This document shows positions 1-64,000 of a DNA stretch of 64,000 nucleotides, in pieces. The stretch comes from Bimuria novae-zelandiae CBS 107.79. Its lineage: Eukaryota > Ascomycota > Dothideomycetes > Pleosporales > Didymosphaeriaceae. Under the pieces are notes generated by a model that was not told where the DNA came from, ran no database searches, and was given only the letters and a program-made list of their open reading frames with translations. Positions within the stretch are counted from its first letter, which is position 1; the number at the start of each line of letters is the position of its first letter. The DNA is taken from contig ML976748.1 in the NCBI GenBank assembly GCA_010015655.1, forward strand, positions 139,625 through 203,624, in the 5' to 3' direction. Both the position numbers and the translations under genes were made by a program.

Positions 1-2334
1 GGTTCTTCTTTAGTATTATAGAGTATATTTTAACCTTTTTTCCTTTATTATTTATCCTGCTAAGAGCATCTACTCGTCCGTTTTCTTTACCTAGGATGTA
101 CATAATTTTAAATTTATATTATCCTAGCGTTTCTAACTATCTCGCTTATTATTAGGTTAGTTCTTTCGTGGTTGTGAAGCGTGTAAGATTCTTATAGTCT
201 ATAAAAATTATAAGTTCTAAGTAGCTATGTGCGTAGATCCTTTAGTGTTTAATAGCCTTTACTATCGCTTGTAGTTCTTTGTCGTGTACTTTGTATTGTA
301 ATTCTTCTAATATAAACTTATGTGCGTAGTATATAACTAGGTGCTATTTGCCATTTTTCTCTTGTTTTGCGCATGCTCTAACTGCTAAGTTACTCGCGTT
401 TGTTTTAATACGCAAAGGTTTATTATTTTAAAAGTATATTAGGACTAGTAGCGTAATGCATGCTTCTTATAGTGTTTAGAATACTTATTTATATTTTTCT
501 ATCTAGTTAAAAGGTTTATCTTTCTTTATAAGGTTAGTAAGTAGTAGCGTGATCCTTAAGTAGTTCGTAATAAATTATCTATTAAATCTAGTAAATTTAA
601 GGAAGGCTTATACTTCCTTAAAATTAGTAGGTAATTTCTACTTCTTTACTTCCTTAATCTTTAAAGGGCTTACTTAAATACCTTTAGTGTTAATAACGTG
701 TCCTAGAAACTCTAATTCCGTGACGTAGAATTTATATTTTTTAAGTTTTAGCTATAGGTTAGCGCTATCTAGCGCTTATAGTATTATTTATACATGCTAC
801 ACATAATCTTTCTTGTCTTTAAAGAATACTAGGATGTCGTCGAGGTAGGCAACTATAAATATATTAAGGTAGTTTTATAGTATATTATTAATTATTACTT
901 AAAATTGCTGGTGCGTTCGTGAGTCCAAAAGGCATAACTTAGTACTTAAATAGTTTATATCTAGTTCGAAAGGCTGTCTTCTACTTATCACCTGCTACTA
1001 TTTGTATGAGGTGGTATCCGTCTTATAGGTTAAATTGTGTAAATATCTTGGCTTGTTCTAGTCTGTCTCGAGGCTCTTGTATATTTAGTAGTAGGTATCT
1101 ATTCTTAATTATCATGTCGTTTAGCCTCCTGTAGTTAATATATAGACGTTATATTCTATCCTTCTTTATAATAAATATTAGGGGTAACGCTGCTAGCAAT
1201 TCTAACTTGCGTATTTATTACTTATTAAGGGCTTTCTTTAAGAATTCGCGTGTCTATTAGAGTTCCTTTTTACTTTAGCTATGTAGTGGTCCGAAGGGTG
1301 GCGTTTTTCCCTCTTTAAGAATAATGCGGTAATCTTAGTGTGTATACTTAGGAAGGGCGTTAGCTTCTTTCTCTTCCTAAAATAAATAACTCTATCCTTT
1401 ATATTTATTAGGGATATTAAGAGGTATACTGTTCTCTTTATGCTTGCGCTTTATAATCTAGTAGTTCCTACTAGCGTCTGCTAAGTTAATTTCGCGTTTA
1501 TTAACTTTTAGTCGCGAGACTATATTGTTAATAGCTCTCTTATCTACTATTATACTCTATTAATAGGTAGGCTTTACTTATAATACATAGTTACAGCTCG
1601 TAAAGGATAGCTTTTTCTTCTTCTAGTTAATCGTAGGGTTATGCTTCCTTAACTAGGGTAGTCTTAAAATTACATCGTAATTAGCTTCCTTAATAATGTT
1701 AAGGGTAGTTAATTCCTAGTGTCTATAGATTGTAAGGGTAGTTTTAACCTCGTATTTAATTATTGCTTTGCCGGGCATTAGCTATTTATTTGCGATATAA
1801 ATAGCATAGGGTATAGCCTTCTTGCGCTTATAGAGTCTTGCTCTATTAAGTGCTTTTTTTAATATATAACTCTCTTATGCTCTTAAGTTTAGCATGACTT
1901 TTATTTATATTCCTTTAAGCTATACTAGTAGCTTAATTAATGCCTAACTATTAGTAGTATTTACTTCTTTAAAGGCGTTTTCCCGCCTAAGCTAAGGTCT
2001 AAAAAAGACATTTTCTTTTTAGCTAGCTTTATAGGTTTAAGGTGTCCTTTATCCTTTTCCTAAAGCTATTATTATATCTTGTTTAGGGAAACTTCACTAT
2101 CTTCTTCCTTTATTACTATTTTAATCCTAAGGGTTATAGTCCCTTTTAGTATATAATTAAATCTATGCTTGTTCTTCTGCTCCCTGTGCTCCTTATAGTT
2201 AGGGTATAAGTATATATGCTATTTGTCTAACGCGTATTTCCTATTAACTAGTAGTAATATTACTTAGTTTAGTACCTAGTTAAAGTATAAAAAGTATTAC
2301 GTTTTGCGTTTATCCTAGAGGTAAACATCGCAAT

Positions 2335-4651
2335 TAGGGATGGGCCGTACAATACGGAATACCGTATTTTTCGTACCGTACGATACCGATACGCGTATTG
2401 TAGGATTAGATCCGTATGCCAAGGCGGGTAAATGCTGCCGAAAATGACTTTAGGGGCTAACTTTATTTAGAGCTTGCATCTAGATTGCTTATCTTATCCT
2501 CTAAGCATTATCTTAGTACTTTATTATTATTAATTAGTAATATTTATCAAATGCCGCGTACTGCGTTCGAAAGCGAGGACGTCGAGGTCACCTTCGAGGG
2601 CCTCCGGGCCATTGTAACATGTCGATTTTACTCTAAACAATGGCATAACAAAAGCCTCGTACGTCTCCGCAAGCACATGGCTAAATGCCCGAAGCTTCCG
2701 CGAGAGAAATATAAGCTATATAAGGTTAATAGCAACCCTTAGATGCTATCTAAGCGTTAATTATAGCTACTAATAGAGACGCTGCGTATAAGTAAAATAA
2801 ACTTTAAAAAGGTAGATCTACTACTCGCGGAGGCTATATATAGCTTTAGAGTACCCTTTAGCTTTATAAGCTCTTGTAGCTTGCCTTAGGTAGAGAAACT
2901 TACTAAGATGCCGCAGGTTAAAAATCCTGTATTCTATTAATTTCTGAACTTCTTGCGCCCGCCCTACACTCCGCTAGGCTATAAAGTAATTGCCACGACG
3001 TTGCTAGACTCTATTTATAGCTAAACAAAGCGTGATATAAAAGCCGTGCTTAAGAAGGCTAGGCGGCAAATAACGCTAGTTAGTAATAGCTAGATAAATA
3101 TACGCGGCGAGGCAGCCGTTAATTACCTAGTAATAACCTAAGAATATAAGATCTTTCTAAAGATTTTATACACGTTAGCGGAGCGTTATAACGCCGAGAA
3201 CCTAGCTAAAGGGATTCTTAAAGTAGCTAAGGACGTTAGCAAGCTTAGTATTACTATTATTTACCTTAATAATGCTTCTAACATAAAGGCGGCGCAGGGT
3301 TTACTTACTAGAGCTATACTTAACTATCTAATATTAGGGTGCGCCTCTTATATTGTTAACCTCTACGTTACTAACTTCTTTAAAATAGGCGACTTTAGGG
3401 TAATTTTTAACGCTGTAAAGAACGTTAGCAAGTTCTTTAGATAGTTTAGTTTACTTATAGGCATGCTAGACAAGGCTGCCAGGCCTTAGGTGCGGCGGAA
3501 AGCGCTGCAGCTGCCAGGAAACACTCGCTAGTAAGGCAAGTTCAATACTGTCGATTCGGTGCTAGAGAATCGCGACTGAATACTTTTAGTAGTGCAGAAT
3601 CTAATAGTAACCTCTATTATAACCTAGCAGACGCAGAAACAGCGATTCTATAAAGTTATAGTAATTATAAGCAACGTACGTTAGTAGGAGAAGTTGTAAA
3701 GGCTGCGGAGCTTTCTAGTGCCCTTTACAAAAGTAGCCCTGGCGCTCGAGAGTACTCGGCCGAAATTCTCATAGCTATATGCCAGCTTCATCTACTTGCT
3801 CACCTCCGTCACTCTCCACACAACTTTGCCGCGAGAAGACGTCCAAAATATGCTTCGAAACCGATTCCAGCAGGTCCACCATCCTCTCGGCACGATTTCG
3901 TATATATGCGACCCTCTTGCGCGGCGAGAATTGCCTGTGGCGGTCACTCACAAGATGCAGATGGAAGTGGGCGAATACATCGCCCAGCAGTACCCGCCGA
4001 CGCAGGGCAACGCCAGGCATGCCGCAGCGCTCTATAAAGAGCTTATGGATGTGCTCTATCGTCAAGGCGCCTTCGAGAAGTGCGGTACTGATTTATCCTG
4101 GCAAAGCTTCGAGGATTACACCGATCCGGCGGAGTGGTGGCGCATACAAAGCTGCACCAACGAGCTTAAAGAACTTGCTATCTACGCTCTCAGCATTAAC
4201 CCCATAACTAGAGTAGCTAAACGTAACTAGAGCGAGCACGGATTTCTTTATAATAAAGTTTAGAATTGTCTCGTTAATAAACGGGTCGAAAAGCTAGTGT
4301 TTTGCTTTCACAATCTACGGATTCGTAACTCTATTTTGGCTGAGGGTGCTTAGTACTTCGACGCCTCCGAGGTGCCCGAATAAATTAACGTCGACGACCA
4401 TGAAGATAAGCAGCTTTTGCTCGATTACCTAGTCAAATAAGTATAAGAAGAGCACTCTGGGGATCCTGAAGATACCCAGCATCTATAGCTTTAATTGTAT
4501 CTAATTCTGCACGTGATTATAGGGCCGAGAAAGGCACCGATTGGCTCAATTCACTTTGCCAAGAATGTACGATAATACCGTAAATACGGTATTATACAAG
4601 ATACCGTATATACAGGGATACACTGAAAAATACGGTATCGGCACATCCCTA
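2335..4651 (+). mobile_element. hAT-superfamily DNA transposon inserted in gypsy element
   Basis: The ends are inverted repeats: left TAGGGATGGGCCGTAC at 2335, and the complement of the right end reads TAGGGATGTGCCGATAC. They are flanked by an identical 8-bp duplication ATCGCAAT (2327-2334 and 4652-4659). An 8-bp duplication is diagnostic for hAT. The interior, read on the plus strand, encodes a BED-finger-like start (about 2551-2740), a middle part with hAT-like text such as GCASYIVNLYVTNFFKIGD (about 3340-3400), and a C-terminal half that remains open at 3796-4230. The central part carries stops. Only the C-terminal half keeps normal CpA content, so decay is milder than in the surrounding gypsy element. 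Confidence 0.9.
2551..4500 (+). pseudogene. hAT transposase, broken by stops
   Basis: The N-terminal piece, starting with MPRTAFESEDVEV at about 2551, carries a Cys/His pattern ending RLRKHMAKC, as in a degraded BED zinc finger. A middle region resembles the hAT core. The open stretch 3796-4230 (144 codons, including DPAEWWRIQ and ALSINPITRVAKRN) corresponds to the conserved C-terminal dimerisation region; the text continues in frame past a stop to about 4500. At least ten in-frame stops, mainly TAG from CAG or TGG, separate these pieces, so no full transposase can be made. It could still have been mobilised in trans when its ends were intact. Assignment rests on the end structure plus these protein fragments. 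Confidence 0.75.
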
Positions 4652-6664
4652 ATCGCAATAGGCGATAGGGCAGTTAAACTACTCTTATCTATATTATTAG
4701 TATATTTAGGGAAAGTAGCTATATTCCTTAGCTTAGTAATAAATAGTATATTAGTCTTCTCTGTAAAGGTTCTATTATAGGTTCTCGTGCGTAGGGTTGC
4801 GGTGGTCTAGGTCGTACTATAGTGTAAAGTTCGGGTTTTTGTTTAGGTATTATTCCTTAGGGTTGTCTTAGGCGTAGTAATGGTCTGCCCATTTACGTTC
4901 TGCTTTACTAACCAGATTGGGTCGGTAAGCATAGTGAAATGCTGCGGCAAGGTCTTATTATTTTATTACTATAAACCTAAAGTCTCCTTTCCTTAGTTAG
5001 TGTTTCTCTAAGAAGTCGAAAACATTCGTCGTCTTACTAGTAACAGGTTTATTCTAGCTAGAGTAAGGTGTAGGAGATTAAGGCATAAGTTTCTTCTCCT
5101 TTTCCCTTTCCTTCTCGTCCGAACCTTTACGTGCATCCTTATAGAGTCGTAAGTCTAGTAATTTTAATCGCTCGGATTCTTTGTCGTGAATATTAATTTG
5201 TTTAATAGCGTTTACTACTTGCTATTCTTCGTTGGTGGTTTCTTCTTTATTAATAATTAGTACGTTTAACTACCTATTAATCTTATTCTTAGATCTATAG
5301 TTCCTGGCGATGTGGCCTAGTTTGCTATATATAAAACATTTACGCGTCTTAGTCCCCTATTGTTAGGTTCTATCTAAGATACGTTAGTTAGGCTTTTAGA
5401 AGCCTATAACCTTTCCTATTCTCTTTTTTAGGTTATTAAACTAAATATCTTTTATAGGTTAGGGCCTGTAGTAGTTACGTTGCTATCGTTAAGGTGCTTT
5501 TAGTAGCGCCCTATAGACCACAGGTGCCTATTATCTAAAACTAGCGTTTCTTAGGTTCCTGCGGAACTCTTTTTTGTAAAGCGAACTATTCCCTATTAAT
5601 GCGGATAGTCTCTTTGTATAGTTCCTCTAAGGTCTTTATCTTTACGCTACTACGTAGGAGTTCTTTACGCACGTTACGTTTAAGGCCTTACTTATATATT
5701 ATCTTAAGAAATTTATCCTCTTAGTTAAGTTGCACTGCGTACTTGCGGAACTTAGCTATGTACTTAGCTATAGATTAGTGTTAGCAAACTATCTAGATCG
5801 CTCGTCTTGTAATAGCTATCTTATTAGCGATCCTAAATATTTGTCGAAGGCATATTTTAAAGTTATTATAGTCTTTAATAATGTTAACTATATTAGCATG
5901 TTTGTTAATGTACTTCTTGTTCTTGTTATCGTGATCTATGTCTAAGTACTTAACTAGGTAGGGATAGATCTATTCTTTAGCGCTTCCTCGCATGTAGGTT
6001 GCAGCGAAGATGACTTTCTTCTTGTTTTTAAGGTCTTGGTTCTAGTTAAAGAAGTAGAGGTCTAGCTGCAAGAGCTAGGTGTCGAGGAGGGTATAATTGC
6101 TATTATATAAGTTAGGTTTGTGTGCCTTGTTCTTGCCATCCCCTATAGGGGTGACATGGTTGTCTAAAGCCATGGAAGAGGTAGGGGTCCTATTAGTATT
6201 TATATTAAGGGTGTTTAAAATGTTAAGATCCTAAAGAGGTAGCTAGTCTCTAAGGGGCTAAGGTTAGTTCTCGGGCAGAAATACTATAATAGGATAAAAG
6301 AGGGTTATAGTAATAGCTTACGCTTGTTACTAGGGCGTTAGTATTAAAGGTATATATAATACTATTAAATTAACAAGGTTACTTATTTAGATCTAAACGA
6401 TAGATTAATAAACAGGTTAAACACGAATGCTATAAGGGTATTCGTGCTAGGTTATATATATAACTATTCGTGCTATTCTTTCCTTTCTACTATCCGTTCT
6501 TTAGTAGGATAGTATTATCGTCCTGGATATTGCTGCCATCCCTTTCTTAGCGGGATGGTTCTTCTTGGCGGGATGTTAGATCACGTGACCTTAGTGGTGT
6601 AGTCCTACTGTGGGTTACCCTGCTGCGCTCACTGTTGGTTGTTCTTTATTGCGATTGTTTAGAT

Positions 6665-7485
6665 CTCAACACTTACTTGCGTAGTAGTAACTTTTTAAGT
6701 GTATATATAATAGCTTTCTCTTATAAATTAAGTATACGTATTGTTTTTGGCGTACTCTAGCCTATCTCGCTAGGCAACAGACGGGGCTGCGGTGTTTAAA
6801 AAGGCTGGGAGAGTTCTGTAAACAGCGGCGTGCCCATGGCGCCTAGCAGCTGGCGGAGTAGACGCCCGTGCGTAGGAGGAGAGAGGCCCCTGAGTACTAA
6901 AGGGACGCCGTCCTCCTCCTCATTAGACGAATCTATAGTAGGCGTTAAGGGCCTCTCTACGTTGTTGTCCTATCCTTTGGCGTACTCTACCGCCCGGGAA
7001 GCTTCCTAAGCTCTCAAAGGCGCGATTACCTGCTCAGGGCAGAAGGGCGCTAGGCCTGTTTTACGCCAGCCTCCCTTAACTATATAAAACGTAAACGCCT
7101 GCCCTCTAACTTGTAAGAGAGTTACTAAGAAATCTAAGCGTTAGATTTTAGTAGCTCTTATTTAAGAGGCCTAATTAAGCGTCTAAGCGTAATACTACTT
7201 TAGAGGCTAAAAATAGCCTATATTAAAAGGCTAAAGGAGATAAGTAGTGTGCGGAGGGAGGGTAAAAAGCTATATATAATTACGCTCGGCGTACTAAGCA
7301 AACTCTATAGTAAGGTAAGATCTATAGCTATTAATAAGGAGTAATCTCTAGGCGCTATAGGCGCTCTCTATAGTTATTTTATTAAAATATTTTATTTGGT
7401 CTATAGCTATAAAGTCGTTAGCGTAGCTACTATTAGTTATATTTATAAGGTAGTTATTAGGTAAATTAACCGCCTATTACTCTAG
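6665..7485. other. Unassigned, partly GC-richer decayed sequence
   Basis: This sits between the gypsy LTR region and the next gypsy LTR. The part 6780-7080 is GC-richer and has few stops on the plus strand (serine/arginine-rich text). From about 7090 an open but RIP-scarred frame runs to about 7450 with several TAG/TAA. I do not recognise a domain. It may be the remnant of a gene or of another mobile element. Confidence 0.3.
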
Positions 7486-7934
7486 TGTTACGACCACGAA
7501 CCCCACAAGGATGAAGAAGCCAGACAATTACGCCAAGAGAGTAATTGTTAGCGAAGTAGCAGAGTTAACGGGACACAACGAGGCGCGGGGCAGCTTAGGT
7601 TAGCAGTTACGTAATAAAGTCCCGCATAAGCGAGAAGTCCCGCATAAAGTACAGGACTATAGGAAGTCCCACGGACTACCTTAGAGAAAGACGTCTTGGC
7701 GGGACTATAAGGAAGAAGCAGACTAGTATATAGTATAATAGTTCTCCTATGTTATTTCTCTCTTCGTAGTTAACTTATATATTTTCTGTGCGAGTACGTT
7801 CTCTTATACAGACTAATAGTTATCTTACTTTATTATAAGATTAGATTGTCTAGCCGCGCTAAGTGTCGCATTAACTTATACTACTAAATAATCTGTAAAG
7901 CACCACGATACCTTACCACCCTAACCTAGACTAG

Positions 7935-8110
7935 TGTCAGATAAAAAGCATATCAAGTTCGGAGGATCAGGGGTAGCCCGAAAAAGGCCGGGGATTAACC
8001 GAGAACACACAGAACCTGCCGAGGGAACCCCGTAGACAGGCAGAACAACCTAATATATTAATTTAAACCCCCGAATTATTAGGATATCTATTAAGACGTG
8101 ACATCTAACA
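7935..8110 (+). repeat. Copia-1 5' LTR (176 bp)
   Basis: Starts TGTCAGATAAAAAGC and ends TGACATCTAACA. It matches the LTRs at 12968, 34862, 39852, 58096 and 63129, all 176 bp. Confidence 0.95.
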
Positions 8111-11100
8111 ATTAAGAGTCTTACTGCCTTAACAAGAGCGAAAATAGCAACCTAAAACCTAAATTAAACTAACGGAACGATTATTCTTCGCGATAATACT
8201 AAATACTATAGCTAGCTTAACTAACTATAAGCCCGCTACGTTGTATATAATATATAGGCGCAAGTCAACCCCGATTTAGCGATTACCCTACTCACGGAGC
8301 TATTTGAGCCCGAGCTACCTGAGACGGTAGACTATACGCCAGCTGTAACCCTTCTAGACGGCGTCTTATTATTAAGACTATCCGAACTTTTGTCCGCTGG
8401 ACTAAAGAGCTATAAAGAGGATTTAGACCTCTATAAACTCTAGATGGAGAAATACAAGATATAGTATATAAAGTATAAGACTAAAGTCGCAAGTTTGCAG
8501 CAGATCGTAGTGTTTATCTAGTTATTAGTAGCACCGCATCTACAACGCACTTGCTGTCTCCTAGATACTACTATTAAAGAATAGATTATAAAGCTAAAAG
8601 CAAAAGTAAGAGTTACTTCTAAGTTCAAATAAGAGTAAGCGCGACAGCGATACTATAGCTCGTTAAAGCCTCTACGCATAGTAAATAACTAGGATATATA
8701 GCTTACTAAATATAATTATGCTATAATAAAGGCTAAGACACTAAACGTGTCTAATACTACATAATTTAATCCTGTGGCTATAGACTTTATGTTAGTAGTA
8801 AATAAGATAGCTTTAGTATGGGCTGTAACCTTTTAATTAAATAGAAAGGACCTACCCGGCATGGACCGAAAGGATATAATAGGACGTTTCCAAGAATATA
8901 TAATGCTAAATTATCTAATAACGCGAAACAGAAGCTAAAAGGCTGTATTTATAACGGAAGACTTATCTTATCTCGCTAAAAGTAGCCAAGCTGCCTAGAG
9001 TATACAAGGGGATCCCTAATATGCAGAAACAGGAAACTCTTAGGGTACAAAACGGGGTAGACCCTAACATTAACGTATAGCTGTGAAGGATGATAATCGT
9101 GCACCTTTAAGCTCTTTAAACCCTTAATAAGATAGTAGTAACTCCGCTAAAGCGGACGCTAATCGTGGTAAACCTGCTAAAGTAGGCACTAACAAAACCG
9201 CTAAGTGTTTAGCCTGCGATATAAGACACCCTATTAGGGAATGCTTCTATCTCTACCTAGATAAAGCACTAGAATAGTGGGAGCTAAACCTAAGAACAGC
9301 TAAATACGTTGCTCTAAAACAAGAGTACGATGCTAATTTTTAAAGTCTACTAAGAGCTTAAAGCAGACCTAGAACTAAGACTCTATTTTTTAAGAATTCT
9401 TATACCCTAACTCTAGAGATTACTAATTAGTAACTAAATAGAAAATAGATTTTAAAGGTGCAAGCCGCCTATTCTGTAACCTTTACTATAGACTAATTTA
9501 ACTATCCTCTTTGGCGTTCTTTTATCCTTAACTCGGGCTCGACGTGCCACATCACGAACGACCCTAACTAGATTTAGAACTATTAGCTACCTATATAAGG
9601 CGACTTTATATAGGCAGGCGACACTTAAATCTAGGTAAAGGGATATAGAACTATTATCTTAAACCTAAAATATAAATAGGGAGCTAAAAGACTAGTACTA
9701 CATAACGTAGCAATATGCCTAGATATGCTATGTAACCTAGTCTTCTTCTAAGTGCTAAGGCAGAAGGGATTCTAGTAGGATACCTAATTAGAGCCTACTA
9801 CCCTAAAGTAACTAAATAGAACAACTATTAGAGAGCTTACTAAAATTTATAGATAATAGGTATTAGAATACTAACCCGTGCACTATGCAGCGCACTATAC
9901 GCATTCTTATAATTCTTAAACGTAATAATAACCTTAAAGAGTATTGGCCCTCTTATGGCATAAAAGGCTTAGTTATCTAGGACCCGCCGTAATTAAGCAC
10001 CTAGTATAGCGAGCTAAGGGGGTGCGCGTTAAGGGAATTATAATAGTAGAGTGTAACTTATATAGAAGAGTAAAGATGCGAAGGCAGATAAGCCGCGCAC
10101 CTAGGATTAATAAGTAAGGACCCGTAGAAAGGCTTTCTATTAATTTCCACACCTATAAATTACTATTATTTAACAAAGAGAAGAGCCAGATGCTTGTTAC
10201 GAATAGATATTCTAGTCTCTAATAGGACTTCTACTTCACGGATAACTAAACGACAAGGTTAATTATTAAGACATTAACAATCTTCTTTAGATTTTTTAAG
10301 AACTAATATGACATCACTCTAAAAGTTATTAAAACGGACAATGAGATCACTACAGTCAAACCTAAAGTCAAGCGGTGGCTAAAAAGCCTAGGCATAATTA
10401 TCGAGCCTTTAGCACTAGACACGCAAGCTTAAAACAGCGGCGCTAAACGCTTAAGGGGCGTAAATAAAGAAAAATCTCGCGTAATGCGTCTAGACGCAAA
10501 CCTTCTATAGGAACTCTGGCCTAAAATTATAAGAGCTAGAGTGTATCTATATAATTAAACGCCAAACTACACGAACAACTAGAAAACACTATACAAAATA
10601 TTCTTTACACGAGTATTACTAGCTAATAGGATTGTTATATCTATTAAGAAACTAAACTTAGCCTACCTAAAGGCGTACGGATGCAAAGCATTCGCTATAA
10701 TAAATAATACCTACTATAGAAAATTAAGACTACAACGACTCGACCCTAAAGCATGGATCGGATACCTTATTAGATACTAGTTATTAAACATTTACTAAAT
10801 ATAGATACTAACGCTAGCCAAGGTTATCAGCACGCGAGACGTCGTATTTAATAAAAACATAATCTTTAATAGGAAGATAGAGGATCTAATAGACAACGTT
10901 ATGCATAATACGCTAGCTAAGATAGCTATATATATTAAGATAATTAAGCTACCACCACTAGTGCACCAACCAGAAACCAAATTATTCTATAAAGACAATG
11001 TCGTAGAAAACGAATCACCTATAAAGGACGAAGTAGACCTACCGGGCTACTATCAAGGAAGGAAGATTAGAGATTACTACCTAATACTACTTTTAACTCT

Positions 11101-12967
11101 ACTACCTACAGCTCTGCTAGCACAGCTAATAACAAGGGAAAATATAAACCTACTCGAGATTACTTTATCTAAGACAGTCCCCTGGGCAGCAGCTTTCATG
11201 GCAGGAACGAAAGTAAGAAGGGTCGGAAAACACAACAGGAACACGATTAACAAAGCCTAGATAAAAAGACTACTAGCGAAGGGCGTTAAGATTTACTAAT
11301 TATAGTTACCTTTGCTACCCACTTGTAAAACAGACCTTAACTAATATCTAATAGGAGAATTATTCTAGGAAGCGCAGTAATCGCATCTAGATAGTTATAG
11401 AATTACCTAATCCTAGATAGAAGTACTGTACAAGATAGTAAAGGTAATAGGCTAACAAATCCTAGACTGCATGTGGGTGTATGTGTATAAGTTTAATAAA
11501 TATTACTAGTTTATTAAGTGCAAAGCGCGACTAGTAGTTAGAGGAGACTAATAACGTAATATAACCTCCTAGGACACCTACGCAGCAACATTAGCCAGAA
11601 GATCTTTTTGCTTACTTATAGTAATTACTACCAAATATAACCTTAAACTTATATAATATAACGTTACTAACGCGTTTGTACACGTATTACTAGATTAAGA
11701 AGTCTACATGCGCATGCCGCCTAGATATTAAAAACCTAGTACTATCCTTAAAGTCTAGAAGGCACTCTACGGACTGCGAATCTTATTACTTCTTTAGTAG
11801 AAAGAGTTTATAGCTACGCTTATTAAGTTTAGTTTCTAGACCGTGCCCTATAAGCCATGCTGCATAATTAAGGATAGTATTATTATCTTCTTCTACGTAG
11901 ACGACATTATTATTGCGCACCACCAAGATAAAGCTAGCTAAGCTTAGCAAGTTGTAGAATAACTTAAAAAGAAATACTTAATAATAGGCAAAGAAGACCT
12001 ACTATAGTTCCTAGGAATTAAAGTAATTAGAGATTAGCAGAACTAACTTATTTAACTCTCTTAGGCCGCATACTATGATAAAATTAGCTGGCTAGTTAAT
12101 GACTAAACAATTTAACATGACACCCTAATGGGCATAGGGGAGCTTAAGCCGAGAGAAGGGCTGGCTTTGCTTATAAAGATTAATAAATACTAACGTAAGA
12201 TTAGATTACTCCTATATATAGCTGTTAGTACCCGACCGGATATTGCATTCGCAACCTTAAGGCTGGCGAGATTCTTATTAAATCCTAGTCTAGAACATTA
12301 TTATGTGGCTGACCGAGCCCTGCTATACCTTAATAAAATAAAGTGGAAGATACTTTAACTTGGAGGAGGCGAATCCTTGCAGGTAGTAAGTAATGCCTTA
12401 TTTATAGATAACACTCTAGACCGTAAGAGCTCGCAAGGCTATACTATTAAGCTATTTAATGGCCTTATTGCATGGCGTGCAAGCAAACAAGACACTATTA
12501 CTACGTTAACTATAGAAGCTAAGCTCCTTGCTCTGGCGCAAGTTATAAAGGAAGCTATCTTTATATTAAGATTAATAGAGGAACTGAAAGTTAAGCTACC
12601 TAGCCCTACTATTATAATCTAATGTAATAACTAGTAAACTATTTGGCTAGTAACGTAGGAGATCTCGAAGCTGCATACGAAGCTTCGACACGTTAATATA
12701 CATAACTACTAGCTCCGACAGGAAGTAACTAGGGGAAGGATAAAGGTGGAATATACTAAATCTATAGAGATAATTATAAACGGCTTAACTAAAGCACTTT
12801 TAGTAAATTAGTGGCAGAACTTCCTAAAGCAACTAGGACTAGTGGAGGTAAGGAATTAAAAGGTAGCTAATAAAGCACCTTTAGAGGAGATTTAAGACTA
12901 GCTTAATAACCTTACCCTCGTCTAATAACCTTAGCCATGGCTCGAACGGCTCCAAGCTAAGGGGGTG

Positions 12968-13143
12968 TGTCAGATAAAAAGCATATTAAGTTTAAAGGAT
13001 TAGGGGTAGCCCGAAAAAGGCCAGGGATTAACCGAGAACACACAGAACCTGCCGAGGGAACCCCGTAGATAGGTAGAACAACCCAATACATTAATTCAAA
13101 CCCCCGAATCATCAGGACATCCATTAAGACGTGACATCTAACA
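12968..13143 (+). repeat. Copia-1 3' LTR (176 bp)
   Basis: Same start and end as the 5' copy; it differs by scattered C/T and G/A transitions. It is directly preceded by the polypurine tract. Confidence 0.95.
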
Positions 13144-13504
13144 ACTAGACTAAGGTGTAAGAGCCTTATAACACTTTAACTACCCTACGGTATAATGGCA
13201 GGACCTGGTTCGACCACCGCAGCTCCGGCACCTAAGGAAAAGACCCTAAGAGAGATGGTTATTAAACAAGTGGCTTAGATAGCCTAGCTACAGGAAATCA
13301 TCAACCAAATAAGCGAGAAGATAAGCTAATGGGAAAATGTAAAGCATTAACTAAAGGTCCTAAAGCCCGAACCCTATTCTAGAAAGGGCCACCTAGGAAC
13401 GTTCCTAACCTAGATAGAACTATTCATCCGCTACAACCTAGGAAAGTTTAACACGGAATAAGATAAGATCCTAGTTACCTATCTTTTACGCGCCTTTTAT
13501 AAAT

Positions 13505-15449
13505 AATAATATTATTATTTTAAAAGTACTAGGGAGCTTTAAATAGTATTTAAATGTTTTTTATACTAGGGTAGGGTGCTCCTTAATCTTATACGTATTA
13601 CTAAGTGTTTATAACTATTAAGGGATAAATTTAACTAAGAGAGCTAGTAAAGTTCTTAGTTATATATTTAATTAATCTAATACTAACTATAAGTTAAAAA
13701 GTACTAAGCTAGCGCTATAAGAGCTTTTTTTTATTAACGCGTTAAACGCGTTAATAAACATAGGTAGAAACTTCGTTTTAATAATATAGCAAATATAATT
13801 TTATATTAGCTACGTAACTTAGCGTAAATACACCTTTTTAGAAGTAAAAAATAACTTGTAACTAGTATCTATAGGATATGCGATAAGTACAGTAGTATAT
13901 AAAAATAAATAATTATATTTTTTTTAAAAATACTACTTAAAAGTAATAGGGCTATAGCTGTTTATACACGCATTAAAGTACTTTATTTATGTACCTTTAA
14001 GCTTATTTTTTTTGCTATTCTTAAAGACTATAATCGTTTATTAAGAAAACAGATTATTTTTAGTATACTAGCTAGTAAGGTATATCTTTACCTAAAAGAT
14101 AATAAAAAGTAGGATCATTTACCTTATGCTACTAATATTTAGTATTATTTATATTTACTTTTTATTATTTTTTTTAAACTTGCTTTAGCCTCCTACGCCT
14201 CCTAAAGCTTGTATTAACCTTTTAGCTAATTAAAATTACGCCTATTTTGAAACTAAACTTATTAAAATTTTATATATTTTTATCCGGTACGCCGTACTTC
14301 ACCTTAATATTTTATATAAGTTAAAACTAGTTTAATAAAATAGTAGAATTCTTATACAATATGCTTCAGTAATTTAACTTATAATTAAACATTATCATAA
14401 GTATAAGTATACACTTAACAAAGTTTGCTAGCTAGTTTTTATTAACTTTACCTTACCTATGCGTACTAAGTAAAGTATTGATTATATCTTAAACTTATTT
14501 AAGAATTATAGGGTATTTTTACTTAGTAAAATATATAATATACTAGTAAATTATCTTCTCCTTTAACTTTATAAGCTTTATTAAGTTTAATTATATTTTA
14601 GCGTATAGAAGGACAATAGCGCGGCTATTACGTAGTATAAATTTAAGTATATTATACGTAGTAATAGCGCGTTAGACTAACTGGAGTTAATAATTTGCAA
14701 TAATTTATAAAATAATATATTTAATTTATACGAAACAGATTAAGTATTGTTTTATTAAGCTATTATACATTAATTATAAGTTAGTGTAGGCTTAGCAAAA
14801 GCACGCAGCTCGCTTGTGGAATATGTTATCGTGTAGAGTATAGATTTTGGTGGGGTCTTGTCAGAGTAAGGTACTCGTTTGTGTGATGCACTCGCTTGTA
14901 AAGTACGTTATAGGAAAGAACTAATTAGTTAGTAGTAAACTACATAACTGTCACGAGAGCAACGAGTAGAAATGTCTGGGCCCGGGTAGGCTAGATTGAT
15001 ATATTGCGTTCGGTGTCTACGTGTAGGTACAAGACGTTGGGTAAGGAGGTAAGGTTCTCTCCCCACTATCCAGCGTAGGTCTATCTATCTCGCTTCGCCT
15101 AATGCTAGTCCTTTGGTAATTAGCGTGAGGACTTGGCATTCTACTGTGCATAGGCCATTTGCCCCATAGGTAGCTGCCGGATCACTGGCCTGTCTATATC
15201 GCGTCTGGCGCCGTACTATTGTTGACAGTACGGCTAGATTGTCAGGTTATCTGGGAGGTTACCGTGACAATAACCGTAGGTGTCCTGGGCTTACGACAAG
15301 ATTGAAAAAGTGATGTAGTTATATTAAGGTAGTATGCCAGTCTTACTAGGTTGTATCTAGCTTCTCCAAAGGTAGCTGAAGCTACAATACCCTCCACGAT
15401 ACTATGAGGACCTAGAAACCCCTTTCCCCTTGAGGCCTATATCCTAATC
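13505..15449. other. Very AT-rich decayed DNA grading into gene-island flank
   Basis: From 13505 to about 14760 the sequence is almost entirely A/T with no recognisable protein in any frame, probably an old RIP-saturated repeat. An imperfect hairpin lies at 14612-14672, containing the perfect 6-3-6 palindrome AATAGCGCGGCTATT. From about 14790 base composition returns to normal. 14790-15449 shows no gene and probably includes the transcript end of the transporter gene at 15450. Confidence 0.4.
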
Positions 15450-17250
15450 CTATTCACGTTGTGCCTCTACTGCAATGAGGCGTTGTGTAGCCGTCTCAGT
15501 TTTTGAGAAGCGCCATGGCTTAATCTTTCTTTCGAAGAGCTCGTCCAACTCGGCTGCAGAACGACTGTTTGCAAATATTAGCACGCAAACCCAAATGAAG
15601 CTGCCACAGCTCTTGACTTACCCCTTGGTTTCCGGAATCAAGAACCAGATTCCAATGACAAATGGCAACCCAACGCCAGCATAGAACCAACCAGTTTTGA
15701 AACCCCAGTTCCAGTCCGCAGCATTCGTCATCTTCGGAACCAGCACGTTCATGACAATGCCGATGACGCACGTGCTAGCGGCGCCGAAACCAGCAGTGTA
15801 TGGGCGGAGGCGCTGCGATGAAATCTCTCCAATATATCCCCACCCGGCTGCCCCGTTCGCCGTCAACCCAATATCTGAGACATTGTTAGCAATTGGCTAG
15901 TAGAGACAAGAGAGTTTCCCTACTCCAACAACACGCAAAGAATACGAAAAGATAGTCCGTAGCCCGGACCTTCTTTGTAACACCCAGGATGCCAATGGCT
16001 ACACAAGCGACCCAACATAGGGTGGTACCTGTACAAGCAATCCACCGTCGACCTAAGCGATCCGCCACAAGCACAACGATCAAGACGGTTACGATATTGA
16101 GCGATGAAGTGATACTCTTGATCTTGAACGGATCGCTAAGACCAGCCTGTTGAAAGAAATACGTGCCAAACGTGCCAAAAAGCGTAAGACCGATGAACTG
16201 CTGCGCCATGTTTGTCCACAAGGAAATCAGGGTGCGCAGGCCGTCTGTGCCTCGGAAAATGGCGGTCCAATGCTCACGACTTTGTTCCGCTGCTACTGCT
16301 CGCTCGTGTTCGACCGCGAGGCTTAGGATCTGGATTTGCTGGTGGACGTCATAGCCTGGGACGTTTCCGTTGAGCTTCCGGAGCGCTCTCTCTGCCCGCT
16401 CGATTTGGTTGGCTCCGACGCACCACGCCGGACTCTCGGGAAGGAAGATGTAGATGATGAGCATAATTCCTATCTGTGCCCACTGCGTGTAGATGGGCTC
16501 AAGCCAGTGGTATGGTTTCTGTTTCGCCATTCTCTGGATCGCAATGTAAGAGAAGAACGATCCCACGGTCCACCAGAAGCTGTAGCACATCAACAAACCA
16601 CCTCGAATCCGGACCGGCGCAACTTCAGCTATGTAAGTTGGTAGTGTTGACTGTAGGCATCCAACCCCAATGCCAGCAAGAAATTTGCCAATGAGCCAGA
16701 CTTGCCACTTTCGGGCAAGGCATTCGACCAGGACGCTGATGGCAAGGATGACCCAGAATGTGTACATCGCAATCTTTCGACCGTATCGGTTTGAAATGAA
16801 GGGTAGAGTCGTCATGCCGACGATCTGACCCACAGACTGTATCGTACTCCAACCGGTGAGAATTGGCGATTCGAGATAAAGGGCCCCTTTGGCGTTGGTC
16901 TTTGTGGCGAAAACCCGGACGAAGCCTTTATTTGCGATGATGCTGGCGTTCATACTACTTTATATCAGCCACAAGCCAATGTATACTAAAGGATTACTAA
17001 TGTAGTCTTACGCAATCTGGTATCCATCGGCGGCAGCGCTGAAAGCCGCGGCGAAGCAAACCAGGGTGGACATCTTGAACATCTTGATCGTCTCCCAAGG
17101 AGTCAATTCTTCATACCCCGTCGCGGCCTGGCCCCTCACTGCGGCGGCAATAACCTCGTCTTTCGGGTTGTTGACATCGTCGTGAGTTTCGACACGTTCG
17201 ATGGCCGCCGCTGTTGGCTTTTCCTTGGACGAATCGGCAAAGGTCGCCAT
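15450..17250 (-). CDS. MFS sugar porter (four exons)
   Basis: Predicted to import a sugar or glycoside across the plasma membrane by proton symport, as in the fungal sugar porter family of the major facilitator superfamily. Exons on the minus strand: 17250-17012, 16954-15924, 15874-15622, 15564-15450. Donors are GTAAGA, GTAGGG and GTAAGT; a TGCTAAC branch site is clear in intron 2. The spliced frame closes exactly at 545 residues, normal for the family. Visible family motifs are RYGRK after TM2, PESPAW before the central loop, ADRLGRR in the second half, GWGYIGEIS and the C-terminal PETKG. The N-terminus is cytosolic and has no signal peptide. The start at 17250 is the first ATG in frame with a typical hydrophilic leader. 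The substrate cannot be read from sequence; the rhamnosidase and glycosidase neighbours suggest a plant-derived oligosaccharide or glycoside. A maltose or lactose-type permease is the main alternative. Confidence 0.9.
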
Positions 17251-18177
17251 GGTGGAAAGATGCTGAGATAAAATGCCAGCTGAAGGGGGATGCAATAAGG
17301 AATGCGTAGTACGCAGGCTGTAGAACGCCAGCTTTCTTTGCATTTGAGTGCTTCTTGACTTAGTCTTCGGTCTAAGACTCTCTGCGACAAGTCCGCTAAA
17401 GAAGCCACAAAGGCCTAAGCGAGTAGCCCTTGGTATCGTTAAGCCGAAAGCATACGCTGATCCGATGTTCGGTATTGAATGTGGCCGACATGCGGACAGG
17501 TTTCCCCATAGAAAACGCGGGGGAAGTCTGGGGCTCCGGGTTGAACGGTAAGGAATGTCCCGAATCCCGACCCGTGGACCACGGGGTTCAAAGGCCAGTC
17601 GGCTATCAGATCTTTGGTCACCATAGGCCGCATGATTCAGTTCTCGCCGGAACCATCGCGTATTCTGGCGAATAGCTTTTCGCTTTTTCCAGCTGACTAG
17701 CGCTCCGTCGTATAAGGCGTATTCTAGCGTATAGCTTTTCGCTTTATCCATCTAACTAGCGCTCCGTCGTATAAGGCGTATTCTCGCGAATAGCATTTCG
17801 CTTTAAATTTCGGCCCAAGATTCTATTACAGGGTTAGTTCGATGCTAAACTTCGCATACAACGGTGGACAGTTCGAGCGGTTCGGTGTCCGTTATACCGC
17901 TGGGTCTCAAGAGTCGTACTAATGCAGTCACTAACAATTAACTTTCAATAGGTACGCTGCAAGCGAGCCACGGCGAGGGGTTGAACATCCAATGGACAGA
18001 GTCTGTTCGCGGCTTTATCTGCAACGCAAAAATGTAGCCTATCGAGAGAGGAAGTAGTTCTCTCCCTTCCGATGCAAGGTGCAAGAATGATTGATGGGGC
18101 TAGGACAGACGAAAAATGACGAATAGCACATGCTCCCTTCTGATTTCTTTACTTGATGCTAACAATACTGGTGATGC
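17251..18177. promoter_or_regulatory. Intergenic region: transporter promoter and rhamnosidase 3' side
   Basis: It separates two minus-strand genes: the start of the transporter (17250) and the stop of the rhamnosidase (18178). The transporter promoter must lie here. It holds the 59-bp tandem repeats at 17659-17804. I see no gene; the open frames here have no coding character. Confidence 0.6.
17659..17804. repeat. 59-bp tandem repeat, about 2.5 copies, upstream of transporter
   Basis: Copies at 17659-17717 and 17718-17776 and a partial copy from 17777. Each begins CGTATTCT and contains AGCTTTTCGCTTT (AGCATTTCGCTTT in the third). The two full copies also share CTAGCGCTCCGTCGTATAAG. It lies about 410-555 bp before the transporter ATG, so it could be a repeated activator site, but that is inference. 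Confidence 0.85.
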
Positions 18178-20997
18178 TCAAGATTTCGGCTTCAGAGGCG
18201 CAACAGGCCACTCATAATCCGGCAAGAACGAAGTCTGGAAAGACCAATCCCCAACCCCAACCTCTTGCGTTCTTTTGCCAGTACCTTCCGGAATGACGAC
18301 CTCAGCAACGACCCCGTACGGAACTGACATCTTCAAAGTGAACGTCTCAATGTCTTTGCTGCCAGGGGTCCTTTCCCAACTGAAAGAAACTGTGCCATGC
18401 GGCGTAGCATGAGATGCAGATGCATTCATAAAGTGCGCGCCAATGGCTGGGGCGATCCTGCATTTCGTCCACCCCGGTTCTAGTCGCTGCAGGCCTGCGA
18501 CTCTTTCGTACATGAATTTTGCTACCGCGCCGTACGCGTAGTGGTTGAAGGATGTCATGTCCCCAGGATTGACACTGCCGTCTGGAAGCAAACTATCCCA
18601 TCTCTCCCACACAGTTGTCGCACCCATGGTGACAGCGTAGAGCCATGATGGACATTCCTTCTCTAGCAGCAACGCGTAAGCAATCTGAACGTTGCCAGTG
18701 GTTGCTAACGCTTCGCATATAAATGGTGTCGCGGCAAAGCCTGTAGCAATCTTAAAATTATTTTTCCTGACTAAGTAAACTAGCCTTTCGCTCGCCCGAT
18801 CTCGCTGCGAAGGTGTTAAGAGGTTGAAACAGATTGCCAACGCGTATGTTGCCTGAGTATCGGAGACAATACGGCCGTTCGGTGTCACGTATTCTTCGTG
18901 AAACTGCGCTAGTGCAGCACGCGCTTCAGCATCAAAGGAAAGTTTCTCAGTTCTCTTATCCAGAAGGTCAGAAATGCGAGCCATGAGCTCTAAGCTTCGG
19001 ATGAGAAACATGTTGGCGATCATCTTGGCGTCCGTGTGTGACTTCCACGGCGCGTCTGGCGGTGCTGCTGGATCAAGCCAATCCTACACTGATCAGTATA
19101 CCGAACCCGAGCAAAGTAGCACCTGGCGACATACCCCAAGTTGGAAAACAGCGTTATCCCACAGATGCGTTGCGCCAGATTTGTTTCTGGGCAGAACGCT
19201 CATCCACGTCATCATACTCAGGTACTGCCGAGCCAAAATGGCTACATCTCCAGTTTCTTCGTAAAGCGCCCATGGAGCTAGGATGGTCACATCGTGCCAA
19301 ATCGCACAAGGCACCCTCCTACACCAGACCGGATCCACTATTGTAGAATTTGGACTGACCATAGGTGGGACGCCTCCAAGCACGGACTGATCGTATTCGA
19401 GATCAACGAGCCAATTTGATAGCAGTCCGAAACAATCGTAAATGAGAACTGCAGTGGGCGCGAACAATGCAAGGTCACCAGACCAGCCGAGTCTTTCATC
19501 TCTTTGAGGGCAGTCGGTAGGAACAGAGAGGAAGTTCCCCCGCATTCCCCAGCAAATGTTTCGATATAGCTGGGTGAGCAAACCGTCTGAGCAAGAAAAT
19601 GAACCAGCGCTTTCCATATCGGTGTGGCAAACAACGGCTTCGACCGACAAGAGCTCCAATGCTCCTGGCCAATTGTCGATCTGAACATACCGGAAGCCAT
19701 GGAAAGTAAAGCGTGGCTCATATGATTCACCAGATTGGAGCCCTCGCAATGTGTACTCATCGGTCGCTTTGCACATGCGCAAGGTCCGCGTACAGAGCTC
19801 TTCATGCTCAAGGACTTCGGCATGCTTGAGGGTAATTTTATGGCCGCGAGTACCTCTGATGTTTTTCAGCTTCACATAGCCTACAATGTTCTGGCCAAAG
19901 TCAACGATCGTATTCCCAGAGGGGCTATGCAGGATTCGCGTTGGCTGCATGACCTGGAGGCGCCTCACAGGCCCACTCGTTCCAGCAGTGAGCGTGGTTG
20001 TTTCTGGCAGGGGCGACAGAGTCAAGACCTCATGCCAACCGCCATTTGCAGCTGGGTTGGACAACGACCAATCCGGAAGTTCCAACCTTGCGTCATACTT
20101 TTCTCCGTCATACAGCTCGGCGAGACGAATTGGGCCTAGAAGTTAGAGCGCAATTAGCAAATACCCTAGCGTTGTCATTCGCACTGCATGTTGCGTACCT
20201 CTAGCGACCTTCCAAGAAGCGCCAGATGTGATGATTTCCCGGGAGTTATCAGCATACGTGATCTCAAGCTGGACCATCAAAGCTGGATGCGGGCCCCAGA
20301 TGTTGCGATGTCCGCCTTCCCACCCGATACGTCCACAAAACCAGCCTTCGGCTACACGAACTCCGATACAGTTACTGGCGTTGGATGATAACATTGTGGT
20401 GACATCGTAGGTCTGATATTGCAGTCTGCCATCGTACGCCGTCCAGCCCGGAGCAAGAAAATAGTCACCAACCCGCTCGCCATTGATCTCGGCTTCATAC
20501 ACGCCTTGGGCGGTGATGTATAAACGTGCCAGGGCAACGATATATGGAGTCTCAAATTCTCTTCGGAATAAGCATTCGGAATCAGGCCCAGGAGTGTGAG
20601 GTCCCCACGGCGCGGCGATGCGTTCGCACTGCCAGTCGCTGCGATTGAGCAGGCCGGTTTCGAGGACTGCTGGTTCACTCCACGGAGTCTCCTGCCTTAC
20701 CTCGCTTCGAACCCGAATGCGGATGGATATGCTCTGACGGGAGCTCAAACTTTTCTCGAACGGCCACGGTACCAAGCTCGAAAGTGACGACGTAGCACTC
20801 GCTAGCGAAATAACCGGACGTTTTGTGTCAATTCTTTCTGAAAGTTCGATATCATAGCTATGTTGTTTGAAGCTTTTAGGAGTGTCGTGGAGCTTCCAGG
20901 AGAGCCTCGGCCTGGTTTCGTGGACTCCAAGGGTGCAGCCTGGAAGGTAATGCTCAAAGCGGACGTCAGTAACTCTCGCCATCTTGTCCAGCGACAT
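18178..20997 (-). CDS. GH78 alpha-L-rhamnosidase, intracellular type (three exons)
   Basis: Predicted to remove terminal alpha-L-rhamnose from oligosaccharides or glycosides. Exons: 20997-20199, 20135-19135, 19083-18178. Donors are GTACGC and GTATGT; acceptors follow CTCTAACTTCTAG and TGTAG. Lengths 799+1001+906 close to 901 residues, normal for fungal GH78. Order: N-terminal beta domains (VTDVRFEHYLPG..., with WKVARGPIRLAELYDGEKYDAR across the first junction), then the (alpha/alpha)6 catalytic domain with TDCPQRDERLGWSGD (D479/E480, the conserved acid cluster), FQLGDWLDP across the second junction and TTVWERWDS (E760), then a C-terminal beta domain. No signal peptide, so it is probably cytosolic. 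An upstream in-frame ATG exists at 21087, but family similarity starts only after MSLDKMARVTDV, so 20997 was chosen (20982 is also possible). It is divergent from the GH1 gene and shares its promoter. Confidence 0.93.
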
Positions 20998-21709
20998 TTC
21001 CCGAGGAAAGGCAGCGCAGAGATGATGAGACGGATCGAACCAAAACTGCAAATACTGGGAGTCCACAGTGGGCAAAAACCGCGCCACGTGATCTTTGAGA
21101 AAGGCGGCCGGGGAATGCCAGGAACGATCGTCGGTAATTTCCTTTTAGATGTGATTGGCGGCTACACCGGGGAAAGTAAAGATTGTTTTATCATGCCACA
21201 CTTCGGATGAGGTCCCTTGGCGTGACTTCATGCTGTTTATGGAGGAATCGAGTGAGTCATATCTGCCGCAAGACACCCCAATGAGCAACGAGGCGGTCAG
21301 CTCCCATCACGATCGAAAAAGGGCAGCTTTCGCGTCCCTGAACAGGGATCGGAAGAGATTGTGTGTTCTTATTCCGCCAAGACGCTAACGGACTAGACAC
21401 TACCGAGTAGGTAATGCAGATGATAATCCTTACACTAGCTCCTACCAACCCTTGCAAATCCACCAACGCCAAGCGCTGGTCCTCTAGAGAACGGCAAAAA
21501 TTGCCCCGAAGGACGCCTCTAGTTTTAGTACACTCGCTGGCTCTTGAAAATACTGCCATGGTCGGTGTAATTACTGCCGGAGTATCCTCCGTTGGTCGGT
21601 CCAAAGCAATAGCTTGCTGGAAGATATCCCATCGAGAACGGTCTCAAGAAACATCCACCGCACACAGAACAGACCCCCATCACCAGTACAGATACTTAGC
21701 AGGCTCGCT
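20998..21709. promoter_or_regulatory. Divergent promoter of rhamnosidase and GH1 glycosidase
   Basis: 712 bp between the two start codons, so the genes can be co-regulated from one region. A palindrome CGG-N8-CCG lies at 21578-21591, overlapping CCG-N5-CGG at 21589-21599. These are the half-site types bound by fungal Zn2Cys6 activators. Binding is inference. Confidence 0.55.
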
Positions 21710-23221
21710 ATGTCTTCAGAGGCTTTGATGTTTCAGGCGACGGATGTCATCACCAAACACAGCGAATCGGCCGGTTACCACGAACGTGTCCAAGAGCTTC
21801 CTCTCCCTTCAAATTTCTCCTGGGGTACTGCTACAGCAGCCTACCAAGTCGAAGGCGGTGCTGATCAAGGAGGGAAAGGAAAGTCCATCTGGGACACATT
21901 TTCGCACCTCCAACCGTCGCGGACCAATGGCGAGCACGCAGATGTCGCCTGTGATCACTACAACCGGATGCCCGAGGATGTCGATCTAATGTCTACGTTC
22001 GATGTCGATGTTTATCGATTCTCTCTGTCATGGTCCCGCATAATTCCCTTTGGGGGACGTAAAGATGCAATCAGCGACGAAGGAATTGCATTTTACGACA
22101 AGCTCATCAACAATCTCCTGGAGCACAACATCGAGCCGGTTGTAACACTTTATCACTGGGACTTACCTCAGGCGCTATATGACCGTTACCATGGATTTTT
22201 GGACACGGATGAGTTCCGAGCAGACTTTATTCATTATGCCCGTGTGTGCTTCTCCCGATTCGGTGATCGCGTCCGGAAATGGGTCACCTTCAATGAACCC
22301 TACATTATTTCCATATTCGCGCATCTGAACGGCACGCTTGCGCCTGGTCACTGCCGTGAACAAGGCACTGATACAAAGACAGAACCATGGCGCGTAGGGC
22401 ATACCATCATCCTTTCCCACGCGTCGGTTGTTCAGATGTATGCCTCAGAATTCCAGCCAACGCAGGAGGGAAGTATCTCCATTGTCTTGAACGGCCATTT
22501 TTATGAGCCCTTCAATCCGCAAAATCAAGCCGATATCGACGCCGCCGAGCGCAGGATGGTGTTCTATATTGGATGGTTCGGAGACACCATTTTTCTGGGA
22601 CAAGATTACCCAATCGCCATGCGGGAGTATCTCGGCACGCGGTTGCCAACATTCACGTCGGAAGAGATCGAGCTCCTCCGTCAAACAGCACAACTTAACG
22701 CATTCTACGGCATGAACCACTACTCGACAAAATATGCGCGACAGTTGACCGACCCCCCTACCGACGATGACTGGACAAGCAACATCGAGGAAGGCCCGGT
22801 GAATAGTGATGGTTTAGAAATCGGTCCGGCATCAGCACAACAATGGCTCCGTGTCGCACCCGAAGGGTTCCGCAAGCTGCTCAATTGGGTATGGAAGCGC
22901 TACCGCCTTCCCGTCATCATAACGGAGAACGGCTGTCCCTGCATTGGTGAGAAGGACGTGCAGGTTGCCATAAACGACACGTTCCGCCAGAGGTACTTTG
23001 GGCTCTATCTCGATGCGATTTCGCGTGCCATTTACCAAGATGGAGTAGATGTCAAGGGTTACTATGCTTGGAGTCTGATGGATAACTATGAGTGGGCGGC
23101 TGGATATGGGCCGAGGTATGGAATTGTGCATGTCGATTTTGAGACGCTGAAAAGGACACCGAAAGGTTCGGCGTGGTATCTGAGGGACAGTTTCAAGAGT
23201 AGAAGACAAGCTTCATCATAG
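21710..23221 (+). CDS. GH1 beta-glucosidase/beta-glycosidase, intracellular
   Basis: Retaining beta-glycosidase that hydrolyses terminal beta-D-glucosyl (often also galactosyl) residues. A single uninterrupted 503-residue frame matches the usual GH1 barrel length. Visible signatures: the N-terminal FSWGTATAAYQVEGG, the acid/base motif TFNEP (E196), HYSTKYA, the nucleophile motif ITENG (E406), and the C-terminal aglycone/sugar-binding WSLMDNYEWAAGYGPRYGI. No signal peptide is present, so cytosolic action is expected. The frame is open 32 codons further upstream, but 21710 (MSSEALMFQ) was chosen because the upstream residues are not family-like and 21710 leaves a normal leader; 21728 is another option. 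It shares a promoter with the GH78 gene, which suggests one sequential pathway: rhamnose removal followed by beta-glycoside cleavage. Confidence 0.95.
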   Translation: MSSEALMFQATDVITKHSESAGYHERVQELPLPSNFSWGTATAAYQVEGGADQGGKGKSIWDTFSHLQPSRTNGEHADVACDHYNRMPEDVDLMSTFDVDVYRFSLSWSRIIPFGGRKDAISDEGIAFYDKLINNLLEHNIEPVVTLYHWDLPQALYDRYHGFLDTDEFRADFIHYARVCFSRFGDRVRKWVTFNEPYIISIFAHLNGTLAPGHCREQGTDTKTEPWRVGHTIILSHASVVQMYASEFQPTQEGSISIVLNGHFYEPFNPQNQADIDAAERRMVFYIGWFGDTIFLGQDYPIAMREYLGTRLPTFTSEEIELLRQTAQLNAFYGMNHYSTKYARQLTDPPTDDDWTSNIEEGPVNSDGLEIGPASAQQWLRVAPEGFRKLLNWVWKRYRLPVIITENGCPCIGEKDVQVAINDTFRQRYFGLYLDAISRAIYQDGVDVKGYYAWSLMDNYEWAAGYGPRYGIVHVDFETLKRTPKGSAWYLRDSFKSRRQASS

Positions 23222-23609
23222 AGCCTGTATATAAGTTGCAAGGTGATTTTGCTACATCCCTATGTATCCAAATAATCCTGCTCAAACCCAATCATGTACA
23301 TGTAGTCGAGGGTAACACGCTCTTTACATTTGCTCCTTGATTCGCCTCTAATGGTACATCATTATGCCCGAACTGTGTGAACCTTCGTGCGCAACAGCCC
23401 TCCGGATAACTGATTCGTTGCTTATAGGCTCTGGTGTTTACTAGTCAAGTGGACGACGCAGACTAGAAGTTCTCTTGCGGTGCGGAGGAACAGGCGGTGG
23501 CTATGATGGTGATTGGGGCACTGGCAGAGGAATCATGTGCGGTTCCAACTATCCAACCTCAAGCAGTTATTCCTGATACGAGCGAATCTTAGGAATCCAC
23601 AAATTTACT

Positions 23610-23726
23610 TGAATCAAGCCTAAGCCCATGTCTCCCAGGCTTCTTCCGCTCTTGAAGGAGGAAGCACCAAACAATGCCGTGAACCCGGTCTCGGGTCAAG
23701 CTCTTGCGGCTGTACAAGGATGCGCT
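23610..23726 (+). repeat. Inverted repeat, left arm (blocks A then B)
   Basis: Block A (23610-23630, TGAATCAAGCCTAAGCCCATG) is followed by block B (23633-23726, about 94 bp). Both occur as reverse complements to the right of the gap. Confidence 0.9.
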
Positions 23727-23953
23727 TCGCGTTCATCTCAGCAAGTCAGGACCCTAGCCATAGCGGGTCCGTCCAGCATGCATGCGATGCCACGTGCGCA
23801 TGGATGTCAAGAGCGATTAAGGGGTTCACCCGCACCTCTAACCTGGACGAACTAGTGCTGTGGATGTGGTCCGTGTATCGGCTAGGGTGACCGTATTGCT
23901 ATACGCGCCTACTACAGTTAGCGCGACAGAATCACAACGCACGGTCAGATATC

Positions 23954-24538
23954 NNNNNNNNNNNNNNNNNNNNNNNNNNNNNNNNNNNNNNNNNNNNNNN
24001 NNNNNNNNNNNNNNNNNNNNNNNNNNNNNNNNNNNNNNNNNNNNNNNNNNNNNNNNNNNNNNNNNNNNNNNNNNNNNNNNNNNNNNNNNNNNNNNNNNNN
24101 NNNNNNNNNNNNNNNNNNNNNNNNNNNNNNNNNNNNNNNNNNNNNNNNNNNNNNNNNNNNNNNNNNNNNNNNNNNNNNNNNNNNNNNNNNNNNNNNNNNN
24201 NNNNNNNNNNNNNNNNNNNNNNNNNNNNNNNNNNNNNNNNNNNNNNNNNNNNNNNNNNNNNNNNNNNNNNNNNNNNNNNNNNNNNNNNNNNNNNNNNNNN
24301 NNNNNNNNNNNNNNNNNNNNNNNNNNNNNNNNNNNNNNNNNNNNNNNNNNNNNNNNNNNNNNNNNNNNNNNNNNNNNNNNNNNNNNNNNNNNNNNNNNNN
24401 NNNNNNNNNNNNNNNNNNNNNNNNNNNNNNNNNNNNNNNNNNNNNNNNNNNNNNNNNNNNNNNNNNNNNNNNNNNNNNNNNNNNNNNNNNNNNNNNNNNN
24501 NNNNNNNNNNNNNNNNNNNNNNNNNNNNNNNNNNNNNN
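23954..24538. other. Assembly gap (585 N)
   Basis: Run of N. The 11 bases GGTCAGATATC stand immediately on both sides (23943-23953 and 24539-24549), so the two contig ends overlap or flank a duplication. Confidence 0.99.
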
Positions 24539-24568
24539 GGTCAGATATCAAAGATCGGTGGTGATGGA

Positions 24569-24682
24569 CATGGGCTTAGGCTTGATTCAGCGCATCCTTG
24601 TACAGTCGCAAGAGCTTGACCCGAGACCGGGTTCACGGCATTGTTTGGTGCTTCCTCCTTCAAGAGCGGAAGAAGCCTGGGA
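24569..24682 (-). repeat. Inverted repeat, right arm (A' then B')
   Basis: Reverse complement of block A at 24569-24589, directly followed by the reverse complement of block B (about 24589-24682) with very few differences. A plain inverted repeat would have B' before A', so the order is permuted. Confidence 0.9.
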
Positions 24683-24800
24683 GCCGATCGGCTTGAACTT
24701 TAGCTCGGGAGTGTGCCCTCAAGTGTGCGCGAGTAGTTGCAGTCAGCTGTCAAGCTACTCGTTCGCTTATCGCACGGTCTCGGTCAACTTTACGTCATTA

Positions 24801-25030
24801 TGAGGAGCTCGTTTTTAGTGAAGCATAGCCAAGATTTTTCGATCAGACAACCCAAGATCAAACCCCTTTAAAAAGATTATTAAAGAAATTTAAATATGTG
24901 AGAAAATAGCACGGAATCTCTCTTTTAGCTCTTGAATTTTTATAAGTTAATATTTGATATTGCGGTTGTAATGCTGCACTGTTACATTGAAAAAACCTTG
25001 GCATATTCCTGACTAAAAACGAGCTCCTCG
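24801..25030. mobile_element. MITE-like element, Tc1/mariner type ends
   Basis: Terminal inverted repeats of about 39 bp: left GAGGAGCTCGTTTTTAGT, with the right end as its complement (CTAAAAACGAGCTCCTC). TA dinucleotides flank both ends (24799-24800 and 25031-25032). At 230 bp and AT-rich inside with no coding capacity, it fits a non-autonomous element using TA targets. Confidence 0.75.
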
Positions 25031-25482
25031 TAGAACTAGGCTTCGGAAGCTTGCCCATTCAAGTAGGTAAAGTCTGACTCAGGGATGTCACACGAGCAAA
25101 CCACGCAGAAGTAACGGATTACAGAGGAGGAGTGTGCGCTCGTGCCAATTCAAAGCGAGGCCCGTAATTCCTCTCTACCCCCGATCAGCCATGCATCGCA
25201 ATTCTGAGCTGGGTCAGCCTTTGCTCCGACCCGATGAGGGGTAAACACGGGGAAATCTTGACTACTTACGATCTCTCCTCCGCGTTGGACGCGGAACGGT
25301 ACTTTCTTAGCTTGCAGGTAGTTTGGGATCAATATTGCGTAGCTTGTACATGTGCCTCAGAGAGGACACGCGTGTTGTAAGGGGAAGCGAAAGCATATAT
25401 AGAGTGGTAAGGAGAGTCGGGGTCTCGTACCGTTATCGCAATTGTCAATTTCGCCGCAGTGGTCATCTTCCCTCTTGCCAAC
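25031..25482 (+). promoter_or_regulatory. Promoter region of the saponin-hydrolase-like gene
   Basis: A TATATA box lies at about 25395-25402, some 85 bp before the ATG. A perfect inverted repeat TCCGCGT-TGG-ACGCGGA (25279-25295) lies about 110 bp before that box and gives CCG-N9-CGG half-sites of Zn2Cys6 type. Regulator binding is inference. Confidence 0.55.
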
Positions 25483-27437
25483 ATGCACTTTGTTACAGCC
25501 TCTTTGGCGCTTAATATCATTGCCGGTGCAGCACTTCCGGCACGGAAAGCGCTGTATTATGACATCCCTCCTCCACCCAGTCCTGAGCCCATCGAAGTAA
25601 TCGAACTCCCATTGCCCCCTGTTGCGCCTAGCCTCGAGACCGGGGCGTGCACCCTGGATATTAATCCTCGGAAGACAGGATGTATCCAACGAGAGCTAGG
25701 CGACTACGAGTTCCAGGCTGGTGATTTCTCTCCGGACGGTAACCATATCATCGTCAATGTGAAATTTGTTGGCGCTCCCAAGGCACCGGATCCAGCAAGC
25801 ATATACGACGGAGAACAATTGATTTTGGTGAAGGCGGATGGAACAACATTCAACAATGGGGATACGTGGAAATGCCTTAGCTGTGCAGTCCCGGAAGGTC
25901 AGCAGAAACTATTGGATCCGCAGAGAGATTATCCGCATGTATTCCGCAGCGGTGATAAGGCGCTGTGGGGCCATAAGTAAGCCTTGTCAATCCGGTTAGT
26001 GAATTCCAAACTGACGATCGAAGCGTCCTCGACTGCAATGGGCATCAATTGGCCAGTGACGAATGCACCGCCCAGGATACTCACATCTATCCGATATACT
26101 GGGCAGTCATTCAAGACGGTGTTGAAAAGAACGGTGCCCCACGAGAATTACGCCTTCATCCGGATGATATCCATTTTGGATGGAGCTCTTTCACAAATTC
26201 TGGGGGACAAAACACTTTCTTCGGCCGCCTTCAGTTCAATGCCAACCCCGAGACCGGAAACATCCTTGCCCCCCGCTACGAGTTGGTAGATGTGAATCTA
26301 CTCTATGATCCAGCCCGGAGCCAGCGACTCACGGCTAAAGGCAAGAAGATAATGATTCATGACGATGCTATTGGTATAGGAGAGCTGCGTGGTTTCTCTG
26401 GGACAGGCGATGAGATCATTTATATTGGTCCAACATGGGAAGCCAATAACATCGATGTGTCTGCTATCCACGTCGTTACGGGTGTTGTCCGTCGCTTGAC
26501 TGAGCATCCCGAGTACACTGACCCAATCGCCTTCTCTGTGGACAATAAATGGTTTGTTGCTATGGATACCCGTGGGTCAAATCGACAGATGTTCATGTCT
26601 GGTATGCGTCATATTCCACCCCTGATCGACTTGATCACCGTTACCGTAGCGTCGTCAACTCGCAATAACGGAAACCGACGCTTCTTTCAACCGATCCTCA
26701 TTGACGGTTATGGAGACCGAGGGGACTACTTCGGCCAACAGGTCAACGCTGAGGGTGACGGAAGCGCTGGTGCGGTCAACGATCCCAACTGGAATGGTCG
26801 CGCAGACCCAGCATTCTCGCACGACGGCACCAAGATCGTGTACTGGCAAGCCATTGTCACCGGGCGAGAATGTGGCGGTCTCAATCCCCTCCCGTGTCCT
26901 GTACCAACAACCCAAGGCCAGCGCGAGTACCGCCTCATGCTTGCCCGGCTCACAAGTCGGACACCGCAGCCAGTACCTCCCGTCTTCGACGTACCGGATC
27001 AACTCCCTTGGGCTACTCCATTTCCTCCGGGCTCGAATTTTCCAAAAGACTCCCAGAGGCTCGTCGCTGGATCGTATACCTTACGTGGCAGAATCTCTGG
27101 CCATGCTATTGTCAAGCTTACCAGCTCAACGTCAGATCAGTCCAGGGGTTACGATACCGTTGCTGTCAACTATACCAATTACGCCGACGTCGAGGGATAC
27201 ATACTGAACGGGTGGGAGAAGGTTACAAGTACCATTCTGTTGCCAAATCCGTGGGACACATTGGTAGATTGGTATTCAGATATTGAGGAAACTGGTGTGG
27301 TTTCCGCAACCAAAAGGACCAGCCCAGACGGCTTCCACTTGCAGATTGATGCGGTGGCGAACATCTTTAACGCTACTGGAACGCTCACAACTACTATCAA
27401 TGGAGTTCAGTACAAGCAGCCGGCTAATGGAACGTAA
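25483..27437 (+). CDS. Secreted saponin-hydrolase-like protein (TolB/WD40-like propeller)
   Basis: Resembles the fungal saponin hydrolase family, secreted enzymes that cut the glucuronide-linked sugar chain from triterpenoid saponins and release the aglycone (for example soyasapogenol B). Exons 25483-25976 and 26024-27437; donor GTAAGC, branch ACTGAC, acceptor GAAG. The frame closes at 635 residues, about full family length. Signal peptide: MHFVTASLALNIIAGAALPA. Landmarks I recognise: DIPPPPSPEP leader, LPLPPVAPS, HIYPIYW, LRLHPDD, GFSGTGDE, RRLTEHPEYTDP, VAMDTRGSNRQMFMSGMR, NGNRRFFQP, GDYFGQ, DPNWNGRADPAFSHDGTKIVYWQA. The repeated SPDG/SHDGTKI-type text fits a beta-propeller. Several N-glycosylation sequons occur near the C-terminus. 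The stop lies only a few tens of bases before retrotransposon DNA, yet the gene looks complete. Family recognition is from memory; activity is inferred. Confidence 0.8.
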
Positions 27438-27444
27438 GAATTGT

Positions 27445-27860
27445 TTTAAGACCCATTTGGTAGGTGTTAAAACTCTGGGGGGTAGCTGGTCCCACAGGAT
27501 CTAGGGTTGGTTCTGGGGCAGCAGTACTGTTAGGCAGGAAAGGGGTATTGATAGCTTGCGCTTGTAAATAGGGTGTTAGTATCAAAGTTATAAGATATTA
27601 AATCACCAAGAGCCTGAGTCAAACCCAAACGATAGATTAATAAACAGGTTAAATACAAAGATAGAAGGTCTATCTGCGCGCTTTTATATACTTGGCCTGC
27701 TCGAAGTGCTCGAGACGAGTATAGCGAGTAGGTATAGTAGTCTTATGCTCCTGCTTGATCTGCTCGAGTCGAGCTTGTCGAGCAGTTACGTAATTCTCCT
27801 GTACTATGCCACTATTAGTTACTATAAGACCCGTAGGCGCCCTGGGGCCTAGCCGTATAG
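27445..27860 (-). mobile_element. Gypsy leader/gag-start remnant with LTR-like sequence
   Basis: 27455-27660 aligns with 6240-6430, the leader of the first gypsy element, in the same orientation (shared text such as CGATAGATTAATAAACAGG and AGCTTGCGCTTGTAA). It is much less RIP-scarred. To the right, 27660-27860 is LTR-like, with a CTGCTCGA...TCGAGCAG inverted repeat near 27760-27785. Only the 5' end of the element is present, cut off next to the saponin-hydrolase stop. Confidence 0.6.
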
Positions 27861-28592
27861 TGCTAATTATAAATTCTAATATTATCCCCCTCCTCTAGCT
27901 AATTCGTTCTTAGGTTACATAATTTAATACACCGGCTAGATATAGCTTATTAAATCTGTCTTTTACGTATCTTATTATAATATCATCCTGTTATGGACCT
28001 GTGTACGCGCCCCTGGGTGCATGCCTATACGCACGGGCTACCTGGTTGTGCTGGCAACTACTCCCGCCACTAGCGTCTCAGCATATATATCGGACCTCAC
28101 CTACAGACTCTAGATACTTTCTATACGTAGATTCTCGTTAATTAATAGATACATACTTAGCCTTAGCCTCTATAATATAATCTACGTATTCTAAATTACG
28201 CTTATAGATATAAGGCGGTCGTAAAATAACACTTATAAGGATAACCTTATTAAGCGTATAATAACCTAATAACTAATACTATTACGCTACCTGTAGCGAC
28301 GTCGATTCTATAAAACCTAGCGTCTAATACGACCACTTCTAATAGCACTAGTAGGCTAGGCCTAGCGTTGTAGCTTAATGGCACGACCTACCTAGGCGGC
28401 GCATGCCGCGAAACCTAAGATACCCTATAACACTAGAGATAGCGCTAGCACGTAAAATACGCAGTTTACCCTATAGGCTAGTAACGCTAATAACTAGCTT
28501 AAACGCTTACTATCTATAACACCTAAAATAGTAAAGAAGACTGCCCTGCTAAGCACGCTACGTAATAGTAAACCTTTTAGTAATATACTAGG
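27861..28592. other. Decayed repeat DNA, no gene
   Basis: AT-rich, TpA-rich sequence. A possible LTR start (TGTTATGGACCTG, at about 27990) introduces a GC-richer patch. I see no protein-coding signal. Confidence 0.4.
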
Positions 28593-28839
28593 TGTGACGA
28601 TCGTGGGACTTGCTTTAATCTGGGCATCGTCACAAGGGCGATGGATGGCAGCTGCTACACTGAGATGGCAGCTGCTACACTGAGAAGGCAGTCGCAGCAT
28701 TGAGATGGCAGTTACTAGATAGCGGCAGACTATATGCCGCCTACTCGGCCCTCTCGATCCCTTTCTCTTCTTTAGCTTTGAGTCTTTGTACATAGCGCCA
28801 ATCTATCAGCCGCAAGGCTACATCTTGCTGGCAGTTACA
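28593..28839. mobile_element. Solo LTR (247 bp) with 5-bp target duplication
   Basis: Begins TGTGAC, ends GTTACA and is flanked by identical CTAGG at 28588-28592 and 28840-28844. It contains three 20-bp tandem units (28644-28663, 28664-28683, 28684-28703) and a partial fourth. Unlike its surroundings it keeps CpA/TpG dinucleotides, so it escaped RIP. The short open frames across it are not genes. Confidence 0.85.
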
Positions 28840-28844
28840 CTAGG

Positions 28845-30640
28845 TAGGTTTTATAATTTGGTAACGTATTGAGCCCTAATATTTATAAAGTACGATCTTT
28901 CGGTACACCTAATAATGTTAATAAAAAAAAAAAAAAAAAAAGTATATAGCTACGCGCTAAGTTAGTAGCTTTAGCGTATACTACCCTATATTACTAAAAG
29001 TTAAAGATAAGAATTAAGACTTAGATAATTTAATAGTTACCCTAAAGACAGCCTAACCTACTATATCTTAAGTAGTAAATCCTAAGTATAATTTTGTGTA
29101 GCTATAGAGGCTCTTTGTAAAAAGCGCCCTGACTACGGGCGACTCAGTCTATCCACAGTACTAAGGCAATCCCTTAGAGAGGGAAGAGAAGGGCTGCGGC
29201 GAGGGAAGTAGATAGGCGGAAGGCCTGGATAGCGCCGGTCTAGAGCGGACTAGGGCCGTCGAGGGCCCTCGACCTACGACTCGTGACAAAGGCTCTTTTC
29301 TTTAAGGGTCTCAACCGCGAAAATAAGCACGTAATAACTAGCCTAATTAGGCCTTGCGTATTACGTAAGCTAATAACGTAAGCTAAATCTTAGGCTTATA
29401 CTAAGGCCTAAAACCCTTATTCTTACTTTCTACTTGGCGGCTTACCTTATCCCGGAGGCTCCCTAACCCGTAAGTACGACCTGGCCAATCTATGGCAGTC
29501 TAGGGTGCCTGACCCTAGATGCCCCCCATTTCAGTACCCAGCCACTCTAAATTTAGGGGTCGTGAAGGTAGACTAACCTGGTGCAGGCCTACTAAGTTAT
29601 CCTTATACTTGTTACTTCTCTACCGCCCTCTTTAGCAACCTTTAGACTTTGTCTAGACATACCTACGCTATTTAGCACTATAAGTACCGCGAACGCTATC
29701 CTTAAGGCCCTAGTTAATAAGGCGCGTGCGAGCGCGATTAGTACTATTAACCTATACTATACCTGCCTTTCTATTATCCTAGATAGCCTTAAGTAGTCTA
29801 ATTATAAAAAGATAAAGCTTTACTAGTTTTAGGTTAAGGAGATGCGTCGTGTCTAGTCTAAGGTAGTGTATATTAATCTTAGCCTAATAGATTTAGAGGA
29901 CTATAATTTAATCTGCCACTACGATGCCTGCTACAGTAGTAATAAGAATTATTAGCAGGTAAGTTAGCGCTTTAAGGGTTATATAGGGGTTTCGAGGCTA
30001 ATTAGTAGCAGATACCTAAAGATAACTTAGAGAACGTGTTAAGTGTCCTAATTACCCTTATGCCACGCTTAAGCTAAATTAATGCGTATACATGCGATAA
30101 GATTAACCTCTCTAGATTAAATAAGGTATTAGTAAAGGCCACCGCGCAGGTACTAGAGACGGAATAAAGCAATATTATTATATAAGTATTATTTAGTGTA
30201 GTTAAGGGTTATCTAGACTAAGTCGCATAGGGCCACCGGATCTAAATTCTGCGGAAACCCGTTAACCCCCTACTACTTAGGTTATAACACCTAGCCTCCT
30301 AAGGAGATCATTCCGGTGGTAGGCCTCTTTATTAAGAAGAAGCGGAAGAGGAAAGCTTCTACTATAAAGGGGGGTAGTCTAACCTCCCTAGTTACTGCTA
30401 GTGCTCTTACCCCTAGGCGCAAGAAGGTTACTCCTAAGTTAGTAAAGGTCCTTAACTCTAATTCTAGGTTATTAATACTAATTTAGGGTAGTTAGCGTTT
30501 AAGGCTAGTGTCTTAGCCACGCTAGACTTCCTCGCGGAGGAAGTGAAGAAGAAGATTAAAAGTAAAAGTAATTAAAAGACTTTTTAGTAAGCCTATAAGT
30601 CTAAGTGCCTAACTAATTAAGAGGGTTATCTAGTACGATC
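28845..30640 (+). pseudogene. Unidentified decayed reading frame (mobile-element or host remnant)
   Basis: A 19-base poly(A) lies at 28922-28940. From about 29600 to 30480 the plus strand reads as a long frame interrupted by RIP-type stops. It contains LICHYDACYSSNKNY followed by an RFKGYIGVSRLISSRYLK-like stretch, and a lysine/arginine-rich end (about 30320-30450, with LFIKKKRKRK). The spaced Cys/His residues hint at a zinc-binding segment. I do not recognise the family. It could be the gag of an LTR element or a captured host gene. Confidence 0.35.
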
Positions 30641-33600
30641 TAGGGATTCCTGCCCCTATTAATAGTATCCGGATTTTATTCACGTTCTATACCCTTTAGC
30701 AGTTTTAATTAGGTTTTGGTTGGCTATAATTGCGTTAGGTATAGTCCAAATAGGCTTATAAGCCTCTGTTAGGCCCCGAGAGGCGTGAATAGGCCTAGAT
30801 AGCTCGTTTTAGTCTTTAGTCTATTTAAGAATCCTCTGCCCTGTTTATTCTAGTATTTTGTAGCCTATAAAGTATACTCTCTAGGGTAATCTATTACTAA
30901 TTACTATCGAGTGCTGTCTTCCTCCTTCTCTAGGGGGGCGACCCCGCCTCTTAGGCTCCTATTTAGGGCGACCTTTAGTTTCCTTGTCTAAGCCCTTTAG
31001 GAACTGCTTTATCGCCCCTTTAGAGATCTCCTCTATAGATAACTACTAGTTCTCATCGCTATCGTATCCTTTCTACTTAACTTTATACAGCCATTCTCCG
31101 TCCTAGAGTACCCTAGATCTAATTCCTTTAATTAGGTATATATCCTTCCCTGCTTATAGTATAATAACCTTAGGCGGGCTTTACTCTTATTATAGTAGTC
31201 CTTCTAGGGCTGCCTAGTTTAGGAGAGACACATGGAACACTAGGTAAATATTAAAGTCCTTTAGCAGCTCTAGCTTATATGCCTGTTAACTAATTCGCCG
31301 TTTTACCTTATAGGGACCCTAGGACTTGTAGTTAAGTTTCTTTTTAGGCCTAGTTAACCGTATGTTGCGGGCGTTAAGGTATACTATGTCCCTTACTATA
31401 AAGGTTTGGGCCTTATGCTTCCTGTTATACCACGTCGCCTGGTACACCTGTGCCCTAAGGATCGCTTGGGTTATCTAGACCCTAGTCTAGGCTAGAACTA
31501 TTACTCTGGCCCTTATCGTAGGTACTAACCCGCGCAGCTGTACTTCTTGGGGTAGGTCTACTATTAGTAGATTTAGGCTGTATACTATAATAAATAGCGA
31601 CACTCCTGTAGAGCTATAGATACTATTATTGTACGAATATTCTACTTTAGATAGAAGGTCCGCCTAATTAGATTATTCGTAGTTATAGAATACTTAAAGG
31701 TACTATTTAAGCGTTTAGTTCTATCGTTTTATCTGTCCGTCTGTCTACGGGTGGAAGGTAGTAGAGAGGAGTTACTTAGTTTTTAAATATTAAGTAAAAG
31801 TGCTCTAATAAGCTAATATAAATAGGCTGCCTCTATCCGTAACTATTAACTTTAGAGGGCCGTGTAGGCATAGAACCTTTCTTTTAAAGACCTTAGCTAG
31901 CTTTACTACCTTTAGGTCCTTTCGCGTGGGGATGTAGTGTGCCATCTTAAAAAACTAGTTAATAACTACTAGGATACTATTATAATAATAGGCTCTAGAT
32001 TTACTCTTAAGTAGATCTATTACTATGTCTATAGTAATGTCCTCCTAAATGCCCCTTAAAACTAGTAGGCTATTAAGTTGGCCGTGCGTCGCGTGTTAAA
32101 TAGGTTTCGCCCTAGAGCACGCTTAATAGGTCTAGACGTAGTTCTTTACGTATTATTAAACACTAGGCTACTAGAACTCCTATAGCACTAGCTTTAAAGT
32201 CCTAGTAAAGCTAAAATAGCCCGCGAGGGGGTTATCGTAGCATTATTAAAGGACATGTACCCTTACTAAAGGTGGCACGTATAGCCTATTCTCGTACCGT
32301 AATAGGTTGGCCGGTCTAATTATCCAGCGCTTTAGCCATTCTGGCTTTGCCATCTCTGGCCCTTAGAGGTACTAGAGGATTTATTCTATAGTTTCGTCCC
32401 CCTAGCTATTTCTCTTTAATAGCTCTACTATGGGGTAAGCGCTTGCTAAATCGTTTACCGCCGCCTCCTTAGTTACTAACGTTCTAGGTCTAGCAACCCT
32501 TATTACTACCACTAGTCTAGGGCTTCCTGCCTACTTTAGTAGCTATAGGCTGCCTGCCACGCCTGCTTCGTCTAAAGCGTCGCCTTTTAGCTATAACTTG
32601 TGCTATAGGGCCTTAAGGAGTCTTTACTAGAAACTACCTATCACGCCTAAGCTTATTTCCTCCTCTAACTCGTAGTCGGGTCTCTGCGATAGTCCGTTAG
32701 CGGGATTTGTCCTTTCTAGATAGTGTTTAATTTTAAAATTAAATATTATAAGCTATTTAGCCTACCTTGCCTGCTATCTAGTTAGGACTTTTATAGACAT
32801 AAACCCTTGCAGGTTAGCATAATTAGTTAAAAGCTTAACCTTCTCGCTAACACCCTCTAGGTAGTGTCGCTAATGCTTAAAAGCTTTAACAATCGCTAGT
32901 AACTTGCTATTATACGTATTATAGTTTCGTTCTGCCTAGTTTATCTTGCGTAAATAAAAAGTAACTAGGTGCTATTATAGCTTTCTATGTTTATCTAGTT
33001 GCGGTTAGCTTAAGATACCCAAGATCGCGAAACCTAAAGCGTTAGTTTTCACTCTTAAGGGTCTTTTAGGGTTAAAGTAAGCTAGCAAGGGCCCTCGCAT
33101 AAAGCTCTCTTTTAGCTAGTAGAAGGAGGCCTTAGCCTGCTTTAGTAAGCTTATTATAACTAATTTCTTAAGTCTCTGTTACTATTTGCCCTTAGTGGCT
33201 CCCTCTAGCCTTTTTATTAGGGCGTAAAGGGGTGCCGCCACTCAAGAGAATCCTTTTATAAACCTTTAATAGTAGTTAGTAAAGCTAAGGAAGATCCTAA
33301 CTACTTAGACTAAGTTTAGTTTAGGCTAATCTTTTATAAAGGTAACGCGGTCCTCCTCTATTTCTACGCTGTCTAGAAATACTATAAAGCCTAGGTATCC
33401 CACCTTGCGTGTATAGAATTCGTATTTAGACAGTTTAGCGTATAGCCGGCGTTTAACAAGGCGTTCTAGCACTATCTAAACGTGCTAGATGTGTTCTTCC
33501 TTCGTCTTAGAGTAGATAAGGATATCGTCGAGGTACACAATATAGTAAATATTAAGAAGGTCTAATAGTATGTTGTTAATATGGCTTTAAAAGGTCGCAG

Positions 33601-34861
33601 GCGCGTTTGTTAAGCCAAAAGGTATTACTATGTATTTGTACTATCTATACCTTATTTAGAAGGCCATCTTCTATTTATCTCCTACCCTAATTTGGACGCG
33701 GTGGTAGGCGTCCCTTAGGTCTAGTTTAGTGTAGATCTAGGCATCCCCTAGTTAGTTAAGGGATTCCTATATTAAGGGAAGTAGGTATTAGTTCTTTATT
33801 ATAACTACATTTAGTCCCCTGTAGTTAACGTAGAGGCGGAGGCCTCTATCCTTTTTCTTTATAAAAAGGATTAGTGCCCCGGCACTTAATCGCGATAGTT
33901 AAATAAAGCCCTGTTTAAGGTTCTTCTAGATATAGTCGCGCAGAACTACCGACTCTAACTCTAATAGACTATAGAGTAGTCTAAAAGGCACTTCCTTGCC
34001 TTCCTCGATATTAATCTTTATCTTATAGGGGCCATGGTTGGTAAGGATGCTCGCGGCTTCTTTAGAGAAGGCTTCCTCCTACCGTCCCTAGTATTCTTTA
34101 GGTAGCGTCCCGGGTAGGCCTCCTAATGTGTCCTTTAGGGTGGTATATATAATAAAATAGTTATTTGCTATATCTTTAGCCGTGCCGGCGAACTCTTCTA
34201 CTAATTTAGTAGAGATCTTAGTTTATTTGCGCTTCCTATGGGCGAAGCGAATAGTCTTATTATAGAAGTTTATAATAGGGTTCTATTCTGCTAGCCAGGG
34301 CATTCCTAGGACCATGTTAAATCCACTAATATTACTAACTATAAATAGGCAACTACCGCTCTTGGTTTTACTGCGACTGTCTATAATAGTGTAGGGGAGC
34401 TTTGCCTGGCCTAAAACGCCTAAGTCTTGTCCGTTTAGCGCCACGTAGCGTTTGCCTTTTATTATCGTTACTGTAACCCCTAACCGCTTTATTAGATTAC
34501 TGCTAACGAAATTCGCTTTGGCTCTATAGTTTACTAGGGCTTTAATTTATTATTAGTTGCCCTCGTGCTGTACTTTACTATCCAGCGTAATTAGTAAGCT
34601 ACCGCTCCTAACCCTAGGGGTCCTTATAGCTATAACTAGTTATTATTAACCTTTATTATAGTTAACCTTGCCTGTAGACTATTAGGCCTCCTAGTCTACA
34701 GCTTGTCTTTCCCCGCCTCGGCCTTGTACTTTAAACAGGACGCCTTATAATGGCCTAGTTTATAATAATAAAAGTATTAGTCCTTGTCCTTATCCTCTAT
34801 TACCTAAGCCTTCTTCTTACTATCCTTATCGCGACGGTCGCTGTCGTGGCGTCTCTAGTAT
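30641..34861 (-). mobile_element. Ty3/gypsy chromovirus pol, RIP-decayed, gag end cut by Copia-2
   Basis: Read leftward on the minus strand: a CCHC-like knuckle (YYYKLGHYKASC, about 34740-34790), protease region (34300-34560), reverse transcriptase with YLDDILIYS (about 33515-33545), RNase H and integrase (33000-31300). Next comes a chromodomain-like segment (YLIKGIRSRVL then KGYDSDEN, about 31030-31120) and an AT-hook-like KRRGRPPR (about 30940). Stops occur throughout. The gag side ends abruptly at the Copia-2 LTR (34862). The 3' LTR was not delimited. Confidence 0.75.
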
Positions 34862-37800
34862 TGTTAGATAAAAAGCATATCAAGTTCGGAGGATCAGGGG
34901 TAGCCCGAAAAAGGCCGGGGATTAACCGAGAACACACAGAACCTGCCGAGGGAACCCCGTAGACAGGAAAAACAACCTAATATATTAATTCAAACCCCTA
35001 AATTATTAGGACATCTATTAAGACGTGATATCTAACAATTAAGAGTCTTACTGCCTTAATAAGAGCAAAAATAGTAACCTAAAACCTAAATTAAACTAAT
35101 AGAACGATTATTCTTCGCGATAACACTAAATACTATAGCTAGCTTAACTAACTATAAGCCCGCTGCGTCGCATACAATATATAGGCGCAAGTTAACCCCG
35201 ATTTAGCAATTACCCTACTCACGGAGCCATTTAAGCCCAAGCTACCTAAGACAATAGACTATACGCTAGCCACAACCCTTCTAGATAGCGTCTTACTATT
35301 AAGACTATCCGAACTTTTGTCCGCTGGACTAAAGAGCTATAAAGAGGATTTAGACCTCTATAAACTCTAGATGGAGAAATACAAGATGTAGTACACAAAG
35401 TACAAGACCAAAGTCGCAAGTTTGTAGCAGATTATAGTGTTTATCTAGTTATTAGTAGCACCGCATCTACAACGCACTTGCTATCTCTTAGATACTACTA
35501 TTAAAGAATAGATTATAAAGCTAAAAGCAAAAGTAGAAGTTACTTTTAAGTTTAAATAAGAGCAAGCGCGATAGCGATACTATAGCTTGTTAAAGCCTCT
35601 ACGCATAGTAAATAACTAGGACATATAGCTTACTAAATACGATTATGCTGTAATAGAGGCCAAGACACTAAACGTGTCTAATACCACACAATTTAATCCT
35701 GTGGCTGTAGACTTTATGTTAGTAGTAAATAAGATAGCTCTAGTATGGGCTGCAACCTTCTAATTAAATAGAAAGAACCTACCTAGCATGGACTAAAAGG
35801 ATATAATAGGACGTTTCCAAGAATATATAATGCTAAATTATCTAATAACGCGAAACAGAAGCTAAAAGGCAGCGTTTATAATGGAAGACTTATCTTATCT
35901 TGCTAAAAGTAGCTAAGCTGCCCAGAGCATGCAAGGGGATCCCCAACATGTAGAAATAGGAAACTCTCGGGGTATAAAACGGGGTAGACCCCGACATTAA
36001 CGTATAGCTATAAAGGATAATAATCGTGCACCTTTAAGCTCTTTAAACCCTTAATAAGGTAGTAGTAACTCCGCTAAAGCGGACGCTAATCGTAGTAAAC
36101 CTGCTAGAGCAGGCACTAATAAAACCGCTAAGTGCCTAGCCTACGATATAAGACACCCTATTAGGGAATACTTCTATCTCTACCCGGACAAAGCACTAGA
36201 ATAGTAGGAGCTAAACCTAAGAATAGCTAAATACGTTGCTCTAAAACAAGAGCACGATACTAATTTTTAAAGTCTACTAAGAGCTTAAAGCAGACCTAGA
36301 ACTAAGACTCTATCCTTTAAGAATTCCTATACCCTAACTCTAGAGATTACTAATTAGTAACTAAATAAAAGATAGATTTTAAAGGTGCAAGCCACCTATT
36401 CTGCGACCTTTATTATAGACTAATTTAACTATCCTCTTTGGCGTTCTTTTATCCTTAACTCGGGCTCGACGTGCCATATCACGAACGACCCTAACTAGAT
36501 TTAGAACTATTAGCCACCTATATAAGGCGACTTTATATAGGCAGGCGACACTTAAATCTAAGTAAAGGGATATAGAACTGTTATCCTAAACCTAAAACAC
36601 AAATAGGGAGCTAAAAGACTAGTACTATATAACGTAGCAATATGCCTAGACATGCTATGTAACCTAGTCTCCTTCTAAGTGCTAAGGCAGAAGGGATTCT
36701 AGTAGGATACCTAATTAGAGCCTACTACCCTAAAGCGACTAAATTGAATAACTATTAGAGAGCTTACTAAAATTTATAGATAATAGGTATTAGAACACTA
36801 ACCCGTATACTATGCAGCGCACTATACGCATTCCTATAATTCTTAAACGTAACAACGACCTTAAAGAGTATTAGCCCTCCTATAGCATAAAAGGCTTAGT
36901 TATCTAGGACCTGCTATAATTAAGTACCTAGTGCAGCGAGCTAAGGGGGTGCGCGTTAAGGGAATTATAATAGTAGAGTGTAACTTATGTAGAAGAGTAA
37001 AGATATAAAGGCAGATAAGCCGCGCACCTAGGATTAATAAGTAAGGACCCGCAGAAAGGCTTTTTATTAATTTCCACACCTATAAATTACTATTGTTTAA
37101 CAAAGAGAAGAGCCAGATACTCGTTACGGACAGATATTCTAGTCTCTAATGGGACTTCTACTTCACGGATAACCGAATGGCAAGGTTAATTATTAAGACA
37201 TTAATAATCTTCTTCGGATTTCTTAAGAACTAATATGACATCACTCTAAAAGTTATTAAAACGGACAATAAGATCACCACAGTTAAACCCGAAGTCGAGC
37301 GGTGGCTGAAAAGCCTAGGCATAATTATTACGCCTTTAGCACTAGACACGTAAGCTTAAAACGGCGGCGCTAAACGCTTAGGGGGCGTAAATAAAGAAAA
37401 ATCTCGCGCAATGCGTCTGGACGCAAACCTTCTATAGGAACTCTAGCCTAAAATTACAAGAGCTAGAGTGTATCTATATAATTAAACGCCAAACTACACG
37501 AATAACTAGAAAACACTATACGAGATATTCTTTACACGAGTATTACTAGCTAATAGAATTGTTATATCTATTAAGAAACTAAACTTAGCCTACCTAAAGG
37601 CGTACGGATGCAAAGCATTCGCTATAATAGACAATACCTACTATAGAAAATCAAGACTACAACGACTCGACCCTAAAGCATGGATCGGATACCTTATCAG
37701 ATACCGGTTATTAGCACGCGAGACGTTGTATTTAATAAAAATATAATCTTTAACAGGAAGATAGAGGATCTAATAGACAACGTTATGCATAATACGCTAG

Positions 37801-40027
37801 CCAAGATAGCTACATATATTAAGATAATTAAGCTACCACTACTAGTGCACTAACTAGAAACCAAATTATTCTACAAAGATAATGTCGCAGAAAACAAATT
37901 ACCTACAAAGGACGAAGTAGACCCACCGGGCTACTATTAAGGAAGGAAGATTAGAGATTACTACCTAACACTACCTTTAACTCTACTACCTGCAGCTCTG
38001 CTAGCACAGCTAATAATAGGGGAAAATATAAACCTACCTAAGATTACTTTATCTAAGATAGTCCCCTGGGCAGCAGCTTTCATGGCAGGAACGAAAGTAG
38101 GAAGGGTTAGAAAACATAATAAGAACACGATTAATAAAGCCTAAATAAAAAGACTACTAGCAAAGGGCGTTAAGATTTACTAATTATAGTTACCTCCGCC
38201 ACCCACTTGTAAAACGGACCTTGACTAACATTTAATGGGAGAATTATTCCGGGAAGCGCAGTAATCGCATCTAGACAGTTATAGAATTACCTAATCCTGG
38301 ATAGAAGTACTATATAAGATAGTAAAGGTAATAGGCTAACAAATCCTAGACTGCATGTGGGTGTATATGTACAAGTTTAATAAATATTACTAGTTTATTA
38401 AGTGCAAAGCGCGACTAGTAGTTAGAGGAGACTAATAACGCAATATAACCTCCTAGGACACTTACGTAGTAACATTAGCCAGAAGATCCTTTTACTTACT
38501 TATAGTAATTACTACTAAATATAACCTCGAACTTATATAATATAACGTTACTAACGCGTTTGTACACGTATTACTAGATTAAGAAGTCTACATGCGCATG
38601 CCACCTAGATATTAAAAACCTAGTACTGTCCTTAAAGTCTAGAAGGCACTCTACGGACTGCGAATCTTACTACTTCTTTAGTAAAAAGAGTTTATAGCTA
38701 CGCTTATTAAGTTTGGTTTCTAGACCGTGCCCTATAAGCCATGCTATATAATTAAGGATAGTATTATTATCTTCTTTTATATAGACGACATTATTATTGC
38801 GCACCACCGAGATAAAGCTAGTTAAGCTTAGTAAGTTATAGAACAACTTAAGAAGAAATACTTAATAATAGGCAGAGAAGACCTACTATAGTTCCTAGGA
38901 ATTAAAGTAATTAGAGATTAACAAAACTAACTTATTTAACTCTCCTAGGCCGCATACTATAACAAAATCAGCCGGCTAGTTAATGACTAAACAATTTAAC
39001 ATAACACCCTAATAGGCATAGGGAAGCTTAAGCCAAGAGAAGGGCTGGCTTTACTTATAAAGATTAATAAATACTAACGTAAGATCGGATTACTCCTATA
39101 TATAGCTATTAGTACCTAACCAGATATTGCATTCGCAACCTTAAGGCTGGCGAGATTCTTGTTAAATCCTAGTCTAGAACATTATTATGCGGCTGACTGA
39201 GCCCTGCTGTACCTTAACGAAACAAAGTAGAAGACACTTTAACTTAGAGGAGGCAAATCCTTATAGGTAGTAAGTAATGCCTTATTTACAGATAACACTC
39301 TAGACTATAAGAGCTTGCAAGACTACGCTATTAAGCTATTTAATAGCCTTATTACATGGCGTGCAAGTAAACAAGACACTATTACTACGTTAACTATAAA
39401 AGCTAAGCTCCTTGCTCTAGCGCAAGTCGTAAAGAAAGCTATCTTTATATTAAGATTAATAGAGGAACTGAAAGTTAAGCTACCTAGCCCTACTATTATA
39501 ATCTAATGTAATAACTAGTAAACTATTTAGCTAGTAACGCAGGAGATCTCGAAGCTATATATAAAGCTTCGACACGTTAATATATATAACTACTAGCTCC
39601 GACAGGAAGTAACCAGGGGAAGGATAAAGGTAGAATATACTAAATTTATAGAGATAATTATAGATGGCTTAACTAAAGCACTTTTAGTAAATTAGTGGCA
39701 GAACTTCCTAAAGTAACTGGGACTAGTAGAGGTAAGAAATTAAAAGGTAGCTAATAAAGCACCTTTAGAGGAGATTTAAGACTAGCTTAATAACCTTACC
39801 CTCGTCTAATAACCTTGGCTATGGCTCGAATGGCTCCAAGCTAAGGGGGTGTGTTAGATAAAAAGCATATTAAGTTCGGAGGATTAGGGGTAGCCCGAAA
39901 AAGGCCAGGGATTAACCGAGAACACACAGAACCTGCCAAGGGAACCCCGTAGACAGGCAGAACAACCTAATACATTAATTTAACCCCCCGAATCATCAGG
40001 ACATCCATTAAGACGTGACATTTAACA
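34862..40027 (+). mobile_element. Copia-2: second copy of the same copia family
   Basis: LTRs 34862-35037 and 39852-40027 (both 176 bp, TGTTAGATAAAAAGC...). The interior is nearly collinear with Copia-1, with the same knuckle, protease, integrase, RT and RNase H fragments and the same kind of stops. It is 43 bp shorter than Copia-1 and Copia-3 (5166 against 5209) because of a deletion near 37706-37716, between short GGTTATYAG-like repeats. The 5-bp flanks do not match: AGTAT on the left, AGATT on the right. The left flank is a minus-strand gypsy element and the right flank is a plus-strand LINE. Confidence 0.93.
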
Positions 40028-43000
40028 AGATTACTATCTTATGCAGACGTAGCACGCACTCCCCTAAGTAGCTAACTAAGTAACCTTTACACCCTCTCTA
40101 GAATAATAATATAAATAACCCTAACTAATGCGCCCTATTGCACAGTAGACACGTCTAGAGTAAAGGAAGCAGATAAACACGAGGCATAAATAAGTAAAAT
40201 CTAGGAAGCTATTAAACGTAAGCTTAAGATAACTAAGGGTAATAAAAAATAGTAGTGCGCGGCAGTAACAAGGGACCCTAAAAATACTAATAGAATTAGG
40301 ATTATATGTAGGAGTAATAAGGAACTAAGTAAAGTTAAAGAGGTAGCATAAAAGACTATAGCCAGGGGCGCAAGAATCCTTCGTGACTAACTATACCTAG
40401 TGCGGATAGACAACGCGAATCGCACGGCTATCTTAAACGAGTATAATAAAATACAACAAGGGGCTATGCAGGCCTTAGGGGAGGAGAATAAAGTGTAGAT
40501 CGCTAAGATAAGCTAGCTAAGTAAGAAGGACTTAGGCAAGGCATATAGATTAATAGTAATATATATAAAGAAGAGCAGCGAAGCAGTAAAGCTTCTCTAA
40601 GGTTAATATTTCTATATTAATAGAGAGTTAGCGTATACTAAGGAATTTAAGCCCTACGTAGGCCCTATATAATGCTATAAATACTAGTAACTAGGACATA
40701 AGGCCTTTGCGTGCACAGGGCAACAGACCTGCGCAAGGTATGTAGAGCTAAGGCACTACTATAAAGAGTGTTAAGCCAAAATTCTAAAATACATACTATG
40801 CGGAGGGCCTCACGAATCCTTTTTAATAAACTACTAAATATTACACCCTAGCCATAATAAATAGACCGCTCCAGATCTTCTAGCTTAACGTAGGAAAACG
40901 AAGAACGGTATAGCATAGTATAATAAATAATAAATAACTATAGTAATATAGTGTGCTAGCGATCGCGGAGCCTTATACATAACAGAACAAGAAAGGCGAG
41001 CTACTTACAACCCTTATAGGACACCTAAATTAGATAAAGCTTACACCAACAACACAAAAAGAGGGTAAATGGCCAATTCGAAGCATGATGTAGATTAGAA
41101 GAGATATTAAGGCCGAGCAAGTGGTAGTGAACTCATTAGACCTTACGGCAGCGGTACTACGACTCTATAATAGATATCTCTTAGTCGTGTCTATGTACGT
41201 AGAGGGCAAGAGTGCACAAGCGCTGGTAGACTCTATAAGCACGCTCTATGCTCTAATTTAGCAATAACGGAATCGTATATGGACGCGTATAGATGTGTTA
41301 CTAGTTGGCGATTTTAACTAGCACGACGCACTATAGGGAGGTAATAATATAGTTGCACACTAAAGGGGAGAAGCAGACCTAATTATTAACTTAATAGATA
41401 GCTATTACCTGCAAAGCCTGCTTCCGCGCGGCATAAAGACCTGGCACTATAGGGATTAAGAGAGCACGATTAACCTAGTGCTTGCTTCTATAGAGCTGGC
41501 GGAGGACCTAATGCGATACAGAATATACAGGACTAACCATAAATCTAATTACAGCGCGATTAAGACGACATTTAACGTGCACACTCCGCCTTAGAGAAAC
41601 AAGAGAAGGCTCCTCTTTAAGAATACACTATAAGAAGAGATAAAGTAAAGAATAGTAAGAATACTGCACTCTAAACTAGTAATAGGGGATACTTAATAGT
41701 AGGCAGACTATCTAATAGAGGTAGTGCTTAAGGTAGTCTACAGCCTTACCCTAATAGTAAAGCTATTACTATACATAAGAAGGTAGTAGACGCCAGACCT
41801 AACCTAGCTACGGAAGGTATATATATATTAGAGAAACCAGGCGAGGGCGCGACGTCGGGCTGGCTAACTTAACCTAGTCACGGAAGAGAAAGCAAAGAAG
41901 GCAGTAAAATAGTTTTATAATATAGCACGGCGATAGTAAAAGTCCTATTAGGATAACTTCCTTACAAAAGACGGGAACATATAGAAGGCTACTAGATACC
42001 TCTAGCTAGGTAAAAAGGCTGAATTTGGCAAAATTCCGCCATTAACTAGGGAAGATAGGACTATAATAGAGGGACTATAAGAGCAAGCGGAGGAGATGCT
42101 CTCTACCTTTTTTCTACTACTACTAGAAACGATTAAGGAAGAGGGAGAGAGACACTAAAGAAGGCAACTACCTATGCCACTACTAAACCTAGAAGAGATA
42201 GAATAAGCAGTAAATAAGGTAAAACTATAAAATGCGCCTGGCGAAGACGGTCTGCTGGCGGGAGTATAGAAACAAATATAGCTAGTAGTGAAATGGGACG
42301 TACTACGCTTGTTCTAAACGTCTATTAACGAGGGCTAATTGCTAACTTAGTGGTTAAACGCTAGGATTATCCCCTTAAAAAAGCCTAAAAAGGACGACTA
42401 CACTAAAGTAAAGGCTTAGCGACTAATCTTACTATTATTAACGCTAGGAAAGATAATAGAAGCGGTGCTCGTAGAAAGGATATTGTATATGGTAGAGGAG
42501 TATAGCCTTCTTCCCATAAACCACTTTAGGGCTAGAAAGAAGCGTTCAGCCGAATAAGCGCTGCTATTACTGCAGGAGTATATATATTAAGTATAGAGGT
42601 AGTGGAAGGTGCTTAGCCTTATTAGCTTTAATATTAAAGGTGCATACAACGGTGTGTGTAAGGACAGGCTAATATAGAGGCTCTACGCTAGAGGGATCCC
42701 TTAAATTCTAACGCGTTGGGTGGACGCCTTCTGCTCTAAGCGAACAGCGAACATAGTAATAAATAGAGTGTTGTTAGAGAAGAGAGACCTGTTATAGGCA
42801 GGGCTACTACAGGGCTTACTACTATTGCCTATCCTCTTCCTCTTCTTTAACGCCGATCTCGTCTAGGGACAGATTAACAGGAATAAAGGGTTAATTATAT
42901 TTATAGACAACTTTAGCGCATAGGTAACAGGTCGCTTAGCTATAGATAACTATAAGGGTCTCTAAAAGATTATTAGCTATGTAAGTAGCTAGGAAAAGTA

Positions 43001-44649
43001 AAGCAGCGCAACCTTTAAGGCAGATAAAATAACGCTAATACACTTTATAAGGAACAAGGGGCGGACCTGCACCTAACTAATTAGAGTAAAAGGCTAAGAA
43101 GTCAAGCCAAGAGATAAGGCAAAGATTCTAGGGGTTATTATAGATATAGAGCTCTGGTACAAGAAGCATGTGGCAAGAGCAGCAACGTAAGGACTAAAAG
43201 CGGTAATAGCACTTTCTTAGCTAAAGAACCTATCGCCTCGGACTACTCGATAGCTATTTAGAGCCATAGTAGAACTAGTTATAGACTACGCATTATGTAT
43301 ATGGCAGCACACTACTAAGCATACTCCCTTAGTATTTTAGAATATCTAGAGGATAGGTGCAAAGGCCATTATTAGCTACTTTTAAATAATAGCTATAGTA
43401 ATTGCAGAGGCCGAAGCAAGCATACATATAGTAATAGAATGGCATAGCTACAAAGTAATAAAGCTTTAGGTTAACATCCACTCTCTACCTAGGACGAACC
43501 CGCTAACGCAGTTATGTTTTAAACTATTTATAAGGTTTATTTTACTCCTCTAGATAATAGCCTTAGCGCATAAAGATACAGACACTAGTTACATAGAAAT
43601 AATTGTGCCCTACGTGATTAGCCTGTGGAGCAAACGCATCACGATAACAGCAAAGCCAGACTTAAAGAAGGCTATAGCACTATTATACTAAGGAGACAGA
43701 ATAAAGATTGTAACTAGTATATCGGCGCGCCGTGGTAATGTCGGAGCAGGATAGGCGATACTAGACACCTAAGATAATAGGACGAATAAACCCTACACTA
43801 GCTCTACTATCTTAGGCCTAAGGGAAGAGCAGAACCCTTATATAGTAGAACTTTTTACAATTATAGGAGTATTAGAGTCTCTAGGGAGACTGCACCGCAA
43901 GCGAATTATAATCCTTATAAGAAACCTGGCCACTCTTTAGGTAGTTTACTAGCCAAAGAGATAGTTAGAGCAATACATTATCTAAAGAATCTATTGCTTA
44001 ATCTAAGACCTAGAGATGTTAGAGAATAAAGTAGATCTTGTATAGATTATAGCAAAATGCAGTAACACTCTTATAGATAAAGCAAAGAAAGTGGTAAAGA
44101 GGACTATATAGAAGAGTAGTACGCCACACGTGCGTTAGCTTTAGGCTAAATTAACTATTATTAACACAATAATGGCAAAAGCACAAGTAAAGAAAACTCT
44201 ACTAGATAGTATAGGAGCATATAGCAAGCGGGTGGATACAGCACTACCAGGACAATACACCCGCAAACTATATAACAACCTTAGTAGACAAGAAGCAATT
44301 GTGCTAGCATAGCTACGCATAAGGATAATACGGCTAAACGCATATCTCTACTAGATTAGAGCAGCGGATTCTAGGGCATGTGCTTATAGTTATATAAAAA
44401 TGCTTAAGCACTTCCTCTTCTGATGCGCGCGATAGGACAGGCTTAGGGACTAAATGTTAGAGTAATTAGAGATGCTAAGGGGAAACCTCTTATTTTATCT
44501 TGGAGGGAGAGCAAAGACGGACCTAGTGAAGGAATGGACACCGAATATTAAGGCGGTGAAAGCGACAATTCGATACGCGATAGCAATAAAACGCCTAGAA
44601 ATAGTAAGCGGAACGTAGGGAAAGGTACGGAAAAAAAAAAAAAAAAAAC
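40028..44649 (+). mobile_element. Tad-like LINE (non-LTR retrotransposon), RIP-decayed, with poly(A)
   Basis: Plus strand. ORF1 remnant with CCHC-type knuckles (CYKY..LGHKAFAC, HYYKEC, LCGGPHESF; 40670-40830). ORF2 remnant: endonuclease with VGDFN.HDAL (about 41300-41340), reverse transcriptase (42240-43050) with GLLLLPILFLFFNADLV and FIDNFSA.VTG, RNase H starting around 43730 (GNVGAG.AILDT), and the typical end KEWTPNIKAVKATIRYAIA to 44600. It ends in an 18-A tract (44632-44649). The 5' end is missing or hidden, because the sequence abuts the Copia-2 LTR. Frameshifts and stops are frequent. Confidence 0.85.
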
Positions 44650-45064
44650 CCTCTTACTTAGCAGGTTCTGCTTCATTTGCCAGAAAAGGGATATTGAACA
44701 CTTAGGGGAATAGCCCTAAGACAACTTGCTACTAACCACTTAGGAGGGACTCAAGATACATAAAGTTAAGATAAATAGACACAAGGACGATTATTTATAG
44801 GGGCTAAAGGGAGTTAGGTCACTACTGTAAGCTATGTTATGTAGTTAGCGTAAAAAGGCCCTTTAGGCGAGCGAGCCGGGCGTAATTAATTAATTAATTA
44901 ATTAATGAGGCAGCAGGTGCGGGGCTAACGTTACCCCAAACCTTTTATGGCAGCTTTAAGGAAAGCTTCTACTCTCTGCTCTACTTTTGGTTTTATCTCT
45001 TTCTACCTTCTATAACGTATTCTTCTATATTATTCTGCCTGGCACGAGATTTATAAAAAGAGAC
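44650..45064 (+). promoter_or_regulatory. Upstream region of the micro-exon gene
   Basis: After the LINE poly(A) comes unassigned sequence, then six TAAT-type repeats (about 44885-44908). From 44920 composition is normal, and 44960-45060 is pyrimidine-rich (CT-rich runs), as in fungal promoters and 5' leaders. I see no TATA box or other gene. Confidence 0.4.
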
Positions 45065-46472
45065 ATGGAGGCCACTAACGCGCTCAACACGGTGAAGAAG
45101 GCCTTTAAGGGCCTCTTTAAGAAGAAGAGCAAGGAGAAGAAAGACGAAGCCAATCCTATAAGTAAGACCAACTCTAAACCTACCGAGACCACACCCGCCG
45201 TGGCTGCTCCTGCTACTGAAACAGCCCTAGTTGCGTCTCCCCCGGCAGAGGAGGATGGTTTACGATTTACGGTAACCTACCAGATTTATTGAGAGTAGTC
45301 TAACTTCAGCTAACAAGTTAATTAGCCAGTACGCTTTCGCAAAAAAGTAGCTTGCATTATACTAAGATGTTGTGTATTAGGAAGTATGTTAATACGCCGA
45401 CACTAAGATGCAAGGCTGCTGCTAATACGGGTGTATTGGGTAGTATAGCGTGTAAGTTAACCTGTAAACTCTGAGATGCGAGGCTGCTGCTAATGCGGGT
45501 GTGTTTAGTGGTGTAGAGTGTAAGTTAACCTGTAAACCCTAAGGTGCAAGGCTGCTGCTAATGCGGATGTGTCTATTAGTGTAGTACGTAAGTTAACCTA
45601 TAAACCCTGAGATGCAAGGCTGTTGCTAATGCGGGTGTGTCTAGTAGTGTAGGACGTAAGTTAATCTATAAACTCTGAGATATAAGGCTGCTACTAATGC
45701 GGGCGTGTCTGGTGGTGTAGTTGGTAAGTTGACCTATAAACTCTGAGATGTAAGGCTGCTGCTAATGCGGGCGTATCCATTAGTGTAGTACGTAAGTTGA
45801 CTTGCCAACCCTGAGATGTAAGGCTGCTGCTAATGCAGGTGTGTCTGGTGGTGTAGAGAGTAAGTTAACCTGTAAACTCTAAGATGCGAGGCTACTGCTA
45901 ATGCGGGTGTGTCTAGTAGTGCAGTTGGTAAGTTAATATGCAAACCCTAAGATGTAAGGCTACTACTAATGCGAGTATGTCTGGTAGTGTAGGACGTAAG
46001 TTAATCTGCAAAACCTAAGATGCAAGGCTACTACTAATAAGGGTAATATCTAGTGGTGTAGGAGGTAGGTTAACGTGTAAACTCTAAGATGTAAGGCTAC
46101 TGCTAATGCAGGTGTAACTGATAGTGTAGGGTGTAGGTTAACCTATAAATCCTGAGATGCAAGGCTGCTGCTAATATAGGTATATCTAGTAGTATAGAGT
46201 GTAAGTTAACCTATAAACCCTGAGATGTAAAGCTACTGCTAATACGGGTGTGTCTAGTAGTGTAGTTAGTAAGTTAATCTGTAAACCTTGAGATGCAAGG
46301 CTGCTGCTAATACAAGTGTGTCTAGTAGTGTAGAGAGTGAGTTGACCTATAAACTCTGAGATATAAGGCTGCTGCTAATACAGGTGTGTCTGGTAGTATA
46401 GAGAGTAAGTTAATCTATAAACTCTGAGATGTAAGGCTGCTGCTAATACGGGTGTGTCTGGTAGTGTAGATG
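45065..46472 (+). CDS. Lysine-rich protein with single-codon micro-exon tail, first part
   Basis: Exon 1 (45065-45271) encodes 69 residues: MEATNALNTVKKAFKGLFKK, then KSKEKKDEAN, a Pro/Thr/Ala-rich stretch (PTETTPAVAAPATETA) and ASPPAEEDGLRFT. No signal peptide or membrane segment; the basic helix-like start suggests nucleic-acid or membrane-surface contact (inference). Exon 1 ends on a codon boundary at GTAACC. Intron 1 is 45272-45325 (branch GCTAAC, TTAG), then CCA, intron 2 45329-45380 (ATACTAAG, TTAG), then GAA, then a series of about 65-bp units. Triplets start at 45326, 45381, 45449, 45517, 45585, 45653, 45721, 45789, 45857, 45925, 45993, 46062, 46130, 46198, 46266, 46334, 46402 and 46470, reading P,E,R,S,Y,D,L,Y,R,L,D,E,G,S,L,R,R,M. 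Without splicing the frame would stop at 45292 after seven further codons, which is the alternative model. Family and function unknown. Confidence 0.6.
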
Positions 46473-46478
46473 GTAAGT
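45384..46478 (+). repeat. Intron-like tandem array, part 1 (about 16 units)
   Basis: Units start GTAAGT (variants GTATGT, GTAGGT, GTGAGT), carry GCTGCTAATGCGG (branch-like CTAAT) about 25 bases from the end, and finish TGTAG (variants TATAG, TGCAG). Spacing is 68 bp (65 plus 3), with one 66-bp unit (45996-46061). Units differ mainly by TG/TA and CA/TA transitions. The three bases between one unit's TAG and the next GTAAGT vary; the rest does not. The array is cut at 46479 by the LINE. Confidence 0.95.
46464..46478 (+). repeat. LINE target-site duplication, left copy
   Basis: GTGTAGATGGTAAGT, repeated at 52532-52546 with one G-to-A change (ATG triplet becomes ATA). Confidence 0.85.
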
Positions 46479-49400
46479 AGTAGTAGTAGTATTGGTTTTA
46501 CGTCCTATGTAACCTCCCAGGGGGTATGTAGACGTGCCCTACACTTAGTAAAGGCCACTCATGCTAGTGCTACCGCTGCTATAGAAGCGGCCTCTCTTGC
46601 TACTGTCCCTCTCTAGATAGGGGCGACTCAGCTATTTAATCTGGCCTTTATATAATAATAGTGGGGAATGGGGTAGCCTTCTAGCTGCCCCTAGTCCTGT
46701 ACAGAAGCATGCCAAGACTTATTATAGGTAAGGAGAGATATATACACGCATATAGGTATACAAAAGAGAGAGCTTAGTCTTATATAGTAGATACCCTAGT
46801 AAGTTAAAAGCAGGTAGCGTATCTACTTTACCTAAAGTAAGGGTTTACGTCCGCTCGCCTATAACGTAGTTAGCTAGTTACTTACTAACGTGTACTATTA
46901 CTAATACTAAGTGTAAGAAAGGTTGCGTATTCTCCTAAGCTTAGCGCCCTAAGGTACTGTATTCCTTCTTTAGTGTCTATTAGGGGATGTGTTAGGCATT
47001 ATAGCTAGTAGTTAAAGCGTCGCACTGTCCGTGGGCAGTGTATAATATAGTCTAGGGCTAGGTCTGCTTTGCAGGTGCACGCGAGGGTCTTCTTATTATG
47101 CTTAAACTTCCTATAGTACTAGGCGTAGTTACTGTATCTTATCCTTATGGATAGGAGCTTGGCCAGGGCGGGGCGTATAAGCTTCAACTCCGGCAATTAC
47201 CTAGAGGGGGTGTATGCTAGGCCCTACTAGTTATATTATATAGAGAGATTTAGTGTACGTATACGCTACTACTCTTATTATATAGTGCGTACGTATGCGC
47301 GCGTATTAGATCGTAGACCTAATATTATAGGGTTAGCTACCTTTCCTATAGGTGGGCGTGGGTCCTTAGCTATCTTGTCTACTAGCTAATTAGCTAGCTT
47401 ATTGCCTTTAATGCCCATGTGGCCTGGTAACTATTAGATTTAGATATCTTAGGTGTCTATAGCTTCCTAGTAGCGTATAAAGGCCTACTAGGATAACAGC
47501 GCGGGGTCTCCCCTAATGCCCTAGATAACTAATATACTATCTAGACATATCTAGATCTGGCTTAGGCGGTGCGCCTAAGTCTATAGCACGTGTTAAAGAC
47601 CTTTCCAGGCCCCTACTACTTCTGCGTCGAAGACGTGGGCCCGCGTATTAAGGGAGCCTTTGCCTATATATAGTAGACTCTGGCCCTGGTACACAGCATA
47701 TCTATAGGTTACGTGGCGCTCGCCGTTTTCTGTGCGCTGTTCCGAGCCGTCTAAGAACACTGTAATTATCTTAGTAGGCAGGCTTGTCTACTATTATTTA
47801 AATTCTTTAGTAGCGAGCTTTTTAGGCTTATTATTTACAAGGTCTATTTGGCACTAGTTAGAATAGTGTGGTTATAGTAGTATAGGGCGGGGTACTAGTG
47901 CGAATAGCTGTGCGAGCAGTTAGACTTTTATATATAGGCGCTATAGGCGTCTAGCGCCTTTTTTTTTATATACTATAGTTAGTCGCGTGCGCGCTATAAG
48001 CGGGTGACCTTTATTAACATAGTATAGGTGTATAGCGAATCTCGCCTTACACTCTTTAAGCGCTATAGCTACTAAGGGAATGCCTGCGTCTCTATACAGC
48101 GTAGCAGTAGGCGTGGTGCGATAGGCGGAAACGACGCCTTTAACCACTATTGTAAGGGCCTTTTCCAGGGCAGCGATATACCACCTAAGTCGTATACTAA
48201 CCTTTTGGTTCTACGTAGCTCTTATAGTCTTGGGGGGCTTCGTGCGCCCTCTATACCAGGCCTCGTTTTTATATAGTAGGCGTAGCAGTACGCATGAGAT
48301 TACTACTTTACGTAGTAAGCTGGCTAGTAGGCTATGCTAGATCCTGGCAAGACTATAAATGTGCTATGCGACTACGCGTCCTTTAGCTACGTAGGTAGTA
48401 ACATGTGTTTTAAAATTAAGCTTCTTATTAAAGTAAATACCTAGCTAGCGTAGCGCCTTGTCTAGTAGTATAGATTAGAAGATAAGCTAATCGTTAATCC
48501 AGATAAGTAGTAAATAGTTACTTTTCTACTTAGTTAGGTGTATTATTTTAAGTTTCTTTAGGGCAAATGCCACGTAATTAGCGTCTCCCTAGAAATTTAT
48601 AGCGCCTATGTCTTCTACCAGCATTTCCACGTTCTAGTCTAGCAAGTAGGATTACTTATAGAGGCAGATATCGTCTGCGTACCTAAAGCGCCTGGCAGGG
48701 TCTTGCTAAAGTAGCTCTGCCAAATAAAGTGTGTATAGCACTAGTAATAGTGGTAAGCCCTGCGGCGTCCCGCACTATACTAGGTAGGGCGCTATAGTGG
48801 CTTCTCCTAATCGCACTTAGACGCGACGGTCCTAGAGGAAGTTTTTTATAATTAGGAGGGCGCTGTTATGCTATCTTTAGGCCTTTATCCTATATAAAAG
48901 TTAATTTCTAAGAAGTGCGTTAAAGGCGCCTTAGACGTCTATAGTAACTATAGTAACGTACTAGCTATTAGAGAAGGCGTCCTCTACGTTATGTATAAAG
49001 GCGGCTACTAGGTCTATAGCTAATCTCTTAGGAAGAGCCCCCCCGTGTTAGGGGCTTAGTATACCGTGTGCCATAGCAGTGCTAGTAAACCTCCTTGCTA
49101 AGATTCTCTTTAGGCCCTTACCTAGGCAGGATAGTAGGGCGATAGGTCTCTATAATCTAGGGGAGGATTTGTCCTTTTTACCTATCTTAGGTATTATAAC
49201 GACCTCTGCGACCCTCCACGCGTAGGGGAAGTAGCTAAGGGCCAGATAGCGCTAGTATAGGCTAGTAAGATACGTCTAAATATAGTGCTAGCATGTAGTG
49301 AGCATGCAGATAGTAATCCTGTCTATACTAGGTAAGGTGCTTAAGACCCCTATTATGTTACGCTTAACCTCTTTAGGGGAAAGATATAGGTCCTAGGGGA

Positions 49401-52400
49401 GGGCGTAATAGCCTTACGATTCTTAGACGTTAGGTGCTAGAGCCTCTAGTAGGTTATTACTACTATTAAAATAGCAGAGTATCGCTTATTTAAGCGTCTT
49501 AGCTTTCTCTTACGGGTCCGTAATATAGCGCCCCTTGTAGGCCAGCGGTGGGTTTAGTCTTATTAGCTTAAGCTTGTGCTAGCCTATAATTTAAAAGAAG
49601 TTAGAGTCCTTCTTTACGCTATTAATAATATGTTGCTAGTATTGTCTCTTAGCCTTTCTTACTATGGTTAGGAAGCTACGAGTCTCTAGGGTCTAGGTGC
49701 CTATATAGCCCTATCTAGACTTAAGGTGCAGGCGCCTGGCGTTAGCGCACTTATCTATTTACTAAGGTGCCACCTTCTTACTATCCCTCTTTAGGTAGCC
49801 AGTTTTGCGTAGAGTATTTTAGAGTAATAAGGTTAACGCTACGGCGCACTCTTCTACCTAGCGTAGGTTAGAAGCTACTACTATTAAGGGTAGCTATAGC
49901 ATACCTATTATAACTAGCCAGGTAAAGGGAAGAAGCTTCTTTCTAAGAAGCCTAAGGTAATATTATTTATAGCTTAGTATGCCTCTGCCTAGTAGTGTTA
50001 TAACTAGGATAGCGTAATTAAAGCTATAGTGTAGGTCGTCGCGCACCTCTATCTTAGCAAAGGCAATATTAGAGAAGCTAAGGTCTAGAACGTAGCTAGC
50101 TCTATAGGTGGCTCTGCTAGGTTCTCTAATATAGTCTATGCTACTGTCTATGGCCTAGCGCGTAAGCTCGGCGCCGCCTTATAAGGTAGTAATACTAGGC
50201 TTAAATATATCGTGCTTAGTGTTAAAGTCTCCCCCTACTAGGTATCTTACTAGGGGGGTAAGGCCTATAATATACTCTAGGACTAGTGTGGTCTAAGGCT
50301 GCCTATAGATATTAAGGATAAAGACTCTATTAACCTAAATCTATTATCTATCCCTGTCCTGCAAGGGCGCTATAGTCGTGATATAGAGCTATGCGCCTTT
50401 TAGCGTGTAAATAAGGACTCTAGGTCTCTATATCTCCCTATGCTAGGGGTTGTCCTAGCTATTAATAAGTAAGTATAGCTAGTAGCTTAGGTGGTTTAAG
50501 GTGCGGGTGCCAGGCCACGTGGCCGGCTCCTATATACATACTACGTTAATACCTTCTTAAAAAGCAAGCTCTAGGGCTGTAATATAGCTAGGCGAGCTTC
50601 GCCCTACATTTATCTAGCTAACCTATATATTACGCTCTCTAAGGGGAGTCCTTTATCTTTATAAAGGTGTGCTTAATATAAGAGATTATTCTTGTTACTT
50701 ATACTTATATCTCTCTCTAATAAGGATAAAGCTATATAATCTTAAGGTAGCGTAACGCTGCGCGCCAACATCGCCGCCAGATTTAGGTTTCTAGGGATAT
50801 AAGTGGAGCGTTATGGGCGAATAGAGGGCCCTATTAACGCCTCTAGTCCTAGGTTGCGTTACTTATTAGTGTTTACTGGCGTTGTTGTTGCGCCTGCTAG
50901 ATGTGAGCTAGGGGCAGCGGGGGCACTATATAGGCCATTACGGAGCTCTGGTAAGCTATCCTGGGCTGTCGTAGTTACTGCCTCTATTTTAGTACCTAGG
51001 GACGAGCGGTTAGCGTGCTTATAGGCCTGGTAATTAGCGCGGCGGTATATGCCTATCTCCCTCCTTATTAGCCTAATAACCTGCTTATTAACTTGGCGTG
51101 GCGCTACCAGGCAGTTAATGTGCCCTACCTAATATAGGCTAAAATAGTTAGCGCACTACACTAAATAGGTATATCCTAAGCCTAGGGGGCCTGTGTGGTC
51201 CTCTTATTTCTTGCCATAATTATTATAGCGGGGGAGGCGCACGTATTTTAGTAGGTTATAGTAGCCCTAGTAGCCTAGGTCGTGTTATTATATAGCTAGG
51301 GTTTTAATAATCTCCTTTAAGGCGCTACTATTGCCTAGGAGCCTAAATTATCGCACTTTCTTTATAAAGGAGATAATCTAGGTAATAGTTCTGTCTTTAT
51401 TAGCGCCATGCCTTAACTATCTATAGTTAATAGGTAGTGAGCCTATCTGTATGGCTACCTTATCCTCTATTATGTCGTGTGTAACTGGCACCTCTAGGCC
51501 TAGCAAGGATTAGTACGCGCTAGGGACGTTAGGTATAGTATAGTTAAACTATTTTTATAGTAGCTTAGCTATACTACCTCCTATAGCACTTATTATTAAA
51601 TCTTTCTTTCCCTGTTCTATAAGGCTGTCTCTTATCTTATTATTAGCGGGAGTGACGGCCTATCCTGTCCTAGTCTTTAAGGCGCTAAGTATAGCGCTAA
51701 AGTTAAGGCCTAGCGTGTCGCAAATAGCCTTTCTAATTATATATAGTAAGCTTTATAAAAGCCACTCCGGCGCAGGCACTATAATAAGAATCCTAAAGTC
51801 TTTAGTATCGCTTTAACTATAGTAGGTGTGTCTATTAGTAGTAGCCCTAGTGCTACTCTAGTTACTACTAGAGGTAGTGTATCTTATACTTAAGGGGTTC
51901 GCGCTAGTAGCTACGTTTACCTATATTCTTAGCTCTGTAGCCTTATTATAGTTATAGCTACTATCGCTAGCACTAGTGCTAGCGTTAGTATTAATATTCT
52001 TAGTATAGTCTATACGCAAGAGGCTTAGCGCTAAAATAGAGTTTTTTAGGGCCTATATAACGCGCTAGTAAAGGGCGTTAGTGACTGCCTGCTCTTTAGG
52101 GAGCTTATAGGCATTAAGGCAGCTATCTATAGCCTATACTAGGGTGTAGATCATGGCCTCCTAGGTGGCGATAGCTTGTTTGGCGGCTGTAATGTAGGTT
52201 ATTAGGGCTTTAGTTACTATAGTAGTAGCTAGCGCGTTTTTAGTCTACACTCCTCTACCTAGGTTAAGACGTAGTATTACTACTACATGCTACTGCAGCT
52301 ATCTCCTTAAGGGGTAGCTTATATTAAGGTGCCTCGCTAACTCTAGGTTGGCGGGGCGGGTTACTATAGAGGCTTCTAGGGGGAGTCTCGCAGGCGTCTC

Positions 52401-52529
52401 TATATTATTATTTACTAGCTACAGGCACTGCAGGGGCAGAGGATAGCTTAGAAATAGGTTTTAAGTAATTTTAAAATTAAATCTAATAAAAAATATACAG
52501 ATTTTAACAGGTTCTCATAATTTAGAAGT
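46479..52529 (-). mobile_element. Tad-like LINE inserted in the micro-exon array, RIP-decayed
   Basis: Minus strand. ORF1 remnant with knuckle-like C..C...GHINC text (51050-51170), endonuclease with YLVGGDFNTKHD (about 50210-50250), reverse transcriptase with GTPQGLPLLLVLY and FRYADDICLYK (48661-48790), RNase H with FLDGSEQRTENGERHVTY (about 47690-47770) and a Cys/His end (CTCKADLALDYIIHC, about 47040-47100). The 3' end on this strand is a short (TAC)n tail at 46479-46495. It is flanked by an approximately 15-bp duplication of array sequence. Many stops; inactive. Confidence 0.9.
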
Positions 52530-53370
52530 TGGTGTAGATAGTAAGTTAACCTATAAACTCTGAGATGCGAGGCTACTGCTAATACAAGTGTGTCTAGTAG
52601 TATAGTACGTAAGTTAATATGCAAACTCTAAGATGCGAGGCTATTATTAATATAGGTGTGTCTAGTAGTGTAGGACGTAAGTTAACCGACAGACCCTAAG
52701 GTGCAAGGCTGCTACTAATGCGGGCGTATCTAGTGGTGTAGGAGGTAGGTTAATCTGTAAACCCTAAGATACGAGGCTACTACTAATGCGGGCGTGTCTA
52801 GTGGTGTAGTTAGTAAGTCAACTTGCAAACCCTAAGATACAAGGCTACTACTAATACGGGTGTGTCTAGTAGTGTAGAGTGTAAGTTAATCTACAAATTC
52901 TAAGATGTAAAGCTACTACTAATGCAAATGTGTTTGGTGGTATAGTTAGTAAGTTAACCTATAAACTCTGAGATATAAGGCTACTGCTAATGCGAGTGTG
53001 TCTAGTGGTGTAGCGTGTAGGTTAATCTATAAACCTGAGATGCAAGGCTGCTGCTAATACGAGTGTGTTTAGTAGTGTAGGACGTAAGTTAACCTGTAAA
53101 ACCTAAGATGCAAGGCTGCTGCTAATACAGGTGTATCTAGTAGTGTAGCGTGTAGGTTAACCTGTAAACCTAAGATGTAAGGCTGCTACTAATACGGGTG
53201 TGTCTAGTAGTGTAGGAGGTAGGTTAACCTACAAACTCTAAGATGCGAGGCTGCTGCTAATGCGGGTATATCTAGTGATATAGTTAGTAAGTTAATCTGC
53301 AAATCCTGAGATGCGAGGCTGCTACTAATACGGGTGTGTCTAGTGGTGTAGTTTATAAGCTAACCTGTAA
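52530..53370 (+). repeat. Intron-like tandem array, part 2 (about 12 units)
   Basis: Resumes to the right of the LINE with the same unit. Triplets start at 52538 (ATA, duplication of the ATG at 46470), 52606, 52674, 52742, 52810, 52878, 52946, 53014, 53081, 53149, 53216, 53284 and 53352. After the duplicated one they read Y,D,E,L,S,L,R,D,R,E,L,F. Two units are 64 bp (ending at 53080 and 53215), yet the triplet length stays three. The last unit begins ATAAGC, not GTAAGC, so its donor is lost, and at 53371 the array is cut by the Copia-B LTR. It probably continues beyond Copia-B, outside the window. Confidence 0.9.
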
Positions 53371-53563
53371 TGTCGCGGTAAGCAGAGCTGGACAGTACGT
53401 AGGGAAATTAAAGGATTAAACTAAGGTTATACTATCTAGGAACTACAGAAGATATAGGTGCGCAGGCACAAACAACACTAGTCCTAGATAGGTAAAAGGT
53501 AAGTCGCAACCATGCCAAGGTAAGAGCAACTATCTTGTAAGGTAAGGGCTATAAACCGTGACA
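53371..53563 (-). repeat. Copia-B 3' LTR (193 bp)
   Basis: Near-identical over the shared 154 bp to the partial LTR at 63847-64000. Confidence 0.9.
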
Positions 53564-56500
53564 CACCCCCTAGCTAGCGTAGACTTAAAGGTCAGTAAGT
53601 CAACGATAGCTAATTAGTATTAGTATATATAGAGGGCGTTAAGATCGTCCCTATTAACCTAACGCAGTCCTTTTAGGCGCTTAGTAATATTAATAAGGCC
53701 AAGTTAGCGGACAAACTCTATAAACTTCTACTTAGGTAGAATCTTCGTGAGTCTATCGGCAGGCATATGGTTAGTAGGGACCCATTAAACGTTAATACAA
53801 GAGGCTTCAACTTCCTGTTAAATCTAAAGCTAGTGGATGTTAACATATTTAACTTTTATATAGAGCTTATCTTGTTGCTTAGTAACAATACTAACAGTCT
53901 GCTAATTATTACACTAGATAGTAAGTGTATAATTAAGCGTAAAATTAATACTAGTAAAGAAACGCATCTACTCCTCTATTTATAAGGTAGCGAGTAAGAG
54001 TAAGAGTAGTTTAGACTCTATAGTTAATTTTGTAACTATGCGCTGCACTATTAACTTCTAGTTAATTATTAGCCTACTAAACTTAAATACGTAACCTTAA
54101 AAGCTTTAACAAGTCTTAGGTTTATTAGCGTATAAGGCGTCAGATAATCTAAAAAAGAGAAGATCGCGGTATATTAGATTATTAAAGAGATACTTAGCCA
54201 CGTCTTGCGTGCTAGCAAAGGCTTCAAAAGCAAGAGCCTTTGTACTAAATAGGTAGCGCCAGGTCTAGCGTATCTTTAAGACGTGAGACTGTCCTAGATT
54301 AGTAAGATGGCAAGCAAACACAACGTGCGTTTAAGTAACGTTAGATCTGCCCTAGACAGCGATGTATGCAAGTAAGCTAACTAGTTATTAATAAAGCTTT
54401 ATTTAAGTAATATTAGGCTCCTTAGTAGACTGCGGTAGCTAGTTTTTTATAAGTAGGATGTCTAGAGCCTTGCCCACAGCCTTAATGCTAAATTAAGCGC
54501 ACACCTTATTAATAAAGGCGTCTTAGACTAGCCAGGTCTTGTGTAACGCTTAATCGCGGACGATACGGATTCCGAGAAACCAAGTAAGGTCTCCCATAGA
54601 TTTAATGTTATATAGGTCCACCAGATTCTTCTCAAAGGGCCTGTGGAGATAGGCGTTTAATCGATGAAACGCCATAATAATATTATTAACGTAGACAAAT
54701 AGGATAAGCCAGCGGCTTGTGTATAAGCAAGGAAAGCCTTTAACTAGCTTTAGACCTAGCTTAATAAGCTATCGGCGTAGCTTATTATACTATAGTAGTA
54801 ATAACTCCTTTAGGCCGTACAAGGCGCGGAGCACTAGCATAATCTCGCCTTTAGTATGGCGGAATAGCTTAGGTGTTTTAGCGTATAGCTTCTAATTAAT
54901 CTCAGCGTTTAGGAAGGTAGTAGGAACATTATACTACTTTAGCTCTAGATTAAAGTAATTAGCAATTATAATAAGAGCGCGAAAGTTATAGATCGCGAGT
55001 GTAGTAGCATACGTATTATTAAGTGGAGCTTAAAGATCTCCTCGAATAATAAGTTAAGCCTTAAACTATAAGAGGTATCCATCTCTGTCGATCTTGTACG
55101 TGAATACTTATATTAATGGTAGCACCTCAGCGTCTACAGTAGCCTTTATTTTTATAGTCTTCTTAAAGACTCCTTTAGCGCGTAGAGCCTACTATTTAAC
55201 CTCTATAACGCGTTGGAATTAATTGCCAAACATGTGTGTATTAAGCTACTTCACTACCTTAGGTAAAGGTGGTAGCTAAGACTAATAGATTCTTAGTATC
55301 TTATCTATAGTAGGTATGGTGCGAATCTCGGTCGAGAATACATAGAGATAGTTAATAAGAGGTATAGCTCCCAGCGCTATAGTATATATGTAAATTATAA
55401 AGTTATTAAGATTTTTCTGCTTTCGATTGCGTTTGCTAGTAAGGATAAGACTTGTATTATTTAGATCTAGATTAATATCTTATAGAGCTCTCTCGCCGCG
55501 TTAGCGATAGCCCTTAGGTACTTTATCACTCTTAGGAGTCTGATTACTTATGGCAGTAGACATTATAGGTCTAGAGGTAGGCAGCTATTACTATGTTAAT
55601 TTAAATACGTTATTAGTTTATTCACCCCCTACCTAGGAGCCTGCAGCTCTTAAAGCTAAGGTTATAGGTGTTTCTACTAGGTAGCGACGTTAACGAGCAG
55701 TTAATAAATCTTTAATATTAATATTATATTAATATTCCTCTAAGTATTTAAGTAGTTTAATTATTTCCTCAAGCACTAATTCTGACAGATACCTATCTAT
55801 CCTATTAAAAAAGAGTATAGGCTCAAATACAACATCGCGTGTAACGATAATAGTATCCTTTATAGGTAGCTATATACGAAAGATATTAGTGCCTTAGTAG
55901 CTAATAAGGTGGCTAATAAGAGTGCGCGATTTAAGCTTATTAGTAGCTCTTAAATCGCGATTATAGACGTAGGCGCGATAGCTAATAGGCCTTATATAAG
56001 TAATAAGTAGCTTTTGTCCCTATACAACCTCGTACGGCGTCTTCCAGCCTAGTGCTTCTGTGGGCGTGCGGTTAAGGATATACGCGGCAGTGCGATACAT
56101 CTTATGTAATAGGTTCTTTAGTAGTTTAGCGTGTATGCGCATAGCGCGAGCTCGCTATATAAGTATTCTACTAGCACGTTTAATAAGTCTATTTAGTTCC
56201 TTTATTCTAGTAGGTGCTGGCTTATACAGCATACTTAGCTCTTCTATTATGTTAATAAGGTTATTTCCAAATCCTCTCTTATTGTCGCACTAAATAGCAA
56301 CTACGTTAGCGTTATATACACGCTAGATCCTGCAGATTAAGGACATAAACTAACGTATAAGGGTTATCTTGTCTTTTCGCTTAACTGTGGCAATTTTATG
56401 CCACTTTAAGTACTTATCTATAGAGTGCAGGGCGTACTTGCTGTCGTTAATACACTCCTCTCCTATAGGGATAATGTAGATAAGGTCTATCGCGATTTAA

Positions 56501-58095
56501 TAGAACAGTTTTTGTGCGCGGCTCTTAGCCGGGCGTTTTAAAATAATATAAGTTATTTAAGTCTTAATATATATCTTATATCGACAGTCTATGTGTTCTC
56601 CAGTTAATTAAACACCTTTAACGTTTAATTTAAGATAGTTAACTGCTTTTTAGCCTAGATAGGCCTAAATATAATAAGTAGCACGCTAATTAATAACGTT
56701 AGTAGGCTTTAGCGCGTACGATAGGCGGTATAATATCCTAAACGTACTTAATAGTAAGCGTAGAAGCGATAGCGGCGGTTAATGTGACGGTTTAGTATCT
56801 ATTAGCCAGTGGCCTCTATTATACTTAAGTTAGGCGATAACGTTTAATAGTTAGCGCATATACAGGACATTATAGCTAGAGTTAAAATAGATAGACTCTG
56901 TACGGTAGCAAGCAAGTCCTAACAAGCTTATAAGAAAGCCTTTAATATATGCGACATGCGTTAACTCCAGCGTTTATATCCTATATAGTGTTTAAGCAAC
57001 GAGTTCTATCGTGCCCTAAGCTATAATTAAGATTTAGCTATTACTAGCGTGAACATAGTAACGTTGTAAATTATTATTTATCCTCTTCTAGCCATGCCAT
57101 AACTCTGTATTAATAACGTGGGTGTTTGACCCTAGATTAACGATCTATTAGTTAAGAAGCTTAGCTTTATTAGCGTCGTCTCCAACCATTACTATAAGCT
57201 CTCCGTTAGACTTAGCGTTATTATCCAATATAATTATTTTTAAATTATTGTTCGATTATTCTTCGAGAGATTCAAGAGATTTGGGCTTAAGAGAATTAGC
57301 TTAATCGATACCAATGTATAATAGGCTAGCAATTACCACAAACGTATTACTGTTCTTAGCAGGAGAATTACTATTATTAACTCGTAGTAAGCTAGTGTTT
57401 TAAGGTTATTAGGCTACCTACTTCCCGAGAGTAGTCTTAATACATATATTAATTTTAGAGTCCTTTTATGCTTCCTTAACCTTGCGTATAGCCTTAGCTA
57501 CAGGCTAATAGTCCTTTAGACGTTATAGGTGGCGTGGGTTAAGAATAAAGTAGTTAGTGTACTAATACTTCTTTCTACAGATATAGTTTCTAGGTAGCTT
57601 GTCTTAGTCACGGCTACTACCGCGATTACCTTTTATAGGCTATAGATTAACTTACTTTATAACTCTAAGCTTAGTAGTGGCTACTACTAGGCCTATTAAG
57701 TATAGCTTAGTGCGTTGTAGATATGTAGTTATCTCGGCGACGTACGTCTCTAGAGATACTATCTTAGTAGTACTACCTTGCGCTTTATGCTTAAAGATCT
57801 CGCGCAGGCAGGAAGTGGCGTATTCCTAATTAATTACCTTATAGGTAATAAGGAAGTCCTCCTATAGTTAATTACTATTAGTCTTAGGCAAGCTAATAGC
57901 CTTGCCCTAAGCTATAATATATATCTAGTTTAATAGCTATTACTTAATCTTCTTTATAGCTCGTGGCGTAGTCTTAAGAGCGTTATACTTATTAGTAAGC
58001 TCGCGGCGACGTGTCGCGTCTATAAGGCAAAAGAACTTCTTAAGTGTAATTAGTTAGTTATATAGGGTATCGTAATCCTTAATTAGGTGTATGTG

Positions 58096-61000
58096 TGTTA
58101 GATGTCACGTCTTAATAGATGTCCTGATAATTTAGGGGGTTAAATTAATGTATTAGGTTGTTCTGCCTGTCTACGGGGTTCCCTCGGCAGGTTCTATGTG
58201 TTCTTGGTTAATCCCTGGCCTTTTTCGGGCTACCTCTAATCCTCCGAACTTGATATGCTTTTTATCTGACACACCCCCTTAGCTTAGAGCCGTTCGAGCC
58301 ATAGCTAAGGTTATCAGACAAGGGTGAGGTTATTAAGCTAGTTTTAAATCTCCTCTAAAGGTGCTTTATTAGCTACCTTTCGATTCCTTACCTCCACTAG
58401 TCCTAGTTACTTTAGGAAGTTCTGCCACTAATTTACCAAGAGTGCTTTAGTTAAGCTATCTATAATTATCTTTATAGATTTAGTGTATTCCACCTTTATC
58501 CTTCCCCTGGTTACTTCCTATCGGAGCTAGTAATTATGTATATTAACGTGTCGAAGCTTCGTATGCAGCTTTGAGATCTCCTGCGTTACTAGCCAAATAG
58601 TTTACTAGTTATTACATTAGATTATAATAGTAGGGCTAGGTAGCTTAACTTTTAGTTCCTTTATTAATCTTAATATAAAGATAGCTTCCTTTGCGACTTG
58701 CGCCAGAGTAAGGAGCTTAGCTTCTATAATTAATATAGTAATAGTGTCTTGTTTGCTTGCACGCCATGTAATAAGGCCGTTAAATAGCTTAATAGCGTAG
58801 CCTTACGAGCTCTTACGGTCTAGAGTGTTATCTATAAATAAGGTATTACTTGCTACCTGCAAGGATTCGCCTCCTCTAAGTTAAAGTGTCTTTTACTTTA
58901 TTTTGTTAAGGTACAGCAGGGCTCGGTCAGCCGCATAATAATATTCTAGACTAGGATTTAATAAGAATCTTGCTAGCCTTAAGGTTGCGAATATAATATC
59001 TAGTTAGGTACTAATAGCTGCATATAAGAGTGATCCGATCTTACGTTAGTATTTATTAATGTTTATAAGCGAAGCTAGCCCTTCTCTTGGCTTAAGCTCC
59101 CCTATGCCCATTAGGGTGTCATGTTAAATTGTTTAGTCATTAACTAGCCAGCTAATTTTATCATAGTATGCGGCCTAAGAGAGTTAAATAAGTTAGTTCT
59201 GCTAATCTCTAATTACTTTAATTCCTAGGAACTATAGTAGGTCTTCTCCGCCTATTATTAAGTATTTCTTCCTAAGTTGTTCTACAACTTACTAAGCTTA
59301 GCTAGCTTTATCTTAGTAGTGCGCAATAATAATGTCGTCTACGTAAAAAATAATAATAATACTATCCTTAATCATGTAGCATGGCTTATGGGGCATAGTC
59401 TAGAAACTAAACTTAATAAGCGTAGCTATAAACTCTTTTTACTAAAAAAGTAATAAGATTCGCAGTCCGTAGAGTGCCTTCTAGACTTTAAGAACAGTAC
59501 TAGGTTTTTAATATCCAGGCGGCATGCGTATATAGACTTCTCGATCTAGTAATGCGTGTATAAACGCGTTAGTAACGTTATATTATATAAGTTCGAGGTT
59601 ATATTTAGTAGTAATTACTATAAGTAAGTAAAAGGATCTTCTAGCTAATATTGCTGCGTAGGTGTCCTAGGAGGTTATATTACGTTATTAGTCTCCTTTA
59701 ACTACTAGTCGCGCTTTGCACTTAATAAACTAGTAATATTTATTAAACTTATACACATACACCTATATATAGTCTAGAATTTGTTGGCCTATTGCCTTTA
59801 CTATCTTGTACGGTACTTCTATCTAGGATTAGGTAATTCTATAACTATCTAGATGCGATTGCTGCGCTTCCCGGAATAATTCTCCTATTAGATATTAGTT
59901 AAGGTCTATTTTATAAGTGGGTGGCAGAGGTAACTATAATTAGTGAATCTTAACGCCCTTTACTAGTAGTCTTTTTATCTAGGCTTTGTTAATTATGTTC
60001 TTATTGTGTTTTCCAACTCTTCCTGCTTCCGTTCCTGCCATAAAAGCTGCTGCCTAGGGGACTGTCTTAGATAAAGTAATCTCGGGTAGGTTTATATTTT
60101 CCCCTGTTATTAGCTATGCTAGCAGAGCTATAGGTAGTAGAGTTAAAGGTAGTGTTAAGTAGTAATCTCTGATCTTCCTTCCTCGATAGTAGCCTAATAG
60201 GTCTACTTCGTCCTTTGTGGGTAATTCGTTTTCTGCGACATCGTCTTCGTAGAATAATTCGGTTTCTGGTTGGTGCACTAGTGGTGGTAGCTTAATTATC
60301 TTAATATATATAGCTATCTTAGCTAGCGTATTGTGCATAACGTTATCTATTAGATCCTTTATCTTCCTGTTAAAGATTATATTTTTATTAAATACGACGT
60401 CTCGCGTGCTGATAACCTTGGCCAGCGTTAGTATCTATATTTAGTAAATGTTTAATAACTAGTATCTGATAAGGTATCCAATCCATGCTTTAGGGTCGAG
60501 TCGTTATAGTCTTAATTTTCTATAGTAGGTATTATCTATTATAGCGAATGCTTTGCATCCGTACGCCTTTAGGTAGGCTAAGTTTAGTTTCTTAATAGAC
60601 GTAACGATCCTATTAGCTAGTAGTACTCGTGTGAAGAATATCTTATATAGTGTTTTCTAGTTATTCGTGTAGTTTAGCGTTTAATTGTATAGATACACTC
60701 TAGCTCTTGTAATTTTAGGCCAGAGTTCCCATGGAAGGTTTGCGTCCAGACGCATTACGCGAGATTTTTTTTTATTTACGCCCCCTAAGCGTTTAGCGCT
60801 ACTATTTTAAGCTTACGTGTCTAGTACTAAAGGCTCGATAATTATGCCTAGGCTTTTTAGCTACTACTTAACTTCGGGTTTGACTGTGGTAATCTTATTG
60901 TCTGTTTTAATAACTTTTAGAGTGATGTCATATTAGTTCTTAAGAAATCTAAAGAAGATTGTTAATGTTTTAATAATTAATCTTACCGTTCGGTTATCCG

Positions 61001-63304
61001 TGAAGTAGAAGTCCTATTAGAGACTAGAATATCTATCTGTAACGAGCATCTAGCTCTTCTCTTTATTAAACGATAGTAATTCGTAGGTGTAGAAATTAAT
61101 AGAAAGCCTTTCTACGGGTCCTTGCTTATTAATCCTAGGTACGCGGCTTATCTGCCTTCGCATCTTTACTCTTCTATATAAGTTACACTTTACTATTATA
61201 ATTCCCTTAACTCGCACCCCCTTAGCTCGCTGCACTAGGTGCTTAATTACGGCGGGTCCTAGATAACTAAGCCTTTTGTGCCATAAGAGGGCTAATGCTT
61301 TTTAAGGTTGTTATTACGTTTAAGAATTGTAAGAATGCGTATAGTGCGCTGTATAGTGCACGGGTTAGTGTTCTAATACCTATTATCTATAAATTTTAGT
61401 AAGCTTTCTAATAGTTATTCTATTTAGTCGCTTTAGGGTAGTAGGCTCTAATTAGATATCCTACTAGAATTCCTTCTGCCTTAGCACTTAGAAGGAGACT
61501 AGGTTACATAGCATGTCTAGGCATATTGCTACGTTATATAGTACTAGTCTTTTAGCTCCCTATTTATGTTTTAGGTTTAAGATAATAGTTCCGTATCCCT
61601 TTACCTAGATTTAAGTGTCGCTTGCCTATATAAAGTCGCCTTGTGTAGGTGGCTAATAGTTCTAAATCTAGTTAGGGTTATTCGTGATGTGGCACGTCGA
61701 GCCCGAGTTAAGGATAAAAGAACGCTAAAGAGGATAGTTAAATTGGTCTATAATAAAGGTCGCAGAATAGGCGGCTTACACCTTTAAAATCTATTTTCTA
61801 TTTAGTCACTAATTAGTAATCTCTGGAGTTGGGGTATAGGAATTCTTAAAGGATAGAGTCTTGGTTCTAGGTCTACTTTAAGCTCTTAGTAGACTTTAAA
61901 AATCGGCATCGTGCTCTTGTTTTAGAGCAACGTATTTAGCTATTCTTAGGTTTAGCTCCTACTATTCTAGTGCTTTGTCTAAGTAGAGATAGAAGTATTC
62001 CCTAATAGGGTGTCTTATATTGCAGGCTAGACACTTGGCAGTTTTATTAGTGCCTACTCTAGTAGGTTTACCACGATTAGCGTCCGCTTTAGCGGAGTTA
62101 CTACTACCTTATTAAGGGTTTAAAGAGCTTAAAGGTGCACGATCATCATCCTTCACAGCTATACGTTAATGTTAGGGTCTACCCCGTTTTGTACCCTAAG
62201 AGTTTCCTATTTCTATATATTAGGGATCCCCTTGCATGCTCTGGGCAGCTTAGCTACTTTTAGCGAGATAAGATAAGTCTTTTATTATAAACGCTACCTT
62301 TTAGCTTCTATTTCGCGTTATTAGATAATTTAGCATTATATATTCTCGGAAACGTCCTATTATGTCCTTTCGGTCCATGCCAGGTAGGTCCTTTCCATTT
62401 AATTAGAAGGTTGTAGCCTATACTAGAGCTATCTTGTTTACTACTAACATAAAGTCTACAGCCACAGGATTAAATTGTGTGGTATCAGACACGTTTAGTG
62501 TCTTAGCCTTTATTATAGCATAATTATATTTAGTAAGTTATGTGTCCTAGTTATTTACTATGCGTAGAGGCTTTAACAAGCTATAGTATCGCTGTCGCGC
62601 TTGCTCTTATTTAAACTTAGAAGTAACTCCTACTTTTGCTTTTAGCTTTATAATCTATTCTTTAATAGTAGTATTTAGGAGATAGTAAGTGCGTTGTAGA
62701 TACAGTGCTACTAATAACTAGATAAACACTACGATCTGCTGTAAACTTGCGACTTTAGTCTTATACTTTGTGTACTACATCTTGTATTTCTCTATCTAGA
62801 GTTTATAGAGGTCTAAATCCTCTTTATAGCTCTTTAGTCTAGCGGATAAAAGTTTAGATAGTCTTAATAGTAAGACGCCGTCTGGAAGGGTTGCGGCTAG
62901 CGTATAGTCTACTGTCTTAGGTAGCTCGGGCTCAAATGGCTCCGTGAGTGGGGTGATTGCTAAATTAGGGTCGACTTACGCCTATATATTGTATGCGACG
63001 CAGCGGGCTTATAGTTAGTTAAGCTAGCTATAGTATTTAGTGTTATCGCGAAGAATAATCGTTTTGTTAGTTTAATTTAGGTTTTAGGTTACTATTTTCG
63101 CTCTTGTTGAGGCAGTGAGACTCTTAATTATTAAATATTACGTCTTAATAGATGTCCTAATAATTTGGGGGGTTAAATTAATGTATTAGGTTGTTCTGCC
63201 TGTCTACGGGGTTCCCTTGGCAGGTTCTGTGTGTTCTCGGTTAATCCCCGGCCTTTTTCGGGCTACCCCTGATCCTCCGAACTTGATATGCTTTTTATCT
63301 GACA
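58096..63304 (-). mobile_element. Copia-3: complete copy of the Copia-1 family nested in Copia-B
   Basis: Minus strand, 5209 bp, the same length as Copia-1. LTRs 58096-58271 (3') and 63129-63304 (5'), 176 bp each. A perfect 5-bp duplication ATGTG lies at 58091-58095 and 63305-63309. The complement of the polypurine tract (CACCCCCTTAGCTT) adjoins the 3' LTR. The interior shows the same gag knuckle, protease, integrase, RT and RNase H remnants as Copia-1, with stops; the longest open piece is an integrase-downstream segment at 60114-60338. The outer end of the 5' LTR is itself RIP-altered (TGTTAGATGT to TATTAAATAT). Confidence 0.95.
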
Positions 63305-63846
63305 ATGTGACGTGTAGTAATTATCTTACTAATATTTATATTTAAGTTAGCTAGTGCCTTTACTTAAGTGTAATACTTAGTACGGCGGCGTTCTTATTAA
63401 TTGTATTCCTATTAATAGGAATCTTAATTATTAGCGGATAAGTAAGAGAGTCTAGTAGCTTTAAGCTTATAATTAGTAAGTTAAGGCTTAAGAGGCTCCT
63501 ATAGCTTAGGGAGAGTCTCTTTTGCTATATTAAGGTTAATATATTACTAGAGGCTATGTCGATTAGCGATGTCTTAGCGAATAAATAACTAGGTAAACTA
63601 GTTATTTAGTATGTTTAGGACAATAGTAACTCGCGTTATAGTAAGGTCGAACTCAGTAGCTATTACAGAGGCTACAGTCAATAGTATTTAATAGATCTAG
63701 GCAGAGATCCTAGTATGTGCGCTATAAGGATGCGCAAGTAAATAGGTGCGTTATAGAAAACGCGGTATAGCAACGTGCGACTCGTAAGTAAAGTAACGTT
63801 ATAATAGCAGGTAAGAATAATCCTAGGTGCAAGCCGGGCTTATAAC

Positions 63847-64000
63847 TATCGCGGTAAGTAGAGCTAGACAGTACGCAGGGAAATTAAAGGATTAAACTAA
63901 GGTTATACTATCTAGGAACTACAGAAGATATAGGTGCGCAGGCACAAACAACACTAGTCCTGGATAGGTGGAAGGTAAGTCGCAACCATGCCAAGGTAAG
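63847..64000 (-). repeat. Copia-B 5' LTR, truncated by window end
   Basis: First 154 bp (plus-strand reading) of the LTR seen at 53371-53563. Confidence 0.9.

Follow-up and report, generated by a model that had tools for sequence, protein, structure and literature searches.

The DNA analysed here, called the window, is a stretch of 64,000 nucleotides from Bimuria novae-zelandiae CBS 107.79 (Pleosporales). Its contig is designated C93, and other contigs of the same genome are named in the same manner. The locus of interest begins with a short exon, which is followed by two predicted introns of unique sequence and by tandem intron-like units separated by single triplets. Two insertions interrupt it. 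In window coordinates, its features are the following.

44947..45069, forward strand: upstream region and start codon, resembling the stretch 5' of the array on C24
45065..45271, forward strand: exon 1, 69 codons, basic, rich in A, P and T, in phase 0 at its end
45272..45383, forward strand: two unique predicted introns, with one codon after each
45384..46478, forward strand: array A, 16 units, with codons at 45449 to 46472
about 46479-52531, reverse strand (guessed): insertion of about 6.05 kb, limits approximate, with the target site on both sides
52532..53354, forward strand: array B, consisting of a second target-site copy (ATA), 11 units and then TTT
53366..64000, no strand assigned: second insertion, which continues beyond the window and bears a direct terminal repeat at 53373-53524 and 63849-64000

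The repeat unit consists of an intron-like sequence of about 65 nt, GTAAGT...CTAAT...YAG, plus one triplet. As the first-pass annotation of this DNA had described, exon 1 comprises 69 codons and ends in phase 0 (45065-45271). It is of low complexity and, judged by eye, has no signal-like start. The two introns that come next had been given as 54 and 52 nt long, distinct from the repeat, and yielding CCA and GAA. This reading agrees with what was found: predicted intron 1 occupies 45272-45325 and is followed by CCA at 45326-45328, while predicted intron 2 occupies 45329-45380 and is followed by GAA at 45381-45383.

Array A extends from 45384 up to a donor at 46473 in 15 units of 68 bp and one of 69 bp. 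Its codons are CGT AGT TAC GAC TTG TAC AGA TTG GAC GAG GGT AGT TTA AGA AGA ATG. Array B (52541 up to a donor at 53287) has nine units of 68 bp and two of 67 bp; its codons after ATA are TAC GAC GAG TTA AGT TTA CGT GAC CGT GAG TTA, and then TTT (53352-53354), the last triplet, after which the donor is altered to ATAAGC. Both arrays are tiled by units without gaps, and every unit ends in YAG plus 3 nt. The 28 donors after array codons read GTAAGT (20), GTAGGT (6), GTGAGT (1) or GTATGT (1), and a CTAAT-like branch site can be recognized by eye in nearly all units.

About 30 exons of three bases had been proposed between the units. The 3-nt anatomy and the constant phase 0 stand, but the 31 triplets listed amount to 30 distinct codons, because ATG (46470) and ATA (52538) each belong to a copy of the same target site. 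No stop occurs among the 30, as had been claimed, and unspliced read-through from exon 1 does meet the stop that had been placed there (45290-45292).

The target site, GTGTAGATRGTAAGT, flanks the insertion of about 6.05 kb on both sides. Pfam searches with two of the five open reading frames in this insertion returned nothing significant. The direct terminal repeat of the second insertion is 152 bases long with 96% identity and is cut at the window end; the element is likely an LTR retrotransposon. It is followed by 1070 N (C93:203625-204694), by one further unit and by the HET exons described below. With two insertions breaking it, the window copy has likely become a pseudogene.

The remainder of the window includes a GC-richer gene island (15886-27437), with about 50% GC at 16-24 kb and 31-43% in most other parts. 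Its long open reading frames resemble, by eye, a putative sugar transporter, a rhamnosidase and a beta-glucosidase, and a run of 585 N occupies 23954-24538.

Related arrays were sought in the whole genome (77.4 Mb, 191 contigs). They are found on C93, both in the window and at C93:204695, and on C24, C55 and C141, with decayed pieces on C40. The region 44947..45069 aligns locally with the stretch before the C24 array at a score of 129, the maximum among 1000 shuffles being 49. The C40 piece (L012:5100-7150, minus strand) is split by an element of about 1.9 kb with ends that appear inverted by eye.

A pattern blind to the repeat sequence (YAG, 3 nt, GTAAGT, then 35-60 nt, then again YAG, 3 nt, GTAAGT; GTAAGT donors only) gave 52 matches in the genome, all of them in arrays of six contigs (C24 3, C27 2, C55 4, C90 24, C93 14 and C141 5); the reversed control gave one. 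A broader pattern of two donors with a spacer of 0-30 nt was rejected as uninformative: its 273+291 matches compared with 67+69 for the control, and the part listed consisted mostly of dispersed repeats. Two acceptors in the arrays differ from YAG, namely GAG in C24 and AAG in C90.

The matches on C90 and C27 lie in arrays of a common intron family that shows no detectable relation to that of C93. Homology between the 68-bp and 72-bp families was not detected (p 0.13; p 0.77 for the 5' part). The C90 array (C90:63249-65619, minus strand; L046:5250-7620) comprises 31 units, 22 of them of 72 bp, with one codon each, and C27 carries a short decayed relative. DNA searches with both families returned only arrays and the decayed C40 copy among the best candidates scored.

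Exon 1 matches itself in the genome and one other place at E 8. It matched no Pfam family, the best weak match being at E 2.9, and a protein search with exon 1 and its read-through gave two candidates, neither at E <= 1. A plasmid DNA collection had no match, and none of 13 candidate stretches in a viral collection was a related locus. In the GTDB collection, five of 17 candidates were distant HET genes with 28-34% identity in bacterial bins, and no chain of at least four units was found there. The bins that encode these HET-domain relatives are labelled Hymenobacter or Deltaproteobacteria (L050-L054), and contamination of the bins by fungal DNA is likely.

Evidence for the kind of gene to which the window copy belongs is provided by C141, where a diverged paralogue lies. 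At this locus a 12-codon exon 1 is followed by a 51-nt intron, AGT, a 53-nt intron, GTT, a unit and 341 N. After the gap come TAT CTT CGA GTT CGA, a 52-nt intron and a phase-0 exon beginning PDVWHSSFDSTFAQ, and then a HET domain. The C141 gene (L013, C141:17392-20279) has the 341 N inside its array, so that part of its codons is unread. As on C93, two unique short introns come first, each with one codon; similarity between the two genes is slight for intron 1 (p 0.04) and was not detected for intron 2 (p 0.58). The C141 array gene shows no break comparable to the insertions of the window copy.

On C93 past the second insertion, a unit of the same family is followed by GAG, a 58-nt intron, GGT, a second 58-nt intron and a phase-0 exon beginning YQNWSIYFDNSFSR, and then by a HET domain. 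The starts of the HET exons of C141 and C93 can be aligned by eye on W, FD and F (PDVWHSSFDSTF and YQNWSIYFDNSF, respectively). The HET profile (PF06985) matches at E 2.3e-28 and 3.2e-29, scoring 99.8 bits in C141 and 102.6 bits in C93 past the window, with a curated cut-off of 22.5. There is no in-frame methionine in the 108 residues of the C141 exon or in the first 50 of the C93 exon.

Annotated gene models begin further downstream. For the C93 HET gene, NCBI gives a protein marked as partial whose start lies in the second HET-gene exon, and the models examined in Alternaria, Pyrenophora and Lindgomyces begin at the corresponding position or shortly before it. Used as a genome query, the N-terminal HET exon found C93, C141 (6e-12) and a weak third match on C121 at E 0.09. 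In a wider query it was found in one of 56 candidates, from Zopfia, where the start is an internal methionine. The HET profile has at least 151 matches in the genome (best 150 of 325 candidates), and the micro-exon design is therefore rare among HET genes.

These comparisons make it likely that the window contains the 5' part of a HET-domain gene, a type known from fungal nonself recognition. The continuity of the window arrays and the HET exons as one gene is inferred across the insertion and the 1070 N that lie between them. Only a small fraction of HET-domain genes is described as acting in allorecognition, in the accessible part of one source (PMC10197012). The first-pass annotation had treated the array as a protein tail. 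This is probably not the case, since the C141 array stands between a short first exon and the exons of the HET domain, and past the window in C93 an array of the family likewise leads in phase 0 to HET exons.

The C90 gene is of a different kind. Its exon 1 has a hydrophobic start that looks like a signal peptide by eye, and the 31 codons after it have the cysteine spacing C-x2-C-x4-C-x5-CC-x2-CC-x3-C-x5-C (permutation 0.0004, in a test designed post hoc). Searched against Pfam and PDB, the codon string had its best matches in conotoxin families, which were not significant (E 0.41 and 0.65, respectively). A small secreted cysteine-rich peptide is the likely product. With the last codon of exon 1 included, C90 has 32 triplets and C93 has 30, each set being an in-phase series of predicted 3-nt exons.

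To compare the variability of triplets and introns, units were aligned on the intron sequence and the three columns of the predicted exon were set against the intron core, splice-site columns being excluded. In C93 (27 units), pairwise transversions amount to 0.513/0.399/0.519 in the triplet columns and average 0.019 in the core, with a maximum of 0.262, so that none of 56 core columns matches any triplet column. In C90 (31 units) the values are 0.512/0.473/0.232 against a core mean of 0.086, and 1, 3 and 7 of 60 core columns are no less variable than the first, second and third triplet position, respectively. A sliding window of three columns ranks the exon triplet first of 68 in C93, of 72 in C90 and of 68 in C24, C55 and C141 combined, that is, in all three groupings. 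Differences among C93 introns are mainly transitions (0.183, against 0.019 for transversions), as would be expected from repeat-induced point mutation (RIP). RIP makes no transversions, and those in the triplets are therefore not of its making.

Homologous arrays elsewhere with spacers often other than 3 nt, or with frequent stops, had been named as a finding that would speak against micro-exons. The arrays speak in favour instead. There are no stops among 82 triplets in six arrays (P 0.0028, three positions shuffled independently), made up of 30 from C93, 32 from C90, eight from C24, seven from C141, two from the last C93 units and three from C27; C55 is excluded because it nearly duplicates C24, and so is the ATA of the second target-site copy. 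The 30 of C93 have a probability of 0.022 of containing no stop, and C93 is the sole array in which this is unlikely by itself. The spacer stays at 3 nt while unit length ranges over 66-75. In 15 sequences (241,513 bases per strand), seven chains of at least four units have a 3-nt spacer and three have other spacers of 0-12 nt, and these three (spacers of 8 nt in one and 11 nt in two) fall within the very window arrays. Taken together, anatomy and comparison support the micro-exon reading well.

Change in the number of units can be observed directly. C24 and C55 have in common the start region, the codons AGA GAA GGG TTT GGC ATA GAG and the downstream sequence; C24 has one extra unit, with codon AAC. 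The C55 unit at this position is chimaeric: it agrees with the first C24 unit at sites 11, 14 and 19 and with the second at sites 29, 39, 49 and 67-69, with the exceptions of site 34, which is contrary, and site 60, which is like neither parent. One whole unit, and with it one codon, has thus been gained or lost through a junction inside an intron. Such a chimaera is the outcome that unequal crossing-over inside an intron would give, adding or removing one codon with the frame kept, and the data are compatible with either direction. The earlier proposal that recombination in intron repeats shifts the product by one whole codon is thereby borne out for this pair.

The two copies (C55:73612-81772 and C24:558739-559404; L009 and L010) form a duplicated segment with a truncated array gene, which has an 8-codon first exon and 7 or 8 codons seen. 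No HET exon is listed nearby, and the start codon of the C55 copy is separated from its array by an insertion of about 7.6 kb.

The composition of the arrays also bears on their origin. The 27 triplets of C93 fall into 9 kinds when TTA is merged with TTG and ATA with ATG, whereas equally long runs of HET codons have at least 17 and position-shuffled sets at least 14; founder units that multiplied explain this better than introns that entered an old coding run. The 31 triplets of C90 are of 16 kinds, which is few beside the HET-run minimum of 19 but in keeping with position shuffling (p 0.14). GTAGGT donors follow GAG in three of three cases, GGT in one of one and CGT in two of three (permutation p 0.001, chosen post hoc). 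Units with the same codon hardly share intron variants (one of eight tests with p 0.02, none of the others below 0.05), and any signal of block duplication is therefore blurred. The closest intron pair in C90 differs at one site, yet its codons, TGT and GTT, differ at two. A signature at the third codon position in C90 was weighed as well and set aside.

Minisatellites in introns are common, and the repeats might be merely intron-like parts of one long intron, with exon 1 joined directly to the HET exon. A single intron of about 890 bases in C141 (4428-5313, including the 341 N) would likewise keep phase 0. Such a minisatellite would not be expected to place its most variable columns exactly on the predicted exon in three groupings, to avoid stops in every triplet, to hold one length constant at 3 while the unit varies, or to follow the same rule in an intron family without detectable relation; it is an improbable explanation. 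A still smaller chance is given to young intron copies having entered between old ordinary codons, as in introner-like elements, with no generation of diversity. Near-identical introns do surround diverse codons here, and such elements have been reported from dothideomycete fungi (PMC4457414, in its accessible part). Insertion in phase 0 after each single codon, however, would need an unknown targeting rule; the 9 kinds of triplet in C93 fall well short of an ordinary HET codon run, and related introns were found only in arrays and in no other genes among the best candidates.

The micro-exons could also be real and spell a loosely constrained linker, in which codons drift and recombination homogenizes the introns in the absence of selection for diversity. 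The even third position of the C93 triplets (T7 C7 A7 G6) and the low complexity of exon 1 are consistent with this. Homogenization should erase codon differences too, however, and transversions in the triplets are over 20 times as frequent as the core average; the C90 codons, moreover, form a regular cysteine pattern (by the post hoc permutation given above). A linker of this kind is unlikely, if somewhat less so than the other two explanations.

The claim of the first-pass annotation that no gene of this type had been described is too strong. In Tuber melanosporum, according to the accessible parts of PMC4986451, PMC3689799 and PMC10197012, which cite Iotti et al. 2012, NACHT-ANK genes diversify via alternative splicing of codon-sized micro-exons of 3 bp, numbering 'tens' (PMC3689799). 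The truffle nank genes resemble the genes described here in having tens of serial 3-bp exons in a fungal gene of the nonself-recognition type and in the proposed diversification of the protein. They are NACHT-ANK receptors and involve alternative splicing, whereas a Pfam search of exon 1 and of the initial two exons of the HET gene in C93 and in C141 gave HET and no NACHT or ANK, so that the NACHT and ankyrin combination of the truffle type is absent from these parts. Set against these partial accounts, Bimuria adds a gene for a likely secreted cysteine-rich peptide and gain or loss of units in the DNA. The accessible part of PMC11121469 states that no functional micro-exons had been described in filamentous fungi before 2024; the truffle case therefore seems not to have been widely noticed. 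PMC5913888 was discarded as a precedent, as 'microexon' in its accessible part denotes an aligner option only. No paper on arrays of this sort in HET-domain genes or in Bimuria was found in the literature searched, which was mostly non-subscription.

Other systems are similar in some respects, as far as the available portions of the sources describe them. Schistosoma MEG genes also have many short exons, mostly multiples of three, that are invisible to automatic annotation. Their exons measure 3-81 bp according to the abstract (6-81 in the text) and their introns 100-5000 bp (PMC10526429), whereas here all array exons are 3 nt and introns about 50-72 nt; the varied micro-exons, long introns and secreted product of the schistosome type are not found in the window gene. 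The WD, ANK and TPR repeats of Podospora nwd, het-d and het-e genes likewise combine concerted evolution with few hypervariable positions and recombinational shuffling, but there the repeat is protein-coding, and here the homogenized repeat is an intron with one coding codon per unit (PMC4986451). Fungal introner-like elements are also near-identical introns multiplied in one genome (PMC4457414). In Bimuria the near-identical introns are tandem within a gene and confined to few arrays as far as searched, and no dispersal of one intron over many unrelated genes was seen among the best candidates scored.

The window thus probably contains a broken copy, likely the 5' part of a HET gene, in which, on the predicted structure, at least 30 residues each have an exon of a single codon between tandem introns. 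In the proposed mechanism, the introns would be spliced out, and the joined codons would form a variable segment ahead of the HET domain. Being near-identical, the introns would serve as recombination spacers, within which unequal crossing-over or conversion could add, remove or swap single residues with the frame intact. Selection for diversity would keep the codons different while the introns are homogenized, and skipping of 3-nt exons in the RNA could yield extra variants.

A generator of diversity in DNA, working residue by residue both in HET recognition proteins and, with an intron family of no detectable relation, in the C90 gene for a secreted cysteine-rich peptide, is put forward tentatively and falls a little short of an even bet. 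Such a role is plausible, given the one direct footprint in the DNA of C24 and C55. New with respect to the known systems are the class of HET genes, the second array spelling a putative secreted cysteine-rich peptide, and the footprint at the DNA level.

Gene finders are unlikely to detect exons of 3 nt, and HET models are partial or start late; such arrays may therefore be overlooked elsewhere. They would also probe how the spliceosome handles dozens of consecutive 3-nt exons. The diversification of HET-domain genes has been called an open question (PMC10197012, in its accessible part). If the arrays are spliced as predicted, they would offer a readable locus for what diversifies these genes, and the intron array would act as a device for mutation in steps of exactly one residue.
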